From assembly GCF_010587385.1 (NCBI RefSeq), contig NZ_CP047476.1, positions 1,116,001 to 1,180,000 of the forward strand: a stretch of 64,000 bases of DNA. Reading direction: 5' to 3'. Shown piece by piece: positions 1 through 64,000 of the stretch. Under the pieces are notes generated by a model. That model saw only the letters and a program-made list of their open reading frames with translations. It had not been told where the DNA came from and did not search any database. Position 1 is the stretch's first letter. Each line of letters begins with the position of its first letter. Both the position numbers and the translations under genes were made by a program. The stretch comes from Vibrio astriarenae. GTDB taxonomy: Bacteria > Pseudomonadota > Gammaproteobacteria > Enterobacterales > Vibrionaceae.

Positions 1-191
1 TTAATAAGTCTAGTTTAAATCATCAGGTAAAGAACGATTATCCCTCTGGATGGAAAATCATTAGTGAATGGTAGGCACAAATAGTGTCATTCATACTATT
101 TTAACCTCTGAATAACTTTGTAATGCGCATGCCTGTAGATTTGCTACGTTTATAGAATCGTTAATATTTATGGCTCATGGACGGCTAGTAT

Positions 192-662
192 ATGGGATCT
201 TCTTTACCTAAGCGCTTTACGCGTATTTTTCTCAGGATTTATCATACGATTGAAGCAATCTTGCTCGTGGCAATTACACTCGCTACAGTCTTTGCCATAG
301 TGCATGAGTTTCATCATGTGTTTACCACAAAGATGGTGCTGTTAACCGATATACTACTGATGTTCATCTATCTCGAAGTGCTATCGATGATCCATCAATT
401 CGTCGTTCATGGGAAAATACCGGTTCGATATCCAATTTACATTGCCATTATGGCGATAGCACGCTACATCACCCTTGGTATGAAAGAGTTAGATGGCGTG
501 TTTGTCGTTTGGTTATCACTAGCAGCACTAATATTGGCATTGGCTACGTTGGTGGTTAGATTTGGGCATCATTACTGGCCGTACAAAGCCACTAACCGTG
601 GCTTTGCTTCTCTTCTCAATGATGAACAACGTGATAAACACAGTACCAAAGATGAGCATTAG
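192..662 (+). CDS. psiE: Phosphate-starvation-inducible PsiE family membrane protein
   Basis: A 156-residue integral membrane protein of the PsiE family, whose biochemical role is unknown; the E. coli member is induced by phosphate starvation. Four hydrophobic segments are visible, at about residues 20-38, 48-66, 78-96 and 103-122. The family signature is present around residues 60-90: the YLEVLSM stretch followed by the KIPVRYPIYIAIMAIAR block. The tail is short and charged. It stands alone, and the histidine kinase downstream is on the opposite strand. No phosphate-box promoter was recognised in the 191 bases upstream. Family assignment is firm; function is not known. Confidence 0.9.
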   Translation: MGSSLPKRFTRIFLRIYHTIEAILLVAITLATVFAIVHEFHHVFTTKMVLLTDILLMFIYLEVLSMIHQFVVHGKIPVRYPIYIAIMAIARYITLGMKELDGVFVVWLSLAALILALATLVVRFGHHYWPYKATNRGFASLLNDEQRDKHSTKDEH

Positions 663-704
663 TTTCTAAACAAACCGCAGAGCTCTAGTTCAATAAAGCG
701 AAGC

Positions 705-2081
705 TCACACTGCCATGTTCAGATAAAACGACTGCTGATAGCTACTCTCTGTCACCTCAGTCTCCAACACACTGTAATGCAGCATCAAGATCGACTTAAC
801 AATGCGTGTGCCGATCCCTAACGTTCCTGATGGCGCTTGCTCATCTATCGTATTACGACACAAGAAATGGATCTTACCTTGCTGTTTACTCGCGGTGACT
901 TCACATATCACTTGTTCTCCTGCAGGGCTGTGACGCAATGCGTTATCGAGCAAATTGAGAAACAGCCGCTCTAGAAGCCCTTTGTCCCCTATCACCTCAA
1001 GTTCAGAATCAACTGAAAGAGATAGCGTTATGTTCTTACGTTGCATTTGGCTTCGAAGCATTTCATGACAATCTCTCAGTAACGGCTCCAATGCGACCGG
1101 CTGGTATTCATAACTGGGAACCACAGCGTCTTTGCGCGCCGTATCGAGTAGCGATTCCAACTGACTCGAGAGCTTGTTGCAATTGCGATAAGCCACCTCA
1201 ATAAGTGGGTCGTTTTCACCATGCTGCATTCGCCACGTTTCAAGATAACCAAGAACACTAGACAGAGGGGTTTTCAAATCATGACTCAATTGAAACAGAC
1301 TTTGCTTACGTTCAGAAGCTTGGTATTCCAATAACAGAAACTGCTGCTGAATATGTTTAGCCATCAGTTGATAGGATTCAGCAATTGGGATGAGCTCCGG
1401 CACTTGGTGAGTAAAGTTGGGGTTAAGGCGAAAATCATGCTCCGACTGTTGTTGAAGTTGCTCGGTAACGTTTTGAATTGGGCACAGTAGGCTGCGCTTA
1501 ACGAGCCAATAAGCGCCGATGGCAAACCCAAGTATCGAAATAAGTACGAGTCCCGTTAATGCTGTGTATGGTGTATTCACAATAGAGGCGGCGATGACAC
1601 TGTGCTGTGTACTGCCAATGACCACATACAGATAACCGACTGTAGACCCGAGCTCCTCTATCGCAGCAACTGAGAAAACGGTGGGCTCTTCTGGATTGCG
1701 GGGGTCTTCCCCCAAAATTGGGAAAGCTTCATTGGCAAGAAAACGTTTGATAGGTTTTAAGTCAATCGTACCCATTAGCTCAGCCCCTTCAGGGGCGGCA
1801 TGAGTGGTGATATTTCCCTGGCTATCCAGAAAGTAGATTTCAAAGTCTGGGCCTATCAACATCAAGGTATGGAAGATCGATTTAAGCGCTTTAGGGTTAT
1901 AATCCGTGCCGATCATTAGAGGGTTGTCATCACGCATATGGCTGGCGAGATCTTTGTGCAGGCTTTGTTTGGTCACTTGCTCCGTGGTTTGCCTCTGCCA
2001 GTTGTAAGTGGTGACGATCGCGAGCATGGCCAAGCAAAACCAAATACTGGTGAAGATTACTAATCTCGATTTAAAGCTCAT
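705..2081 (-). CDS. Membrane sensor histidine kinase, partner of the adjacent OmpR-type regulator
   Basis: A 458-residue sensor kinase. An N-terminal TM helix is followed by a periplasmic domain of about 150 residues, a second TM near residue 180, a HAMP-like linker, then the dimerisation/phosphoacceptor helix with HDLKTP (about residue 270) and an ATPase domain with the N-box NLLDNALRHSP. The usual G1 box (DxGxG) is not visible: the chain runs from the N-box region through CRNTIDEQAPSG to a weak G2 motif GTLGIGTRIV, so ATP binding may be atypical. I chose the ATG at 2081 because GAGGGG lies six bases before it; an upstream in-frame start would overlap the regulator. It lies 11 bases after the regulator gene, so the two form one operon. 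The signal is unknown. Confidence 0.85.
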   Translation of the reverse strand: MSFKSRLVIFTSIWFCLAMLAIVTTYNWQRQTTEQVTKQSLHKDLASHMRDDNPLMIGTDYNPKALKSIFHTLMLIGPDFEIYFLDSQGNITTHAAPEGAELMGTIDLKPIKRFLANEAFPILGEDPRNPEEPTVFSVAAIEELGSTVGYLYVVIGSTQHSVIAASIVNTPYTALTGLVLISILGFAIGAYWLVKRSLLCPIQNVTEQLQQQSEHDFRLNPNFTHQVPELIPIAESYQLMAKHIQQQFLLLEYQASERKQSLFQLSHDLKTPLSSVLGYLETWRMQHGENDPLIEVAYRNCNKLSSQLESLLDTARKDAVVPSYEYQPVALEPLLRDCHEMLRSQMQRKNITLSLSVDSELEVIGDKGLLERLFLNLLDNALRHSPAGEQVICEVTASKQQGKIHFLCRNTIDEQAPSGTLGIGTRIVKSILMLHYSVLETEVTESSYQQSFYLNMAV

Positions 2082-2092
2082 CTTCATCCCCT

Positions 2093-2824
2093 CTATATTC
2101 TTGGCTGGAATTTGTACCCTACTCCCCACACCGTTTGGATAAATTGCGTTGCTTCTTCTGGCTGAGCCAGTTTGGTTCTCAAGCGATTAATCGTAGAACA
2201 CACCGTATGGTGGTAGCCTGCATGATCAGTATTCCAAACATGCTGCAACAGCTCATCTTTACTAAAAACACGTCCGGGGCGATTGGCCAAAAACTCAAGT
2301 AGAGAAAACTCTGTAGCAGTCAAAGGAACGTCGACGTCATTTAGGGAAACTTGATGGAGAGCGGGGGTGATCTTCAATATGCCAAAATCAATCGAGCTTG
2401 TACTAGAAGCCTGCTGCAACTCAGATACTGGTTTTGAAGAGGTTCGTCTCAATAAGTTCCTTACTCGCGCTTGAAACTCTAAAACGCTAAATGGTTTAGG
2501 GATGTAATCATCCACCCCTGCTTCCAAGCCCTCGATTTTTTCCATCTCACTGCCACGAGCTGTCAGCACTAACACCGGAATCCAATCGTTTTCATGTCTT
2601 AGTTGGTAGCAAATATCTAGACCGTCTCCATCAGGAAGCCCCCTATCAAGCACGAGCAAATCGAAATGTTGTTCGCGATAGAGCCTGATAGCATCAGCAC
2701 AGTTATTAATCCTGGTGGTTTGATGCCCTTGGAACCGTATATGCATCTGAATCAGCTCTGCGAGATCATCATCATCTTCCACCAGCAAAATGTGTGCGAT
2801 TTGAGTTTGTGCCTGTTGTTCCAT
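2093..2824 (-). CDS. OmpR/PhoB-family response regulator
   Basis: A 243-residue two-domain response regulator. The receiver domain (about residues 10-125) has the acidic pair in LLVEDDDD, the phosphoacceptor Asp in LVLDRGLPDGDG, the conserved Thr in LVLTARG and Lys in PKPFS. The C-terminal winged-helix domain (about 145-240) carries the PhoB-type LTATEFSLLEFLANRPGRVF stretch and ends in the usual GVGYKF. It is the first gene of an operon with the histidine kinase. The two spondin-domain genes upstream, transcribed the same way, are plausible targets, but this is an inference from position only. Confidence 0.9.
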   Translation of the reverse strand: MEQQAQTQIAHILLVEDDDDLAELIQMHIRFQGHQTTRINNCADAIRLYREQHFDLLVLDRGLPDGDGLDICYQLRHENDWIPVLVLTARGSEMEKIEGLEAGVDDYIPKPFSVLEFQARVRNLLRRTSSKPVSELQQASSTSSIDFGILKITPALHQVSLNDVDVPLTATEFSLLEFLANRPGRVFSKDELLQHVWNTDHAGYHHTVCSTINRLRTKLAQPEEATQFIQTVWGVGYKFQPRI

Positions 2825-2893
2825 GACTCCTCCCTACCCTAGAGACTGCCTACTCGTGACATGACCGAGGTAGAGAGGAATTTCTTTCATGTT

Positions 2894-3604
2894 TTATTCA
2901 ATCCTTGTAATCACCAATTGAGCACCAGGGTTGAGGAAGCGATGAGTCGCATTCAGTGCTGAGCTCGACAAGCCATCGTCTTGCGAGATCACACCAGAGT
3001 GGAAAGCCACGCGGTCATCGTCATTGCGATCTGCATTGAACCCTTCGCCCCCTCCAGCAGGACCAGGAATCGTGCTCGCCAGTTCATCGTTGCCTTCCGT
3101 ACCAGAATCCCAAACACTCATGTTCATGGTGTACTTCTCGCCGACAGCTAACCCCGCAACATTAATGCCTGTTTCACCAACGAATGCATCATTGGTATTG
3201 ACCAGCATTGAAGCGACCGACAAATAGGGATAACTAGAATCCAGTGTTACGTCGACACTGTCAGCAGCGCCTGGAAGCAAGAGCCCATTACCCGATAACC
3301 CTTGGCCCACAGAGGAATTAGAGTCCATTAAGGCAATCAGTTCTGCGTTGCTCCCTCCCTCTGCTAAGTATTCAAGTTCAACAGAAGCCATACTACCGAT
3401 CTCGAACAGTTTGAAATCGCTATTGTGAGCTAAGATAGCAAGAGGTGACATTGGCTGATTGACTGTGAGGTTAGCGACACTGACGCTGTATCGCATCGTT
3501 GACTCATCTGCAGCGACTGCCGTTGCACTACTACCATCACTATCGTTACCACAACCAGCCAAGACAGCTATGGTACCCGCTAGAAATAAAATTCGACCTT
3601 TCAT
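2894..3604 (-). CDS. Spondin-domain lipoprotein
   Basis: A 236-residue exported protein with a lipoprotein signal: hydrophobic stretch then LAGCGND, giving Cys18 as the lipidated residue. The rest matches the bacterial Spondin_N type: a beta-rich domain with the pattern TVNQPMSPLAILAHNSDFKLFEIG, a GGS/ELEYLAEGG segment, an acidic GTEGNDELAS stretch and the C-terminal ATHRFLNPGAQLVITRI. It is a paralogue of the next gene, which has the same landmarks in the same order and is transcribed in the same direction nine bases upstream. Spondin domains mediate extracellular adhesion in animals; the bacterial role is unknown. It sits just upstream of a two-component system. Confidence 0.75.
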   Translation of the reverse strand: MKGRILFLAGTIAVLAGCGNDSDGSSATAVAADESTMRYSVSVANLTVNQPMSPLAILAHNSDFKLFEIGSMASVELEYLAEGGSNAELIALMDSNSSVGQGLSGNGLLLPGAADSVDVTLDSSYPYLSVASMLVNTNDAFVGETGINVAGLAVGEKYTMNMSVWDSGTEGNDELASTIPGPAGGGEGFNADRNDDDRVAFHSGVISQDDGLSSSALNATHRFLNPGAQLVITRIE

Positions 3605-3613
3605 ACATCCCCC

Positions 3614-4297
3614 TTACTTCACAACAATCGTGATTGTTGCAACTGGGTTCAGCCAGCGGTGCGAAGCATTATCAAGATCGCTGATACCACCAGAAGAATC
3701 GCTATCGCCAATGTTACCTGGGTGAATATGCACCTTGTCATTAGTTACTGTCGACTCTACCCCTGTGCCACCGCTACCAAAGGTAATAAAGGGAGGGTTT
3801 GGCATACTACCAGCAAGCTCATCATTTGCTTCAGTACCCGCATCATAGCCGTACAACGCGGCGCTATACGTTCCAGCTTCAGAAGGAATCGCCCAACTAT
3901 CCAGCCCTACGAAACCATCGTTTGTCGGCAACAACATAGCGCTTAAAGATAGGTAGCCCATTGTGCCACTATCAAGATAAAAAGTGGTACTCATGCCAGG
4001 ATCTAAAATGCCATCTGCTGGGTTTTCTACGACGACACCACCTGCATTACCAATCACGCTAGAGAGTCCTGAGATATCGCCACCTTCAGCCATCGATTCC
4101 AGCTCACTTGATGCCGTCTCGCCAGTACGGAACATAAATAAATCACTATTGTGAGCCGCAACGATTAACGGAGTAAAGTAGATGCCTTTGGTAGAATTGG
4201 TGACTGTGATTTCTAATTCTGCTGCGTTAACGAATGATGCCGACATTGCCACTGCCGAGGTAGAGACAAGTAAGCCGATTTGAGAGAGTTTTAACAT
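3614..4297 (-). CDS. Secreted spondin-domain protein
   Basis: A 227-residue paralogue of the adjacent lipoprotein. The ATG at 4297 starts a good Sec signal peptide ending near ASFVNA, with GGATT upstream; no lipobox Cys, so it is probably periplasmic or released. Shared landmarks are the HNSDLFMFRTGE segment, ELESMAEGGD, a GTEANDELAG stretch and the C-terminal ASHRWLNPVATITIVVK. It is probably co-transcribed with the lipoprotein copy (gap of nine bases), which suggests that the two act together, perhaps as a tethered and a free form. That last point is inference. Confidence 0.75.
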   Translation of the reverse strand: MLKLSQIGLLVSTSAVAMSASFVNAAELEITVTNSTKGIYFTPLIVAAHNSDLFMFRTGETASSELESMAEGGDISGLSSVIGNAGGVVVENPADGILDPGMSTTFYLDSGTMGYLSLSAMLLPTNDGFVGLDSWAIPSEAGTYSAALYGYDAGTEANDELAGSMPNPPFITFGSGGTGVESTVTNDKVHIHPGNIGDSDSSGGISDLDNASHRWLNPVATITIVVK

Positions 4298-4405
4298 GTT
4301 GAATCCATCCATTTGTGTTGAGAACACTTTTAGAATGAACCTCAAGTCTCACTAGCCTCTCAATGAATTCTCATAAAACTCTCACAAGATAATCATTTGA
4401 TTTTG

Positions 4406-5110
4406 TCAGCGCCGACACACAGGCCTCTTGATCTTGTTTTCAAAGGCTATTTTCGGCACAGCAATCTGTCTTTTTCGCCCTTTAGAATCTTCGGTTTCCG
4501 CTGATATCACTCCAACGAGATACCATTTATTTGCTTGCTTGCGCAGTAAAGGGCCACCTGAGTACCCTGATTCAATATCACAGTTTTTGAGTCGTAGGGC
4601 GGTTTTCTCTCTTGGAGGCAGCGCATACTGACAGTCATGCCGTTCAGACAAAAATCCTTGGTCGCTATTACCATAACCTAAGGTCGAAAGACTCTGATTT
4701 TTAAATGCTTTTTTGTCGAGTACGATAGGTTCAATACTGCAGCCAATGCCAGTGCTGAGTGTGATAAGCGCCCAATCGTTATAGACCAGCTTTTCATCAA
4801 ATTGGCCTTTGGGAAACTTTTTTACCCCGACCGTATAGTCCTTCGCAAACGAGGAGAGGCGATATTCACCCGCTTCAAACCCTGCAAAGAACTGAATTTT
4901 ATTTGGGTGAAAGTAGCGCCTTTTCTTGGTGTCATACAAACAGTGAGCTGCAGTGAGAACCTGATGAGAGCTAACAAGTGTGGCAGTACACTGTTTATTT
5001 TCGGCTTCTAACCAACCCACAGCCTCTATCACCGATGGCGGAAAGGTTGTAGCAAAGGTGCCTACCAGCGACTGGGAAAGTAAGCCTACTGTTAAGGTTA
5101 AGACCTTCAT
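4406..5110 (-). CDS. Secreted trypsin-like (S1 family) serine protease
   Basis: A 234-residue chymotrypsin-fold protease. The start at 5110 follows GGAGG by five bases and opens a signal peptide. The catalytic triad can be read: His in LTAAHCLYD, Asp in YNDWALITL, and Ser in the ESGYSGGPLL motif. The residue two before the catalytic Ser is Tyr rather than the usual Asp of GDSGGP, an unusual but tolerated change. Cysteines near the His and Ser loops fit disulfides. It is shorter than Vibrio proteases that carry a C-terminal GlyGly-CTERM tail. It stands alone, with a divergent LysR gene upstream that may regulate it. Confidence 0.85.
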   Translation of the reverse strand: MKVLTLTVGLLSQSLVGTFATTFPPSVIEAVGWLEAENKQCTATLVSSHQVLTAAHCLYDTKKRRYFHPNKIQFFAGFEAGEYRLSSFAKDYTVGVKKFPKGQFDEKLVYNDWALITLSTGIGCSIEPIVLDKKAFKNQSLSTLGYGNSDQGFLSERHDCQYALPPREKTALRLKNCDIESGYSGGPLLRKQANKWYLVGVISAETEDSKGRKRQIAVPKIAFENKIKRPVCRR

Positions 5111-5225
5111 CACAACCTCCACTCTCATTGCGCATATATTTAATAAGCTAGTTCATCATCGCTCGATTTCCTATTGCTCAAATGTGCTATCCTAACGCTC
5201 CGATCTGCAATACATCGAACGAATC

Positions 5226-6143
5226 ATGGTTAATGCTAAACTCATCGCGCTACTTCCAGACTTAGCTTCATACATTCTTATTGTAAAAGAAGGCAGTTTT
5301 ACTGCGGCGGCCAAAAAGCTGGATGTCTCTCCGTCGGCGCTAAGCAAATTGATGACCAGATTAGAAAAAGCGCTCAATGTTAAGCTCATACAACGCACGA
5401 CACGTAAGCTTATCGTCACCGACTCTGGGCAAAAGGTTTATGAACAAGCGATGGTGATGTTAAATGCCGCTCAGCAAGCGGTAGAAGTCTCAACGATCGA
5501 CCATGCAGAGCCCGCAGGCACCATCACCGTTGCCGCCCCCGAAGCATTTCTTAATTCGGTTTTGCAGCCCTTTGTGGTTCCCTTTCTCGAGCAATACCCA
5601 GAAATCAACCTTCATTTACGCGCAGTAGACGGTGAAATCGACCTATTTAAATACGGCATTGATGTCGCATTTAAACTTACTGATACACCCGATGAGGCTC
5701 TTGTACTTAAAGAGCTTGGTAAAACAGATTTAGTACTCTGTGCAAGTCCAGAGTACTTGGCTAAAAAAGGCACCCCTGTTCATCCTGACGATCTTAAACA
5801 ACATGACTGTCTGTATCTTGCTGAAACCAACACAGACAACATCTGGAGCTTTATGCATGGTGAAGAGATCCAAACCGTTGAGGTGCATGGACGCTATGCG
5901 GTAAACCACTCTCAAATGCGTCTGAGCGGTGTCAAGCAGGGTTTAGGCGTGGGGCTATTTCATGACTTCGTTATCAACGAGGCTCTAGAAAGCAATGAGG
6001 TCGTTCGGGTGTTAAGTGACTGGCAGATAAGAAGTAATTATTACGGTGCTATTGCGATGCAATATGCCCAAACTAAATATATGCCAGCCAGACTTCGTGT
6101 GTTTATCGACTATATCAATGAGCAGCTAAACCTAACCAAATAG
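5226..6143 (+). CDS. LysR-family transcriptional regulator
   Basis: A 305-residue LysR regulator. The winged-helix domain (residues 10-70) includes FTAAAKKLDVSPSALSKLMTRLEKALNVKLIQRTTRKL; the rest is the periplasmic-binding-like effector domain of the CrgA/AaeR subgroup. It is divergent from the trypsin-like gene (115 bases between them). Its 3' end overlaps the end of the convergent cytochrome b562 gene by 12 bases. Target and inducer are unknown. Confidence 0.88.
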   Translation: MVNAKLIALLPDLASYILIVKEGSFTAAAKKLDVSPSALSKLMTRLEKALNVKLIQRTTRKLIVTDSGQKVYEQAMVMLNAAQQAVEVSTIDHAEPAGTITVAAPEAFLNSVLQPFVVPFLEQYPEINLHLRAVDGEIDLFKYGIDVAFKLTDTPDEALVLKELGKTDLVLCASPEYLAKKGTPVHPDDLKQHDCLYLAETNTDNIWSFMHGEEIQTVEVHGRYAVNHSQMRLSGVKQGLGVGLFHDFVINEALESNEVVRVLSDWQIRSNYYGAIAMQYAQTKYMPARLRVFIDYINEQLNLTK

Positions 6144-6515
6144 TCGCTGCCAAATCGAAGGATTACGCTGCTTGTGATACTCAACACGCAGGTCATCAAT
6201 TTGGCGTAAACTCGTTTGCGCCTGCTCAAAATCACCGGCATCAAGGTGCTGTTTCACTTCATCGATTGATACCGCTAGGCGCTGAAAACCCTCTTGATAC
6301 AGTTCGGTTTTCTCTTGCGGATAACTCGCTGATTTTGACTCGCGAATAAGGACACTAAGCTCTGTAACTGGCGCTTGCATCTCCTCAAGCGTGGTCGCTT
6401 CTGCCGCCTGTTTAAATGACAAACGCATCTCTTGCATATTTGCCTTCAGATCGAATTCACCTGCCGAAAGACTAAAGCTCGCTACAAGTAGCGCGGCAAC
6501 AACGGTGTTCTTCAT
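6132..6515 (-). CDS. Cytochrome b562 family periplasmic protein
   Basis: A 127-residue exported four-helix-bundle protein. The ATG at 6515 follows AAGGAAG; an in-frame GTG three codons upstream is less likely. The signal peptide ends near SLSAG. Both heme ligands expected for cytochrome b562 appear to be present: Met in the N-terminal DLKANMQEM helix and His in the last helix, VEYHKQR. That suggests a heme-binding electron carrier, although many family members have unknown physiology. The gene is monocistronic and convergent with the LysR gene, sharing 12 bases at the 3' ends. Confidence 0.75.
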   Translation of the reverse strand: MKNTVVAALLVASFSLSAGEFDLKANMQEMRLSFKQAAEATTLEEMQAPVTELSVLIRESKSASYPQEKTELYQEGFQRLAVSIDEVKQHLDAGDFEQAQTSLRQIDDLRVEYHKQRNPSIWQRLFG

Positions 6516-6579
6516 GATAATCACTTCCTTTTTAACACTCGATTTACAATGTAAATCGAACTATGACTAGACTTCCAAG

Positions 6580-7323
6580 TTACAGCGTATTAAACACTTC
6601 AATACGGTCACGACCGCGCAGCTCAAGGAAAGAGGTAAAACGCTGAACGCTTGAGGTAATGACTTGCTCCGGCGCAACGCCCACCTGATTTAACAGACTT
6701 TTGACCAGATTTAAGTTGCCTACATCGTTACAGTAGTGAGCATCACTGCCGGTAGTGATAAACGCGCCTGCTTTTTTAGCCACCTCAGCGATATCATAAC
6801 AGCGTTCTACACTGCCAACTCGGCTGTTACCGAGCAGCGTTGTGTTATTAATTTCGATCGCGACGTTATGCTCTGCAGCACAATGAATCACCGACTCATA
6901 GTCAAAATCAAAATTAGGGTTACCAAGATGCCCTAGTGCATCGACACGACCTGATTTGATGGCATTGATAAGCGCCTGTGTGTGAGTACTTACGTTAGCA
7001 GGATGGAAAACTGGCTCATGAAAGCTGGCTATCACCCAATCTAGGTTTCGATCAACACTTGGGTGTAAATCTATCTGGCCTTCAACATTCATTAAGTTAG
7101 CTTCAACGCCTCGAACAATACCAACCCCGTTAATCACACGAGGCAACACGCGTTGATTGGAGAAGAACCAATAGTGAGGGGCACCCGGCATCGACTCTGC
7201 GTGATCGGTAGTACAAAGTAGCTTAAGCCCATTTTCGCGCGCGCTGGCGGCGTTTTCGTTTAGCGTACTGTAGGCGTGGCCACTCGCGTATGTGTGGGTA
7301 TGAGTATCGACAACTAACTCCAT
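6580..7323 (-). CDS. PHP-domain phosphatase, YcdX type
   Basis: A 247-residue metal-dependent phosphoesterase of the polymerase-and-histidinol-phosphatase (PHP) superfamily, close in length to E. coli YcdX. Metal-binding motifs are visible in order: [14 protein letters not shown] at the N-terminus, [25 protein letters not shown] and GSDAHY. The ATG at 7323 was chosen because it starts directly at the conserved N-terminus; the long upstream in-frame extension is non-conserved in character. It stands alone. The substrate of this family is not settled. Confidence 0.9.
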
Positions 7324-7733
7324 TTTGCTTCCTTTTGCTTTTTTCGTTCTTATTAATTTGTCCCTAGTGTACACCTCTCGCGGATAAGGAAAATGAAGAA
7401 TCGGTTTTAAATGAACAAAAATCACCCATTCGGTACGCAATCGTTTAACTAGAAAACTGTGATCTCGCGACAAATGCGTTTGAAAGGTTGATGTATGTCA
7501 AATTCTCATAGACAATAGCCCACTATTAAGTAGCACGTCAGTAATGGCATGATAGGAAATGGCTATCAAATCAATAGCTAATTCCATATGTCACATTCCC
7601 ATGCGCCTTGATAGGTTACGGGTATGAAAAGTTGTGTGATGCCTTAGGCGTTTTAAACGCGCAGATTTTGAGCAATCACCTACACTGACGAAGAGAAAAA
7701 TAAAGTGTTCTTCGCCTCCCTGACTAAGGAAAG
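7324..7733. other. Intergenic region, promoter of zwf operon
   Basis: These 410 bases separate divergent genes (ycdX-like leftward, zwf rightward). I see AT-rich promoter-like sequence and no convincing ORF, RNA gene or strong hairpin. A short GC-rich stretch, GCCTTAGGCGTTTTAAACGC at about 7641-7660, has local symmetry. Confidence 0.4.
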
Positions 7734-9239
7734 ATGATGGTAATACCTGAAAACAGCTGCATCGTTATTTTTGGTGCTTCCGGTGACTTAACTTACCGCA
7801 AACTGATCCCTGCGCTTTATCACCTTTACGCAGATAAGCAGCTTCCCCAATCATTTGCCATCTTAGGTGTCAGCCGCACTGACTACAGTGATGACTCTTA
7901 CCGTGAAAAGCTCAAGAAATCTCTACAAGAGATGGAAGATACTGAGCCAGAAACGCTCGATGCATTCATGAACCATCTGCATTACCAAGCGGTTAACACA
8001 GCTGACAGCGCAGATTATGTAAAACTCAAAGATCGCCTTTCTGAACTGCGTAATCAATACCAGTTTGAATCCGCAAATACTCTATTCTATCTGGCCACGC
8101 CTCCAAGCCTTTATAGTGTGATTCCTGCGAGCCTAGCAGCGCACGACTTAAATAATGAAGAGGATGGTTGGAAGCGTCTTATTGTTGAAAAACCTTTTGG
8201 CTATGATCTCGCTTCTGCACGTCAGTTAGATAAAGACATTCACGAGCACTTCCAAGAGCATCAAATCTACCGTATCGACCACTATCTTGGTAAAGAGACG
8301 GTACAAAACCTATTAGTTTTCCGCTTCTCAAACGCGATGTTTGAGCCACTTTGGAACCGTAACTACATCTCTTACGTTGAGATCACGGGTGCTGAGTTCT
8401 TGGGTGTTGAAGAGCGCGGTGGCTATTACGATGGCTCTGGTGCCGTTCGCGATATGTTCCAAAACCACCTGCTGCAAGTGCTGGCAATGGTTGGTATGGA
8501 GCCACCAGCTCAAATTAATGCAGATTCAATGCGTGACGAAGTGGTTAAAGTGCTTCAATGTCTAAAACCACTTGAAGAGCATGATCTACGCAACAACTTG
8601 GTGCTTGGCCAGTACACCGCCTCAGATGTTCGTGGTGAGTCGCTTCCAGGCTACCGTGAAGAGCACGGCGTAGCCGAAGACTCTCGCACAGAGACGTATG
8701 TTGGCCTTAAAGCCTACATCAACAACTGGCGTTGGAACGGCGTACCGTTTTATGTGCGCACAGGTAAACGCCTGCCAACACGTGTCACTGAAGTCGTTAT
8801 TCACTTCAAGAACACACCACACCCTGTCTTTGGTCAAAACGCGCCTGAGAATAAGCTGATCATCCGCATTCAGCCAGATGAAGGTATCCAGATGAGCTTT
8901 GGCTTGAAAGAACCAGGGGCGGGCTTTAAAGCCAAAGAAGTGAAAATGAACTTCCATTACGCCTCTTTACATGAGTCACACATGCTGACTGCCTACGAGC
9001 GCCTGCTACTCGATGCACTAAATGGCGATGCGACGCTATTCGCACGTACTGATGCGGTTGAGGCATGTTGGAAATACGTTCAACCTATCCTCGATTTCAA
9101 ACAAGACCCGCAAGCCCTATTTGGGTATGCTTGTGGTACGTGGGGACCAAAAGAAGCCGACGATTTACTTAATCGTGATGACCGCGCTTGGCGATTCCCA
9201 TGCAAAAACCTAACAGACACGGACTACTGCGAACTATGA
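7734..9239 (+). CDS. zwf: Glucose-6-phosphate 1-dehydrogenase
   Basis: A 501-residue enzyme oxidising glucose-6-phosphate to 6-phosphogluconolactone with NADP+, the entry step of the oxidative pentose phosphate and Entner-Doudoroff routes. The nucleotide-binding motif [13 protein letters not shown] is at the N-terminus, EKPFG near residue 150 and the active-site signature [13 protein letters not shown] near residue 180. Length is full. ATGATG gives two possible starts; GGAAAG lies just before. It is the first gene of the zwf-pgl-gnd operon; its stop overlaps the pgl start (ATGA). Confidence 0.98.
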
Positions 9240-9952
9240 TCAACCATAAGATCTTTCAAACTGCAGAGCAGGTTGTAGAGAGCCTAGCAAACGACATGAA
9301 GTCGTTCAGCGAACTGGGCCGCCCTGTTCATATCTCTCTTTCTGGTGGCAGCACACCTAAGATGCTCTTTAAACTGCTAGCCACTGACGCTTATGCGACC
9401 AGCATTCAGTGGCAAAACCTGCACTTCTGGTGGGGTGACGAGCGTTGTGTTGCACCTGATGATGCAGAAAGCAACTACGGTGAAGCTAATGCACTGCTTT
9501 TCAGCAAGGTAAACCTACCTGCTGAAAACATCCATCGTATTCGTGGCGAAAACGAGCCACAATTCGAAGCAGAGCGTTTCGCAAAAGAGATGGCCGAGGT
9601 TATCCCAACAGAAAACGGCACACCTGTTTTTGATTGGATCTTATTAGGTGTGGGTGCTGATGGTCACACTGCATCTCTATTCCCTGGTCAAACGAACTAC
9701 GCAGATGAAAATCTAGCGGTCACTGCCCCTCATCCAGAGTCAGGCCAGATCCGCGTATCGAAAACAGCAAAAGTACTTGAAGCCGCTAAGCGCATTAGCT
9801 ACCTAGTACTTGGCGCTGGCAAAGTCGATATCGTAAACGAAATTCAAAACACACCTGCCGAAGCGCTGCCTTACCCTGCAGCGAAAATCCAGTCAAAAGC
9901 TGGTGAGACAGAGTGGTACTTAGATTCAGACGCAGCGGCGAAAATCGCATAA
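9236..9952 (+). CDS. pgl: 6-phosphogluconolactonase
   Basis: A 238-residue DevB-type lactonase hydrolysing 6-phosphogluconolactone to 6-phosphogluconate. Motifs: [12 protein letters not shown] near residue 40, WWGDERCV near 70, [12 protein letters not shown] near 140. The chosen ATG at 9236 overlaps the zwf stop in an ATGA, the standard sign of translational coupling, rather than an earlier start 48 bases inside zwf. It supplies the substrate of the following gnd gene. Confidence 0.96.
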
Positions 9953-9990
9953 GCGGTTGGTCGTCCAAAGACATTAATTGGAGAGACACA

Positions 9991-11439
9991 ATGAAAGGTG
10001 ATATCGGTGTAATTGGCCTAGCAGTAATGGGTCAAAACCTTATCCTAAACATGAACGACAATGGCTTTAAAGTTGTTGCTCACAACCGTACTGCTGCGAA
10101 GGTAGACGAATTCCTAGAAGGTCCAGCGAAGGGCACAAACATCGTTGGTGCTTACTCTCTAGAAGAGCTTGTTGAGAAGCTAGAAACGCCACGTAAAGTG
10201 ATGCTGATGGTGCGTGCAGGTGCTGTTGTAGATACGTTCATCGACAACCTAATCCCTCTTCTAGACGAAGGCGACATCATCATTGATGGCGGTAACACTA
10301 ACTACCCAGACACAAACCGTCGCGTGGCACACTGCCGTGAGAAAGGTATTCACTTCATCGGTACGGGTGTATCTGGTGGTGAAGAAGGCGCACGTTTTGG
10401 TCCTTCAATCATGCCAGGCGGCGCAGCTGAAGCTTGGGAAGCGGTTAAGCCAATCTTCCAAGGTATCTCTGCAAAAACTGACGCAGGCGAACCTTGTTGT
10501 GACTGGGTTGGTAACGATGGTGCGGGTCACTTCGTTAAGATGGTACACAACGGTATCGAATACGGTGACATGCAGCTAATCACTGAAGCTTACCAATTCA
10601 TGAAAGATGGCCTTGGTATGTCTGCAGACGAAATGCAAGCCGTATTCGCTGACTGGAACAAGACGGAACTAGACAGCTACCTTGTTGAAATCACTGCTGA
10701 TATCCTTGGCTACAAAGATGAAGACGGTGAGCCTTTAGTTGAGAAGATCCTAGACACTGCAGGCCAAAAAGGTACGGGTAAATGGACAGGTATCAACGCA
10801 CTAGACCTAGGTATTCCACTAACGCTTATCTCTGAGTCTGTATTCTCTCGTTGTCTATCTGCACTGAAAGACCAACGTGTTGAAGCAGAATCTCTATTCG
10901 GTAAGACAATCACACCAGTCGAAGGCGACAAGCAAGAGTGGGTTGATGCACTGCGTCAAGCGCTACTCGCTTCTAAGATCATCTCTTACGCTCAAGGCTT
11001 CATGCTAATGCGCGAAGCATCGAACGAGAACGGTTGGGACCTAAACTACGGTAACGTAGCTCTAATGTGGCGTGGTGGTTGTATCATCCGCTCTGCGTTC
11101 CTAGGCAACATTCGTGATGCATACGAAGCGAACCCAGATATCGCATTCCTTGGTTCTGACGAGTACTTCAAAAACATCCTTCAAGGCAGCCTAGCAGCAT
11201 GGCGTAAAGTAGCAGCGAAATCATTAGAGTCAGGCATCCCAATGCCATGTACGATTTCTGCGCTATCTTTCTTAGACGGTTACACTACTGCACGTCTACC
11301 AGCGAACCTGCTTCAAGCTCAACGTGACTACTTCGGTGCTCACACTTACGAGCGTACTGACCGTCCACGTGGTGAGTTCTTCCACACGAACTGGACAGGT
11401 ACAGGCGGCGATACTGCTTCTACGACTTACGACGTTTAA
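9991..11439 (+). CDS. gnd: 6-phosphogluconate dehydrogenase (decarboxylating)
   Basis: A 482-residue enzyme converting 6-phosphogluconate to ribulose-5-phosphate plus CO2 with NADP+. The Rossmann motif IGVIGLAVMGQNLILN begins at residue 5; IIDGGNTNY and the signature GTGVSGGEEGARFGPSIMPG follow; the C-terminal ARLPANLLQAQRDYFGAHTY block is intact. GGAGAG precedes the ATG at 9991. Third gene of the operon, 38 bases after pgl, followed by a clear terminator. Confidence 0.98.
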   Translation: MKGDIGVIGLAVMGQNLILNMNDNGFKVVAHNRTAAKVDEFLEGPAKGTNIVGAYSLEELVEKLETPRKVMLMVRAGAVVDTFIDNLIPLLDEGDIIIDGGNTNYPDTNRRVAHCREKGIHFIGTGVSGGEEGARFGPSIMPGGAAEAWEAVKPIFQGISAKTDAGEPCCDWVGNDGAGHFVKMVHNGIEYGDMQLITEAYQFMKDGLGMSADEMQAVFADWNKTELDSYLVEITADILGYKDEDGEPLVEKILDTAGQKGTGKWTGINALDLGIPLTLISESVFSRCLSALKDQRVEAESLFGKTITPVEGDKQEWVDALRQALLASKIISYAQGFMLMREASNENGWDLNYGNVALMWRGGCIIRSAFLGNIRDAYEANPDIAFLGSDEYFKNILQGSLAAWRKVAAKSLESGIPMPCTISALSFLDGYTTARLPANLLQAQRDYFGAHTYERTDRPRGEFFHTNWTGTGGDTASTTYDV

Positions 11440-11462
11440 TTCGTTAACAAGTAAAGAGTGAC

Positions 11463-11496
11463 AAAAGCCAGATATCATTGTGATACCTGGCTTTTT
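11463..11496 (+). terminator. Rho-independent terminator after gnd
   Basis: Stem AAAAGCCAG-gTATC / GATACCTGGCTTTTT with one mismatch and a T-run, 23 bases after the gnd stop. It closes the zwf-pgl-gnd operon. Confidence 0.85.
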
Positions 11497-11540
11497 AGTA
11501 TTTAAGTTGACGAAGTTTTATTACCTGAAACACTGCCCAC

Positions 11541-11693
11541 TCCGTCACCCTGAATTCATTTCAGGATCTACTCACGTGATCGTTGAAACCTCATCAACAT
11601 CTTTCAGTAGATATTGAAACAAGTTCAATATGACGACGCTAGATGACGGTACTGAGGGATATTTCAACGAGTTCGATATGACAGCGCTAGGAG
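11541..11693. repeat. Cluster of three short palindromic (REP-like) elements
   Basis: Three related hairpins within 150 bases: CCTGAA-ttcat-TTCAGG (11549-11565), ATATTGAA-acaag-TTCAATAT (11611-11631, perfect) and an imperfect ATATTTCAAcgagTTCGATAT (11659-11679). The second and third are each followed by a matching TGACgaCGCTAG/TGACagCGCTAG tail. This is the layout of an extragenic palindromic repeat family; it lies in a non-coding gap between gnd and the DUF3012 gene. Confidence 0.65.
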
Positions 11694-11710
11694 GATAATG
11701 AAAGGCCTAC

Positions 11711-11974
11711 CTAAAAAACACAGTGCTTGGCGTAACTCGTTGCCTCATTCGCACTCCAATCACCTTTTGGCTTCGCTTCTAGACTCTCACACCATCCTGG
11801 GCTGCCCACCGCATCACTTAAAAAACAGTGCTTAGCGTAGTCGAGTGTTCCCTGTGCTGTCCATTCGCTTTTTGGCGTCGCATCCATGGTTTCACACCAG
11901 CCTTGTGTGCCTACCTCATCCTCACAGCCGTTAAGCAGCGCTAAGGTAGATAGTACTAATATCAGTTTCTTCAT
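11711..11974 (-). CDS. Small lipoprotein with two DUF3012 repeats
   Basis: An 87-residue exported protein. The signal peptide ends in LLNGCED, a lipobox with Cys17. The mature part is two copies of one unit: GxxGWCExxxxxPKxxWxxxxxxxYAKHC, each with two Cys. Most DUF3012 proteins that I know have a single copy, so this looks like an internal duplication. ATG at 11974 chosen over an in-frame ATG two codons upstream because AGGGA is better spaced. Function unknown. Confidence 0.75.
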   Translation of the reverse strand: MKKLILVLSTLALLNGCEDEVGTQGWCETMDATPKSEWTAQGTLDYAKHCFLSDAVGSPGWCESLEAKPKGDWSANEATSYAKHCVF

Positions 11975-12067
11975 TGTCATTTCCCTAGAAGATCATTTGC
12001 CCCCACTATAACGTGAAATTGAGCACATGTTGAGACAGCTTATTGACGATCACCCATGGAGGTTGAT

Positions 12068-13255
12068 TTAAAAACCAGTACCGACATTAATGTAACTGGT
12101 GACTTTCCCTTCACTAAATGCCAAATCCACACCCATTCTCAGTCCATAACGTCTTGCAATTTTATAACGAAAACCCGCGCCATACGCTTGAACAGACTGA
12201 TCGTCACTACTGCTATTCAGCGCTTGTCCATAACCATAAAACGCAGACACGTTCCAACGATTATCAATGTCATAAGTTACTTGAGATTGTAACGTTTGAA
12301 TCTTATCGCCCTGATATCGAAACGAAGGCACACCACGCATATCCACATAAGGCTTTGAGGTTAGTGGCACCAACAGATCATCGGATTCAAATTGCTGATA
12401 GTTACCCGCTAAGGCTAAGTTCCATTTATTGGCTAACGGAATATAACCTTGCCCATCAAAGCCAAACACCTGATAGTCATAATCGCCACCCAATTTACGG
12501 TCATAAACCATATACTCAGCGTTTAAGATATAGCCCTCTGTTGGGTAGAAAATATTATCGCGCGTATCGTACTCAACGGTTAAGCCCAACGCTGAGTTCG
12601 TTGTCTCTCCCAAGCCTGGGACTTTACCAGAATCACCGAGCCACTCTAGAACATCATTAACTCGATCATTACCTACATCCAAAGACACATCCGTCTTGGT
12701 CCAAACCTGTTTAACACCCAGCATCAACGGCGTGCTTGCCACTCTAAATTGCAAGTGTTGCAGCGCCGCAATACCACTGTTTTCGGTACCGATTTTCAGC
12801 CCTAAGTCTGCGATAGGAAGCTCACGGTAAACATCGAGATTGACCTGACCTAAACCAGCACCACCAGTGTAACGAAGGGCATCTTTAAACCAAGAGTGAC
12901 GATGCCCTGCAAACGCAAACCAAGAGCCATTTTCTGTGCCTGCAGCCCCAACGACCGTCATCGCAGCCGGAACCAAGCGCGCACCTCCATCAACCGACAT
13001 CAACGCGGCTTGCTGACGCGCTTTTTTCTCTTCTTCACTTTCATGAAGAAAAAGACCGACGAGACCACCACCGTAGCCAACAGCGGGCTCGGTTATAATT
13101 ATGGGTACAGGCAGAAACCCTGTCGCGTTCTCGGCGATGTAGTGGCCCATATCGAAGCGGCCATCTTCTGAGTCAGTAAAAGTAGAAGCTGCGACGAAAG
13201 GCGAGATAAGTGAACTAAGAAGTGTTAATAACAGTGGTCTATTTTTCATCAACAT
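12068..13255 (-). CDS. BamA/TamA-superfamily outer-membrane beta-barrel protein
   Basis: A 395-residue exported barrel. A signal peptide ends near PFVAAS; the N-terminal region includes PVPIIITEPAVGYGGGL, typical of the surface-antigen (D15-like) barrels without POTRA domains. Barrel features include alternating aromatic strands, the conserved TRDNIFYPTEGYIL segment and the C-terminal strand ending in Phe (YINVGTGF). Several in-frame starts exist; 13255 is best spaced from AGGT. It lies downstream of a terminator hairpin, so it is probably transcribed alone. Role unknown. Confidence 0.75.
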   Translation of the reverse strand: MLMKNRPLLLTLLSSLISPFVAASTFTDSEDGRFDMGHYIAENATGFLPVPIIITEPAVGYGGGLVGLFLHESEEEKKARQQAALMSVDGGARLVPAAMTVVGAAGTENGSWFAFAGHRHSWFKDALRYTGGAGLGQVNLDVYRELPIADLGLKIGTENSGIAALQHLQFRVASTPLMLGVKQVWTKTDVSLDVGNDRVNDVLEWLGDSGKVPGLGETTNSALGLTVEYDTRDNIFYPTEGYILNAEYMVYDRKLGGDYDYQVFGFDGQGYIPLANKWNLALAGNYQQFESDDLLVPLTSKPYVDMRGVPSFRYQGDKIQTLQSQVTYDIDNRWNVSAFYGYGQALNSSSDDQSVQAYGAGFRYKIARRYGLRMGVDLAFSEGKVTSYINVGTGF

Positions 13256-13270
13256 GTGCATACCTAAATT

Positions 13271-13300
13271 AAAAAAATACCGGGCGTTACCGCCCGGTAT
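13271..13300 (-). terminator. Rho-independent terminator
   Basis: Perfect stem ATACCGGGCG-ttac-CGCCCGGTAT followed on the minus strand by seven T. It lies just before the beta-barrel gene and probably ends the transcript of the small periplasmic protein gene upstream. Confidence 0.85.
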
Positions 13301-13461
13301 TTGTGTATGCATCCCTGCAATGGACTTTATATAAACTAGCTTGTAGGTGTTACCCACGCAGAAATTGTATGCCCAATAACATTTGCGACTAAATCGCATA
13401 TGCTGGACTCAATCCATCAAAGTCCAGCCATTCATCCATTGTCGTTAGACAATGAATCGAA

Positions 13462-13890
13462 TTAACTGTATTCAACCACTTTTGCGATGTAGTTGAAGTT
13501 ACCTGAGTCACCGTGGTAGTTACGGAAGATATCTACTGAGAAGTAGTTTGGTTGATCTGTCTCGATGTAAGTCATCAGTTTCACTTCGAGGTCACCTAGA
13601 TCTTCACCTGGAGTCGTCGTGATATAGTGATGTTTTACTTTACCTAAACCGTTCTCTTTCGCTTCTTTCTTAGTGATGAAAACTTCTTTCTCTGTTAGGA
13701 AGCCAACATAGTCTACTTTTTCAAGGTTAAAGTCTTGGTCTACCGTCATCACTGCTTCACCCTGCTCTTGAACGGTAGCAAGTTGAGCAAGATCGTTGTA
13801 TACGTCTTGGATCTCTGGGTCAACTTTTGAGTGTGCCATGGCACCAGTAGCTACAAGAGCAAGCGATAGAGTTAATAGTGTTTTTTTCAT
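13462..13890 (-). CDS. Small secreted protein of unknown function
   Basis: A 142-residue protein beginning at ATG 13890 with a clear Sec signal peptide (MKKTLLTLSLALVATGAMA). The mature chain of about 123 residues is mixed alpha/beta by appearance, with a Lys-rich middle (TKKEAKENGLGKVKHHY) and no cysteines. No family recognised. It is 19 bases downstream of the patatin gene on the same strand, so the two may be co-transcribed. Confidence 0.7.
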   Translation of the reverse strand: MKKTLLTLSLALVATGAMAHSKVDPEIQDVYNDLAQLATVQEQGEAVMTVDQDFNLEKVDYVGFLTEKEVFITKKEAKENGLGKVKHHYITTTPGEDLGDLEVKLMTYIETDQPNYFSVDIFRNYHGDSGNFNYIAKVVEYS

Positions 13891-13909
13891 GTCATTTACC
13901 TTCTCAATT

Positions 13910-15085
13910 TTATGGAATGTCATTTGTCCAAAGTTGGTTTCGAGTCGCTTTTCCGTAGCCGTAGCGATAAATCGCTTCCATATATGTCTTATCGAACATA
14001 TCTTTTGTTGCCTTTGCAGGGCGATAACTTTGTTCGAGATAAGTCATCCCAAAATCAAAATCATTCACCTCACAGAGGTATTTAATGCGGTATATGTCGC
14101 CTTTTGCCTGAAGCACCGTTAACGAGCTAACAGACTTAGTCAAAAGCGGCATACCTTTGTCTTTTAACGGTGTATAAGGTGTTGATAGTGAACCATTTCT
14201 TATAACGTCAACACGTGGTCTTTCTGTCAGACCCAACGCCTGTGAGATTTTGTTGTAATCAAAGTTCGACGGATTAAAAAATACCTGCGCCGCCAAACCG
14301 CCATCAACATGCAGCTCTTCTAGCTGTTGGTTCTCATGCTCCACTTGAATAAACTGCGGAGGGAAAACGCCCGGTATAGAAGCACTCGCTGCCAATATTT
14401 GATGAATCAGTCGAGTTTTGTCTGGCATATCACTGCCTGCAATTGCGCCGACGTTCCACACCATGAGCTCACCTGAATCAAAATGAGTCGTGCCGATAAA
14501 CAGGCGCTTACCAGCCTGATGTCGCTGCGCGATTTTCACAATCATTTCATCAGGGTAAGCATTCTCGATAAATTCAAACATGTGATTACCATTGGTAAAC
14601 GCATCCTTAAACAGAGTATTTAGGAAGTTCTTCTTACCCAGTACTTCCTTATCGCTAATACCCAGCATCACTGTCTTCAGGTTCTCTAGCTCATCCTCAC
14701 CGGCGAAGACAAACGGAGCGATCAAAGCACCCGCACTGATACCCGTAATCACGGTGTAGTCTGGTAGCTGACCTGAATCAGAAAGACCAATGATGGCACC
14801 TGCGCCGTAAGCGCCATTGGCACCACCACCAGAGAGGGCGAGAATATTGAGCCTATCGCCCTCAGCTGTTAGTGGTGTGCTGTTGTCATGTTCAGAGTAT
14901 AAAAATTCAGGCTGCTCATTCCCCCAAAAGCGCAAAGGCTCTTGTTCGGCAATCGGTTCAGAGACAAGTGTTACATCCTTATAGTTGTCTTTTGAAACAC
15001 GAATATCCAAGGAGTGAGAAGAACTACAAGCCACAAGGAATAAGGAAATCAAAACGATGGTTGCCTTGCCCGTGTAATTTTTCAT
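13910..15085 (-). CDS. Patatin-like phospholipase lipoprotein
   Basis: A 391-residue lipoprotein (lipobox LVACSSS) with a patatin hydrolase domain. The oxyanion motif GGGANGAYGAG (about residue 90), the nucleophile elbow GISAG (G-x-S-x-G, about 120) and the DGG catalytic Asp motif in HVDGGLA (about 260) are all present, so it should be an active acyl hydrolase acting on lipids at the envelope. It is followed at 19 bases by a small secreted-protein gene. The start is one of two close ATGs (15091 or 15085). Confidence 0.88.
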   Translation of the reverse strand: MKNYTGKATIVLISLFLVACSSSHSLDIRVSKDNYKDVTLVSEPIAEQEPLRFWGNEQPEFLYSEHDNSTPLTAEGDRLNILALSGGGANGAYGAGAIIGLSDSGQLPDYTVITGISAGALIAPFVFAGEDELENLKTVMLGISDKEVLGKKNFLNTLFKDAFTNGNHMFEFIENAYPDEMIVKIAQRHQAGKRLFIGTTHFDSGELMVWNVGAIAGSDMPDKTRLIHQILAASASIPGVFPPQFIQVEHENQQLEELHVDGGLAAQVFFNPSNFDYNKISQALGLTERPRVDVIRNGSLSTPYTPLKDKGMPLLTKSVSSLTVLQAKGDIYRIKYLCEVNDFDFGMTYLEQSYRPAKATKDMFDKTYMEAIYRYGYGKATRNQLWTNDIP

Positions 15086-15238
15086 TTGCATATTGTTGAG
15101 TCTCAGAAGTTATTCAGTTAGGTCGCACGCTCTGCAGCTCTGTGCTGATGGGAGGTATGCTAACAACCCTTTTTCAAATCCAACAATCCGGTATGTAGGA
15201 CTGTATCCTCACCACCTACTTTTCATGACCCATAAACG

Positions 15239-15263
15239 AAAAATCCAGCCGAAGTGGGCTGGA
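15239..15263 (-). terminator. Rho-independent terminator after the Kef-type antiporter gene
   Basis: Perfect 7-bp stem TCCAGCC/GGCTGGA with a run of T on the minus strand, 50 bases beyond the stop of the antiporter gene. Confidence 0.8.
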
Positions 15264-15313
15264 CTAATTGAGTAAAACAAACCTTAAGGCATTGAATATA
15301 TTAAACTTGCAAA

Positions 15314-17011
15314 TTATCGACTTTGTTTAAAGCTCAAGTACTCCTCTTCAAACAAGTCAGATTTCAACTCATCAATAAGATTCATGACTTCGTCTTCTGG
15401 CAATCCAAAGTTTTTCAACAGTTGGCGACCTCGAAGCAAGGTACTCTCGATATACGTCGCCCCAACAAATTCAACACCGTGCTCTCGTAAGAAAAACTCG
15501 TCTGCACGTGAGTTTGTTCTCGCATAAACATCAAGCTGTGGATACTGATTCATCATCAAACAGACTTTGCGCAATGACTCTGAGTGAGTTAAAGAAACAA
15601 AAGCAGCATTGGCATCGGATAACCCGACTTTCCTGCGTATGCTTGGAAACATAATGTCTCCAAAGTGTGCGTTTAGCCCAAGCTCTTTCGCTTTCTTAAT
15701 CGAGTCATAATTGATATCTACCCCGATATAGGGAATCTGGGCACGCTTGGCCAAAATCGCAATGAGTCGCCCAACCTCGTCAAGACCAACAATGACCAAA
15801 GGCGCTTTGTTCTCGGGAGCCAATGAAATCTCGGGAGCATGTTTGTAGATTAATCGCTTCTCTAAACGATCGCCGATGCCATATAAACAAGGTGTGAGGA
15901 CCATACTGACACTCACCACCACAATACCAACGGCACCTTGCTGTGCTGAAATGAGTCCGATACTTGTCGCGACACCCAGTAATACAAAGGCGAATTCACC
16001 AACCTGACTCAGCGCAAACGCGGTCTTGACGGCAACTCCGGTACTTTTTTGGTCCAGTTTCGCGAGTAAAGTAAACACGACGACTTTGACTAAAACAATC
16101 ACCACCAACAAGATTAAAACCTGATCGATGTGTGTGCCCGCTGCAACCGGATCTACTGACATACCGACAGAGATGAAAAACAGGCCCATCAGCAGCCCTT
16201 TGAAAGGGTTCACAATGCTCTCAAGAGTAAATCGAAACTGTGAATTAGACAGACACATGCCTAAAAGGAAAGCGCCCAGCGTTGAGGATAAGCCCACTTC
16301 GTCCACGAGCCACAGCGTTGCTATCAAAGCGACGAACAAACACAGTACAAAGCCTTCTTTATTACGCTCTCGAGCCGCCCAATCGAGGCTTCTCGGCAAT
16401 AGATAGCGACCGATGACAATGACAGCGGCGACAACTGAAATACCGGTAAGCAGAGGAAGAATAATCCCAGTTTGATGAGTGCCTTGTTGGTGAGCCAACA
16501 TAGGGATAATTGCCATCACGGGCACAATACTCAGATCCTGGGCCATCAAGTTCGTAAAAATATTCTTACCGTGAGCGGCGTTTACCTCTCCCCGCTCCTC
16601 AAGCAAAGTCATCACCACTGCTGTAGACGACTGGGCGAATATCAGGCCGAATACGAGCCCGAGTTGCCAACTAAAACCTAAACAATAGAGAATCGTACAG
16701 ATGACAGAAGCGGTGATTAATACTTGACCGACCCCTTGCACGACCAAGCTCTTTTTCATTTTCCATAGGTCTTGAGGCTTTACCTCTAAACCAATCGTGA
16801 AGAGAAACAGTACTACACCGAAATCAGCAATTTGCTGCAGAAGGTCAATGTCTGTTGTGGCGACAAGCCCAGGGGTGTGAGGACCGAGGGCAACGCCCGC
16901 GGCAATGAAACCAATGATGGTTCCAAGTTTAAGAAAAGAAGAGAGTGCGATACAGGCTGTTACGGTGAGCATCACCATAGTCGCGAAGTGTAAAAAGTTG
17001 AGGTTTTCCAT
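15314..17011 (-). CDS. CPA2-family (Kef/Ybal type) cation:proton antiporter
   Basis: A 565-residue monovalent cation:proton antiporter-2. About 12 TM helices occupy residues 1-385, with the motif AQSSTAVVMTLLEERGE and GVVLFLFTIGLEV typical of Kef/CPA2 transporters. A C-terminal RCK/TrkA-N domain starts near residue 400 (APLVIVGLDEVGRLIAIL, the GxxxxG nucleotide motif). It probably extrudes K+ or Na+ in exchange for protons and so affects cytoplasmic pH. The gene stands alone between a terminator and a 19-bp palindromic operator at 17080-17098 that is shared with pdxY and aspT. Confidence 0.9.
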   Translation of the reverse strand: MENLNFLHFATMVMLTVTACIALSSFLKLGTIIGFIAAGVALGPHTPGLVATTDIDLLQQIADFGVVLFLFTIGLEVKPQDLWKMKKSLVVQGVGQVLITASVICTILYCLGFSWQLGLVFGLIFAQSSTAVVMTLLEERGEVNAAHGKNIFTNLMAQDLSIVPVMAIIPMLAHQQGTHQTGIILPLLTGISVVAAVIVIGRYLLPRSLDWAARERNKEGFVLCLFVALIATLWLVDEVGLSSTLGAFLLGMCLSNSQFRFTLESIVNPFKGLLMGLFFISVGMSVDPVAAGTHIDQVLILLVVIVLVKVVVFTLLAKLDQKSTGVAVKTAFALSQVGEFAFVLLGVATSIGLISAQQGAVGIVVVSVSMVLTPCLYGIGDRLEKRLIYKHAPEISLAPENKAPLVIVGLDEVGRLIAILAKRAQIPYIGVDINYDSIKKAKELGLNAHFGDIMFPSIRRKVGLSDANAAFVSLTHSESLRKVCLMMNQYPQLDVYARTNSRADEFFLREHGVEFVGATYIESTLLRGRQLLKNFGLPEDEVMNLIDELKSDLFEEEYLSFKQSR

Positions 17012-17079
17012 CTTGGACTCTGAAGATCATGTATTGATCCTCAGAATAAATTAAAGGCCCAAGTCGGCTAAATCAGCTT

Positions 17080-17098
17080 TGACGTATCAGATCCGTCA
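17080..17098. promoter_or_regulatory. Shared palindromic operator, copy 1 (Kef antiporter)
   Basis: TGACGTATCAGATCCGTCA, dyad TGACG/CGTCA, 69 bases before the Kef-type antiporter start. It aligns without gaps to three other sites in the window (19102, 25429, 25598), all sharing the TGAyGG...ATCC core. Confidence 0.6.
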
Positions 17099-17110
17099 GT
17101 TATTTTCTAT

Positions 17111-18013
17111 TTAATAAACATTGTCGACATAATCATGAATCGCGGCAATAAGAGACTTCTTGATGTCAGAGATTTGCTTGGAGTGCGGGCACCACAGTGC
17201 TATCGGGAATTTAAAACCCTGCCTCAAACCCGATTCTTTTCCACCGACTGGCTGGATAAATTCTCTCGAAGATTCAGATAATTCGAGGATTTTTGGCAAC
17301 CAAGCCCATCCCATCCCCTCTTTGATAAACTTTACGATTAACGAAACGGTCTCTACTTCCTCGTAATTTGCTGAAAATAAGAGCTTTTCCTTAAGGCCCT
17401 CATCAACTAGAGACTTAAGTAGAAACTGGCGATCCTGTTTTAGTTGGTTAACCGCATCAGTGTATTCCATATCGAGAATGTCCGAGCCCTTTTGCACAAA
17501 AGGAATCAGTTCTATGTGGCCTAAAAATGTCGCGTCAAAGCTATGAATTGCGCGGCTTTCATGAATGTTCACTAAACCAAAGTGAATTTCACCACTTTCA
17601 ATCCCCTTTTTAATTTCAGATTTATCTTTCAAAATGCAATTTACCCGCATGGACGGAAAATCAGTGATGAGTTTTTGTCTCAACGCAGCCATCGCCCCGA
17701 CGGGTATCAAAGGGGAACAAGCAATGGTGATACTCTCTAATCCTCCATACGACAAGCTCAATGCGACTTTATCAAATACTCTAGCCTGCTCAAGTGTCTG
17801 TTTTGCATAGTGGTATAATAGATGCCCATCTTCTGTCGGCTCGACTGAACGACCGATACGCTCAAATAAAGTCACCGCCAGTTGGTCTTCCAGGTTGCCA
17901 ATCACCTGCCCTATTGTCGTTCTGTGCTTGTTAAGTTTGACGGCGGCCTTACTAAAAGAGAGTTGATCATAGACAGTAACGAAGGCTAATAATTGCTCAA
18001 TACTAAAATTCAT
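17111..18013 (-). CDS. LysR-family transcriptional regulator
   Basis: A 300-residue LysR regulator. Winged-helix domain at residues 3-62 (AFVTVYDQLSFSKAAVKLNKHRTTIGQVIGNLEDQLAVTLF), then an effector-binding domain. The ATG at 18013 is preferred over GTG 18019; no clear ribosome-binding site. It lies between the Kef antiporter and pdxY, both of which carry the same palindrome upstream, so it is the obvious candidate to bind that motif. This is inference from position and from the dyad spacing, which fits LysR-type sites. Confidence 0.88.
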   Translation of the reverse strand: MNFSIEQLLAFVTVYDQLSFSKAAVKLNKHRTTIGQVIGNLEDQLAVTLFERIGRSVEPTEDGHLLYHYAKQTLEQARVFDKVALSLSYGGLESITIACSPLIPVGAMAALRQKLITDFPSMRVNCILKDKSEIKKGIESGEIHFGLVNIHESRAIHSFDATFLGHIELIPFVQKGSDILDMEYTDAVNQLKQDRQFLLKSLVDEGLKEKLLFSANYEEVETVSLIVKFIKEGMGWAWLPKILELSESSREFIQPVGGKESGLRQGFKFPIALWCPHSKQISDIKKSLIAAIHDYVDNVY

Positions 18014-18163
18014 ACACACACTTTGATTTAAATTATTTATACATAAAAGTTAACACTGATTCACGTAATCACAAATCAAGGCAACAATTTGACCATCCGC
18101 TGGGGCATCGCATCGAGACATTTCAATACGATGCCGAATCCAAAATCTCGCTTAGACGACTGA

Positions 18164-19021
18164 TTAGCGCACTTTTAATAGTGGGAAGTCGTATGTCGGT
18201 TCAACAAACTCATGTTGCGCCAAAATCGTTTGAATCTCCCATTCACCTAATTCTTCCGTGAGTTTTAAAACACCATAAACGGCATCGTTCGCGTGTTTGA
18301 ATGCAGAACTTGGAGAAACTCCGTTTACAACGCTGGCACAAAACACCCCCGTGATAAGATCACCGACACCGACGGGTTGCTTATCAAATTCGAGTATTGG
18401 TCTTTGCACGACGTAGCACGTTCTTGAGGTAGCTAACATCATGGTAAATGACTCACGTGAGAGCGAATGGAGGTGTTTTACCAATACCGCTTTGGGGCCC
18501 ATCGACAGTGCCTTTTCACAAGCATGAGCCGCATCCTCAACCGAGTTAATCTCAATACCAGTGAATTGCGTCAATTCAAACTGGTTCGGTACGATAACAT
18601 CAGCCATTGGCATCAACTTGTCGATCAGCGACTCCTGCACGCCATCTGCGACGATACAACCTTTATCTGGGTCCCCCATTACAGGGTCACACACATAAAG
18701 AGCCTCTGGATTTTTCTTTTTCATCGTCGCTACAGAGTCAGCCACAGCCTTACACTGCTCCGCACTCCCCAGGTAGCCAGAGATCAACGCAGAACAATTC
18801 TTTAGCTTGCCAATATTGTCGATCCCATGCACGAGGTCTGATATATCAGACGCTTCAAAACTGCGTCCTGTCCAACCTTCACTATATTGAGTGTGATTAG
18901 AAAACTGGACTGTATGGATGGGCCATACATCCAACCCCATGCGTTGCATTGGGAAAACTGCGCTGCTATTGCCAGCATGACCGTAAACAACATGAGATTG
19001 GATAGAGATAACACTGCCCAT
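18164..19021 (-). CDS. pdxY: Pyridoxal kinase
   Basis: A 285-residue ribokinase-fold kinase making pyridoxal 5'-phosphate from pyridoxal. The N-terminus [27 protein letters not shown] is the typical substrate-binding start; the C-terminal [12 protein letters not shown] holds the catalytic Asp and anion hole. Length matches PdxY. A 19-bp palindromic operator lies 81 bases upstream. PLP is the cofactor of the aspartate decarboxylase encoded 3 kb away under the same motif, giving a reason for common control. Confidence 0.92.
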
Positions 19022-19101
19022 GGTTCACTCCTTAATTCTTTAATTGATAGCTAATTACCAGACCATCTTACTGTCAAATTTTGAAACCAGTTAATCGTTC
19101 T

Positions 19102-19120
19102 TGATGGGTAAGATCCATCA
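19102..19120. promoter_or_regulatory. Shared palindromic operator, copy 2 (pdxY)
   Basis: TGATGGGTAAGATCCATCA, a near-perfect dyad (TGATGG / CCATCA), between gltS and pdxY and 81 bases before the pdxY start. Best-conserved of the four copies. Confidence 0.65.
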
Positions 19121-19133
19121 AAAGCTGATGTCA

Positions 19134-20336
19134 TTAGTTCAGAAAGTGGAGAAAAATCTCTATCACTAGCAAATTGGACAAATCGATAAAGAACGCTCCC
19201 ACCAAAGGCACAATAAAGTAGGCTTTTGGCGAGGCGCCATAGAATGAAGTCATACTGTTCATATTCAGCATTGCGGTTGGAGTTGCTCCCAAGCCAAAAC
19301 CAGCGTGTCCACTTGCCATCACCGCCGCATCATAATTTTGACCTAAAACCTTGTATGTCACACAAGTAACGAAAAACAGCGTGAACAATGTCTGTAGGGT
19401 TAGAATCACCATCAGAGGAGCAGCCATGTCAAATAACTGCCACAACTTAACCTCTAGTAAGGCCATCGAGAGAAAGATACTTAGTGACAGCGAGCTTGTT
19501 CGTTCGACTTGTCGCATCGCTACTTGAATCGGTTTGCTATCGTGAAACAGGGTTGAGAAACTAGCGCCAAGCAATAATGCATAGACAAAGTTCGGGATCA
19601 TATTGAGCCAGTGGTAATCCAAAGTTAAAACTAATTGATGAATCATCTGACTGAGCTCTACACAGCAAGCTAATAACACGATACTTGCCATATAATCTGC
19701 GACACGATGTGTTTCTGCTTCCGCTCGTTGATTTTGAGCATGCGAATGGGTTTTCTTGGGTGTAATTAGCCCCTTTTTCTCGACAAGGTACGTGCCTAAA
19801 GGCGCGCCAATAATACCGCCTATCACTAAGCCAAACGTTGCACAAGCCATTGCGATTTCAAGCGCGTTACTGACTCCAAACTCATCATGAAACATCGTCG
19901 CCCAAGCGGCTCCCGTCCCATGGCCACCAGATAACGTGATTGAGCCTGTCATCAACCCTAGCTTCGGTTCTAAACCGAGGAAAGAAGCGGCAGAGACGCC
20001 AATAAGATCTTGAAAGATAATGTAAACCACTGCGGTCGCAAGAAATACAACGAACAGTTTTCCACCTTTCATTAGTTGACGAATATTGGCATTGAGACCA
20101 ATGCCTGCAAAGAACATCAGCATTAACGTGTCTTTAAGCGGTAGCTCGAACGCCAGTTCTATGCCCAGTCGATGCAAGCAAGCAGTGACGAGTGCCGCTA
20201 AGACACCGCCAATAACCGGGCCAGGTATATGATATTTGAGCAATAATGGGGTGTTTTTCTTAATTAATTCACCGAAAAACAGCGTCAGAAGTGCAAGCAG
20301 TGCCGAAAGAACTGCATTGATGGGGATAATATTCAT
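19134..20336 (-). CDS. gltS: Sodium/glutamate symporter
   Basis: A 400-residue ESS-family glutamate:Na+ symporter. About ten TM helices; the two characteristic reentrant motifs are seen as GGHGTGAAWATMF (about residue 145) and SGHAGFGLGATPTAMLNM (about 340). The start is MNIIPINAVLSAL at 20336. It precedes pdxY by 113 bases and the two are separated by the palindromic operator, so pdxY probably has its own promoter. It supplies glutamate from outside. Confidence 0.93.
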   Translation of the reverse strand: MNIIPINAVLSALLALLTLFFGELIKKNTPLLLKYHIPGPVIGGVLAALVTACLHRLGIELAFELPLKDTLMLMFFAGIGLNANIRQLMKGGKLFVVFLATAVVYIIFQDLIGVSAASFLGLEPKLGLMTGSITLSGGHGTGAAWATMFHDEFGVSNALEIAMACATFGLVIGGIIGAPLGTYLVEKKGLITPKKTHSHAQNQRAEAETHRVADYMASIVLLACCVELSQMIHQLVLTLDYHWLNMIPNFVYALLLGASFSTLFHDSKPIQVAMRQVERTSSLSLSIFLSMALLEVKLWQLFDMAAPLMVILTLQTLFTLFFVTCVTYKVLGQNYDAAVMASGHAGFGLGATPTAMLNMNSMTSFYGASPKAYFIVPLVGAFFIDLSNLLVIEIFLHFLN

Positions 20337-20469
20337 TTAAAGTAACCAATACTAAGATGTGACTTAATAACTACGGTTATCCTATTTGAATAATAGAAAA
20401 TTAAATAATCTAGAGTAGAGGATGAAACCCTTCAAATGATCTTAAAAATCACTATACATTTATAGACAA

Positions 20470-20494
20470 AGCCAATAGAAATTATCTATTGGCT
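20470..20494 (-). terminator. Hairpin after the BIG2 protein gene
   Basis: Perfect 10-bp stem AGCCAATAGA/TCTATTGGCT with a five-base loop, 32 bases beyond the stop. The T-run on the minus strand is short (TTT), so termination is probable rather than sure. Confidence 0.6.
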
Positions 20495-20525
20495 TATAGT
20501 CTTAGCGAATTAACTAACGATTTAG

Positions 20526-21395
20526 TTACTCGACGGTCACTACCACTGGCTCGATCGATTGCAGTCCAGCAGCGATTGGATAAACGACAGCTGAGCCAGG
20601 CGCTAGCGCAACGATCGCTTGATTATCTGAAGTAGCGCGAACAATGTTCGGGTTGTCTATCACCCAACCATCAATATGGTCGATGTCTTTCATGCTGCCA
20701 CTATTATGTAGGCCACGGATAGAAGGAGTAAACTGTGAGCCAGGTGACATCGTCGTACTGCTTGGGAAAGGCATTATCCACTGGAATTCAGACTCACCTT
20801 CAGTAACATCAATACGAATCTCTTCAGAGCGAACACCTTCAGCTCTTGCGATTAGGAGTCCATAACCTTCTTCATGTGCGGTAACAAGACCTTTGTCATC
20901 GACACTTAATTCTTGAGAAGAGTTTACTGTTTGCCATTGAACCGATGTCGTCACGTTCTCTTCAGAGCCATCTGAGAATGTCGCGTATGCTTCTGCTTGT
21001 AAAGAATCACCCACAACCATATTTCGAATTGGGAACTCTACTGAAATCGCCTCAATAACAGCTTCGCCAACCTTTACCGTCGCTGGGCTAGCTGCTTCCA
21101 CACCTTTGTAAGTCGCTGAAATTAAGCTCAGGCCAGTTTTCGCGCCAAATACAACGCCATTTTCAGAGATAGGTGCGACTTCAGGGTTTGTACTTGTCCA
21201 AATAACACCTTCCGGTTGCATTTCATAGCCATCACTGTAAAACACGCGTGCTGACATTGGTCTTGTCACACCAGAGTCAATAGTGACACTGTAAGGGGCG
21301 ACGAAAACCTCAAGAACTTCACGCTCTTCAGCGACTGCTGAAACACTAAGCGCTGAAATGACACTTGCCGTAAGTAGGCTGTTTAACTTCCACAT
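20526..21395 (-). CDS. Secreted protein with bacterial Ig-like (BIG2) domains
   Basis: A 289-residue exported protein; the signal peptide ends at VSAVAEE. Two BIG2-like modules are visible at about residues 27-110 (VFYSDGYEMQPEGVIWTSTNPEVAPISENGVV.. type pattern) and 115-195 (ATFSDGSEENVTTSVQWQT), each with the W-x-S/T and G-x-V-x-A pattern, and a degenerate third to the C-terminus. No membrane anchor or lipobox. It is probably a periplasmic or secreted structural/adhesive protein; it stands alone and its role is unknown. Confidence 0.75.
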   Translation of the reverse strand: MWKLNSLLTASVISALSVSAVAEEREVLEVFVAPYSVTIDSGVTRPMSARVFYSDGYEMQPEGVIWTSTNPEVAPISENGVVFGAKTGLSLISATYKGVEAASPATVKVGEAVIEAISVEFPIRNMVVGDSLQAEAYATFSDGSEENVTTSVQWQTVNSSQELSVDDKGLVTAHEEGYGLLIARAEGVRSEEIRIDVTEGESEFQWIMPFPSSTTMSPGSQFTPSIRGLHNSGSMKDIDHIDGWVIDNPNIVRATSDNQAIVALAPGSAVVYPIAAGLQSIEPVVVTVE

Positions 21396-21838
21396 TTTAA
21401 AAATACTCCACTGAAATAGACCATCTAGCGTGACAGTCGTTGAATTATATTAGGGCTCGCTGTTGAGCTGCTAAATATTAACGACGAGAAATGGAGAAGT
21501 GGTAGCGCTAAAAAAAAGTCGCAAAATGGACTTAATTATTTTAAATCAAACAATATAGGAACAATATATAAACATAAATCAACCTATCGCCTACAAACGT
21601 GACTTGAAACTGTTTTCTCTAGTGAGCTATCTGGAAGCAAGATCAAAAAGATAGGATATAAATGCAAGGTAATTTAGAACACATAAATGAAGGGCGTGAA
21701 TATCGTTTGTCTACTTTTGCAAATAGGTCACATTCTAACAGTTCTTGTCAAAACGCCACTGTTATGTAAACCACCAGACATCCCGCATCGTGGGAATCCA
21801 CTTCCACCTTGTATATACCACTTGAAACAATGTTCAAA
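21396..21838. other. Gene-free AT-rich interval
   Basis: About 440 bases between the BIG2 gene and the aspD terminator. I see no supported ORF, RNA gene or repeat. The part next to 21395 must hold the BIG2 promoter. Confidence 0.4.
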
Positions 21839-21841
21839 ACG

Positions 21842-21866
21842 AAAAAAGCCCCGCATTAGCAGGGCT
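21842..21866 (-). terminator. Rho-independent terminator after aspD
   Basis: Stem AGCCC/GGGCT with flanking T6 on the minus strand, 25 bases beyond the aspD stop. It closes the aspT-aspD operon. Confidence 0.75.
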
Positions 21867-21890
21867 ATATTCAATGTGCTTTAGTATCGA

Positions 21891-23486
21891 TTAAGCTGAA
21901 AACTCTTGAAAGTACTCATCAAGTACAGTGCGAGTTGCACGGCCAATCAACTCATACTCGTGGTGAGTTAGGTTCGCTAGTGAAACACGTACTGAAGCGT
22001 GAACAGTGTCGAAGCCTTTACCAGGTAGTAGAATTACGCCGGTTTCGTGAGCAAGGCGGAATAGGAAGTCTTTGCCTTTCTCGTTTGCTTTGAACCATTC
22101 AACGAACTCTTCACCGTAAAGTTTGCCACCTAGAGTGTCTAGCTCTAGTAGTGTGTAGTAATCCACACGATCTTTGTTCTCTTCGATCTCTACACCCATG
22201 TTTTTGTATAGCGTAGTGTAACGTTCACGAATGATGCGTTTACATGCTGCTTTATAGCTACCTTCTGAGTCCATTAGACAAGTTAGAGCAAACATTGCCA
22301 TCTGTACTTGTTGAGGTAGAGATAAACCTGCAGTGTGGTTAAGCGCTACGCTGCGGCTGTCTGCTACGATGCGGTCGATGAACTTGATTTCACGTGGCTC
22401 TGGAGTCAGTGTTTTGTAGCGGTCATCTAGTTGGCACTGTTTCTCTTCGCTGAATGAACGAAGTGTATCGTCAAACACGTTTTTGTGTTGAATACCGATA
22501 GTGCCTAGACGCCAGCCTGTTGCACCGAAGTATTTTGAGAACGAGTAAACACATAGTGTGTTGTATGGCAGTGTTGCAAATAGAGACACGAAGTCATCGG
22601 CAAAGGTACCGTATACATCATCAGTGATGATGAAGAGGTCGCTGCGCTGCTCATTAACGAAGTTTGCTAGGTTATCCATCGTCTCATCAGAGAACTTCAC
22701 TGATGCAGGGTTTGCAGGGTTAACCACACACAGTAGTTTGATCTCTTTGTCAGCCAGTTTTTCGATTTCTGACATTGGTAGCTGCCATGTTGTCTCATCA
22801 AGACGTAGCTCTACGATTTCTAGTTCGTACTCTGACAACTCTGGGATCTCTAGGTAAGGCGTAAAGATTGGCGTGATTAGCGCAACTTTGTCACCTTTTT
22901 TCAATAGACCGTTGTTGAACATGGTTTGGAATGTGTACGTCATAGATGCCGTACCGCCTTCAGTAGCGAACAGGTCAAAGTCAGTCGTCATTGGCATTGG
23001 GCCGTACATCTCTTCTGCGATGTATTGCTTAACGACTTTCTCAATGTTTACTAGCATGCGTGGTGGTACTGGGTAGTTACACGCTAGGTAAGCCAATACA
23101 AGTTCGTTTAAGAATGCTTGTTTCTCGATGCCTAGACGATCTTTTGCGTAGCTGACTGCACGCTGGATGAAATCTACACCTTTGTCACCAGAGAACTCTT
23201 TTGCAAACGTATCGAAACGCTCAACGATGCCAACACCATCAGGGATACCACCGAAGTCACCACCAAGGTATGCGTAGTTACGCTCTGCTTCAGCAACGGC
23301 GAACTCTCCAAGACGGATAAACGCTTTACGTGGCAGTGTTGCTAGGAAGTTAGGGTTACCACGACCCGCGTCAAGTAGTGCACGGTCTGGAACAGTTTGA
23401 GCCACTTCAATCAGTTTGTCTTTTAGCTCGAATGGGCTTAGGTCTGCGAATTTTGAGAAATCGATAGTTGAAGTTTGAGTAGTCAT
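21891..23486 (-). CDS. aspD: Aspartate 4-decarboxylase (bifunctional with aspartate aminotransferase)
   Basis: A 531-residue fold-type I PLP enzyme that converts L-aspartate to L-alanine and CO2, using up one cytoplasmic proton. Landmarks: TPIFTPYLEIPEL, VNPANPASVKFS (the N-P-x-N-P motif), the ITDDVYGTF Asp-x-x-Tyr pair, and the Schiff-base Lys in YSFSKYFGATGWRLG. The C-terminal LPGKGFDTVHASVRVSLAN has the substrate-binding Arg. Full length for AspD. It follows aspT by 89 bases in the same operon; together they exchange aspartate for alanine and create proton motive force. Confidence 0.94.
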   Translation of the reverse strand: MTTQTSTIDFSKFADLSPFELKDKLIEVAQTVPDRALLDAGRGNPNFLATLPRKAFIRLGEFAVAEAERNYAYLGGDFGGIPDGVGIVERFDTFAKEFSGDKGVDFIQRAVSYAKDRLGIEKQAFLNELVLAYLACNYPVPPRMLVNIEKVVKQYIAEEMYGPMPMTTDFDLFATEGGTASMTYTFQTMFNNGLLKKGDKVALITPIFTPYLEIPELSEYELEIVELRLDETTWQLPMSEIEKLADKEIKLLCVVNPANPASVKFSDETMDNLANFVNEQRSDLFIITDDVYGTFADDFVSLFATLPYNTLCVYSFSKYFGATGWRLGTIGIQHKNVFDDTLRSFSEEKQCQLDDRYKTLTPEPREIKFIDRIVADSRSVALNHTAGLSLPQQVQMAMFALTCLMDSEGSYKAACKRIIRERYTTLYKNMGVEIEENKDRVDYYTLLELDTLGGKLYGEEFVEWFKANEKGKDFLFRLAHETGVILLPGKGFDTVHASVRVSLANLTHHEYELIGRATRTVLDEYFQEFSA

Positions 23487-23575
23487 AATAAATGCCTCTA
23501 TTTTTCGAAATTTAGGTAAGACGATCCCCTCCCTATATGTGGTGGTTAGGGATCTGTCTGATATTTGTTTTTGAA

Positions 23576-25291
23576 TTACATGCCAGCGTTAACAGTGATA
23601 ATGCCGACGATAATTGGCCCCCAAAGGGTAAGCAGTACGTTCGCTACTGCGTAAGTCACTGTGAATGAGAATACTGGTGTTGCATTACCTGTTTTCTCCA
23701 TCAGTGCGGCAAACGCTGGGTTTGCACTTCGACCACCAGTCACACAACCAAGTGCTTCGACTGGGTTCTTAATTCCCAAAATAAAGTATGAGAAGAAGAA
23801 CGAAATAATCTGTGGAATAATCGTGACACCTGCACCCAAGAACAGAAGTGTCATACCGTGTTCTTTGATAGTGTCCACTGCCTGAGGGCCAGCCTCTAGA
23901 CCTACGATGCCGACGAATGCTGCTAGACCGAAGTCTCTGATAAACCCTGCAGCAGACTCTGGGAACTGTGCCACATGTGGGTTACGGCTTCTCAACCAAC
24001 CAACAATCAAGCCAGAGACTAGGCAGCCCGCACCAGAACCAATCGTTACTGGGATACCTGCAATTTTGAAGCTGATAAGACCAATCAATAGACCCAGTAC
24101 CATACCCAAGCCAAGGACAATGAAGTCTGTCATGGTTGCCGAGTTCATTGGCTTACCGATCGTGCCTTGAACACGGTTGATGTCGCTTGGAGAACCCGTT
24201 AATTGGATAACATCGTTTTTCTTGATAACAAGGTCTGAAGTCACTGGAATCGATGCGCCTTCACGGATGTAATCAGTCACATAAACGCCACGGTAAGTGC
24301 CTTTGTTTGCCTCAGACTTAACTTGACCAAGCGTACGGCCAATCAGTTTTTTGTTATCTGCAATCAGCTGGCGGTTCTCTTCAATCACTTCGTAATCTTC
24401 AGGAAGTACAACCTCTGAACCGATAGACTCACCTTGGATTTGACCAATCGCACGGCGTGTTCCTGTGATGACAAGTACATCACCTTGTTGAAGTTTGGTG
24501 AATTTGTCCGCTTCGATTGCTTTGCCGTTGCGCTCAATCACTTCAATACACGCATTAACAGAATCTTGATTAATCTGTGTCAGCGTTAAGCCGTTAATCT
24601 TGCTCTCTGCATTTACTTCAAATGCACGAGTCTCTAACTTAGTCATTGCATTGAACTGACCTGCGCCAAGTTCAGCTTTGCCATCTGAGTTTGCTTCAGC
24701 CATTTTGATTGCTTCAGCACGGATGTCCCACTTCATAATGGTTGGGAATACCCAAGTCACCATTAGGATTGGACCTAAAGAACCAAAGATGTAAGTCACC
24801 GCGTAGCCAACCGCTACGTTCGTTTGCATTAGGTGTTTCGCTTCTTCAGTCAAGCCACCTAGACGACCGATTGCATCACCCGCAGTACCAATAATTGCTG
24901 ATTGAGTTAGACCACCAGCGGCTAGACCTGCTGCGGTACCTCTATCAAGATCAAAGATCCAAGCAGCAGCGAGTACACACAATAAACCTGATACCGTCAT
25001 AACGACTGCGGAAAGCAGAATATTGATGGTTTTAAAGTTCAGTGCTTTAAAGAACTGCGCGCCGCCTTGGTAACCTACTGCGTAGATAAATAGCGCAAAG
25101 AAAATACTTTTAACGCCTGGGTCAATATGTACACCAAATTGCCCAATAACTACGCCCATTAATAGAGTACCTGCAACACCACCAAGTACAAAACGACCGA
25201 TAGTGATTTTACCTACAAGGTAACCCAGAGAAAGGGTAATAAACAAAGCAATAAATGGCGACAAGTTAAACAAATCTGAAATAATATTCAT
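23576..25291 (-). CDS. aspT: Aspartate:alanine antiporter
   Basis: A 571-residue AAE-family transporter. Two homologous membrane halves (about residues 1-170 and 385-571), each with five to six TM helices and a glycine-rich motif (AAGLAAGGLTQSAIIGTAGDA in the first, TGGRSANPAF in the second), flank a large cytoplasmic part with two TrkA-C/RCK-C domains (about 205-290 and 295-375). It imports aspartate and exports alanine made by AspD; the charge difference makes the exchange electrogenic. First gene of the aspT-aspD operon, with a copy of the shared palindrome 138 bases upstream. Confidence 0.94.
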   Translation of the reverse strand: MNIISDLFNLSPFIALFITLSLGYLVGKITIGRFVLGGVAGTLLMGVVIGQFGVHIDPGVKSIFFALFIYAVGYQGGAQFFKALNFKTINILLSAVVMTVSGLLCVLAAAWIFDLDRGTAAGLAAGGLTQSAIIGTAGDAIGRLGGLTEEAKHLMQTNVAVGYAVTYIFGSLGPILMVTWVFPTIMKWDIRAEAIKMAEANSDGKAELGAGQFNAMTKLETRAFEVNAESKINGLTLTQINQDSVNACIEVIERNGKAIEADKFTKLQQGDVLVITGTRRAIGQIQGESIGSEVVLPEDYEVIEENRQLIADNKKLIGRTLGQVKSEANKGTYRGVYVTDYIREGASIPVTSDLVIKKNDVIQLTGSPSDINRVQGTIGKPMNSATMTDFIVLGLGMVLGLLIGLISFKIAGIPVTIGSGAGCLVSGLIVGWLRSRNPHVAQFPESAAGFIRDFGLAAFVGIVGLEAGPQAVDTIKEHGMTLLFLGAGVTIIPQIISFFFSYFILGIKNPVEALGCVTGGRSANPAFAALMEKTGNATPVFSFTVTYAVANVLLTLWGPIIVGIITVNAGM

Positions 25292-25428
25292 AACTCAATC
25301 ACTCTATATTCATAAATTAACTTAACCAAAGGATTGGATAAGATTTAAAGTTAAACTTAATTTTCCGTCTCACTGCTTAGCGAGTGAGGCCATAATATTC
25401 AGGTCGGCGATAAACCCACAATTCAGTT

Positions 25429-25447
25429 TGATGGACAAGATCCACAC
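25429..25447. promoter_or_regulatory. Shared palindromic operator, copy 3 (aspT-aspD)
   Basis: TGATGGACAAGATCCACAC: the left arm and the AAGATCCA core match copy 2, the last three bases of the right arm diverge. It is 138 bases upstream of the aspT start. Confidence 0.55.
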
Positions 25448-25597
25448 CAGAACCAAATACTGCACCAAACAATGACTAAACATCTAATTTAATTAACTTT
25501 TATTCTATTTGAAAAATCTCAGTATTTTTTGAAATTAGTGAAATAACACCCCTAAAGAGGTACACGGGAGACGCTGCCTTTTAATAAAGCGTTCATG

Positions 25598-25616
25598 TGA
25601 TGGATCTAGTCCATCC
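25598..25616. promoter_or_regulatory. Shared palindromic operator, copy 4 (efflux operon)
   Basis: TGATGGATCTAGTCCATCC: the dyad GGAT/ATCC variant, with both outer arms (TGATGG, CCATCc) kept. It is 68 bases before the DUF1656 gene and 307 bases before aspT, so it could act on either promoter. Confidence 0.55.
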
Positions 25617-25683
25617 AATGCGATTACTTACTCTCTCTATATATAGTTAAAATATCGGCAACTAAAATGAAGAGGATGCAACT

Positions 25684-25887
25684 ATGCCTCATGAGATTGC
25701 TTGGGGGGAAATTTACACTCCCCCTCTACTAATTGTTGTCGCGATTTCCTACGTTATTTGCTCATTATTATTTTCAGTAGCGATTCGTCTAGGCGCGCAC
25801 AAATATATCGCTTCACCCGCAATAGCAGAGCTCAGCCTCTTTATTATCTGTTGTGGTGCTGTTAGCAAGTTTATTCCCGTATTCTAA
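25684..25887 (+). CDS. DUF1656 small inner-membrane protein (AaeX-like)
   Basis: A 67-residue protein with two TM helices (about 12-32 and 45-62) and the conserved N-terminal PHEI..GEIYTPPLL pattern of DUF1656. It is the first gene of a three-gene operon with a membrane fusion protein and an FUSC permease, the same order as E. coli aaeXAB. AaeX itself has no assigned activity. AGAGGATGC precedes the ATG. Confidence 0.85.
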   Translation: MPHEIAWGEIYTPPLLIVVAISYVICSLLFSVAIRLGAHKYIASPAIAELSLFIICCGAVSKFIPVF

Positions 25888-25896
25888 GGAAACAAC

Positions 25897-26760
25897 ATGT
25901 TTAAACGTTCCATCATCACTTCTGTACTGGCGTTGATTGCGATAGTTGTCGTTTTTACACAGTATGAAACTTATACGCACAACCCATGGACACGAGATGG
26001 CCAAGTACGCGCCTATGTCATTGAGGTGACTCCACGTGTTACTGGACAAGTCACGCATATCGCTATATCAGATAACTCTCGTGTAGAGAAAGGCGATTTG
26101 TTGTTCGAGATCGACTCAAGAATGTACAAAGCCAATGTTTCAAAAACGGTCGCCGCAGAGAAGCAAGCCAGAGCTCTCGTTGCTAAAGCAAAAAATGAAG
26201 AACAGCGCTCAATTCGATTAGAGAAAAGAACGCCAGGTTCAGTACCAGTGTTGACGTTAAACAACCTGGCTAACGCCGTGGAGACTGCACAAGCCAACCT
26301 TGAGGCCGCCACTGCGCTCGTTGAGGAAGCCAAGCTGAACCTGCAATACACCAAGGTGTATGCACCCACCGATGGCTTTATCACTAACTTTAACCTGCGT
26401 GAAGGCTCGCATGTCATCGCTAACAGCCCTGTTGTCGCCTTGATCGATGAAGACAGTTTCTGGATCGAGGGTTTCTTCAAAGAAACTGACTTGCAAGGTG
26501 TTGATCCTGGTGATGAAGCTCTCGTCACCCTGCTAATGCACGATGAAGTTGTGATTGAAGGAGAGATCAAAAGCATTGGTTACGGCATTTCGAAATCAGA
26601 TGGCAGCACAGGCAACGCATTACTTCCGAATGTCAATCCGAACTTCCAGTGGATTCGCCTCGCTCAGCGTATCCCAATCAAAATCAAGCTAGATAACGTG
26701 CCTGAAGGCGTTCAACTACGCGTTGGCACAACAGCATCGGTTAAAATCATCAAAGAGTAA
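25897..26760 (+). CDS. HlyD-family membrane fusion protein (AaeA-like efflux subunit)
   Basis: A 287-residue periplasmic adaptor with one N-terminal TM anchor (residues 5-25). The biotinyl-lipoyl-like half-motifs are split by an alpha-hairpin: PRVTGQVTHIAISDNSRVEKGDLLFEID (about 45-75) and YAPTDGFITNFNLREGSHV (about 145-165), followed by a beta-barrel domain. It is typical of AaeA/EmrA-type adaptors that join an inner-membrane pump to TolC. It sits nine bases after the DUF1656 gene and eight before the FUSC permease. Confidence 0.88.
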   Translation: MFKRSIITSVLALIAIVVVFTQYETYTHNPWTRDGQVRAYVIEVTPRVTGQVTHIAISDNSRVEKGDLLFEIDSRMYKANVSKTVAAEKQARALVAKAKNEEQRSIRLEKRTPGSVPVLTLNNLANAVETAQANLEAATALVEEAKLNLQYTKVYAPTDGFITNFNLREGSHVIANSPVVALIDEDSFWIEGFFKETDLQGVDPGDEALVTLLMHDEVVIEGEIKSIGYGISKSDGSTGNALLPNVNPNFQWIRLAQRIPIKIKLDNVPEGVQLRVGTTASVKIIKE

Positions 26761-26768
26761 GGTGGAAC

Positions 26769-28136
26769 ATGTTTAGTCGGTCTACACAAGAAGCGATCAA
26801 AGTCGGACTTGCAATCAGTATTTCAATAGCACTAGCGATCTTTTTCCAATGGGAGAAACCCTATTGGGCGGGTATCACCGTTATTGTACTGGCACTCAAT
26901 GAGACATTTGGGCATTCCATGCTCAAGGGACGCAACCGTATATTGGGTACACTTTTGGGTATTAGTGTAGGCATCACTTTAGTCAGCTTTTTCTCGCAAG
27001 ACCGATTTCTGTTTCTCAGCCTACTAACGCTGTATTTAGGCACTTGCATGGTGCTCTATAACCACGTTTTCTATGGCTACGCGTTTAAAATCAGTGTTCC
27101 CGTCTGCTTTATCATCGCGAGCATTGGTGGGTTTGACAGTGTCACTACCTTTGATTTAGTGGTGCTTCGCATTCAAGAAACACTCTTAGGCGTGACGGTA
27201 TTTTCATTTATCTACCGATTTGTCTGGCCACACAACACTGAAGAGGTGTTCTTTTCGCTTTTCGACCAACTGAAAGCAAAACTCATCAATATTGATGAAC
27301 AAGGGTCAAGCATAAGCGTGCATAAATTGCGTTCAGAGCTTGAGGCGGCAAAACTGCAAGCTGAAAAATTGCACGAGATATTGCTGGTTCCTCTCACTCA
27401 CAGTCATACCCTGCAGAACCAATATGAGCTTTGGTATAAACGGGTGATGGTGCTAGTGGTATTCATTGACTATCGTTTGCAGTGTCTCAATGCCAGTCAT
27501 GATTGTGATACCCCAACATTAAACTTGAACAAAATCATAAGCTCAGAAGAGCTTCGAGATCTCAACGCATCCAGTGAACGCTATTTCTCGATTGTCGAAT
27601 CACGCTTTCACTCTATCGAGCAACATGTGAAAGAGAACTATCGTCAACAGACATTGAGTAAGAACAACTTTATCCGAGCGTTAAAAGGGATGAGTATGTT
27701 CGTCACAGGATTGATGATATGGATCTATTTACCCGTACCTATTGGGCCGATGTTTCCTATGGTGATGGGTATCTTTTCCTGCATGCTGCCGTCTTTGCCT
27801 GATGAAATGATGAAACACGCATTCTATGGAGTGATCGTCTTTGGCTTTGTGTTTAGTGCCCAATACGTACTATTAATGCCTACTTTTACTGAGCTTTGGC
27901 AGCTCTGTGGATTGTATTTCATTAATACGTTCTTCTTGTGGAAAATCTTTTCTTCTCCTAAATATGGTGTCTATCGCGTTTTGGGTGGCAACCTCATGAT
28001 GATTATGACGATGGGAGCGCTGCACTTGACGCCGGTTTACAGTGTCGACACTTCTATTTCTATGCTGGTGTGTGTCATGTTGGCTCTGTTGGTGGCACGT
28101 TTCTTCACTGATTTGTACAAACCACTACTAAAATAA
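26769..28136 (+). CDS. FUSC-family aromatic acid efflux permease (AaeB-like)
   Basis: A 455-residue membrane protein with two TM blocks (about residues 10-155 and 310-450) separated by a cytoplasmic helical region, the layout of the FUSC/AaeB family. The WAGITVIVLALNETFGHSMLKGRNRILGT segment is the family motif. It is shorter than E. coli AaeB (about 650), like the YdhK subgroup. With the two preceding genes it probably exports aromatic carboxylic acids or related weak acids; substrate is inferred from family only. Confidence 0.87.
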   Translation: MFSRSTQEAIKVGLAISISIALAIFFQWEKPYWAGITVIVLALNETFGHSMLKGRNRILGTLLGISVGITLVSFFSQDRFLFLSLLTLYLGTCMVLYNHVFYGYAFKISVPVCFIIASIGGFDSVTTFDLVVLRIQETLLGVTVFSFIYRFVWPHNTEEVFFSLFDQLKAKLINIDEQGSSISVHKLRSELEAAKLQAEKLHEILLVPLTHSHTLQNQYELWYKRVMVLVVFIDYRLQCLNASHDCDTPTLNLNKIISSEELRDLNASSERYFSIVESRFHSIEQHVKENYRQQTLSKNNFIRALKGMSMFVTGLMIWIYLPVPIGPMFPMVMGIFSCMLPSLPDEMMKHAFYGVIVFGFVFSAQYVLLMPTFTELWQLCGLYFINTFFLWKIFSSPKYGVYRVLGGNLMMIMTMGALHLTPVYSVDTSISMLVCVMLALLVARFFTDLYKPLLK

Positions 28137-28408
28137 TCGCGAACAAAACAATTTAATGCTCTGATTTTACGTGGATTTGTCTCATTTTAATCCCTTGTGT
28201 GGATATCGTCCTACATAAGGGATTAACACCATTCTCGCACCATCTTTAAGATACCCCCATCTCAACAGCTACTGACGAACGTCGTAGCGCAATTCTTCTT
28301 TTCGAATTACCGAAAAAAGAGGTAACCAACCAGCGAACAAGGTGTGTTCACTGATTCTTTACCAAGTAAGACGCCATAGCCTTGGCCTCTTATTGGATGA
28401 GTAGCGAT

Positions 28409-30070
28409 ATGACCGTTTCAACTAAAACTAAACATAATAAATCAAAAATTCTAGTTTCTCTTTTAGCCGCTTCAGTAGCTTTTGCGATTGCACCGAACGC
28501 CAATGCAAAAAAACAAACACCAGAAGAAATTGCCGTAATTAAACATGGTAAAGAAATATTTGAAAAGTACGGTGTTGATGAAGATCTACCAAAGTTTGGT
28601 ATGAGTTCCCTCGCACAAGGCGAGCATTTGGTAGAACATGTTCATCGTCGCTTTGTCGTGGGTGATAAGGTAACCGAATCAACCGCATACCTTGTCAAAA
28701 ATACAGACAACAAAGGCAATATTGACCTTAGAATCAAATACAACAAAGAAGAACTCGATGAAAATGAGGACATCATTTCTGATATCGAAAAATCGACACG
28801 TACTGAATATCGTTTAAGAAACTACGCACAGAGCTACGACCCATCTTCGGTAAAAGCCGTTGAACGCGGCGATGGTATTGTCGATATCAGTTTCAAGTAC
28901 TCTAAATATGCACTTCCTCAGGACATCGCCTACTTCCGATTCCTTGAAGTCAACATTGAAGTCAAAGACGGTGTACCGCAACGTATGGTGATCTCCAACA
29001 GCAAACCATTCAAGTTTGATGGTTACCTAGCGGAAAAATATCACCAAGAGATCGACTTAGCACAACACGACAATGGCGCAATCTACATTGCGAGTAAGAA
29101 AGTGACGATTGATGGAAGGCGCGGCAAAAAGGTCGCTCGTTATGAGTCAGAAACCTACCCAGTCGCTTTCTTTGATGACAAAGAGGGCGTTAAGGTGATG
29201 GACAAGCAACGTCTAGAAGAAGTTTCTGACCCACGCATGCAAGTCGAAAACGTGAAACTAGACCGAGTTTTCCCACTAATGGGTGACATGGTTCGTCGTC
29301 AAGGTATCGACCTACCACTGCCATATGGTATCTCTGTGGCGTATCGTAATCAGGACATGAACATTCCGATGAGCGACTATGTTATCGGTGGAGTGCGACT
29401 CAACGATCTTTTTGACCCAAGTGACAGCATTGCAACCGTAAACGCGGAAAGTATCTCGCTGCGTGGTGACGTAAACATTCTTCCATTTTGGAATGTGTTT
29501 GGTTACGTGGGCAAAATTAATGTTGATGCAAACGTTGATGCAGCCTATACCGGTGAAGCGGGACAAGCGATTAAAGATAAGCTTAACGACAAGCTAAACG
29601 GTCTGGGTGATGCATTCTGTGACGGTCTATCTGTGCTATGTAATACCGGTCGTTTGAATGTACCACTGCACCTTGAGTACGATTTGCGAGGTGTGGGTAC
29701 CACCCTTTCTGTCGGCTATCGTGAGTTCTTCGCTTCGGTAACAGGTACCTACTCACAAACTCGCCTAAAAGGCTTAACAGATTGGGGTGATGGCATTGTG
29801 ACTGTGCAACCTATGCTGGGCTACCAGCTAGTCGATTACCGCGCTCAGATCTTCTTCGGTGCTGAATACCAAGGCCTTGACTCTCGCATGCAGGGCACAG
29901 TGAAAACAGGTGATATTGAGTTCGATTACGATGTAGGTGTTGAGCTAAACAACTGGGCATTTCTGACTGGTTTCAACAAGCAGATCGGTAAGAACTACAA
30001 CCTATCGGTTCTTTATAACAAAGGCGAAACTCGTGATTCATTCACAGTCAACCTTGGCTACCGATTCTAA
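28409..30070 (+). CDS. Exported protein with probable outer-membrane barrel, unknown function
   Basis: A 553-residue protein. The ATG at 28409 begins a signal peptide with a long basic n-region, ending near APNANAKK. The N-terminal half (about 30-290) is charged and soluble; the C-terminal part has alternating aromatic/hydrophobic strands and ends in VNLGYRF, the terminal Phe signature of outer-membrane barrels. There is one Cys pair (DAFCDGLSVLC). I do not recognise the family. A strong terminator follows at 16 bases, so it is not co-transcribed with the esterase-like gene. Confidence 0.65.
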   Translation: MTVSTKTKHNKSKILVSLLAASVAFAIAPNANAKKQTPEEIAVIKHGKEIFEKYGVDEDLPKFGMSSLAQGEHLVEHVHRRFVVGDKVTESTAYLVKNTDNKGNIDLRIKYNKEELDENEDIISDIEKSTRTEYRLRNYAQSYDPSSVKAVERGDGIVDISFKYSKYALPQDIAYFRFLEVNIEVKDGVPQRMVISNSKPFKFDGYLAEKYHQEIDLAQHDNGAIYIASKKVTIDGRRGKKVARYESETYPVAFFDDKEGVKVMDKQRLEEVSDPRMQVENVKLDRVFPLMGDMVRRQGIDLPLPYGISVAYRNQDMNIPMSDYVIGGVRLNDLFDPSDSIATVNAESISLRGDVNILPFWNVFGYVGKINVDANVDAAYTGEAGQAIKDKLNDKLNGLGDAFCDGLSVLCNTGRLNVPLHLEYDLRGVGTTLSVGYREFFASVTGTYSQTRLKGLTDWGDGIVTVQPMLGYQLVDYRAQIFFGAEYQGLDSRMQGTVKTGDIEFDYDVGVELNNWAFLTGFNKQIGKNYNLSVLYNKGETRDSFTVNLGYRF

Positions 30071-30085
30071 CTGCTAACACCGAAT

Positions 30086-30106
30086 GCCCTACAAATATTG
30101 TAGGGC
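30086..30106 (+). terminator. Hairpin terminator
   Basis: Perfect 9-bp stem GCCCTACAA/TTGTAGGGC with a three-base loop, just after the barrel-like gene. No long T-run follows, so strength is uncertain. Confidence 0.65.
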
Positions 30107-30281
30107 GACATCCTTCAAACGAGATTACGCGATTTAAATTAATCGCCGTATTATGGCACCCGAAATCAAACAGCTCGTCAAATGCTCCACTGATGGAGAC
30201 TTACCCCGATGGATCTGCAGGTTTGACGGTACAGATGCGAATCTCGTTACTTTACCGAACATTACTATTGTGGACACATTT

Positions 30282-32540
30282 ATGACTATTGCACACCGCT
30301 CTCTAATTGCTATCACCCTTGCCGCTGCGCTAGCTGGCTGTGGTAAAGACAGTGAGCCAACCGTTCCTTTTCCTGAAGTTCCTGAGCCGTTAGTTCCTGC
30401 TCCGGCTGAAGAAATTACCGTTCAAATTGGTGATACTGCTGTTAAAGCGATGAAAGAGTCGCTTGTGATCACCTCAAACACTGAAGATGACAAAATTGGT
30501 TATGTTGAGGCGTTTAAGGGGATTAAGTTTGCTGAGGCTGAGCGTTTTGCGCATAGTAAGATTGTTGAACTGTCTGACCTTGAGAGCGAAGAGGGTTTGG
30601 CCGATGCAACAGAGTTTGGCTTTGTTTGCCCACAAACGAAAAAGACTGAGCTTGGTCAATCTGAGGATTGTTTAAACCTCAATATTTGGCGTCCTGTTGG
30701 TGTCGCTGATGATGCCGAACTACCAGTCTATGTGTTCATTCACGGTGGTGATTTTGAGTATGGCGCTGGTTCAAATGCGCTTGTTCAAGGCGATACCGTT
30801 GTTGCTCAAGGTGCAAGTGAAGGTAGTCCGTTTATCTACGTGAGTTTCAACTATCGTTTAGGCCTACTTGGTTCAATGTGGGTTGATGACGAAAAAGGCG
30901 GTAACTTTGGTATTGGTGACCAAAAGCGTGCCCTGCAGTGGGTCAATGAAAATATCGCGGTGTTTGGTGGCGATCCACAAAAGGTAACACTTATTGGACA
31001 GGGTTCTGGTGCGTCATCTGTGAGCATCCTTCAGATGAGTGATAGCAGCGATAATAGTCCTGTTGCGAATAACTACATCCAGCGTTCAATTATGCAAAGT
31101 ACGCCCTATGGTCTTGACTATCAAACATATGAAACTGCGCAAGGAAACACTACGGAGATATGCAAAGCTTTTGGTACTACCGAGACCAAAACTTCTCTAA
31201 ATGTTATAAAACAAGCGTTAAATGCACTGCTTGCACTTAATATTTTACCTGATGAAGTAAGTGAAAAACTAAAGCCTATTGTTGACGATATGCCTACTTT
31301 ATCAAAAAACACGGTATGTGCTGACGACTATGTCTCTCAACTACAGAACATAGATTTAGATATCGTTCTAGATACACAAAAATACGAGATTGCTAATCCA
31401 GTGACCAAAACGATTAGTTGGCTATCAGAGAACATTATTGGTGTTATATCAAAAGAAAATGCCACGCCGATGGCAAATTTTATGCCTTTCTTACCTTATA
31501 TCGATAGCTATGAGACGTGTGGACTATTTGGTTGTACTCAACACAAAGGACAGCATTTAAACTCTCAACCAGTACTCTCGGGCATTGCCGTGCCAACAAT
31601 AATAGGCAACAACGCAAAAGACTCAAACACAATGAGCATGTTGCCAACATTAACCTTCTTGATCCCAACGATCTTAGAGTTGCTGCAGGAAGATATTGAT
31701 AATGGCACGTTTGAGCCAATCGATGACGATAACTCAGCCATCAACTTAGTTATCTGGCTACAACAGGAAGATAACCAGCAACGTGTTGTCGATATGGTAT
31801 CAAGCTTGTCTGCCAATGAGGTGAGTGCACAACTCGAGTTGGGTGATGTATTAGACCTTTTACCATCATCAGCTTATGAGGCTGTAACCAAACTGTTCTT
31901 TGGTCTTGGTAACTCGGAAATGAACAACGAGTTACTCCAACTCACGGAGTATGCTCCAAAATCTGAGAACGAGCTCGGCGGAGCGACTGACAACATGGCA
32001 TCGTTCAAAATGCTAATGAACGATATGCTGTTCCAAGGCCCTGCTCGCAATCAAGCAATTAAGGCAGAAGGTAACTTCGATGCACCAGCAACACTGTATC
32101 ACTTTGCCTTCAAACCAAGCTTTAACGTCTGGACACACAACACTGACGGTCAAGAGGGAGACCTAGATGTCGGCGACCTATTAAAGTCAGTTGCTTGCTT
32201 GTCTGGTGCATGTAGTGGTTCTGAGCTGCCGTTCATCTTTAACAAGCCATTTAAGCTAGATGGCACAGAAGTAAGTCCAACGAAGAAAGACCAAGCATTG
32301 ATGAATGACATGTCTCGCTTGTGGTTCAGCAATGAGCTGTTTACAGACCATAACTACTCCGCACAGCTAGACAACGTACTTTCTATTGATGCAGACGGTG
32401 AAATTTCAGAAGAACTTGATTGGGACTCAACGCACAACAAGACAACGACACCAGGCTTTGGCTCTGGTCGATTGCAGGGTCTCAATGAGTCAGGTTTAAT
32501 GCTGCAGTACATGACAGACTACGAAATCCCGCTGCAATAA
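30282..32540 (+). CDS. Lipoprotein with type-B carboxylesterase fold, catalytic residues apparently lost
   Basis: A 752-residue lipoprotein (lipobox LAGCGKD, ATG 30282) with a Pro-rich linker and then a carboxylesterase/cholinesterase domain. Typical landmarks are present: EDCLNLNIWRP, VYVFIHGGDFEYGAG, SFNYRLGLLGSMW, NFGIGDQKRALQWVNENIAVFGGDPQKVTLIG. But the nucleophile motif, normally G-E-S-A-G, reads G-Q-G-S-G (residues 239-243), putting Gly where the Ser should be, and the normal GxxHGSELPF reads GACSGSELPF, putting Ser where the His should be. It may be a non-enzymatic binding protein, in the manner of neuroligins, or use a shifted nucleophile. Two long inserts enlarge it beyond usual esterases (about 500 residues). 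Confidence 0.75.
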   Translation: MTIAHRSLIAITLAAALAGCGKDSEPTVPFPEVPEPLVPAPAEEITVQIGDTAVKAMKESLVITSNTEDDKIGYVEAFKGIKFAEAERFAHSKIVELSDLESEEGLADATEFGFVCPQTKKTELGQSEDCLNLNIWRPVGVADDAELPVYVFIHGGDFEYGAGSNALVQGDTVVAQGASEGSPFIYVSFNYRLGLLGSMWVDDEKGGNFGIGDQKRALQWVNENIAVFGGDPQKVTLIGQGSGASSVSILQMSDSSDNSPVANNYIQRSIMQSTPYGLDYQTYETAQGNTTEICKAFGTTETKTSLNVIKQALNALLALNILPDEVSEKLKPIVDDMPTLSKNTVCADDYVSQLQNIDLDIVLDTQKYEIANPVTKTISWLSENIIGVISKENATPMANFMPFLPYIDSYETCGLFGCTQHKGQHLNSQPVLSGIAVPTIIGNNAKDSNTMSMLPTLTFLIPTILELLQEDIDNGTFEPIDDDNSAINLVIWLQQEDNQQRVVDMVSSLSANEVSAQLELGDVLDLLPSSAYEAVTKLFFGLGNSEMNNELLQLTEYAPKSENELGGATDNMASFKMLMNDMLFQGPARNQAIKAEGNFDAPATLYHFAFKPSFNVWTHNTDGQEGDLDVGDLLKSVACLSGACSGSELPFIFNKPFKLDGTEVSPTKKDQALMNDMSRLWFSNELFTDHNYSAQLDNVLSIDADGEISEELDWDSTHNKTTTPGFGSGRLQGLNESGLMLQYMTDYEIPLQ

Positions 32541-32560
32541 TCCAAACACAACAACAATCA

Positions 32561-32590
32561 AAGGTGGCCAGTTATCTGGCCACTTTCTTA
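32561..32590 (+). terminator. Rho-independent terminator after the esterase-like gene
   Basis: Perfect 8-bp stem GTGGCCAG-ttat-CTGGCCAC followed by TTTCTTAT, 24 bases after the stop. Confidence 0.75.
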
Positions 32591-32615
32591 TCGACTTTAC
32601 CTACGGAACTTCACT

Positions 32616-34073
32616 ATGTATTTCTCACGTTTTCACGCGCTGATGGCGCTTGCATTCTCAATACTGGTGACAGGATGTGCCAGCCCTTACCCTCACGTAG
32701 AGGAAGATTTTCAAACGAATTGGCAGAGCCAAGAGTACAACGCTCAAGTGCATCTTTTACCTAGCGCCCCTGAAGCCCTTGCACGACGCATCGATTTGGT
32801 TCGAAATGCGACGAAGAGTATTGATCTGACTTACTTTTCTTGGGACAAAGACACCGTTGGCCTGCTATTAGTCAATGAGCTAAAGCTCGCGGCTGACAGA
32901 GGGGTAAAAGTTCGACTAGTGCTAGACGATTTATTGGTATTCAATGAAAAGTGGCTTGCCGAGGCCAATCAGCACGCCAACATCGAGATTAAGCTTTTTA
33001 ACCCTTTCCACTCGCGTAAAAGTGGTTGGCTGGGTCGCTCAGGTGATTTCATGCGCCACCAGCAAGATCTTGATCATCGCTTGCACGAGAAGTACTTCAA
33101 CGTCGATCATCACACCATGATCCTCGGTGGAAGAAACATTGGTGATGCCTATTTCGGATATAGCCAAAGCGCCAATTTTTTCGATATGGATACCCTATTT
33201 AAAGGCGAGATCCTCAAGCCATTTGCATCAAACTACGAAGTCCTATGGACGAGTGAACACGTCATGCCAATTGAAAGCCAAATCACGGTTAAGGCAAATG
33301 CAGAATATAAAGCGCTTAATAAGGCACTAAACAAGGTAAATCGTAAGCATTCGGGGGTCATTCTCGACATTGAAAATAACATCAAGCGTTTAAAAGAGAT
33401 GAAGTATATTGATGTAGTCGCCACGCCTGTCTTTGACTCGCTAGAGAAACTCAAAGACCAGAAGCCATACTTTAGGGCGCGTGCCGAAGTGGCCGTTGAA
33501 GAAGAGTTAGCTAACGCTCAGCAAGTCACGATTTCAACCCCGTATATTGTTCCCTCACAGAGCAAATTTGACGTGATTGAACGCCTAACGAGCCAAGGCA
33601 CACAAGTCTCTCTCTATACCAACTCGTCGGCATCTAACGATTCTCTGTTTATCCCAGCGTACTACAAAGAGCATCGTCAAACATTGTTAGATTTGGGGGT
33701 AGAGATTCATGAATACCGCGACCAGGCAGTGAACGAGGATCACTTTTTCCATGTGGATACTTACTATCACAACAAAACTCTGATCATCGATGATGAAGTG
33801 ACTTACATTGGGTCCTCAAACTTTGACCCAAGATCAGACTTCCTCAACGTTGAGTTTGGTGTGTTCATTCGCAGTCCTACGTTCGCACAAGATGTCCATC
33901 ACTACTTAGCAAAACAAAAAGAGAGCATCTACTGGCAAGTCACACGAGATGATAGCGGTAATACGGTCTGGCAGTCAGGTGAAGAGCACCATGTAAGAGA
34001 CCCTAATTACAGCGGTTGGCACAAGATCCCAGATTGGATCTTCAAGAAAATGGATGGAGAGTTTGAGCTGTAA
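32616..34073 (+). CDS. Phospholipase-D-family lipoprotein (copy 1)
   Basis: A 485-residue lipoprotein (lipobox VTGCASP). Two PLD domains: the first has LHEKYFNVDHHTMILGGRNIGD (H-x-K-x4-D pattern, about residue 160), the second YYHNKTLIIDDEVTYIGSSNFDPRS (about 388), so both HKD motifs are intact. Such surface or periplasmic PLD-like lipoproteins of the cardiolipin-synthase-like group act on phospholipid head groups. It is convergent with a homologous gene, the two 3' ends facing a shared terminator. Confidence 0.87.
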   Translation: MYFSRFHALMALAFSILVTGCASPYPHVEEDFQTNWQSQEYNAQVHLLPSAPEALARRIDLVRNATKSIDLTYFSWDKDTVGLLLVNELKLAADRGVKVRLVLDDLLVFNEKWLAEANQHANIEIKLFNPFHSRKSGWLGRSGDFMRHQQDLDHRLHEKYFNVDHHTMILGGRNIGDAYFGYSQSANFFDMDTLFKGEILKPFASNYEVLWTSEHVMPIESQITVKANAEYKALNKALNKVNRKHSGVILDIENNIKRLKEMKYIDVVATPVFDSLEKLKDQKPYFRARAEVAVEEELANAQQVTISTPYIVPSQSKFDVIERLTSQGTQVSLYTNSSASNDSLFIPAYYKEHRQTLLDLGVEIHEYRDQAVNEDHFFHVDTYYHNKTLIIDDEVTYIGSSNFDPRSDFLNVEFGVFIRSPTFAQDVHHYLAKQKESIYWQVTRDDSGNTVWQSGEEHHVRDPNYSGWHKIPDWIFKKMDGEFEL

Positions 34074-34084
34074 AGTTCAATGTG

Positions 34085-34133
34085 AAAAGAGTCACTGTTA
34101 TTTGCGTAGAGAGTGCAAATCAGTGACTCTTTT
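34085..34133. terminator. Bidirectional terminator between the two PLD genes
   Basis: Stem AAAAGAGTCACTG/CAGTGACTCTTTT, 13 bp perfect with a 23-base loop; A-run and T-run on either side make it work in both directions. Confidence 0.85.
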
Positions 34134-34139
34134 ATTCAT

Positions 34140-35672
34140 TTAAAGGTACTTTTCAATCGGCAGCAGTTGTAAGAACCCTGATTTAAATCGCTCCCACTGG
34201 CCTGTATCGGGTTCTGTATCCCACGATTGGTCCTCAGAATACCAACGCACGGCACCGTCTTCTAAACCCAGTCGCCAACTGTTCTCTTCTTCCATTGCGT
34301 GCAACATCTCGCCTGCAAGTTCAGCAGCCAGTGCTTCATCGCGAATGACCAATAAAGATTCCGTGTTCAAATACGTAGAACGCAAGTTGAAGTTAAATGA
34401 ACCTATAGCTGCGATTTGTCGGTCAAACACCGCCGATTTAGTATGAAGACCATAAGCGGCGGCTGGCGCACATTTAGCTAAATCTTGGGTAGATTCAAAA
34501 CACAACTCGGCTTCGGGTTTAAGTTCAAATAAGTGCATGCCATGCTCAAGCATGTCAAGGCGACGCCCTGCATAAGCAGAGTGATTTGTTACTAGATCAT
34601 TTGATGCCATGGAGTTGGTCAGTGCTTTCACATCAACACCGCTTGCTGTGATCTTCTTGAGCTCCTCAAGCTGTCGGTCGTCAATCACAAGATAAGCAGA
34701 CTCAAGCAAAACCTCACTCTCTGCCGCTTGAACCAATTCATACAGCACTCTTGCCGTTAGTTTCGGCTCATCAGTGTTGCCAGCATCTTCCGGTACAGGT
34801 TGATCGTAAACAAAATCGGCATCCACAACACGCATTGAACTCACCAGTTCAGTGAGAAGAGTCAGTGCCTGTTCGTTATCTTGAGGCAGTGCCGGATAAT
34901 TTAGGTATTGCGGCGCTTCAATCGGTTCAACATCAGAAAGAAACCCTTTGTCCTCACCGCCCAATAAATCAATCGGGTAAGACCAACCGCTATCCCAGTA
35001 AGTTAAGAAGCTGGTTTGTATCTCTGGAACCACTTCCCCAGTGATTAATGCGTCACGATCTCGAAAGTTAATATCGTCAGCTAAGTCAAAATACTCATCA
35101 CCGATATTGCGGCCGCCGACGACAGAAAATACGCCATCAACGGTGAAGGTTTTATTGTGCATACGTCGATTCAAACGAGTGAAATCACCCAGAACACGCA
35201 CAAACTTCGCCATACCTTTTCGAGTTGGGATGGGGTTATAGATTCGAATTTCTATATTTGGGTGGGCATCCAACGTGGTCAGCATGTCTTCTCGTTCGTT
35301 GAGATTGATATCATCTAACATTAAACGAACTTTAACGCCTCGGTCAGCGGCGGCAAGCAAGCGGCTGCCAAGGTATTGACCTGAATGGTCTGAGTTCCAG
35401 ATATAGTATTGAATATCAATACTTTGTTGTGCTAGCTCTACGAGAGCCAAACGCTGCGCTAGTGCATCCCAGCCAGTATCTTGCAAAGCCACTGCACTTT
35501 TCCCCAGAGCAAGTTGGCTATCTATGTACTGTTGGCTAATCTGAGAAAGCGCGGTATCGGTCGTCGCAGCCACAGATTCTTGGGGATGGTCGATTTGCTC
35601 GGGAAGAGACGAGCAACCCACCGTAGTGAAAAGTAATAAAAGAGAGAAAAGAGTGCGTTGAAGCGCAGGCAT
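34140..35672 (-). CDS. Phospholipase-D-family lipoprotein (copy 2)
   Basis: A 510-residue lipoprotein (lipobox TVGCSSL) of the same family as its convergent neighbour. First HKD motif MHNKTFTVDGVFSVVGGRNIGDEYF (about residue 170), second LHTKSAVFDRQIAAIGSFNFNLRS (about 425). It has the same GGRNIGD signature but clearly diverged sequence, so the duplication is old. The start at 35672 gives the signal peptide directly. Function as for copy 1: probable phosphatidyl transfer or hydrolysis. Confidence 0.87.
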   Translation of the reverse strand: MPALQRTLFSLLLLFTTVGCSSLPEQIDHPQESVAATTDTALSQISQQYIDSQLALGKSAVALQDTGWDALAQRLALVELAQQSIDIQYYIWNSDHSGQYLGSRLLAAADRGVKVRLMLDDINLNEREDMLTTLDAHPNIEIRIYNPIPTRKGMAKFVRVLGDFTRLNRRMHNKTFTVDGVFSVVGGRNIGDEYFDLADDINFRDRDALITGEVVPEIQTSFLTYWDSGWSYPIDLLGGEDKGFLSDVEPIEAPQYLNYPALPQDNEQALTLLTELVSSMRVVDADFVYDQPVPEDAGNTDEPKLTARVLYELVQAAESEVLLESAYLVIDDRQLEELKKITASGVDVKALTNSMASNDLVTNHSAYAGRRLDMLEHGMHLFELKPEAELCFESTQDLAKCAPAAAYGLHTKSAVFDRQIAAIGSFNFNLRSTYLNTESLLVIRDEALAAELAGEMLHAMEEENSWRLGLEDGAVRWYSEDQSWDTEPDTGQWERFKSGFLQLLPIEKYL

Positions 35673-35795
35673 CGAGTTGGGTTCCTTAGTCGTTCAGCTA
35701 TCATCCTTTAGCTGTTCACTGTTTCTAGTTGTTGATTTTATTAACGAATAGAAACAGTATACCAAACGGATCGACATCCTGCGCGTTGAACAACG

Positions 35796-37511
35796 CTAAA
35801 ACTGTGTCCCCAAAGAGAAGTGAACTCGAAACTCATCCCCCTCTTTTGCGTCCAAGCCATAGGCAAAGTCGAGCTTTATCGGCACAAACTTGGTGTCCCA
35901 AATCAGGCTTAGCCCTGTGCCTCGATGGAGCTCTGGTTGTTTATCAAATGCATCACCCACATCGAAAAAGGCACCGAGCCAATAGTCATTGAAGACATTG
36001 TATTGATACTCTAAGCCCATGTTTGCCATGTAGAGCGCGCCTGTCAGTTCGCCATTCTTATCTGATGGGGAAATAGACTCGTAATCATACCCTCTCAAGC
36101 TTCCGTCTCCACCTACAAAAAAACGCAACGAAGAGGGGATATCGGAAAGATCATCGGTAAAGTTAGCACCAACATTCACTCGTAAATGAAATTTCTGCTT
36201 TGGGGTAATCGTCCAAGAGAGAACGGACTCTCCCATCAAGCGTAGCACTCGGCTGTCAGACATCAAATTAGGGTCTGAATACTCCAAAGACAGCATATGA
36301 CGGTGCAAGATCTCTTGGCTATCCGGTTTCTGCTCTAGATAACTAAATGAGATGCCTGGTAGTAGTAACTGCATGGTTGCGGCATCTGATGCCTGTGTGT
36401 AGTCCTCATACAAGTACTTCACATACGCTGTGGTTTGCCAATCCTGGTCAAGCTTCCAGTGTTTCTCAAAGGTCAGGTCGGAAGTAAAGCGTTTGGTATC
36501 AAGATAATCGACATGGTTGACGCCAAATTGAATACCATAGTAATCCGTCAACACATCATGGTTGGGAATCTTATAGCCCAAGTTTACGAGCTGCTCTGGC
36601 TGAGACAAACTCACTTCACTATCAAAACTATGCCCTTTATCGTTGTACCAAGGTTGCGCCCATCTTAATGACCCCTTTACACCAACATCACTGGAGTACC
36701 CGCCACCAACCTGAACCACATTCTTCGAGCGAGGCGCAACGTCCACCTCTATTGGCAGCTCTAAGTCTTGATTAGCATGATCAATATCTGCTTTCACAGC
36801 TAAATGATTAAACCACCCTGCCTCTGAAAGTTGAACTTGGTACTCATTGAGTAGTTGTGCATTGAAGTAGTTACCCACTTCAAAAGACCTCAAGTTATCA
36901 ACCCTATCACGACGAATTTGAGAGCCCTTAATAACCGTCTCACCAAAACGATAGCGAGGGCCGGTGTTAAAATGCAAAATAGCATGGGCACTAAGCTGAC
37001 TTGGAATCACCTCGAGCCTTGCTTTCTCAAACTGAGCGTCAAAATACCCCTTACTTAAAGACAAAGAGCGCAGGCGATTTTTCAGATGGTCATATCGCTC
37101 ATGGTTTAATACATCATTTAACCTCAACTGAGCTTCCGACAAAGCTAAGACAAAGTCGGGATCCTCTTTGCCTTCACCATTAATCGAGATATCGACCACT
37201 TTGAGGCGAACGGGCTCCCCCTTTTCAATCACTAGCGCGCTTGAACCATCACTTAACGTTTGTAAAGAAAAGCTCGGCTGATAATAGCCATAGGGGTTTA
37301 ACGCCTGCTTAATCAGTTTGTCGAGATGGTGACGCGACAAATTTTGGAGTGATTCCTCATCAATACCATTGAGATAGTCCTCAACGTTTTTCTGTAGGTT
37401 GCTGGGAACCCCTTCAATTGAAAATGCTTTAGAAAAACTAGGGGTGGAGCACAGCAGTGCGCTTGTAACAATCACACTTAACCAACGATGTAAATTAACC
37501 ACGCAAACCAC
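35796..37511 (-). CDS. TamA-like outer-membrane assembly protein
   Basis: A 571-residue Omp85-superfamily protein: signal peptide (to about residue 29), three POTRA-like modules (about 30-255; the start SIEGVPSNLQKNVEDYLNGI is typical of TamA), then a 16-strand-type barrel. The lid-loop region includes RFFVGGDGSLRGYDYESISP, the family's RGY motif, and the chain ends in HFSLGTQF with terminal Phe. Length equals E. coli TamA (577). No tamB follows; the next gene on this strand encodes a PLD lipoprotein. So it may be a TamA paralogue with a different partner. Confidence 0.85.
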   Translation of the reverse strand: MVCVVNLHRWLSVIVTSALLCSTPSFSKAFSIEGVPSNLQKNVEDYLNGIDEESLQNLSRHHLDKLIKQALNPYGYYQPSFSLQTLSDGSSALVIEKGEPVRLKVVDISINGEGKEDPDFVLALSEAQLRLNDVLNHERYDHLKNRLRSLSLSKGYFDAQFEKARLEVIPSQLSAHAILHFNTGPRYRFGETVIKGSQIRRDRVDNLRSFEVGNYFNAQLLNEYQVQLSEAGWFNHLAVKADIDHANQDLELPIEVDVAPRSKNVVQVGGGYSSDVGVKGSLRWAQPWYNDKGHSFDSEVSLSQPEQLVNLGYKIPNHDVLTDYYGIQFGVNHVDYLDTKRFTSDLTFEKHWKLDQDWQTTAYVKYLYEDYTQASDAATMQLLLPGISFSYLEQKPDSQEILHRHMLSLEYSDPNLMSDSRVLRLMGESVLSWTITPKQKFHLRVNVGANFTDDLSDIPSSLRFFVGGDGSLRGYDYESISPSDKNGELTGALYMANMGLEYQYNVFNDYWLGAFFDVGDAFDKQPELHRGTGLSLIWDTKFVPIKLDFAYGLDAKEGDEFRVHFSLGTQF

Positions 37512-38039
37512 CTACATTATTGAGAGTGACCTACTTTAAGTGATGGCTTAAAAAGCAGTTAATCGAGTATGTAGGATGCTATCCACATAGGCATGAAAAA
37601 GCAAAAAAGCCCCGCATCAAGAGTATACAGTAAAAACCATGTCTATTCGCGTGTGAGTGAGTGACAACTCTTTACTGGCAATGCTTCTTATGGCTATATA
37701 AAGCGTACATACTATGTATATTGGTGTGTACGCTTTTTTATCCCTGAAGGCTTAGCAAGGCGATGGCCTCACTGCGTGAAACCATCACCCTGCCAAAAGG
37801 GTATTTAAGGGAAATGATGGTAAAGTAAAATAATAAAGCCACTCCTGACGCTCGCGCAGCTCTCTACTCGCTAGGCATTTATGATTTTTCTTGACCATCC
37901 GCTGAAACACGTTTTTGGACAAAAACGATTTAGATGCATTGCTCTAAATTGTTCCAACCAGATTAGAAAAAGTATCCTGAAACCTTAAAAGTTCGTACAA
38001 TAGTTGTGATACACAATTCGATGTTAAGAGATGACACCA
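37512..38039. other. Left edge of the accessory island
   Basis: No gene supported. At about 37600-37617 a half terminator (AAAAAAGCCCCGCAT with no matching GGGGC arm) suggests that backbone sequence is cut there. A large hairpin AAAGCGTACA/TGTACGCTTT followed by T6 lies at 37699-37737. A 16-base sequence AGATTAGAAAAAGTAT at 37960-37975 recurs at 46664-46679. The rest is unassigned. Confidence 0.45.
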
Positions 38040-38066
38040 TTTGGGACGAAAACATAGCTAAAAGTT

Positions 38067-38100
38067 AGTTATTGACGCCATAGTCGTTTGTTAAATGTAT
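38067..38100 (-). other. Partial attC-like site
   Basis: Reading the minus strand after the DUF2971 stop: TTTAACAAACGACTATGG, the usual left end of a Vibrio attC (RYYYAAC then AAACG). I could not find a matching GCGTTA right end within the next 150 bases, so the site looks truncated and marks the end of the cassette cluster. Confidence 0.45.
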
Positions 38101-38107
38101 ACGCGCC

Positions 38108-39268
38108 TTAAGGGATCGCATCATAGCTGTATCTACCTGACTCAACAGTTATCCCTTTAAACTCTTTCCAAGCTATAAGTTGTCTTTCGTAATATTCAGT
38201 ACCAACCTCTAGTTGTGTTCCCATTGATATCAGTTCTTGGTCTGTAATTTTGACAACCCTAGATGATGAACAAATTTCAGCCTGTTGGTACAGAAAATCA
38301 AAAACATGTGTTTTTGTTGAGCTACCGCCTAAATCTCGGAATCGTTTCTCAAGCTTTGCATTAATGATTTCTTTAATCGCCAACTTTTCGTGTTCTTTCA
38401 TGCGAGCACCAAAAATGATTCCCACGACTTGATTAAAGTCATAGTTGAATAGCCGCTGAAAGTTAGTAAGCGAGGATTCACCAGAAATAAACTTACTAGG
38501 TTGAGGGAGAAGCAAGCGAGCTTCTTGCTCATATGCCCAGCACTCATTTTTTGTTAATAATTGGTTTTGAATTTTCGCATGGAAGCCTAAACGATCTTCC
38601 TCTGTTTTAAACTTATATCCTGTGTTGTCAGCAGGTAATAAACAAAAAGCATCTATGGCTTCAAGTTGATTTTCGTACTCAATTGCCTTTACCTTGAATT
38701 TGTTACCAATTAAAATCTTATGTCCCTTACTTACTGATAAGCTATCTTTCGTTCGACTAGAGCACTGATATAAATAGCCATCAATTGGTCGATAGATCAA
38801 ACAGTAACCAGAATGACTTGCCGCATAGTGAGACCACATGAGCATTTCATTGTTACAGGTAGATAGTGAAACCGAGTATCCAGCACTAGGTGCGTAAAGC
38901 GATAGCATAGCCTTAAATTGCTTTTGTAAATCTCCTAGTTGCTGCAAATCAACTAGGTTGATTTCGCAACTTTTAAATATGTTTTCAAACACCTTTACTG
39001 AGTGGTGTTCATATTCTTCAAGCAGTTGCTCCACAGAGATCGGACATATGCTGTTGAAGTAACTTGCAGCTATTTCTGCCCACGCTTCGTTTTTCCATAT
39101 CGATTGAATTGCACGAACCCAAGTGCATTTACTATTCGCAGGAAACTCAAATTTTGACTGCATATCGATTGGATCATTTAACTCTTCTCGGGATGCAAAA
39201 TACCATTCGTCATAAATGAGCCCCTTTTGTGAGAGAAGCCCTGGAGAGCGATATCTATAGACGTACAT
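38108..39268 (-). CDS. DUF2971 protein, integron cassette gene
   Basis: A 386-residue protein with the DUF2971 pattern: YRYRSPGLLSQKGLIYDEWYFASREELNDPIDM at the N-terminus, SVSLSTCNNEMLMWSHYAASHSGYCLIYRP near residue 140, and GARMKEHEKLAIKEII near 295. The biochemical role of DUF2971 is unknown; it is common in cassette arrays and mobile islands. It lies between an attC-like site on each side, both on the minus strand, so it is the last cassette of the cluster. AT-richer than the backbone. Confidence 0.8.
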   Translation of the reverse strand: MYVYRYRSPGLLSQKGLIYDEWYFASREELNDPIDMQSKFEFPANSKCTWVRAIQSIWKNEAWAEIAASYFNSICPISVEQLLEEYEHHSVKVFENIFKSCEINLVDLQQLGDLQKQFKAMLSLYAPSAGYSVSLSTCNNEMLMWSHYAASHSGYCLIYRPIDGYLYQCSSRTKDSLSVSKGHKILIGNKFKVKAIEYENQLEAIDAFCLLPADNTGYKFKTEEDRLGFHAKIQNQLLTKNECWAYEQEARLLLPQPSKFISGESSLTNFQRLFNYDFNQVVGIIFGARMKEHEKLAIKEIINAKLEKRFRDLGGSSTKTHVFDFLYQQAEICSSSRVVKITDQELISMGTQLEVGTEYYERQLIAWKEFKGITVESGRYSYDAIP

Positions 39269-39286
39269 TATTATTCTCCATTTAGC

Positions 39287-39408
39287 GTATAACGCCTTGC
39301 TAGGTTGCAGCTAACTGCCACTACACTCAAGCAAAGCCATCATAATCAGTAAACTCAACCAAACCAAAAGTGCCGAACGTTAGTTGTCGACTTGAGCAAT
39401 TTGTTAAA
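39287..39408 (-). other. attC recombination site (VCR-type, about 122 bp)
   Basis: Minus strand begins TTTAACAAATTGCTCAAG and ends CTAGCAAGGCGTTATAC, giving complementary outer arms AATTGCT / AGCAAGGCGTTA and the conserved GTTAT core. Inside lie arms GTCGACAACTAACG and CAGTTAGCTGCAAC. Length and position, directly after the preceding cassette ORF, fit a Vibrio attC. Confidence 0.8.
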
Positions 39409-39891
39409 TTACAGTTCATCGGTATGCGATTGGTATTTCTTTTTTATTTGATTGAATACAAGAGAAAAAACCACCAACTCGTTGTGAATGTCATTACCAA
39501 GTTTCTTTCTATCGACATCACTTTGACTATTAACAAAGGTTTGAATTAACGAATTAACTCTTGAGTAAAGATCATGAGCCTTACTATCAGGAAAATAATC
39601 AGCAAAAGCATAAACCTCATTGATATACTCTTGAACATGATCTGCATCGAAATGGGGGGAGAAACCTGCCGAGTCTTCTCCTCGGCTTACAGAGTACTTT
39701 CTCATTTTGCTAATCGCGACTTTGGAAAGAGGTTCTAGCTTGGATATATTTTCAATATCTCGATGGTGCGTCAGTTGATTTTTTATTCTCTCAGCTACAC
39801 TTGCAGCAAGTTTAGACTCTTTAGCTTGCATCCAAGCAAACCAAGCACCCCATAATGAAGCAACCGAACCTAGTACTGAAATCAGATCCAT
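39409..39891 (-). CDS. Membrane-anchored protein coupled to YfbU homologue
   Basis: A 160-residue protein with an N-terminal TM helix (VLGSVASLWGAWFAWMQA, about 5-22) and a cytoplasmic helical remainder. No family recognised. The ATG at 39891 overlaps the stop of the YfbU-like gene (TGATG) and follows GGAGGCG, so translation is coupled; an alternative start 72 bases upstream lies inside the YfbU gene. It shares a cassette with that gene, an uncommon two-gene cassette. A role as effector or partner of the YfbU homologue is inference. Confidence 0.7.
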   Translation of the reverse strand: MDLISVLGSVASLWGAWFAWMQAKESKLAASVAERIKNQLTHHRDIENISKLEPLSKVAISKMRKYSVSRGEDSAGFSPHFDADHVQEYINEVYAFADYFPDSKAHDLYSRVNSLIQTFVNSQSDVDRKKLGNDIHNELVVFSLVFNQIKKKYQSHTDEL

Positions 39892-40412
39892 CACGCCTCC
39901 AAAATCTGTTCTATTTGATTTGGCGTTAACGTCAATGAATATTGCTCTCTTAGGCTTTTCCATACAGATAGCATACGCCTATATGTTGGAAGCATAGGAC
40001 AGTGGCTATTGAAGTCAGGATATTCTCGATCACTTACTAACTCTTGGTATCTATCCAAGTTAACGATGAAGTAGTGGCAATAAGACAATTGGTCAGGCTC
40101 TTCGTTTCCATCAAAGCCAGGAAATCTGTATTTAGGATCAATTGATTTATCCTTTTTGAAATCAGCATTAGACCATGTAATAGCTCTGTACATTTCAAGG
40201 ATATCTAGGACTTCTTTGGTTTGTTCTTCTGGCATCTCATCCCATAGATGTTCAAAGATTGTGCGATAATGAGCTTGATATCCTTGTTGTAGAGCGATTC
40301 TATTTTTTTCATAGTAATCAGCTTCTTCTGGGTATAACTTTTCTAAAATCAAAAACTGGTTTACCAGTGTTAACCTTTCAATCTCAGACATTTTAATATC
40401 TTTCGCAGACAT
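39891..40412 (-). CDS. YfbU-family (UPF0304) protein
   Basis: A 173-residue homologue of E. coli YfbU: the order LTLVNQFLILEKLYPEEADYYEKNRIALQQGYQ, EVLDILEMYRAITWS, FPGFDGNEE, YFIVNLDRYQEL, FNSHCPMLPTYRRMLSVWKS and NQIEQILEA follows the family from end to end. The function of YfbU is unknown. Start 40412 follows TACAGGAG and removes a 35-residue extension that would be read through the attC. First gene of a two-gene cassette, coupled to the TM protein gene. Confidence 0.82.
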   Translation of the reverse strand: MSAKDIKMSEIERLTLVNQFLILEKLYPEEADYYEKNRIALQQGYQAHYRTIFEHLWDEMPEEQTKEVLDILEMYRAITWSNADFKKDKSIDPKYRFPGFDGNEEPDQLSYCHYFIVNLDRYQELVSDREYPDFNSHCPMLPTYRRMLSVWKSLREQYSLTLTPNQIEQILEA

Positions 40413-40427
40413 ATAATTCTCCTGTAA

Positions 40428-40550
40428 TTTAGCCGCATTAAGGTGAGCAACGCTGCCACCTAACCTAAGACATTGCACCGTAAACACAAAACCCAACCTT
40501 GGACTGAAAAATGCCAAGCGTTGAGAGTCACACTAAAATGCTTTGTATAT
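40428..40550 (-). other. attC-like site (VPR-type), with degenerate ends
   Basis: Minus strand ACAAAGCATTTTAGTGTGA, then CTCAACGCTTGGCATTTTTC and the partner arms TGGCAGCGTTGCTCACCTTAATGC. The CAACGCTTGGCA and GTTTACGGTG segments are those of Vibrio parahaemolyticus-type repeats. The right-hand core reads GCGGCTAAA in place of GCGTTA, so it may recombine poorly. Confidence 0.7.
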
Positions 40551-40553
40551 AGC

Positions 40554-41321
40554 CTACTTTTGCACACGCTCTAATTCTTTGAGCATTTGTAGCCCCATGT
40601 ATAATGCTTCCTCTGCATGACCATTTGAAACCTGTTGTCCATGAATAGCAGCATTGCAGATTTTCAATACATAGTCGTACGAGCTATGCATCCCTTGATA
40701 GTGAGGGTACTGATTTGTCAGTTCTTTAAATAGCTGCCTAGCAGACATGAACTTTGACTTCATGGCTGTAGGATCTGCTGTAGACGTCCGTTTCCCAAGT
40801 ATAGTGCGCATAGACTTTTCTAAGTCCATTCGCAAACGAGCTAGTGCAAAGTTCAAGTCGTTACCTGAAACACCAATGTAATCACTCAACTCATCATCTA
40901 GGTTTGACTCTGTATCGTCAGATTGAATTGTTGATTTCAGTTCTTCTTTTGCCTCTTGTACCTGCTCTCTTCCTGGTAGGTGAACATTTACAGTTTGATT
41001 CATAGTATTTGAGATTGCAGTTATCGTATTGCTGTATACGTTCAATATTTCTCTGGTCTCTCCTTTAAACTCTGTAACATCCGTTTTTACTTTTTCAATT
41101 TCTTTCTCAAAAGTTAGGAGTTTTCCGAGACTGATCTTTTTTGCTAATGGCAGGAGAACAAAAAACAGCGATAGAACTAATAGAAACGCAGATGTGCTCC
41201 CTATTTCATTTTTAGGAGGAAATCCAATTCCGTACAACCCAAGCATTAGCAGTCCGCAACCTATTAAACGACATAGGAAGGGAAACACATCAAATAATAA
41301 AATTTTCTTTAAAATATCCAC
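40554..41321 (-). CDS. Two-TM coiled-coil protein, integron cassette gene
   Basis: A 255-residue protein with two TM helices (about 5-32 and 42-62), a Glu/Lys-rich coiled coil (about 68-140) and an all-helical C-terminal domain (about 145-255). That domain's end, YDYVLKICNAAIHGQQVSNGHAEEALYMGLQMLKEL, resembles the C-terminal part of DUF4145/HEPN-like domains, but no R-x4-6-H catalytic motif is present. It lies between two attC sites. Membrane plus HEPN-like helices recalls defence effectors, but this is only a resemblance. Confidence 0.65.
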   Translation of the reverse strand: MDILKKILLFDVFPFLCRLIGCGLLMLGLYGIGFPPKNEIGSTSAFLLVLSLFFVLLPLAKKISLGKLLTFEKEIEKVKTDVTEFKGETREILNVYSNTITAISNTMNQTVNVHLPGREQVQEAKEELKSTIQSDDTESNLDDELSDYIGVSGNDLNFALARLRMDLEKSMRTILGKRTSTADPTAMKSKFMSARQLFKELTNQYPHYQGMHSSYDYVLKICNAAIHGQQVSNGHAEEALYMGLQMLKELERVQK

Positions 41322-41336
41322 GATAATTCCATGTAG

Positions 41337-41404
41337 TTATAACGCTTTAAAGACGGATTTTTTCCGCATTTGCACTCCGTCTATGTTGCGGCCATTTGTT
41401 ATGA
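41337..41404 (-). other. Short attC site (68 bp)
   Basis: Minus strand starts CATAACAAATGGCCGC and ends TTAAAGCGTTATAAC. Inner arms GACGGA/TCCGTC and CCGCA/TGCGG fold the bottom strand. The GTTAT core and size fit a compact attC. It lies 15 bases from the start of the two-TM gene, at the promoter side of the cluster. Confidence 0.7.
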
Positions 41405-42072
41405 AACTCAACTACTATCAAGCTTGTATTTGAATTGAAAGCGCATTTCAGGAGAAACTATGGAAATTTTCCGTAGTTTCTCCCTCAGTACTTGGATTAG
41501 ATTAATTTGGTCTGAGCCGAAAACTTTCAATGATAGAGTTTGGTGATTCTGAGAAGGAAAGGGGCATCAGTGTTTTCACTGCCCAAACTGACCCGGTTGA
41601 CATGCGAAACATGTTTGGCATCTAAGTCAACTATTTCGATGAGATTGATTGAATCATGGTTAGGTTATTTTGTTGATAGATGGCTGTTCGCCTTGGGTGG
41701 CGTGTAAACGGGAATCGGACTAATTAACGGAATAGAAGTCACCCTGTTTAACACCAAAATTTCAATCATCAATCACTGAGTATAAACTTCAAGCCGTTGA
41801 TATTATCTCATATTTAATCTTCCCTAGAGCAATACTATGAAGATATAGTTGTATGACAAGTAGTAACTACGTAAGTCACTGTAATTGAGAACAAAGTAGT
41901 ACCAGTACTAACAAGGTTAGGGGCAACAAACGGGCTAAAGACGAGCGCGCTGCAAGTATGCCTCTGGGCAAAGCTTTTCTATCAAAGCTTCTAGAGATGT
42001 CCAGTTCGCGGACTTTGATTAGGACTGTTGGCCTAGCCAGAATTCTGGAGGAGTCACGCCGACGTTGTACAC
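41405..42072. other. Gene-free interval at the head of the cassette cluster
   Basis: About 670 bases. No integrase gene and no attI that I can recognise. The one clear structure is a 33-base hairpin at 41452-41484 (see separate entry). The remainder includes stretches that look like decayed coding sequence, but I cannot assign them. Confidence 0.4.
41452..41484. repeat. Long perfect-arm hairpin
   Basis: GGAGAAACTA and TAGTTTCTCC are 10-bp perfect arms, extended inward by GGAAA/TTTCC around a single T/G mismatch. No T-run follows, so it is not a classical terminator. It could be an operator or a recombination structure. Confidence 0.6.
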
Positions 42073-42207
42073 GTGGACGAGATAATCGAATTTATGCAGG
42101 GACAAGGAACTTTTACTGGAACTGCTGTGATTGAACGTAAGAAAAAAGACAAGGAAGTAGAATCATGTTTTTATATTCAGGTGAAGAAAGACCTAGACAT
42201 GTTGTAG
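42073..42207 (+). CDS. Possible short ORF overlapping the next gene
   Basis: A 44-residue reading frame (GTG start, MDEIIEFMQGQGTFTGTAVIERKKKDKEVES..) whose last 43 bases overlap the next gene in another frame. The amino-acid pattern looks protein-like and the frame is open back to 42037, but the only purine-rich site (GGAGG at 42047) is too far from the GTG. It could be the decayed tail of a lost gene. Confidence 0.25.
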   Translation: MDEIIEFMQGQGTFTGTAVIERKKKDKEVESCFYIQVKKDLDML

Positions 42208-42866
42208 ACCTGCACGTTTACGTCTTTGATGAGAAGGCTCCGAGAGGATCTGAACCACTAGCCACAGTTAAAGAGTGGCATCAAAATCACGGTAAATTTC
42301 ACCTTGTGCCAATATCAGGCCGAGGAGAAACAGAAGAAAGCGCGCTCAGCGATGCAGTTAAAGCGTGCAGCCGTCATTTGCTAGAGGTAAATGAAAAGGC
42401 ATGTGCGAAGGTGTCGGAGGGTCTTGCAAGGGATGTCGATGAGCGGTTAAGAAAGCCGAACTTTTGCGAGTTCGCATATATCAACCACACTTATCATGCT
42501 GATATAAAGCTTTCAAGTAATCAAATCCAAAAACGTCTCTCAGCCCCGCCTAAATTGCGCCCGTTAAGTGGGCGGAGGGGTAGCGAGCAATACATCGCGT
42601 ACTCGGATAAAATAGTGCAATTCCACCCTCACATATCGACGAAAAAATTGATGGCTCAAGACATCGTGAAAAAGCACTTCGAGTTTCTTATGGCTACTGT
42701 AACTAATTTGACTGGAGCTGAGGCCGACAAAAAAAGCATCTCCAATCTAGCAACGGAAATGGCGTACCCAGCACTAAAGGAAATTCACGAATTTGGCATA
42801 AGTGATCAGGATGTTCGATACAGAGTTGAACTTGCGCTCTCCCATGTAGTAGCTCAACCGGGCTAA
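42165..42866 (+). CDS. Hypothetical protein of the island
   Basis: A 233-residue soluble protein. GGAAGTAG precedes the ATG. The first 100 residues look like a small alpha/beta domain (VVDLHVYVFDEKAPRGSEP.. and SGRGETEESALSDAVKACSRHLLEV); the rest is basic, then helical. No TM segment, signal or recognised motif. It is the only long plus-strand gene among minus-strand neighbours in the middle of the island. Function unknown. Confidence 0.6.
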   Translation: MFLYSGEERPRHVVDLHVYVFDEKAPRGSEPLATVKEWHQNHGKFHLVPISGRGETEESALSDAVKACSRHLLEVNEKACAKVSEGLARDVDERLRKPNFCEFAYINHTYHADIKLSSNQIQKRLSAPPKLRPLSGRRGSEQYIAYSDKIVQFHPHISTKKLMAQDIVKKHFEFLMATVTNLTGAEADKKSISNLATEMAYPALKEIHEFGISDQDVRYRVELALSHVVAQPG

Positions 42867-42910
42867 GTCACTTAGTGAAGTGTCCCGTTTTGCCGGTTCA
42901 AATCAAATAA

Positions 42911-43012
42911 TCACATTAGTCTATTTATGGTTACCAAGACAAGAATAGCCAAAATCAAAACCAGATGTGTGATTGAAGTAGATGATAGTAACTGAATAGT
43001 TTCAATAAGCAT
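42911..43012 (-). CDS. 33-residue single-TM peptide
   Basis: Minus-strand ORF MLIETIQLLSS... followed by a hydrophobic helix (THLVLILAILVLVTI) and the tail NRLM. AGAGG lies six bases before the ATG, a good ribosome-binding site. It is preceded by the unknown minus-strand gene and a hairpin. Size and layout resemble type I toxin peptides (Ldr/TisB class) or small membrane regulators. No antisense RNA promoter can be proved by eye. Confidence 0.45.
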   Translation of the reverse strand: MLIETIQLLSSTSITHLVLILAILVLVTINRLM

Positions 43013-43065
43013 TTGTAACCTCTATAAGTGTTAGTTCAATGCTAAAGACTTTTAAAGTTACTCGT

Positions 43066-43104
43066 AAGGAAAGTTATACAAGATTTCATCTATCAACTTT
43101 CCTT
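43066..43104 (-). terminator. Hairpin at the end of the hypothetical gene
   Basis: Perfect arms AAGGAAAGTT/AACTTTCCTT with a 19-base loop; one arm overlaps the stop codon of the gene ending at 43103. T-run weak. Confidence 0.45.
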
Positions 43105-43711
43105 AATTACGTGTCAAAAAGTTTCCAACGTTTTTCCTTGCCAGCTCAGCGTCCCAACCAGTGACAATTGCAACCATATTTATAAATTGGTTATTACTTG
43201 AAAATTTAATCATATTATCAGCGGCACTTGGATATGCCCAGTTCCACGCTTGATAGATTTTAGCTACCACATTTTGGGATTTGGCTTTTACAAAGGTTGC
43301 GTGATAGTCAGACTCCAGTTCTGCTTTTGAGACAAGTTCTTGCAAGAAATCGTGCACTCGTATGCACTCAAAGTGCTTGACCCCATTAGGTTCAACTTTG
43401 CTCGGAGGTAGTCTGAAGTAATGTGAACCGATGTCCAAAGTACGATCAGTTTTAGCGTCGTATCGAGTGACTAAATTACAGAGCTTTTTCGCTGATTTGG
43501 CAATTTCGTCAAGAATTTCGCGCATTTCTTTTGGGTGATTAGAAGTTTCTTGAGTCAAGTCAATTGAACCGCTATCGTCTATAGGAAGCCCACCAAGACC
43601 GTTCAATTGATACTCGATATTTTTAACCAAAAAACTCAAGTCATCCTCACTGAGTTGTAGTAGTTCTCTAAGCGAATTTACTTGATATTGACTTAACCTG
43701 TTGTCAACCAT
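43103..43711 (-). CDS. Hypothetical protein of the island
   Basis: A 202-residue soluble protein. The ATG at 43711 follows a strong GGAGGAAC site, so the in-frame extension to 43750 is unlikely. The N-terminal half is helical (LSQYQVNSLRELLQLSEDDLSFLVKNIEYQL); the C-terminal half contains the pattern KVEPNGVKHFECIRVHDFLQELV and FINMVAIVTGWDAELARKNVGNFL. No family recognised. It lies between the dispersed repeat (upstream) and a small TM peptide gene (downstream). Confidence 0.6.
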   Translation of the reverse strand: MVDNRLSQYQVNSLRELLQLSEDDLSFLVKNIEYQLNGLGGLPIDDSGSIDLTQETSNHPKEMREILDEIAKSAKKLCNLVTRYDAKTDRTLDIGSHYFRLPPSKVEPNGVKHFECIRVHDFLQELVSKAELESDYHATFVKAKSQNVVAKIYQAWNWAYPSAADNMIKFSSNNQFINMVAIVTGWDAELARKNVGNFLTRN

Positions 43712-43818
43712 GTTCCTCCAAATATATTTAACTCTGTTAAGGTGTGTCATACGACCTTAATCACTAAACCCTACGCATAGTGTAGTGGCATATTGAGTTT
43801 GCCCCTGATTAGAGATGG

Positions 43819-43922
43819 TAAGCCCCAACTTACTCACATTACACAGATAAGAAAAAATAGGTCAAATCACCTCTCTATGATTTGTGAGGTTGAGCGCTGC
43901 TGGCAAGGAAAGGGGCAGCTCT
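43819..43922. repeat. Dispersed intergenic repeat, copy 1
   Basis: About 104 bases, from GGTAAGCCCCAACTTACTC through ATTACACAGATAAGAAAA to TGGCAAGGAAAGGGGCAGC. It aligns to copy 3 (45846-45952) with substitutions and hardly any gaps, and over its right 60 bases to copy 2 (45145). It lies upstream of the minus-strand gene at 43103-43711. Confidence 0.75.
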
Positions 43923-44119
43923 TATTTACGCTGATCTACCCCGCTAGTAAGGGGCTGGACAAGAGCTTCTTAGAGTAACCAACTTAAATTAGGAAAATGC
44001 CGACGACTTTTAGTATCACAAAGTCGCTTCGTGAAGTGCCCAGTCTCGTTACTGCTGATAATTCTTTGTTCTCATAGAGTTTAGCCGCACTAATCTTAGC
44101 CATGACTCACATTCCCTAA
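43923..44119. other. Intergenic stretch between island genes
   Basis: Contains AAGTCGCTTCGTGAAGTGCCC (44022-44042 region), which matches AAGTCACTTAGTGAAGTGTCC at 42864-42884 at 18 of 21 positions. These two direct copies bracket the 43103 gene and the small peptide gene. No ORF is supported. Confidence 0.4.
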
Positions 44120-45067
44120 TTAATAGAAGTATTTAGCTAGAAGCTCATCACTATCGTCGAACTCGATAAAAATGCTATGGTCGAATACACCTTCAACAGG
44201 CGAGTAAAACACATACGCAGACCCGAAGTCTTTACCATCTTTTTCAATAGAGAAGCTACCATATTTGAACTCTATTTCACCCGCAGTCATTCCATGATCT
44301 GCAAGAAATAAGCGGACTTCGTTGATTAGCTGCTTTACATTACTCTCAGTCTTTTCAATTGCAATATCATGAAGAACAGCCCCCTTTTCCTTCTGGTTTG
44401 TTGACCAGTATGTCCACAACTCGTTATACGATTCATTTTGTTGAACGCATGCAGCTGTTTCCCAAACTTCTTTCTGAGCAAAATGATTATCTAATGCCAT
44501 CTCATCAGCCAGTAAGCTATTCTTATCGCGTATACCTTTATTCACTGACTTCCATTCATCTAATGCCACTACAGCTTGCTCAAACGTAAAGTCAGAGTTT
44601 TCACGAACCTTTAGGATTTCAACACCTTTAGAGTGCTGGTCATTCCAAAACTCTCTATTCTCACTTGCCTTTGCGTATCTTGCTGCACTTTCACTTGATA
44701 GCCTCATAGATGACTTTAATTTATCATTATTCTTGACGTGCTTAGAGCCAAGGCTTGGATATCTAAAGTACCCATCGAGTTCTTTTGGTAACTTCACAGT
44801 TTCGGCCATAGCCTCCTCTATTTCATTCTCCCAGAAGTCCATTGATTGCTTATCAATTACCTCAATGTTGAATTTTGCTTTCGCGATATCTAACACTTCA
44901 CCTCCATCAGTTGAGAAAGGATATTGGTTTCCACACAACTCAATCTGACCATTCATCTTCAACGACATTTTAGGGTGTACTTTCCCTAGCTGATGATTGA
45001 CGTAAGTGTACGCCCCAATAGAGCCTGTGACCAAGACTGCCGTAATAGCCATCGCTAGTTTCTTCAT
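44120..45067 (-). CDS. Hypothetical exported or membrane-anchored protein
   Basis: A 315-residue protein. The ATG at 45067 after CAGGAAC starts a hydrophobic N-terminus (MKKLAMAITAVLVTGSIGAYTYV), either a signal peptide or anchor. The chain is mostly helical and charged, with two Cys (ELCGNQ and AACVQQ) that could pair in the periplasm. No family recognised. An in-frame upstream extension to 45166 runs into the dispersed repeat and is not used. Downstream lies repeat copy 1. Confidence 0.6.
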   Translation of the reverse strand: MKKLAMAITAVLVTGSIGAYTYVNHQLGKVHPKMSLKMNGQIELCGNQYPFSTDGGEVLDIAKAKFNIEVIDKQSMDFWENEIEEAMAETVKLPKELDGYFRYPSLGSKHVKNNDKLKSSMRLSSESAARYAKASENREFWNDQHSKGVEILKVRENSDFTFEQAVVALDEWKSVNKGIRDKNSLLADEMALDNHFAQKEVWETAACVQQNESYNELWTYWSTNQKEKGAVLHDIAIEKTESNVKQLINEVRLFLADHGMTAGEIEFKYGSFSIEKDGKDFGSAYVFYSPVEGVFDHSIFIEFDDSDELLAKYFY

Positions 45068-45144
45068 TGTTATGTTCCTGAAGTAATTGATGTCAACTGA
45101 CCTGAAGCTCTTATTATTAAATATATGGGACGGTTTCGAAATAG

Positions 45145-45206
45145 AAAGTAGATCAAACCAACACACTGTTATTTGTGAGATTGAACGTTACTGGCAAGGA
45201 ATGGGG
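45145..45206. repeat. Dispersed intergenic repeat, copy 2 (short)
   Basis: The right-hand 62 bases of the repeat: AGTAGATCAAACCAACACAC through TTGTGAGATTGAACG to TGGCAAGGAATGGGGCAA. More diverged than copies 1 and 3. It lies just upstream of the gene at 44120-45067. Confidence 0.65.
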
Positions 45207-45373
45207 CAAATTCGAGCTACGCTCCCAAACCAGAGCAGCTTAGGACCTAACTTTATTGGAAAAATAGTTAATTTGGCAAAGTACGAATTTGGTGGAATAC
45301 GGCAAACTGCAATTTGTAAAGACATCGTTTTTGTTGAGATATCGCCCCCTCCCTGAAGAACGCGATAGGTCTG

Positions 45374-45814
45374 TCATAACGTTCTGATTTGGAGCATGTA
45401 ACTTCTCTTTCTAAAGCCAAGCTTCTCATAGAATGGGATGACTTCTTCATTGCCAACTGCAACCGAGATATTCACTTGATTGCAATTGTGGTCACTTAGC
45501 CATGATATCGCCGATTGAATAAGTTGCTTGCCTATAGAAGAACCTTGGTATTGAGGTTTTACATATAGTTAATCAACTTCTCCCGAGTCATTGGTAACCG
45601 AAGCGATACAATAACCAACGAGTTCAGAGCCAATTTTGGCGGCATAGACTGCCAATAGCTCCGCTTGCAATAGTTTTTCAATGCGATCTGAGAAAGAGAA
45701 AGAAGCATAATGATCTTTGAAGTTGTCTGATTTAATAAAGTGCAGCTCATTAAGTTCGCACCACAAGTGTTCGATTTCCGAAATACTATCTCTTGATATC
45801 TCAACGATTTCCAT
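45374..45814 (-). pseudogene. GNAT-family acetyltransferase interrupted by an in-frame stop
   Basis: Reading the minus strand from ATG 45814 gives a normal GNAT N-terminus (EISRDSISEIEHLWCELNELHF) to GEVD, then TAA at 45569-45571, and the same frame continues LYVKPQYQGSSIGKQLIQSA.. (the acetyl-CoA-binding motif A, R/Q-x-x-G-x-G/A) to FYEKLGFRKRSYMLQIRTL and a stop at 45374. The 146-codon length is right for the family; the expected residue at the stop is usually Ser (D-S-L-Y-V), one base from TAA. So a single nonsense change, or a sequencing error, breaks the gene. Confidence 0.8.
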
Positions 45815-45845
45815 TCGTGTCTCTCATTTTCGTTTAGAGCGCTTT

Positions 45846-45952
45846 GGTAAGATCCCAGCTTACTCGACATTACACAGATAAGAAAATGTAGGTCAAACCA
45901 CCTCACAGTGATTTGTGAGGTTGAATGCTACTGGCAAGGAATGGGGCATTTC
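45846..45952. repeat. Dispersed intergenic repeat, copy 3
   Basis: GGTAAGATCCCAGCTTACTC through ATTACACAGATAAGAAAA to TGGCAAGGAATGGGGCATTT. The inner part has the dyad ACCTCAC/GTGAGGT. It lies just upstream of the broken GNAT gene. Next to it GGGGCAT/ATGCCCC forms another small hairpin (45945-45966). Confidence 0.75.
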
Positions 45953-46017
45953 CTGTTTCATGCCCCGCAAGAAATACTTTGGAGAAAATTGAGTTTTAGC
46001 TTTTGTTAAATTAGCAT

Positions 46018-46404
46018 TCAGCTGATTTTTTTTGCCACAATTGTAAGGCCTTCTGTATAACTATATCCGTAACCATAACCATAGCCGGAACCTCCATAGT
46101 CTCTCCTACCTTTTTGCTGATCCCAATCATACTTATATTTGGCAGATGTAACAGGTGTTACAGATATGACCTCATAGCCTTCCTTGTTAAGGCTCATGAT
46201 TGCATTTTGCAAGTCTTCTGACAGCTTCCCCCCATCGATCTCACAATCAGACCAGCCTGTTTGCTCCCAGCTTCGCTCCTCAGTCATTATATCTTTTTCG
46301 CCGCCAAATAAGCCTTTCTTCTTCTCGCCTGAAGGAACCATAATCGTATTTATCTTTCCTACAGGTTTAAATTTTGCTTCAACAAACACAACCTTGTTTA
46401 TCAT
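46018..46404 (-). CDS. Hypothetical protein with Gly/Tyr-rich tail segment
   Basis: A 128-residue soluble protein. The first 90 residues look like a compact beta/alpha fold (KVVFVEAKFKPVGKINTIMV.., ELSEDLQNAIMSLNKEGYEVISVTPV). A low-complexity GGSGYGYGYGYSY stretch follows at about 106-118, and a last strand GLTIVAKKIS. The pattern NKEGYEVISVTPV is reminiscent of DUF4177-type small proteins, which is a weak lead. A TTTAACAAAAGC sequence beyond the stop resembles the left end of an attC. Confidence 0.55.
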   Translation of the reverse strand: MINKVVFVEAKFKPVGKINTIMVPSGEKKKGLFGGEKDIMTEERSWEQTGWSDCEIDGGKLSEDLQNAIMSLNKEGYEVISVTPVTSAKYKYDWDQQKGRRDYGGSGYGYGYGYSYTEGLTIVAKKIS

Positions 46405-47060
46405 TTTCCGTCCTCTAATTTTTGGATGTTTGAACAGCTAGTTTTATATACGGTAAGTAACCGTCTATCCTGCGCTACTTTCCGGCTATATAACCAGTGA
46501 TGAGATTAACTTTAAATATAACGACCCTTAAAATCAATGACTTATATGACTACTCTTCTGTGGCAAATCTGGGGCAAAAGCATTTTGTAATCTATCCTGA
46601 CTTTATACTTGCTCAGTAGATAGACTTAATAGATGATAAGGCTTAGAGTGAAACGACATCCGAAGATTAGAAAAAGTATGTCATCACGGATGATTGCCAT
46701 TTGCTATTGATAGTATTAACTAAAGCGTATTGGGGCATTTCCAAGTTAAGGAAGACGAACTGTAAAGCTATGGACAAAGGAGCACCAGGGGGCTTAGCTA
46801 TTAATCACTTTTATTTGCGAGACGGTTCAAACGTTAACGTTTGTCGATGGGTAGTTGTGAACCACGTGCCACTGTATGATTATTTGGCGTACAGGAAACA
46901 CCGACAGCTTCGCTTGCTGCGCTGGTGCCGCATCACGTGTTGATGACCGAGTGACACCAGACTAGGAAACTAGCTGGGGTTATTGTGTTCTATCGTAGGT
47001 AATTGACCTGGGGGGTTGGACGTGTACTTGATCATTAAACAGGGCAAACTATTTTTACTT
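46405..47060. other. Gene-free interval between the cassette-like part and umuDC
   Basis: About 650 bases with no convincing gene. It includes the second copy of the 16-base direct repeat AGATTAGAAAAAGTAT (46664-46679) and a perfect 16-base palindrome CAAACGTTAACGTTTG (46828-46843). An 80-codon plus-strand frame at 46701-46943 has no ribosome-binding site and an unlikely composition. Confidence 0.4.
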
Positions 47061-48329
47061 CTACTGACAGTGAGCGGTCGGCAAATCAGCCCAGCTAGTT
47101 AGGTAAGCTGGTGAAAGTCGGTCTTGAGTCATCTTTGCTTTGGCGTCAAAACCCTCTGCACCTAAACGTAAAACACGTTTACCTGCGTGAGTATTTATGA
47201 TGTCCATCGTCTTCATTAGCCGTGTGTCTTGCTGTGGAGCAAACATATCCCCCTGAGTCTGCTGCATGTCGCACAACTCAAGGCAGCGACAACCTATTTT
47301 GTAGTAGCGCTGCCCATCCTGATATAGGCCATTGTTCAAAGCCGCCGTCATTGCCTTAGTTAAGGAGCGAGTATCATCAAGAGCCGTTGCAAATCGCACT
47401 GTTTCACTACGAGAAAAAGGATCTGCTGCATGTTGACCTGAAGATACATGGAACTGTACACATCGGGTACCAAGCCCAGCTTTACGAAGCTTAGCCGCTG
47501 CTACTGCTACTCGTCCACTTAATGCTTGATGAAGCTCATCAAACGTTTCAGCTCGAACCGTAAGGCTTAAACTTGCCCCTATCTCTTGCTTGCTTTGAAC
47601 ATCCGGGAAACTTCGAAAGTTGTAAACTAACTCACCATTGAGTTCACGTACCACTCGCTCTAAATTGATAGAGCCGGCTTGTTTGGCGAGTTTTAAAGGC
47701 ATTCTGGCTAGCTCTGCGGCTGTAGATATTCCCTTAGAATTAAGCATTGATGCTGTTCGACGGCCTACACCCCAGATCTCCCCAACAGGGACTTGCTGTA
47801 ATATCTGGCCTTCGTTTTGAGGTGTTAACAGCGCGATACCACGGTAGCCATCAAAAGTTTTCCCAACGTGACTAGCTACTTTTGCTAAAGTAAATGTTCT
47901 TCCAAGGCCACAACCGATTGGTAATCGGGTATTTGTCCATGCTAGTCGACGAATCTGCCTTGCTGTCGCTATCCATTCGTTATCAGTGAGCGAGACGTTA
48001 TCAATGGCAGCAAAAGCTTCGTCGATGCTGTAACGGTGGTAGTGTGTGAAAAGTTGTGAGTCTTCCAGCGTACTATGAAGCCTATTAGACATATCCGCAT
48101 AGAGAGTGTAATTGGAGCTAAACACGGCAACATCCGCAGCCTCTAATAGGGATTTTTGCTGGAAATATGGCGCAAACTTTTTGACCCCAACGGCTTTAGC
48201 TTTCTTATTCGCTGCTACAATCATCCCATCGCCATTACTGAGTACAACGATGGGTTTATCTCGTAGGTCGGGCCGAAATACCGCTTCAACTGAGCAGTAC
48301 ATGGCATGAACATCACAAAGGAAAATCAT
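47061..48329 (-). CDS. umuC: Y-family DNA polymerase V catalytic subunit
   Basis: A 422-residue UmuC-type translesion polymerase. Catalytic acids are visible: the first Asp in FLCDVHAMYCSVEAVFRPDL, and the SIDEAF motif near residue 100; the helix-hairpin-helix IWGVGRRTASMLNSKGI follows near 190, and the C-terminal LSPAYLTSWADLP is typical. The ATG at 48329 overlaps the stop of the (frame-restored) umuD in ATGA. In SOS mutagenesis UmuC needs cleaved UmuD, which is frameshifted here. Diverged from E. coli UmuC, closer to plasmid/ICE-type pairs. Confidence 0.92.
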   Translation of the reverse strand: MIFLCDVHAMYCSVEAVFRPDLRDKPIVVLSNGDGMIVAANKKAKAVGVKKFAPYFQQKSLLEAADVAVFSSNYTLYADMSNRLHSTLEDSQLFTHYHRYSIDEAFAAIDNVSLTDNEWIATARQIRRLAWTNTRLPIGCGLGRTFTLAKVASHVGKTFDGYRGIALLTPQNEGQILQQVPVGEIWGVGRRTASMLNSKGISTAAELARMPLKLAKQAGSINLERVVRELNGELVYNFRSFPDVQSKQEIGASLSLTVRAETFDELHQALSGRVAVAAAKLRKAGLGTRCVQFHVSSGQHAADPFSRSETVRFATALDDTRSLTKAMTAALNNGLYQDGQRYYKIGCRCLELCDMQQTQGDMFAPQQDTRLMKTMDIINTHAGKRVLRLGAEGFDAKAKMTQDRLSPAYLTSWADLPTAHCQ

Positions 48330-48714
48330 GGGTTCAAAGGGCGATGGCAACGGATAGATTGGACAACCACACCCTCAATTAGTGAAGCGGAATTTATAGC
48401 AACCGGAGCATATTCTTCATTGGCACTAATTAAGCACTTTTGGTTTAAGTCTAAAAGCTTGACTACGAAAAGCCCTTCATGAGTTGCTACAACACATCAC
48501 CGTGGCGAGGTATAGAGGCTCGGTCTATCACAAGTAAATCACCGTCATAAATCCCAACACCTATCATACTGTCACCTTGAGCGCGAACGAAGTAAGTAGA
48601 AGATTTACGCTCACCAATAATGAGATCATCTAAGCTCAATGATCTTAGCGCTTTATATTCTGCAGCCGGTGATTCAAATTGACTAATCCCTGCACTAGCA
48701 TTGAGTAGTGACAT
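48326..48714 (-). pseudogene. umuD: umuD with a one-base frameshift
   Basis: The frame from ATG 48714 gives a UmuD-like protein with an Ala-Gly cleavage site (NASAG), SPAAEYKALRSLSLDDLII, the catalytic Ser in RAQGDSMIG and DGDLLVIDRASIPRHGDV, then stops early at 48487. Shifting frame near 48490 restores VVATHEGLFVVKLLDLNQKC.., which holds the catalytic Lys, and ends in a TGA that overlaps the umuC ATG. The total of 389 bases is one short of 130 codons, so one base is missing. It is either a real inactivation or a sequencing error. Confidence 0.85.
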
Positions 48715-48729
48715 AGGCGCTCCGATAAT

Positions 48730-48749
48730 TACTGTTTTTATATACAGTA
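48730..48749. promoter_or_regulatory. LexA (SOS) box upstream of umuDC
   Basis: Perfect CTGT-N8-ACAG (48732-48747) with the extended flanks TA...TA and an AT-rich centre (TTTTATAT), the gammaproteobacterial LexA consensus. It lies 16 bases before the umuD start, so umuDC is under SOS control. Confidence 0.92.
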
Positions 48750-48843
48750 ATTATCTCTAATCGTTTTTGGCTGTCAAGATAATCGAGTTGTATAACGCCA
48801 TTCTCGCATAAGGTCCCTAGACGATACTTTACTTGATGTAAAT

Positions 48844-49188
48844 CTAATCCTCTTCGGACTGTTCAGAGTTTCTCGTGCTTGCGAGCATTTCGGAAGTAAT
48901 GCTTAGTACCTTTTCTCTCTCGCCTTTTGACAATTTAGATAGGTTAATAGCCAACTCAGCAGAAACCTCATCTTCACAGAAAAAATAGTTTAAAGGGACT
49001 CCAAGCTCATCCGCCAGTGATTTAAGCGTACTGATGTCAGGCGTGTGTTTTCCCTTCTCATATTGGTTCATTCGAGGGCTTGCAGAGCTTTCATCCATAC
49101 CTATGCGCACCCCCAAGGCTTTCTGAGAGAGTTTTGCTTTTTTTCTTGCTTCTTTAAGACGCTCTGGGATTGGGCTAATGAAGGACAC
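48844..49188 (-). CDS. XRE-family (Cro/CI type) repressor
   Basis: A 114-residue regulator with an HTH_3 domain (about 8-66: RLKEARKKAKLSQKALGVRIGMDESSASPRMNQYEKGKHTPDISTLKSLADELGVPLNYFF) and a short acidic helical tail, no peptidase domain. It is divergent from the winged-helix/helicase pair, with two identical palindromes between them, so it probably represses both directions. It would be the control gene of that module. Confidence 0.88.
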   Translation of the reverse strand: MSFISPIPERLKEARKKAKLSQKALGVRIGMDESSASPRMNQYEKGKHTPDISTLKSLADELGVPLNYFFCEDEVSAELAINLSKLSKGEREKVLSITSEMLASTRNSEQSEED

Positions 49189-49217
49189 TTTTTATTCATA
49201 TGTATGATCACAAGGTA

Positions 49218-49234
49218 ACTAAGATTTTCTTAGT
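49218..49234. promoter_or_regulatory. Operator 1 of the XRE/helicase module
   Basis: ACTAAG-atttt-CTTAGT, a perfect 6-bp dyad with a 5-base spacer, in the 102-base divergent promoter region. Confidence 0.75.
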
Positions 49235-49251
49235 TTTACTAATTTCTGTAT

Positions 49252-49268
49252 ACTAAGCAATCCTTAGT
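49252..49268. promoter_or_regulatory. Operator 2 of the XRE/helicase module
   Basis: ACTAAG-caatc-CTTAGT, the same dyad and spacer as operator 1, 34 bases away. It overlaps a likely -10 element TATACT (49249-49254) of the rightward promoter, as expected for repression. Confidence 0.75.
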
Positions 49269-49290
49269 TTTTTCTTGGTGTAAGTTTTAA

Positions 49291-49815
49291 ATGAAACGTT
49301 CTACTAAAATCAGTGCAATGATGCACAAGTTATTGATTGAAAGGGAAATGGATGGCTTTTCAGTTGTTGAGTTAAGAGATGCCTTTGTTTCTACTGACAA
49401 TAGTGGAACTGATCCTGACGAAGCTAGAAGAATGGTGTATCGCCAGATCAGACGCTTCACTGACAACGAATGGCTAAGAATAGAGGGTAAGGGACGCGAG
49501 AAACGGTATTTTCAAACTAAGCAGTTTAAAACCCTAGAGGTTTCGTCAAAAGACGAAACAACGCGGTTGAGTTTACCTGCAAGCCCTGATTATTCAGTAT
49601 TGATATCTGAGTGCAGTCAATATAGAGCGGAGCTTGAAATTGTGCTTAGTGAAATTGATGAATATCAATCAGTTATTCATCGCTTTGGAGAGCTTGAAAC
49701 AAAATTGAAACCCTTACTCGAACAAGCGAAAGAGAGGTCAGCGAAATTGCTTGGCAAAGTGAACGTACTCACGAACACTCTCAACACGATTTCTGAACAA
49801 GTAAAGCCATGTTAA
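49291..49815 (+). CDS. Winged-helix / coiled-coil protein, partner of the helicase
   Basis: A 174-residue protein. Residues 8-85 look like a winged-helix domain (FSVVELRDAFVSTDNSGTDPDEARRMVYRQIRRFTDNEWLRIEGKGREKRYF, with the wing hairpin at the end). Residues 105-165 form a helical coiled coil with a loop. No known family recognised. Its last seven bases overlap the helicase start, so the two are translationally coupled and probably act as one complex; this gene would give DNA recognition. That role is inference. Confidence 0.75.
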   Translation: MKRSTKISAMMHKLLIEREMDGFSVVELRDAFVSTDNSGTDPDEARRMVYRQIRRFTDNEWLRIEGKGREKRYFQTKQFKTLEVSSKDETTRLSLPASPDYSVLISECSQYRAELEIVLSEIDEYQSVIHRFGELETKLKPLLEQAKERSAKLLGKVNVLTNTLNTISEQVKPC

Positions 49816-51191
49816 GGTTTTGGCAGGCAGAGTGCTCAGACGACGCATTCGAAAAATACTCAAATAGGCAGAATCATTTCTTTTGCCAAGCAACGCCTGG
49901 TGCAGGCAAAACTGTGTTGGCCGCGAACATAGCTTCGAGATTACTTGAAAGTAACATGATAGACCTTGTGTTGTGTTTTTCACCTTCATTAGCTGTTGCA
50001 GAAGGGATAAAGAAGACCTTTTCGAATACTCTTAAATGTTCTTTTAGCGGCGAATTAGGCTCTATTGGACGATCGCTCACTTATCAATCGATTCAGTTTC
50101 TCGATGAGGGCTTTTGGGAAACGCTGAGTAAGTATCGTGTGTTTGTCGTTTTTGATGAGATTCATCATTGCTCTGGTTCTGAAGTTGGTTCAGCGAATGT
50201 CTGGGGACAACAAATACTGACTAAAATTCAAGGTTTGGCCACATACACACTCGCAATGTCAGGGACTCCTTGGCGCTCGGATTCATTGCCAATTGTTTTG
50301 GCTGAATATAGCGACCCAGATGGAGAGTTAGTGGTTGACTACCAATACACTTTAAAGCAAGCCATTGCCGACAAAGTTTGTCGAAGTCCAAAGATTGTTC
50401 TAGTCGATAACGAACATTTGACAGTAACCAACGATGATGAAAAACAGTCTTTTTCGTCGATTCTGGAAATGCTTGAACAAACCAAAACCTCTTACCAAAG
50501 TATTCTTCACAACCAAGAGGCGATGGAGCATTTACTTGGCCTAGGTTGCAAAAAGCTCGAAGAGCTACGTCGTATTAAAAGTGATGCAGGGGGCTTAGTC
50601 GTTGCCTCTTCCGTCGCACACGCACACAAGATTAAAAGGATACTTGCAAAAAAATACGCTCAAACAGTTTCTATTGTAACGTATCGCCACGAAGAGCCAC
50701 TGGCAGAAATAGAACGATTTCGGAGTAGTGATACGGAATGGATCGTTAGTGTGGGGATGATTAGCGAGGGGACTGATATACCTCGCCTACAAGTTTGTTG
50801 CCACATGAGTGCGGTTAAAACTGAGCTGTATTTTAGGCAAGTACTTGGTCGTATCCTTAGAGCAAATGGAATTGCCCCTCAGTATGCATGGCTGTTTACT
50901 TTTGCAGAGCAAAGCTTGATAGAGTTCTCTGAGCAAATTGAACAAGATATCCCAACGTCCTGCATGTTCGCTAGCGTAAAAATGCCAATAGCGCAGGATT
51001 TAATTACTGCAGTTAAAATAGCAGAAACCAAAATAACCCAACAAACTGAAGACTTCGCAGACCAGAGAGTGATGTGGGATCCCAAGACTAAAGATGGCTC
51101 AACGCAAGTGCTAGATTATACTCTAGATGAAATAAGGCTTGGCTCATTCAAGCAAAGAGTTATCGCGGCATTTACGGCACGCGAACAGTAA
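49809..51191 (+). CDS. Superfamily 2 DEAD/DEAH-type helicase
   Basis: A 460-residue two-domain SF2 helicase. Motif I is in QATPGAGKTVLAA (about residue 25), motif II in VVFDEIHHCSG (DEIH, about 115), motif III in LAMSGTPWRSD, motif V in SVGMISEGTDIPRLQ, and motif VI in FRQVLGRILRANG. It belongs to the group near type III restriction Res subunits and other nucleic-acid translocases. No nuclease domain follows. The compact size, the coupled winged-helix partner and the divergent XRE repressor make a self-contained module in the mobile region; a defence role is possible but unproved. Confidence 0.9.
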   Translation: MLRFWQAECSDDAFEKYSNRQNHFFCQATPGAGKTVLAANIASRLLESNMIDLVLCFSPSLAVAEGIKKTFSNTLKCSFSGELGSIGRSLTYQSIQFLDEGFWETLSKYRVFVVFDEIHHCSGSEVGSANVWGQQILTKIQGLATYTLAMSGTPWRSDSLPIVLAEYSDPDGELVVDYQYTLKQAIADKVCRSPKIVLVDNEHLTVTNDDEKQSFSSILEMLEQTKTSYQSILHNQEAMEHLLGLGCKKLEELRRIKSDAGGLVVASSVAHAHKIKRILAKKYAQTVSIVTYRHEEPLAEIERFRSSDTEWIVSVGMISEGTDIPRLQVCCHMSAVKTELYFRQVLGRILRANGIAPQYAWLFTFAEQSLIEFSEQIEQDIPTSCMFASVKMPIAQDLITAVKIAETKITQQTEDFADQRVMWDPKTKDGSTQVLDYTLDEIRLGSFKQRVIAAFTAREQ

Positions 51192-51532
51192 GGCGGTGCA
51201 AGGCCAGTAGGCCTTGTTTTAAGCTCATTGTACCCGTTTTACATGGCAGCTGCTCACCAGCAAACATCTGGACAAAAGTGCGTTAGAAAGGCCACTCTAA
51301 AACTTATATTCTAGAAAAGATTAAGTATTGTTAATACCATTAAACTCTCGTATGAATCAGTTATACTGAGTCATACACGAATTTGACGACTTTGGCGATG
51401 TAACTCGAACAGATCGTACACACGAAAACTCCAGGTTAGCCTCGGTAATGATAGACAAAGCGCTTTCTCTACGATTTTTCACTATTTATTTGTCTCACTA
51501 ATTGCCGAGCTTTTACAGAAAACCTGCCATAA
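51192..51532. other. Intergenic region after the helicase, with palindrome
   Basis: About 340 bases between two convergent genes. A 27-base near-perfect palindrome lies at 51350-51376: GTATGAaTCAGT-tat-ACTGAgTCATAC, one mismatch. No T-run follows, so it is not a classical terminator. No ORF is supported. Confidence 0.5.
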
Positions 51533-52570
51533 CTATTGCTTAATAGGCAAGTTGATATTGGATTGAGTAAGCAGTGAAGACACTGTTCTTATTCCGTGTG
51601 AATCTGCTCCCAGTAGATTCTGATAGCCAATCAAACGTGGAGTTAGGCTCGTGTCTTCCTTAGCTATATCTGCTTTTATAGATGACATAGCCTGAATTGC
51701 GTTTTGTATCGTTGTTTCATCAAGTTTCGATAGAAAAAGAAGACTTGAGCGAATACTTGAACCATTAATGCCTAATGTTTGTACAGACATGCTTCCTGAC
51801 ACCTCACCATTCTGAGCAGCTAGTGAGAGCGCACTTAAGTTTCCAAGCTCTACGCTTCCTTTTAGTACATTAATGTTTGCTTTGAGCCGAATACCAATAC
51901 CTATATACACAGGAATCGAGAAAACACTAGGTTCCACATTTGCTCGTTTAATTTCTGAGACTGAAGGTGAACGAAAAACTGTTTTAAATGTACCATCAGA
52001 AACTATCCCACAATTTAGGTCCTCTTTTACGATTCTGCTAGCGTTTGCCTGAAAGTCCGCTGCATCTCCTTCGTTAACGGCTTTTAACGACCAAATTTCG
52101 TTTTTATCTTTCGCAATTATGTCGCCAATTTCTCTCTCATAGGGGTAGCACCTGTTTCTCATTACTGTCTGAGGAGGTACATCTACAAACCACTTACCGT
52201 ATAAATTTACTGGATAAGTCATTGAGTTTATGTAGTCAATTACAACTTCATAAGAATTACCTTCAACACCAACTCCAAGTCCAATCGTCGGTATACTACC
52301 ATCCAGTGATTGTGACGTTTGCCTAGTAGATATCCTCACAGAATTATCGGGCAAGAGCTTTAGAAGTTTTTCATTTTTTTCTTTTTGGTTAGTGTTTGTT
52401 GATTCGTTCACAATGTATGTGACATTTATTGGTTCGAGAGGCACGTATGTATAACTGTTTGTCACTTCCGCTTGTGTTGAAGGCAACTGTTGATTGTTCC
52501 AAGTTCTCTGAACTATTCCACAAGACGTCAAACTAATGCACATTAAGACCAAGATTAATTTTTCGTTCAT
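51533..52570 (-). CDS. Hypothetical lipoprotein
   Basis: A 345-residue lipoprotein: ATG 52570 with GGATGAG upstream, lipobox ISLTSCGIV. After a Ser/Thr/Asn/Gln-rich linker the chain is beta-rich (NSYEVVIDYINSMTYPVNLYGKWFVDVPPQTV), then helical. No family recognised. It is the last gene of the island on its right side, convergent with the helicase. It resembles host-interaction lipoproteins of mobile islands only in general form. Confidence 0.65.
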   Translation of the reverse strand: MNEKLILVLMCISLTSCGIVQRTWNNQQLPSTQAEVTNSYTYVPLEPINVTYIVNESTNTNQKEKNEKLLKLLPDNSVRISTRQTSQSLDGSIPTIGLGVGVEGNSYEVVIDYINSMTYPVNLYGKWFVDVPPQTVMRNRCYPYEREIGDIIAKDKNEIWSLKAVNEGDAADFQANASRIVKEDLNCGIVSDGTFKTVFRSPSVSEIKRANVEPSVFSIPVYIGIGIRLKANINVLKGSVELGNLSALSLAAQNGEVSGSMSVQTLGINGSSIRSSLLFLSKLDETTIQNAIQAMSSIKADIAKEDTSLTPRLIGYQNLLGADSHGIRTVSSLLTQSNINLPIKQ

Positions 52571-52935
52571 CACCGCTCATCCTTTTCTTTGAGTGACTAA
52601 CAATAGAATAGGCATGAAAGCTCATATCTGCTAACCAAACGACCTTTTCTATCATTGGTCTAACTAAAAAATAAGCAATGATGCTGACGTTTATGGTTCT
52701 GGTTTGCTTGTCCAAACTCACTTCGGGGCAAAAATGAGTTTATTCCCGCAAAGCATCACCCCTCAACGCCTCAAAAGTGCGCCTTTAAGAAGTGACTAAT
52801 TTTCTGGAAACTGGTAGCATCAAAGTTCAAGATTTAGGAAAAGCAGCTAAAAATTACTGTTTTTCTGGAAAAGGCTCGTAAGCCTTATCACGCAAACCTT
52901 TCCAGATTTATTGCTGAAACCACCTGTGTAGGTAA
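52571..52935. other. Right edge of the accessory island
   Basis: No gene. An inverted repeat TCTGGAAAAGG (52864-52874) / CCTTTCCAGA (52897-52906), with AAGGCT-cgta-AGCCTT nested inside, lies about 35 bases before the point where the truncated backbone gene becomes readable. A third TCTGGAAA occurs near 52804. Confidence 0.4.
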
Positions 52936-53334
52936 TTTAAGAATACACTGCAAGAGAATCGCAAACGCTCACCAGAAAAAGAGCAGAACTCGTTTGTGAC
53001 TGTGAACTCTTTCTTAAACCCTGATTGGGGGCTTGGTGTTCGCGATACAATGAGTCAATCACTGCGTCGTCTGGAAAACTTGACCGATCGCCATCAAGAG
53101 CTAGATGGAAAGATGGATGCAGAAAAAATGCGTTATATCTTCGACCTCCCTCTTTACAACGAAGATGGCACCTTTAAAGAAAATGGTGGTGTAACCAAAC
53201 CAACGAACCAAGATGTTGATTTGACGAACTACCAAGTGGTCACTGATCTGAAAGAGATGAACTTCTCTATCAAGCTTCCTGCCCTTGGAGAAAATTGGGT
53301 CACTGTTGACCTGAACGAAATGTTCAATAAGTAA
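52936..53334 (+). pseudogene. 3' remnant of an AAT/C45-type Ntn-hydrolase gene
   Basis: An open frame from 52936 (first stop upstream at 52933) with no credible start. The peptide (NSFVTVNSFLNPDW.., TMSQSLRRLENLTDRHQELDG, IFDLPLYNEDGTF, YQVVTDLKEMNFSIKLP) resembles the C-terminal third of acyl-CoA:6-aminopenicillanic-acid acyltransferase/C45-type hydrolases. These normally have a nucleophile Cys at the N-terminus of the mature chain; that part is missing here. A GTG at 52996 allows a 112-codon ORF, but it is mid-domain. The gene appears to be cut at the island junction and ends with a normal terminator. Confidence 0.6.
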
Positions 53335-53340
53335 GTGGAA

Positions 53341-53373
53341 CGGGCTAAGTCATCGAGACTTAGCCCGCTTTTT
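53341..53373 (+). terminator. Rho-independent terminator
   Basis: Perfect 11-bp stem CGGGCTAAGTC/GACTTAGCCCG followed by CTTTTT, eight bases after the remnant gene. The LysR gene converges from the other side. Confidence 0.88.
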
Positions 53374-53407
53374 ATGGCCTATGCCCAACCACTCACCTCA
53401 CGACTTA

Positions 53408-54295
53408 TCAAACACGATGTGATTGAAAGGCCTCACTAATGGCATCTAATACTACTTGTTGCGCATTGGATTTTAATGTGCGATGACGATAAGCCACACT
53501 CACCGCTCGCTTTCCAAAATCATAACCGGGAAGCCACTCGACCAAACTGCCGTCTTTCAACTGTCTCTCGACAAAATACTCTGAAGTAAAACAGAACCCT
53601 ACACCATGCGAGACCATTTCTAGGACCGCCTGAGCCTCTGTCAGTACAACCTTCGGGAACAAATGGACGGTTTCAAGCTGCTGACGCTGCTGATTGTAGC
53701 CTGCTAGTTGGTAATTTTTTAAATGTCCCACGAAAGGGTGGTTTTTTAGCTCATTGATGTCTGTAACCACACCATGCTGCTGTGCATATTGCTTTGAAAC
53801 AACCACTTTAACCCCGAACTCATACAACTTTTTCGCCACGAGATTACTGTCTGGTAGATCGCCAGTGAGGATGGCAATGTCTGCATCTGGGTCGATAACT
53901 GAAGTGTCAGAGGCGGGAATGAACTTGAGTTTAAGCCGTGGATACTGATGAACTAACTCGACGATTTTGTGCTTGAGGAAATAATCATAAACAAAGGGCG
54001 TACAATCAATGCTGACTTTTCCGGAGACGTCTTGCTCATCTTTACGAAGATTATCTATCTCTTCAGCAAGGCTTTGATAGTGTGGAGATAGTCGTTGGTA
54101 ATAGCGCTTGCCTTCATTGCTCGGCGTCAAGCTGGTTTTAGAGCGAATAAAAAGCTGTGTCCCAACCAACTCTTCAAGGCTGTTCACTCTACGACTTATC
54201 GTGGAAAGAGGAACATCCAGTTGCTCACTGGCCTTTTTCATACTGCCGTGTTCAACGACCTGGCAAAAGATATAAAAATCATCGAGAAAGCGCAT
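53408..54295 (-). CDS. LysR-family transcriptional regulator
   Basis: A 295-residue LysR regulator. Winged-helix domain at residues 2-62 (FYIFCQVVEHGSMKKASEQLDVPLSTISRRVNSLEELVGTQLF), then a C-terminal effector domain. It is convergent with the truncated hydrolase gene, whose loss may have left the regulator without its former neighbour. Target unknown. Confidence 0.88.
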   Translation of the reverse strand: MRFLDDFYIFCQVVEHGSMKKASEQLDVPLSTISRRVNSLEELVGTQLFIRSKTSLTPSNEGKRYYQRLSPHYQSLAEEIDNLRKDEQDVSGKVSIDCTPFVYDYFLKHKIVELVHQYPRLKLKFIPASDTSVIDPDADIAILTGDLPDSNLVAKKLYEFGVKVVVSKQYAQQHGVVTDINELKNHPFVGHLKNYQLAGYNQQRQQLETVHLFPKVVLTEAQAVLEMVSHGVGFCFTSEYFVERQLKDGSLVEWLPGYDFGKRAVSVAYRHRTLKSNAQQVVLDAISEAFQSHRV

Positions 54296-54347
54296 AAACT
54301 ACCTACTTGCTGTATCTAGGATAAGCATAAGAGCAAGAACGCAGTTT

Positions 54348-54371
54348 GGGAATAGCCTCTCGGCTATTCCC
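54348..54371 (-). terminator. Hairpin after the repeat-protein gene
   Basis: Perfect 10-bp stem GGGAATAGCC-tctc-GGCTATTCCC between the repeat-protein gene and the LysR gene. It would end the minus-strand repeat-protein transcript; the T-run is missing. Confidence 0.6.
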
Positions 54372-54421
54372 TAAATTTTGTGAGGAATCTGCAAGTTATT
54401 TTAAAGCTGTGAAGGTTATAC

Positions 54422-54910
54422 CTATGAGAAACGTTCGCCTGTACTCATGTCATCTTCAAAGTAACCACCGCCAGTCTTTTCACTTGGGTCTTGATAATCA
54501 AAACGCTCACCTGTACGCATGCTATCTTCAAAGTAGCCACCACCAGTTTTCTCACTTGGGTCTAGGTAAGCAAAACGCTCGCCTGTACGCATGTTATCTT
54601 CAAAGTAGCCACCACCGGTTTTCTCACTTGGGTCTAGGTAAGCAAAACGCTCACCTGTACGCATATTATCTTCGAAGTAACCACCACCAGTTTTCTCACT
54701 TAGATCTAGGTAAGTAAAACGCTCACCGGTACGCATACTGTCTTCGAAGTATCGCTCACCCGTGCGTTGATCGTCTTCATTATAAGTAAAGCCTTGCTCT
54801 GCAGAGCCTGACATTGCAGTTCCCATAGCATCAGTCACTTGTGTGCTTGCTGCAAATGCTGCAGGAGTAATCAACAGAGTAGTCATTAATACCGTCGCTA
54901 GAGTTTTCAT
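54422..54910 (-). CDS. Secreted protein built of 24-residue tandem repeats
   Basis: A 162-residue exported protein (signal peptide to about AAFA). After a short lead, the chain is tandem copies of a 24-residue unit, GGGYFEDNMRTGERFAYLDP plus SEKT: about five units, the outer ones diverged. The unit is rich in Gly, Glu, Asp, Arg, Tyr and Phe and has no Cys. Repeats at DNA level are nearly identical, so copy number may vary among strains. I know no function; it could be an intrinsically disordered surface or periplasmic protein. Monocistronic. Confidence 0.8.
   Translation of the reverse strand: MKTLATVLMTTLLITPAAFAASTQVTDAMGTAMSGSAEQGFTYNEDDQRTGERYFEDSMRTGERFTYLDLSEKTGGGYFEDNMRTGERFAYLDPSEKTGGGYFEDNMRTGERFAYLDPSEKTGGGYFEDSMRTGERFDYQDPSEKTGGGYFEDDMSTGERFS
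54430..54760 (-). repeat. 72-bp coding tandem repeat
   Basis: The octamer AAACGCTC recurs at 54501, 54573, 54645 and 54717, exactly 72 bases apart, inside the repeat-protein gene. The period is a multiple of three, so unit gain or loss keeps the frame. Confidence 0.9.
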
Positions 54911-55070
54911 AAGTTCACCTCATTAGTCATTCTTGGATTAGGTCGGCTCCCTGCTGACAGAACCAATATTAGGTGAATCCACTGCGTCTCGGTAGAGCAC
55001 TTTTTGCAAGCCTCCATCCCAAAAATGGGATAGGTAAAGTTAGATAAGCTTATCAGATTGCAGAAACGGA

Positions 55071-55101
55071 AAAGCCTCTCTTGAGGCCAAGAGAGGCTTT
55101 G
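55071..55101 (-). terminator. Rho-independent terminator after bfr
   Basis: Stem AAAGCCTCTC/GAGAGGCTTT with a ten-base loop, followed on the minus strand by TTTT, 26 bases beyond the bfr stop. Confidence 0.85.
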
Positions 55102-55126
55102 CTTGATTCGATCTATGAGTTAGACG

Positions 55127-55603
55127 CTATTCCTCGTCAACATATTGAGCTTGGAGATAGTTTTCAATACCGGACATTTCTATCAGACCCAATTGCGTTT
55201 CAAGCCAATCGACATGTTCCTCTTCATCTTCGAGGATCTCTTGGAACAGATCACGTGACACATAGTCTCTGGCATCTTCAGCATAAGCAATGGCATCACG
55301 AAGATCAGGGATTGCGATCAACTCCAGTTTTAAATCACACTCGATCATCTCTTTGGTGTCTTCACCGATCATCAACTTGCCAAGGTCTTGCAGATTCGGC
55401 AGCCCTTCCAGAAATAAAATACGCTCAATCAGCTTATCGGCATGCTTCATCTCATCAATGGATTCATGATACTCCTTGTCTGCTAAGTGTTTGAGCCCCC
55501 AGTCTTTGTACATGCGTGCGTGAAGAAAGTACTGGTTAATAGCAATAAGCTCATTACCAAGGATTTTGTTGAGATGTTGAATAATAATTGGATCGCCTTT
55601 CAT
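55127..55603 (-). CDS. bfr: Bacterioferritin
   Basis: A 158-residue heme-containing iron-storage protein forming 24-mer cages. Ferroxidase and heme residues can be placed: Glu18 in [22 protein letters not shown], Glu51/Met52/His54 in [11 protein letters not shown], and Glu127/His130 in [11 protein letters not shown]. Full length. GGAGGG precedes the ATG. The ferredoxin Bfd, which releases stored iron, is encoded 112 bases upstream on the same strand. Confidence 0.97.
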
Positions 55604-55715
55604 GACGTGCCCTCCTCTTTGGCTCTATTAAGCGTAGAAGCTGATTGAGGTCTGTCAAAAAAGCACGAGAGAAGCCGAGCGAATTAATCACCCGGTTAAT
55701 GTCGAGAGGTTGGGA

Positions 55716-55904
55716 CTAACAAGCTTCTTTAAAGAGGGCTTGCTGCGTCTCACTTAAAATTTCTTTCGCTTGTTTTACGCACTTACCGCACTGGCTGCCC
55801 AATGAGGTGCATTTTCTTATGGTACGCATGTCCTGCACGCCCTCTTCAATGGCGAGCTTTCTAATTTTCTTATCAGAAATTCCATGACACAAACAAACGT
55901 ACAT
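55716..55904 (-). CDS. bfd: Bacterioferritin-associated ferredoxin
   Basis: A 62-residue [2Fe-2S] protein that reduces and mobilises iron from bacterioferritin. The four Cys ligands are present: C-x-C in MYVCLCHGI and C-x2-C in GSQCGKCVKQA. Start ATG 55904 gives the normal length; an in-frame start two codons earlier is possible. It lies upstream of bfr in the usual bfd-bfr order, and a Fur-box-like sequence lies upstream. Confidence 0.95.
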   Translation of the reverse strand: MYVCLCHGISDKKIRKLAIEEGVQDMRTIRKCTSLGSQCGKCVKQAKEILSETQQALFKEAC

Positions 55905-55948
55905 AATCAAAACCTAGTAAAACTGCTGGATACAAATCAAATATAAAC

Positions 55949-55967
55949 AATAACAATTCGCATTACC
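55949..55967. promoter_or_regulatory. Possible Fur box upstream of bfd
   Basis: AATAACAATTCGCATTACC matches the 19-base Fur consensus at 12 positions. It lies 45 bases before the bfd start, where iron repression of bfd is known in other gammaproteobacteria. Confidence 0.4.
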
Positions 55968-56000
55968 AGGGTGTTTTTAGGCTAATTTTGTCAGAATTTA

Positions 56001-56900
56001 CTAAGTGTTTGAATCCCAATAAGGAGGGGTGCCAAAATAATTTGAAAAGAAGTCAATAAAAGCGCGAACCTTAGGTGCAAGTAGCCTTGAGCTAGGGTAA
56101 ACAGCCCAAACGGCGGACTGAGATTTCAAAGGATAGTCAGACAATATTTCCACCAACTCGCCTCGCTTTAAGTGCTCATAGACACACCATGTCGAACTCA
56201 CTGTGATACCCAAACCGTGAACACAGGCATCCCTTACTGCTTCGCCATTGTCGGCTTTAAATGCCCCACGCGGCTTAATCGTCACCTCCCCTTTGTCGGT
56301 TACAAAGGTAAAGCTCTCTAGACCCGCGAGTTGGAGAAACTGGTGATTCAGTAAATCGTCGGGGTCGACTGGCTTACCAAACTTGGCAAGGTAATCTGGG
56401 GACGCACAAACAATGCGTCTATCACTGGCTAACTTTCTCGCCACCAGCGTCGAATCTTTCAACTCTGCGTTACGAATAGCGATATCAAAACCACCTTCAA
56501 CAAGGTCAACAATCGAGTCTGAAAGCCTAAAGTCAACGGTTAGGCCCATGTTCTCGCTCATAAACTGTTGAAACGCTGGAATCAAGTGCATACGGCCAAA
56601 TGAAGCGGGTGCTGAGACTCGAAGGGTGCCAGTTGGGAGTGCACTTCCTGCCCCTACTGCGGCTCTCGCTGCTTCTACCGACTCCAACACCTCCTCTGCA
56701 TGAGGAAGGAAGGCAAGCCCCTCTTCCGTCAAGGATACTTTCCTCGTCGTACGGTGAATCAAGCGCACACCCAAAGCATCTTCAAGTTTATTGATATGGG
56801 CACTTGAAACCGCAGCAGACAAACCAAGCTCTGCCCCTGCCGCACTGATATTGTGGGTCGCGGCAATTCTTACAAACAGCTTTAAATGTTCGACGTTCAT
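56001..56900 (-). CDS. LysR-family transcriptional regulator
   Basis: A 299-residue LysR regulator of the CrgA-like subgroup: winged helix at residues 2-60 (FVRIAATHNISAAGAELGLSAAVSSAHINKLEDALGVRLIHRTTRKVSLTEEG) and an effector domain. It is divergent from phnD with 240 bases between, so it may control the phnDCE operon; this is inference. Confidence 0.88.
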   Translation of the reverse strand: MNVEHLKLFVRIAATHNISAAGAELGLSAAVSSAHINKLEDALGVRLIHRTTRKVSLTEEGLAFLPHAEEVLESVEAARAAVGAGSALPTGTLRVSAPASFGRMHLIPAFQQFMSENMGLTVDFRLSDSIVDLVEGGFDIAIRNAELKDSTLVARKLASDRRIVCASPDYLAKFGKPVDPDDLLNHQFLQLAGLESFTFVTDKGEVTIKPRGAFKADNGEAVRDACVHGLGITVSSTWCVYEHLKRGELVEILSDYPLKSQSAVWAVYPSSRLLAPKVRAFIDFFSNYFGTPPYWDSNT

Positions 56901-57140
56901 TCTTTCGTTAACGGCATTTGTTTTAAATTTGGTTTAAAGAATAGCGGCTAACTCTCTGATTTCCCACTACTACGTTTATAACTGGCGACTTTATCAACAC
57001 ATACAAATGATTGAAAAATGACATATTTAAAGATGTTTGGTTACATATACACTACTCATGTCATTGATTTGAAATAAAATTAATACGTTTTCGTCATCTT
57101 TCAAAGTTAGTTTGATCGCAAATCAACTCTCAAGGACTCG

Positions 57141-57980
57141 ATGATGAAACGTACACTTATGAAACTTACCGCTCTGACTGCTGCACTCAGTGCTACGTCT
57201 GCTTTTGCTGCCTGCCCAGATACTCTGCGCTTTGCTGATACAGGCATAGAAGGCACTGAAGAGCTTCAACTGACATACCAACAGTTTGTCGATGAAGTAC
57301 AAAACCGCCTAGGCGTAAAAGTCGAGTTCTTCCCTGTGGGTAACCGCACTACGGCTATCAACGCGCTTCGTTTTAACCAGGTGGATATTGTGCTCGCTGG
57401 GCCATCAGAATATGTGCTCATGACAGAGCATGTTGAAAATATCAAACCGATCAGTGCCGTTGTTCGCCCTGAATACTACTCAGTGTTTATCGCTCCAACC
57501 GATAGTGATATCAACTCACTTGATGATCTAAAAGGCAAACACATTGCAATGAAAGACCACGGTTCAACAACGGGTCACATCATGCCAATGTACATGCTTC
57601 ACAAAGAAGGTATCGACTTAGACCGTGATGTTCGCATTAGTCTATTAGATGGTGCTCGTATGCAGGCACTCGCTTCTGGAGAAGTGGATGCGGTAGGTAC
57701 TGGTGTACGTGACTTTGCCCCTTTTGTTGAACAACAAGGCGAAGGCAAATACAAAATCGTAGCGCAAAGCGAAACAATGCCAGGCGACCCATTCATTGCT
57801 GGCCCACATATTTCTCAACAATGCGCTGACTTCATCCAAGAGAAGTTCATGGATGATGCAGACGGCCTACTTCAAGCGATTCTAGCCCCAGGTAAGCGTA
57901 AAAAATACGTGGGTGCGCAGATGATTACCGTTAACGATGAAGTCTACGACATCGTTCGTGAATCTTACTCTCTACTATAA
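57141..57980 (+). CDS. phnD: Phosphonate/phosphite ABC transporter, substrate-binding protein
   Basis: A 279-residue periplasmic binding protein of the PhnD family. Signal peptide ends at SAFAA. Typical segments are LRFADTGIEGTEEL, VEFFPVGNRTTAINALRFNQVDIVLAGPSEYV (ligand pocket), LKGKHIAMKDHGSTTGHIMPMYML and DAVGTGV. First gene of a phnDCE operon with no C-P lyase or phosphonatase genes near; substrate could be phosphonate, phosphite or an analogue. AAGGACTCG precedes ATGATG. Confidence 0.88.
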   Translation: MMKRTLMKLTALTAALSATSAFAACPDTLRFADTGIEGTEELQLTYQQFVDEVQNRLGVKVEFFPVGNRTTAINALRFNQVDIVLAGPSEYVLMTEHVENIKPISAVVRPEYYSVFIAPTDSDINSLDDLKGKHIAMKDHGSTTGHIMPMYMLHKEGIDLDRDVRISLLDGARMQALASGEVDAVGTGVRDFAPFVEQQGEGKYKIVAQSETMPGDPFIAGPHISQQCADFIQEKFMDDADGLLQAILAPGKRKKYVGAQMITVNDEVYDIVRESYSLL

Positions 57981-57988
57981 GGCTTACT

Positions 57989-58789
57989 ATGCGTCTTGAC
58001 GTCGTTGATCTAAAGAAAACCTACAGCGATGGCACGCAAGCACTTAATGGGCTCAGCTTCAGTGTTGAGCCCGGTGAAGGCGTGATCATTCTCGGCCATA
58101 ACGGGTGTGGTAAATCCACACTAATGAAATGTCTGACCGGTATCGAACCGATTACCTCGGGCAAGATTGTATTGGACGGTACAGACCTAACTAACGCTCC
58201 TAATCGAGAGCTACGCGCACTGAGACAAAGAATTGGTTGCGTGTTCCAAAAGTTCAATATGGTCGGCAATCTCAGCGTTTTGCAAAACGTGCTCTTTGGC
58301 ATGATGGGAAAAAAAGGCTACTGGTCTTGCAATACCCTAACCGCTTCAAAGGCGGATCGTCACTTGGCGATGGATGCACTGGATCGTGTTGGGCTTGCTC
58401 ACCTTGCAGGTAAACGCACAGACACACTCTCTGGCGGGCAACAACAACGTGTCGCCATCGCTCGAATGCTAATGCAAGACGCCGAGGTGGTGTTTGCCGA
58501 TGAGCCCGTCGCAAGTCTTGACCCAAAAGCAGGTCATGAAGTGATGGAGCTGCTTTGGTCAGTCATCAAAGAGCGCAATATGTCGGTCATCTGTGTCCTA
58601 CACCAAATTGAGTTTGCGCGCGAGTTCGGTGAGCGTTTTGTCGGACTTAATTCAGGTCAGCTCATGTTTGATGCTGCATCAGCAAACATTTCTGATCAAG
58701 ACATTGAACAACTTTACCAAATCAAAAACCACGTCGTATCGAGTCAACATGAACAGTCAATCAGCCAAGCTCAATTCTCTCCCGCCTAG
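57989..58789 (+). CDS. phnC: Phosphonate/phosphite ABC transporter, ATPase
   Basis: A 266-residue ABC ATPase. Walker A GHNGCGKSTLMK (residue 31 on), Q-loop in GCVFQKFNMV, signature LSGGQQQRVAIARM, Walker B VVFADEPVASLDP and the H-loop in ICVLHQIEFA. It energises import through PhnE. It starts eight bases after phnD, and its end overlaps the phnE start by about 40 bases. Confidence 0.93.
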   Translation: MRLDVVDLKKTYSDGTQALNGLSFSVEPGEGVIILGHNGCGKSTLMKCLTGIEPITSGKIVLDGTDLTNAPNRELRALRQRIGCVFQKFNMVGNLSVLQNVLFGMMGKKGYWSCNTLTASKADRHLAMDALDRVGLAHLAGKRTDTLSGGQQQRVAIARMLMQDAEVVFADEPVASLDPKAGHEVMELLWSVIKERNMSVICVLHQIEFAREFGERFVGLNSGQLMFDAASANISDQDIEQLYQIKNHVVSSQHEQSISQAQFSPA

Positions 58790-59552
58790 ATTTGAGGCGC
58801 CGTCGATCTTTACTTGGGTGGTTGCTCTGGTATTGATCGCGTTTTTTATTAACGGTTTTAGCTCAGCCAACATCACTACTGGCAGGCTCACCAATGGTGT
58901 GTCGAACTTGGGGATCTTCCTCGGTGATGCCTTCCCGCCAAACTTTAGCCGTGTCGATGTCATTGCAAAAGCAATGCTTGAGACATTTCAAATGGCGATT
59001 GTTGGCGTGGTATTCGGTGTTATTTTGAGTTTGCCGATGGCGCTGTTGTGTGCTCGTAACACCACACCTCACCCTATCGTCCGTTTTATCGCCGTCAACC
59101 TCGTATCCACATTCCGAACGATTCCTGATCTCGTCTGGGCACTGGTGTTTGTTATTGCAGTCGGTTTAGGGCCTTTAGCCGGCATTCTTGCCATTGTGAT
59201 GGATACCATCGGTTTCTGTGCACGATTTTTTGCTGAACGTATTGAAGAGATCGATCCAGGTCCGAGCCGCGCACTCAATGCGATCGGAGCCAAACGCAGC
59301 AGTGTTGTCATGGGCGCAGTGATCCCGGAGTGTCTACCATCGTTCGTCGCAACGAGTTTATTCTCAGTGGAGAAAGCAGTGCGAAGTGCAGTCGTACTTG
59401 GACTCGTAGGTGCAGGGGGCATTGGTGTTGAACTATCCGCTTCGATGAACCTATTCCGCTACGACCAAGCACTAACCGTAATCATGTCCATCTTAGTGGT
59501 TGTAATTGCCGTCGAGCGCGTGTCAGGTATGATTCGCCGCAAAATTATGTAG
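58749..59552 (+). CDS. phnE: Phosphonate/phosphite ABC transporter, permease
   Basis: A 267-residue permease with about six TM helices and the EAA-loop pattern ALNAIGAKRSSVVMGAVIPECLPSFVATS near residue 178. The ATG at 58749 gives the family's usual length and overlaps phnC by 41 bases; an earlier in-frame start would lie deep in phnC. Final gene of the operon, followed by a strong terminator. Confidence 0.9.
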   Translation: MNSQSAKLNSLPPRFEAPSIFTWVVALVLIAFFINGFSSANITTGRLTNGVSNLGIFLGDAFPPNFSRVDVIAKAMLETFQMAIVGVVFGVILSLPMALLCARNTTPHPIVRFIAVNLVSTFRTIPDLVWALVFVIAVGLGPLAGILAIVMDTIGFCARFFAERIEEIDPGPSRALNAIGAKRSSVVMGAVIPECLPSFVATSLFSVEKAVRSAVVLGLVGAGGIGVELSASMNLFRYDQALTVIMSILVVVIAVERVSGMIRRKIM

Positions 59553-59579
59553 CAATGACAGTGTAGTGACCCAGAACAA

Positions 59580-59612
59580 TAACGCCGAGCAAACTGCTCG
59601 GCGTTACTTTTA
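59580..59612. terminator. Terminator between phnE and the MATE gene
   Basis: Perfect 10-bp stem AACGCCGAGC-aaact-GCTCGGCGTT followed by ACTTTTAT. It lies between convergent genes and may serve both. Confidence 0.85.
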
Positions 59613-59626
59613 TCGCATGGCTTTTA

Positions 59627-60988
59627 TCAATCGTACAATAGCTTATCCGCTTTTTGCTGATCGAACTCTTTCACCGCTTTGCGCGCCAGATGACGGAATG
59701 GCAGCATCTTAACGATCTCTTCAAATGGCATCACGGCAAATGCCCAGAATATCGAGCCATCAAACACCAAGATAATCGCAGCACACAGCGGAATTGATAC
59801 AATCCACTGACCAGTAAAGTTGACCTTAAACACCTCAGTCGTCTTACCCAAAGCACGCAATGCATGCCCATGTACGGTGTTATAACCTCTGACTAGAGGC
59901 AAGAAGATATACAGTGGCGCGATAACCGCGAGTGCAGTATAAGTCGATTCATCAAGGTCTGGATAAATGTCCGAAATAAACAGGCTGAGGATCAGGAAAA
60001 ATAGTGAAGACACGACTGAAATACCCACCGCCATATCGATACTCACGTTCAACTTCTTATCGAGATCTTTAAGGTCGCGAGAGCCGATCGCCTGACTCAA
60101 GGAGATCGCTGAAGAGTGAGCCCAAGCTGTGATGAACTGTGTGCCCGCTTTGATCCACGGCATCATAATCGTGATCGCAACGTAAGCGTTAATGTTAAGT
60201 TGTGAATACAATAGCTGATAGATGGTCGCCCCCACCGCCAACATGGTGATGTTAGCAGCGACAGGAAATATCTCTTTAAAGTGATTCGCAATATTGCTCT
60301 TCATCGAAGCATCGAGCTCTTTCATCGATACATTGATGTTCGGGTCAAGCTTCATACACCAGCACAAGAAGATAAGACGAACCACAATTGCAAATAGACT
60401 ACCTAAAGCGGCACCAGTAACGCCAAAGCCTTCAAAACCTGCAAAGCCGTAGATTAAGAAGTAAGAAATCACACCATTGAGGGGCATCTCTATCAAATAG
60501 CCTTTGAAAGGCACTTTAGTGCGCCCAACCGCATTGAACAACGCGATGATAACTTGGGTCACTGCGTTCAGCAGTACGATGTGAATCGCGACCGACAGAT
60601 AATGCTGCGTCGTTGCAATTAGACTCTCATTATCAGTCAGAGCACTGATAAGAGCGACATCAAACACCTGAATCAAGGTCCAAAATAGCAGGGCTACCAC
60701 AAAGTTGATTGCCATACCGGCCCAAAAACCACGATTAACTGACGCTGAGTTGGCTGCACCAACCGCACGACTAATCACCAACTGAGTACCATTGGCTAGC
60801 GCCATCTGAATACCCATAACGAATGCAACGATCGTCGTGGCAATACCAAGAGCCGCCAATGAAATCTCACCTAATGGAGAAACCAGCAGCGTATCGATCA
60901 TCAACATCGACTGCATAAGCAATGCGTTCAATGCTAATGGCCATGCTAGAGAGAGGTTCTTTTTTACATAAGACTTGGTTGTTGACAT
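59627..60988 (-). CDS. MATE-family multidrug/toxic compound exporter
   Basis: A 453-residue exporter with 12 TM helices in two homologous halves. The start at 60988 follows AAGGTGTGG. The N-terminal LAWPLALNALLMQSMLMIDTLLVSPLGEISLAALGIAT is the typical TM1-TM2 region and the second half repeats it. It belongs to the Na+- or H+-coupled NorM group by general pattern; substrate unknown. The neighbouring GntR gene on the same strand may regulate it. Confidence 0.9.
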   Translation of the reverse strand: MSTTKSYVKKNLSLAWPLALNALLMQSMLMIDTLLVSPLGEISLAALGIATTIVAFVMGIQMALANGTQLVISRAVGAANSASVNRGFWAGMAINFVVALLFWTLIQVFDVALISALTDNESLIATTQHYLSVAIHIVLLNAVTQVIIALFNAVGRTKVPFKGYLIEMPLNGVISYFLIYGFAGFEGFGVTGAALGSLFAIVVRLIFLCWCMKLDPNINVSMKELDASMKSNIANHFKEIFPVAANITMLAVGATIYQLLYSQLNINAYVAITIMMPWIKAGTQFITAWAHSSAISLSQAIGSRDLKDLDKKLNVSIDMAVGISVVSSLFFLILSLFISDIYPDLDESTYTALAVIAPLYIFLPLVRGYNTVHGHALRALGKTTEVFKVNFTGQWIVSIPLCAAIILVFDGSIFWAFAVMPFEEIVKMLPFRHLARKAVKEFDQQKADKLLYD

Positions 60989-61013
60989 GCCACACCTTAT
61001 CATTAATTGCACA

Positions 61014-61045
61014 AACGACAACTGCCCCATCAGGAGCAGTTGTCG
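61014..61045 (-). terminator. Terminator between the GntR gene and the MATE gene
   Basis: Perfect 11-bp stem ACGACAACTGC/GCAGTTGTCGT. A second small hairpin, GGGAGC-aagaa-GCTCCC, lies at 61061-61077. Both lie between two minus-strand genes, so they end the GntR transcript, at least in part. Confidence 0.7.
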
Positions 61046-61081
61046 TACTTTACTTATTCATGGGAGCAAGAAGCTCCCTAC

Positions 61082-61798
61082 TTAACCATTTACAACACGC
61101 GATAGTATCTGGTTGTCATCGTTAAGTAGCGCGTGAGAAGCCATTCGGGCATCATCACTGCGTCCTGCCATAATGGCATCATAAATCGCTCGGTGCTCTT
61201 CCAAACAGAAACGACCACCTTCTACTGACTCATCAATGAACTGCTTGAAAATCGTCTCTAGAATGTTACCAAAAGGAAGATAGAACTGATTTCCTGTCGA
61301 CATAAAGATGGTCTGATGGAACAAGTGATCGTTAATCGTCCACTCGTCATAATCAAACGTGTTTGCTGCAATCGTCATTTTTTGGAAAATAATCGACAGC
61401 TCTTTACGTTGTTCTGCCGTTGCGCCCATCGCGGCTAAAGCACACGCTTCTGGTTCAATCGCTTTGCGCAGACCAAGAAACTGAGCCAAAAACGGTTCGG
61501 TATCTTCTAGATCAAGAATCCACTCTAGCAGTTGTGGATCCAAAAAGTGCCACTGAGCACGCGGGCGTACAGTAGTACCCACTTTAGGGCGAGACTCAAT
61601 TAAGCCTTTTGCTGAAAGCAGTTTTGTCGACTCACGTAGTGCCGTACGACTAACACCAAAGGCATCACACAATTCAACTTCATTAGGAAGTTTCTCGCCT
61701 TCGCTCAACTTACCAGACAAGATTTGACGAGCAATTTGTCTAGCAACCTGAACATGAATCTTGCGACTGGAATTTTCTACGAGAGAAAAAATCGCCAT
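61082..61798 (-). CDS. GntR/FCD-family regulator (copy 1)
   Basis: A 238-residue regulator with a winged-helix domain (about 12-75: HVQVARQIARQILSGKLSEGEKLPNEVELCDAFGVSRTALRESTKLLSAKGLIESRPKVGTTV) and an FCD effector domain (about 95-230). It is a close paralogue of the GntR protein encoded 0.6 kb away in the opposite direction. ATG 61798 follows CAGGAGC. Such regulators commonly respond to sugar acids; no catabolic gene is in view. Confidence 0.88.
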   Translation of the reverse strand: MAIFSLVENSSRKIHVQVARQIARQILSGKLSEGEKLPNEVELCDAFGVSRTALRESTKLLSAKGLIESRPKVGTTVRPRAQWHFLDPQLLEWILDLEDTEPFLAQFLGLRKAIEPEACALAAMGATAEQRKELSIIFQKMTIAANTFDYDEWTINDHLFHQTIFMSTGNQFYLPFGNILETIFKQFIDESVEGGRFCLEEHRAIYDAIMAGRSDDARMASHALLNDDNQILSRVVNG

Positions 61799-61815
61799 AA
61801 CAATGCTCCTGGATA

Positions 61816-61872
61816 ATATCAATTTGACTCGAGAATCTAGGATGGAATTTGAACCACGACTCAAATTGATAT
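61816..61872. promoter_or_regulatory. Inverted operator half-sites upstream of GntR copy 1
   Basis: ATATCAATTTGA (61816-61827) and TCAAATTGATAT (61861-61872) are a perfect 12-bp inverted repeat 33 bases apart, 18-74 bases before the start. Half-site AAATTGAT is shared with the site at 62217. Confidence 0.65.
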
Positions 61873-61918
61873 TAAATTTAACTAACTTCTATCCCATTGT
61901 TTTAAAATAGGAAAGATC

Positions 61919-61941
61919 AAAAAAAGCCAGACAATGCTGGC
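61919..61941 (-). terminator. Leftward terminator in the GntR-GntR gap
   Basis: Stem GCCAG-acaatg-CTGGC with T7 on the minus strand. No established gene ends here, so it implies a small leftward transcript. Confidence 0.7.
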
Positions 61942-61992
61942 CTAGGGCGAACTACTATTATCGATATATTGACCGAACGCCCTAGACATTCA

Positions 61993-62211
61993 TCAACGAT
62001 AATTATTCGCTATGAGTATCACTAACCATATAAATAATACAATATGATCTATGTTATGCAAGCTAGATAAACGCATAAGTGGATGAAATTCACTATTCGC
62101 GGTAAGAATCCGTCTGATTGTGTGACCTTGATCATCTTTGACCACGGGGACTGTAGGGCTTTTGAGCGTCAATTGGCTAGGAAAAGTCACAACACACAAT
62201 AGTAATGACAT
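61993..62211 (-). CDS. Possible small ORF
   Basis: A 72-codon frame with a hydrophobic C-terminal segment (DHIVLFIWLVILIAN) and no clear ribosome-binding site. It is placed between an operator-like repeat and a leftward terminator, which is the only support. The transcript could equally be non-coding. Confidence 0.25.
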   Translation of the reverse strand: MSLLLCVVTFPSQLTLKSPTVPVVKDDQGHTIRRILTANSEFHPLMRLSSLHNIDHIVLFIWLVILIANNYR

Positions 62212-62216
62212 TTATT

Positions 62217-62242
62217 ATCAATTAGATGTTGATTAAATTGAT
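62217..62242. promoter_or_regulatory. GntR operator, second site
   Basis: ATCAATT-N12-AATTGAT, the same half-site as that before GntR copy 1 but with closer spacing. It lies 160 bases before GntR copy 2 and just before the possible leftward ORF. Confidence 0.55.
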
Positions 62243-62402
62243 GATTTCTGCCTCAAAAGTACTACTCAATATACAAGATTGGTCACACAAAATTAGTTTA
62301 CAAGCGACTTGCCCCTTATATTTATTGGTGGGCTACAAAGCTAGTGTTATACTTTCATTAAATAAGACATAAATCATTATTAAATCGAAGTAAGAATATA
62401 CT

Positions 62403-63122
62403 ATGGCAAGCGCATTTAACTCTATTGCTGGTTCTAAACGCAGCCTCCATGTACAAGTAGCCCGAGAAATTGCTCGCGGTATTTTGTCTGGTGAGCTAGC
62501 AGAAGGCTCTATTCTCCCTGGTGAGATGGCTCTTTGTGAGCAGTTTGGCATTAGCCGCACTGCACTGCGTGAAGCAGTTAAACTACTGACCTCTAAAGGT
62601 CTTCTTGAGTCCCGTCCTAAAGTGGGCACACGAGTTATTCACCGTGCCTACTGGAACTTCTTGGATCCACAACTTATCGAATGGATGGATGGATTGGCTG
62701 ATCCTGATCAGTTCTGCTTTCAGTTCCTTGGCCTACGTCGCGCCATTGAACCAGAGGCGTGCGCATTGGCAGCGAAGCATGCAACGGCTGAACAACGTAT
62801 TGAGCTTTCTGAGACCTTCCAACGTATGGTTGAGATTTCAGAGGCAGATACATTCGATCAAGAGCGCTGGATGGAAGTCGATACTCAGTTCCACAGCCTT
62901 ATCTTCAACGCGACTGGCAATGATTTCTACCTACCCTTTGGTAACATCCTAACCACGATGTTTGTTAACTTTATCGCGCACTCTTCCGAAGAAGGTAGCA
63001 CGTGTATCAATGAGCACCGCCAGATTTACGATGCCATCATGGCAGGTAACTCAGACAAGGCACGCAGTGCATCTGCACAGCACTTGATCGCACACAAGCA
63101 TCGTTTACCTGAAGCAAGTTAA
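62403..63122 (+). CDS. GntR/FCD-family regulator (copy 2)
   Basis: A 239-residue paralogue of copy 1, with the same layout: winged helix (about 14-78: HVQVAREIARGILSGELAEGSILPGEMALCEQFGISRTALREAVKLLTSKGLLESRPKVGTRV) and FCD domain with the metal-site pattern FLGLRRAIEPEACALAA and HRQIYDAIMAGNSDKARSASAQHL. The ATG at 62403 follows AAGTAAG. A strong terminator ends the gene. Divergent placement from copy 1 suggests duplication with inversion. Confidence 0.88.
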   Translation: MASAFNSIAGSKRSLHVQVAREIARGILSGELAEGSILPGEMALCEQFGISRTALREAVKLLTSKGLLESRPKVGTRVIHRAYWNFLDPQLIEWMDGLADPDQFCFQFLGLRRAIEPEACALAAKHATAEQRIELSETFQRMVEISEADTFDQERWMEVDTQFHSLIFNATGNDFYLPFGNILTTMFVNFIAHSSEEGSTCINEHRQIYDAIMAGNSDKARSASAQHLIAHKHRLPEAS

Positions 63123-63150
63123 GCGCAACGTTGCTTATTAAATTATGCCA

Positions 63151-63182
63151 AAGCACGCTTTTCAGCGTGCTTTTTGTTTTTT
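63151..63182 (+). terminator. Rho-independent terminator after GntR copy 2
   Basis: Perfect 9-bp stem AAGCACGCT-tttc-AGCGTGCTT followed by TTTGTTTTTT. Confidence 0.9.
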
Positions 63183-63296
63183 GGCTAAGCTAAAACTAAA
63201 AAAGCAAGGTCATTATTTTAATAACTTTTCATGTACATAAAAAGCACCGATAGATAAGATATATAATATTACAAATATCAAAATAGAGCTCAAAAT

Positions 63297-64000
63297 ATGA
63301 ATGATTCGCTTCTTCCCAATATTATTCAGTTCATAAGTCAAATTGACCCTTTTGACAAAGTACCAAAAAGCGCGTTGCGTGACCTCTCTTCAGATATCGA
63401 GATCACCTACTTAGCCAAAGGTGAAACCATCGAACTGGGTAATGAAGGCAAAAAGAAGTCTCTCTATGTCATTCGCACTGGCTCTATGGAGCAAAGAAAA
63501 GCAGATGGTGTGTTGCGTGCCAGACTAGGCCCTGAAGATCTGTTTGGTTTTACGTTCTTGGCGCAAGAGCGAGACAACAACGAAGAGTATCACGCCACTG
63601 CTATAGAAAACTCTTTAGTTTACATTGTGCCCCACTCTGCTTTGCAAAAGCTCTTCAAGACGCATCCAGAATGTGCTGAACACTTTGCATCTCAGGCGCA
63701 AGTCCGCCTCAAGTCGGCACTGGATGTTGTATGGTCAAATAAAGAAAAGGGCCTATTCATACGCCGCGTTGAAGAAGTCGCCAGCGGCCGAGTCGCGGTA
63801 GTGACTTCAGAACAATCGATTCAATCCGTGGCTAACGAGATGTTGATGGAGCGCTCACCATGTGCGGTTATCTACGAAGGTGATGACATCGTGGGTCTAA
63901 TCACGGATCGTGATATGACAAAACGTGTGATTGCTCAGCGCACGAGCATTGATAACCCAATCACCGATGTCATGACCCACTCTCCATTAACTGTGAAGCC
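63297..64000 (+). CDS. Cyclic-nucleotide-binding / CBS-domain signal protein (partial)
   Basis: Open frame from ATG 63297 to the window end, at least 234 residues. The cNMP-binding domain comes first (about 15-130: ITYLAKGETIELGNEGKKKSLYVIRTGSMEQRKADGVLRARLGPEDLFGF), then a pair of CBS motifs begins near residue 155 (VVTSEQSIQSVANEMLMERSPCAVIYEGDDIVGLITDRDMTKRV, then NPITDVMTHSPLTV). Such proteins continue with a DUF294 nucleotidyltransferase domain, which would lie beyond the window. No terminator or stop is reached. GAGCTCAAAAT precedes the ATG, so the start is weakly supported. Confidence 0.85.
   Translation, partial: MNDSLLPNIIQFISQIDPFDKVPKSALRDLSSDIEITYLAKGETIELGNEGKKKSLYVIRTGSMEQRKADGVLRARLGPEDLFGFTFLAQERDNNEEYHATAIENSLVYIVPHSALQKLFKTHPECAEHFASQAQVRLKSALDVVWSNKEKGLFIRRVEEVASGRVAVVTSEQSIQSVANEMLMERSPCAVIYEGDDIVGLITDRDMTKRVIAQRTSIDNPITDVMTHSPLTVK

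Follow-up and report, generated by a model that had tools for sequence, protein, structure and literature searches.

A restriction-type controller, a winged-helix protein and an SF2 helicase form one cassette that often adjoins mobility genes

A closed unit in a stretch of Vibrio DNA

A 64-kb stretch of Vibrio astriarenae DNA, hereafter the window, contains a closed unit made up of an XRE repressor, a winged-helix protein (WH), an SF2 ATPase (HEL), and two operators (Table 1). This cassette often adjoins mobility genes of unrelated elements, namely I-F3 CRISPR transposons (CASTs) and islands with an integrase trio, which we take to be the Gamma-Mobile-Trio. The best reading, a tentative one that falls just short of probable, is that WH-HEL remodels DNA for non-viral mobile elements, with its timing set by the controller: silent in a settled host and on at entry. 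The copy in the window is a stand-alone version of the cassette, with no transposon found around it.

Table 1 Features of the cassette in the window
Feature	Position	Strand	Remarks
XRE repressor, C.Csp231I-class restriction controller	48844..49188	-	114 aa; matches in PDB (3lfp), PADLOC and Pfam
Operator O1, CTAAG-ATTTT-CTTAG	49219..49233	.	kept in 30 loci of the same operator clade
Putative -10 box of the WH-HEL promoter, TATACT	49249..49254	+	between/over the operators; TGTATACT kept in both operator clades (consensus)
Operator O2, CTAAG-CAATC-CTTAG	49253..49267	.	overlaps the putative -10 box
WH	49291..49815	+	174 aa; winged helix 1-86, disordered linker, antiparallel coiled coil 102-170; VspR-like
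HEL, SF2 ATPase	49809..51191	+	460 aa; two RecA-like domains, motor motifs; no nuclease domain seen
Terminator-like hairpin, AAGGCC-AGTA-GGCCTT + GTTTT	51199..51220	+	closes the operon; read from sequence

The coordinates of the three open reading frames (ORFs) are those given in an earlier note, whose picture of a self-contained, mobile module without a visible nuclease was borne out. The last 7 bp of the WH gene are shared with the start of the HEL gene. As the note had claimed, no nuclease or methylase was found in HEL or WH, by domain searches and in the HEL structure model, and the lack of an integrase in the island agrees with a seed search of the window and with Pfam searches of 16 ORFs of the region. 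Tns, TniQ, and Cas had no seed match in the window, cas7 had no match in the genome at E 1e-10, and one protein of the integrase trio had none there either in a search without a positive control. No empty site that would mark the island borders was found among 20 relatives, the flanks of which are too divergent. The adjoining genes had been read as umuDC; umuC is full-length, but the umuD ORF stops at 75 aa, so that this is not an intact operon.

Controller and operators

The XRE protein is homologous to the restriction controller C.Csp231I (PDB 3lfp, E 1.3e-19) and to the Control_protein model of PADLOC (E 1.4e-25), and Pfam HTH_3 is matched as well. Ser32, Gln37, and His43, which contact DNA in C.Csp231I (PMC4321490), align to S37, Q42, and H48 of XRE. 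Homology to a known restriction pair, which the earlier note had named as evidence against its reading, was thus found for the controller only. Assignment of the cassette to a restriction system was rejected, since the controller is present and the enzymes are absent (Pfam, PADLOC 2023, NCBIfam, and PHROGs).

The operators described earlier as identical (ACTAAG starting at 49218 and 49252) do have identical half-sites but differ in their centres. They are the only matches to the pattern in the window (shuffles give 0.04), and their tandem arrangement is the only one in the whole genome. Single matches occur genome-wide at chance level, with 5 per strand versus 7 for a reversed control pattern. 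Two sites, always 19 bp apart, are present in 61 of 66 loci that have the window's class of XRE, and by this conservation across loci the operator pair is beyond chance. The third base of the half-site covaries with controller residue 42, with CTAAG accompanying Gln in 30/30 loci and CTTAG accompanying His in 35/35; a single locus with a CTCAG half-site has Gln. A few ancestral switches may be the source of this covariation. The putative -10 box was not among the matches of a consensus promoter scan, nor was the hairpin among those of a stricter terminator scan.

The WH and HEL proteins

WH matches no family above threshold in Pfam, PADLOC 2023, NCBIfam, or PHROGs, and a profile search of the PDB returned no match. 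PADLOC 2023 models gave weak matches to one or two single members among 63 WH homologues. Foldseek searches with the AlphaFold2 model of WH (mean pLDDT 82) had PadR-like regulators as the best match (E 8.9e-3); a fold beyond winged helix plus coiled coil was rejected, with nothing found at E 0.001. The structural matches to PadR, Csa3, and RosR are middling, as are the coiled-coil rows, and no function was assigned from them. One homologue of WH (MAO6) is annotated vspR_2 and a 60% homologue stands in a CBASS context. By annotation and context, WH may belong with VspR (V. cholerae VC0177) from the CBASS island.

HEL was above threshold in Pfam only for ResIII (3e-14), Helicase_C (6e-7), and DEAD, and a profile search of the PDB matched XPBII and RadD. 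The motor motifs are invariant in 34 alignment rows. The HEL model (pLDDT 77) has a disordered tail (residues 381-439) and a short C-terminal strand pair after its two RecA domains, and neither Pfam nor the model revealed a nuclease domain joined to the motor as in ResIII/HsdR restriction endonucleases. Matches to PbeA and others in PADLOC 2023 are just weak superfamily matches. An ordinary chromosomal helicase such as RadD was rejected as an identity, given a score of 48 bits against a cut-off of 720 and a patchy distribution.

Recurrence and co-divergence

Across the genus, 77 of 196 genomes carry HEL, with up to six matches each, which speaks against the pair being fixed in non-mobile Vibrio backbone, a possibility raised in the earlier note. 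In tallies that leave out second pieces of split genes, WH adjoins HEL at 111 of 113 HEL places (the other two are gene fragments), and 20 of 131 WH places have no HEL. XRE, WH, and HEL keep this order in 86 of the 88 loci compared; by tblastn, WH lies next to HEL in 87 and a divergent XRE is present in 86. HEL is rearranged in L067, and L087 ends at a contig edge. An ORF-based survey missed WH in four loci and XRE in five, mostly because of its ORF rule.

Judged by protein distances across 61 loci, WH and HEL diverge together: the correlation between WH and the HEL core (0.86-0.88) is as high as the value for one half of WH against the other (0.86), versus just 0.50-0.54 for XRE and WH. Farther afield, 12 of 398 genomes in a sample of the phylum have a match, all in the window's class or nearer, and a search at near identity with one plasmid WH found it in 1 of 5,426 E. 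coli genomes. By a pattern scan the cassette is nearly absent from viral contigs, with one distant relative among 2.9 million.

Association with mobile elements

The cassette lies at most 64 bp from a CAST match in 18 of 25 CAST loci and at most 1.4 kb away in all 25. In the 17 trio loci its distance to trio matches is at most 5.7 kb, and three of these loci have it at 27-190 bp. None of the tested mobility genes is present in 35 of 80 named loci, some of which are cut by contig ends. The recombinase label in locus L011 and the name TrmL are presumptive. To count from the transposon side, we used 56 cas7 places, after setting aside 21 weaker matches (E 3e-32 and above, presumed canonical I-F) and, for split genes, 6 second pieces. 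WH occurs within 45 kb of 38 of 42 I-F3b-like places, 9 of these 38 lacking HEL, and of 12 of 14 I-F3a-like places. The latter set keeps G086 (a broken gene, 51% identity) and G190 (a fragment weaker than the cut), and the count is 11 of 13 minus G190. Conversely, 81 of the 131 WH places have no CAST cas7 in their vicinity.

Within transposons the cassette can lie inside the core, as in L073, where the order is cas6 - XRE - WH - HEL - tnsC. Extra operators are located 28-39 bp upstream of tniQ in 10 of 13 tniQ-showing loci with a C.Csp231I-class controller. The same class of controller also has an operator before tniQ-cas in I-F3b-type transposons, which would tie WH-HEL to transposition. The search covered L004-L009, L011, L013-L092, and the window, with HEL-less loci left out; in its non-CAST loci, the only XRE operators found were those of the cassette.

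Defence neighbours and alternative functions

Among the first genes beyond HEL (74 of 80 loci, HEL-downstream side only, among the 25 of 215 PADLOC families listed), one type I restriction-subunit model accounts for 10 and type I methylase models for 3-4. Where hsdR comes next (10 loci), an interval of 79-148 bp precedes it, and a TATAAT-like box is visible by eye in several. Direct control of defence genes behind HEL by XRE was rejected, since no operator lies there. Plasmid copies of the cassette are found near CBASS, SIR2, TIR, or ubiquitin-like genes. Of the 20 HEL-less WH places, 18 were fetched and genes were profiled from seven plus one plasmid; the next few genes include ThsB, HsdR, PtuA-like, and CapV proteins, and downstream genes are mostly hundreds of bases away or on the opposite strand. 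The defence genes beside the cassette fit a defence function equally well.

The pair could be a stand-alone anti-phage or anti-plasmid defence in which foreign DNA would be sensed or marked by WH and then unwound by HEL or used as its track for translocation, while the controller would hold down a system that is costly to the cell. A restriction-type controller of the kind used for restriction enzymes, a ResIII-like SF2 motor, and the neighbours just described, including those that follow HEL-less WH, speak for this reading. The neighbours are weak evidence because the cargo of such elements is defence-rich anyway. As the earlier note had supposed, no described system in PADLOC 2023, Pfam, NCBIfam, or PHROGs corresponds to the pair, and it shows no nuclease or other effector domain; together with the operators before tniQ and the near absence from viral contigs, this leaves defence a real possibility that we would not call probable. 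Alternatively, XRE and WH may form a two-tier regulator of downstream cargo, with HEL as its commonest target or co-regulator. WH without HEL is far more frequent than HEL without WH, varied systems follow WH, and VspR lowers CBASS transcripts (PMC10653837). However, the genes for WH and HEL overlap or all but abut, and their products diverge in step; neither the spacing and strand of the genes after HEL-less WH nor the lack of outside operators in the searched non-CAST loci fits such regulation, which makes it unlikely.

The architecture of the controller and the plasmid-borne copies also recall toxin-antitoxin-like addiction cassettes, in which WH-HEL would harm the cell upon loss of the controller. 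A transcriptional controller alone is not known to give post-segregational killing. HEL-less and broken copies persist, and a vpxR insertion mutant of V. parahaemolyticus was obtained and assayed (PMC12150760); this explanation is very improbable.

A proposed role at entry

If WH-HEL is a remodelling pair timed to entry, the controller would activate its own gene in a settled host and repress the gene in the WH position. This is published for one homologue: in PMC12150760, VpxR activates its own gene and represses PVPA1392, which is 5-fold higher in the mutant. This upholds the 'tightly repressed' of the earlier note to the extent of that homologue. H-NS, LeuO, and ToxR likewise silence PVPA1392 in V. 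parahaemolyticus (PMC12150760), so the controller is not its sole brake. An element entering a controller-free cell would produce a burst of WH-HEL, and zygotic induction has been described for I-F3 elements (PMC11406308). WH may bind DNA and recruit or steer the HEL translocase, which would remodel protein-DNA complexes on the element, the target, or defence cargo. The element would settle before the controller accumulates and shuts WH-HEL off. CAST machinery from tniQ-cas plus tnsABC works in E. coli, as described in PMC12150760, and therefore WH-HEL is not needed for transposition as such.

A wider proposal, possible yet distinctly tentative, is that unrelated non-viral elements (CRISPR transposons, integrase-trio islands, recombinase islands, and plasmids) share one machine dedicated to entry, in which zygotic derepression of a restriction-type controller sets off an SF2 translocase guided by a winged-helix protein. 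On this view, I-F3a and I-F3b transposons would have received their 'independently coopted' Xre controllers with two versions of the cassette, and these controllers would have taken over tniQ or guide-RNA promoters only later. The transposon Xre regulators RtaC, RtbC, and VpxR and the enrichment of SSL2/hipB in Shewanella transposons are already in print. In the open-licence literature we did not find descriptions of the cassette as one shared unit, the operator/Gln-His covariation, the operators before tniQ, or WH-HEL co-divergence. What transposon papers present piecemeal as a hypothetical gene and a helicase becomes one cassette with a defined switch that recurs next to the core in several types of mobile element. 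Were the entry reading true, CRISPR transposons and defence-carrying islands would have a common early-establishment step, the seemingly independent acquisition of their Xre regulators would be explained, and Gln or His at one contact residue would provide a natural operator/controller specificity pair.

Comparison with known systems

I-F3 CASTs of the RtbC type (PMC12150760, PMC11961994) have a divergent controller, a gene in the position of WH, and, ahead of tnsC, an SSL2 helicase. The window shares the controller divergent from WH-HEL with operators of its class, but no transposon genes were found around its copy, whose controller is of another (C.Csp231I) class. VPA1391-1393 is likened to the cassette by published description: VPA1393 is tagged as an SSL2 helicase (PMC11961994), TnsC is VPA1394, and the account treats the regulator and calls VPA1392 hypothetical (PMC12150760).

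The order in L142 is XRE-WH-82 aa-CapV-DncV-Cap2-Cap3-trio genes, where the Cap2 and Cap3 labels are our presumption. It matches the published order of the VSP-1 CBASS island, as given in PMC10653837. VspR (VC0177) precedes CBASS, whereas WH in the window precedes a helicase, and VC0177 is likened by annotation and context.

XRE resembles C.Csp231I, the controller of a type II restriction-modification system, in sequence family, operator, and DNA-contact residues. The C.Csp231I operator consists of CTAAGN5CTTAG twice (PMC4321490), with a near-identical spacing of 18 bp versus 19 bp in the window; unlike it, XRE controls no restriction or methylase gene in the window and is divergent from the genes behind its operators. 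HEL is similar in RecA folds and motor motifs to XPB/Ssl2, RadD, and ResIII-type SF2 translocases, but has no visible nuclease, damage-recognition, or specificity domain and carries a disordered tail of ~60 residues. Hachiman and similar helicase defence pairs likewise combine a partner protein with an SF2 motor; the Hachiman partner is a nuclease, whereas that of the cassette is a winged-helix coiled coil.

Organization of the cassette and its controller

The window spans positions 1,116,001 to 1,180,000 of the second contig of a two-contig, 4.8-Mb genome. All three genes proposed in the earlier note, a repressor (XRE), a winged-helix/coiled-coil protein (WH) and an SF2 ATPase (HEL), were borne out as described and in place, with the WH and HEL ORFs overlapping by 7 bp and the two operators separated by 19 bp. 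These two are the sole operator matches within the 64 kb, against a chance expectation of 0.04. Single sites carry no meaning, since the whole genome has 5 matches versus 7 for a reversed control pattern; the tandem arrangement occurs genome-wide at this pair only. A terminator-like hairpin directly 3' of HEL makes XRE-WH-HEL look like a closed unit.

Features of the cassette in the window
Feature	Position	Strand	Description
XRE	48844-49188	-	ORF
WH	49291-49815	+	ORF
HEL	49809-51191	+	ORF
Operator 1	49219-49233		CTAAG-ATTTT-CTTAG, between XRE and WH
Operator 2	49253-49267		CTAAG-CAATC-CTTAG, between XRE and WH

The window XRE matched C.Csp231I in the PDB (E 1.3e-19) and the controller-protein model of PADLOC (E 1.4e-25). 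C.Csp231I recognizes CTAAGN5CTTAG, in two copies spaced by 18 bp, and its DNA contacts are made by Ser32, Gln37, and His43 (PMC4321490), which align to S37, Q42, and H48 of the window XRE. Among 66 loci with this controller class, a script found two sites, always 19 bp apart, in 61, one site in 2, and none in 3, the last including plasmid copies L007 and L008, where both sites are visible on inspection. The third base of the half-site tracks XRE residue 42: CTAAG goes with Gln (30/30), CTTAG with His (35/35), and CTCAG, at one locus, with Gln. This covariation strongly indicates that the operators are those of the controller; few ancestral changes may lie at its root. Sixteen loci carry another, shorter class of controller, and 13 of these have GGA(C/T)TATAATCC.

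No mobility gene was found beside the window copy, and no confident Pfam match was obtained for eight scanned ORFs at 40554-46404 and 51533-53334. Such a stretch fits an accessory region; its borders were not located. Next to a umuC of full length, the umuD ORF (48351-48714, minus strand) ends at 75 aa, before the expected peptidase C-terminal half, and appears to be a decayed gene. A 162-aa ORF (54422-54910, minus strand) is built of imperfect FEDNMRTGERFAYLDPSEKTGGGY-like repeats.

Distribution of the cassette

Of 196 genomes of the genus, 77 carried HEL (E 1e-30 or better), with as many as six matches in one genome, and 90 carried WH. WH lay within 2.5 kb in 111 of the 113 HEL places, the other two being fragments, and HEL accompanied WH in 111 of 131 WH places. 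A phylum sample yielded HEL (E 1e-60 or better) in 12 of 398 genomes, all of the window's class or nearer. A scan across 84,980 species genomes yielded 450 relatives, the best 80 of which constitute the named loci; these close relatives come from Vibrio and kin. Together with six plasmid copies, the genome's own second copy, and the window, they form 88 compared loci, with WH adjoining HEL in 87 and a divergent XRE in 86. When a stricter rule was applied to ORFs, HEL was a strong ORF in 87 loci, with WH just upstream in 83 (55 of these with the 7-bp overlap) and divergent XRE in 82. One distant relative was recovered by a pattern scan of IMG/VR, and five distant matches from 50,697 phage records.

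Among the compared loci, the closest relative of the window copy is that on plasmid MAO6 (identities of 79% for XRE, 77% for WH, and 78% for HEL). The genome's second, diverged copy (HEL 49% identity) belongs to an island of the other contig (L011, C1:291000-309999), together with genes that by eye are FRG-like, AAA, and recombinase-like. At one end of L011, two similar methyltransferase-like ORFs (2965-3423 and 3520-4050, by eye) suggest target duplication. Locus L067 (6623-11311) contains XRE, WH, and the first 95 HEL residues, then 2.2 kb on a HEL match without the first residues, and is evidently a rearranged copy.

WH and HEL proteins

No match of WH passed the threshold in Pfam, PADLOC, NCBIfam, or PHROGs. 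In its AlphaFold2 model (mean pLDDT 82), a winged helix is joined through a disordered linker to a long antiparallel coiled coil, and the closest solved folds are PadR-like regulators, weakly matched. HEL matches ResIII, DEAD, and Helicase_C, distantly resembles XPB and RadD, and has motor motifs that are invariant across homologues. In its model, two RecA domains are followed by a disordered tail; neither domain matches nor model include a nuclease domain. Across 61 loci, distances of WH and the HEL core correlate at 0.86 to 0.88, those of the two halves of WH at 0.86, and those of XRE and WH at 0.50 to 0.54. WH and HEL thus behave as a single unit, the correlation being no proof of a complex, and the controller as the more exchangeable part.

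Mobile elements and defense neighbors

Tn7-like CRISPR transposon genes accompany 25 of the 80 named loci, the integrase-trio set 17, a recombinase pair 2, and a single trio match 1; none of the tested mobility genes is in view in 35, some truncated by contig ends. In 18 of the 25 transposon loci, a core match (tnsC) is within 64 bp of the cassette; the gene order in L073 (V. rotiferianus) is cas6-XRE-WH-HEL-tnsC. In a tally of 56 cas7 places, with weaker hits and second pieces of split genes set apart and one fragment kept, WH and HEL lie within 45 kb of 38 and 29 of 42 I-F3b-like places, and of 12 and 12 of 14 I-F3a-like places. Extra operators occur 28 to 39 bp upstream of the tniQ match in 10 of 13 tniQ-bearing loci of this controller class (L005, L006, L046, L056, L059, L063, L065, L071, L072, and L077) and are missing in L074, L076, and L078. 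The scanned loci without a transposon yielded no operator beyond those at the cassette promoter. In L057 and L058, a further single controller-type operator (at 5245 in both) precedes the tnsA match by about 250 bp.

On plasmids, the cassette has an integrase trio on one side and, on the other, CBASS (L008), SIR2/TrlF (L007), or ubiquitin-like genes (L165), and it adjoins TIR/CBASS-effector genes in L166; by annotation, no such neighbor is directly beside it on the P. aeruginosa plasmid L009. Of the first genes beyond HEL in 74 loci, 10 matched a single type I restriction-subunit model, and 3 to 4 matched methylase models.

Eighteen of the 20 WH places without HEL were retrieved. L142 contains XRE, WH, an 82-aa ORF, CapV (profile match), DncV (similarity), Cap2 and Cap3 (both by eye), and trio genes, which is the published order of VSP-1 (PMC10653837). 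There, vspR is described as a CBASS negative regulator, although CBASS-dependent drug sensitivity was unaffected by vspR (PMC10653837). The next few genes elsewhere include a ThsB-type TIR protein (L132), SIR2 on the other strand (L133), HsdR (L136), a PtuA-like ATPase and partner (L137), IetA (plasmid L163), and HipA (L148, where WH is a weak match, E 2e-6). Most are hundreds of bases distant; HipA is about 30 bp away. They may be XRE-WH targets or simply the next cargo. Similar small proteins of 80 to 82 aa (L142:7259-7507, minus; L132:8936-9178, plus) are placed between WH and a CBASS or Thoeris-like gene; for that of L142, Pfam gave no match at 1e-3, nor did PADLOC at 1e-10.

Possible roles of WH-HEL

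Cassette neighborhoods are rich in defense genes and the controller is of the restriction type, as expected if WH-HEL were itself a defense system, a reading we consider somewhat improbable. We favor, tentatively and at slightly less than an even chance, a role at arrival, in which WH-HEL would be active on entry of the element and afterwards silenced by the controller. This reading draws on the controller logic, on the operator that the cassette promoter shares with tniQ, on the repeated occurrence of the cassette at the core of unrelated elements, and on viral collections that nearly lack it.

Comparison with known systems

The Xre proteins RtaC and RtbC were independently coopted by I-F3a and I-F3b transposons, with zygotic induction (PMC11406308). 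C.Csp231I clusters with Shewanella Xre regulators, and the most enriched cargo genes include hipB and ssl2 (PMC12452197), which we infer to be XRE and HEL of the cassette. In VpaI-7 of V. parahaemolyticus, whose gene order is that of L073, VpxR (VPA1391) is self-activating and acts as a repressor of VPA1392, a hypothetical gene in divergent orientation, which is about 5-fold up in a vpxR mutant, differs 24-fold on VpxR overexpression, and is also silenced by ToxR, LeuO, and H-NS; its membership of the transposon is called not known by the authors, and VPA1394 is TnsC (PMC12150760). VPA1393 carries an SSL2 tag in a table of PMC11961994. The regulator and its repression are thus already in print; for the WH-HEL pair, no explanation was found in the open-licence literature.
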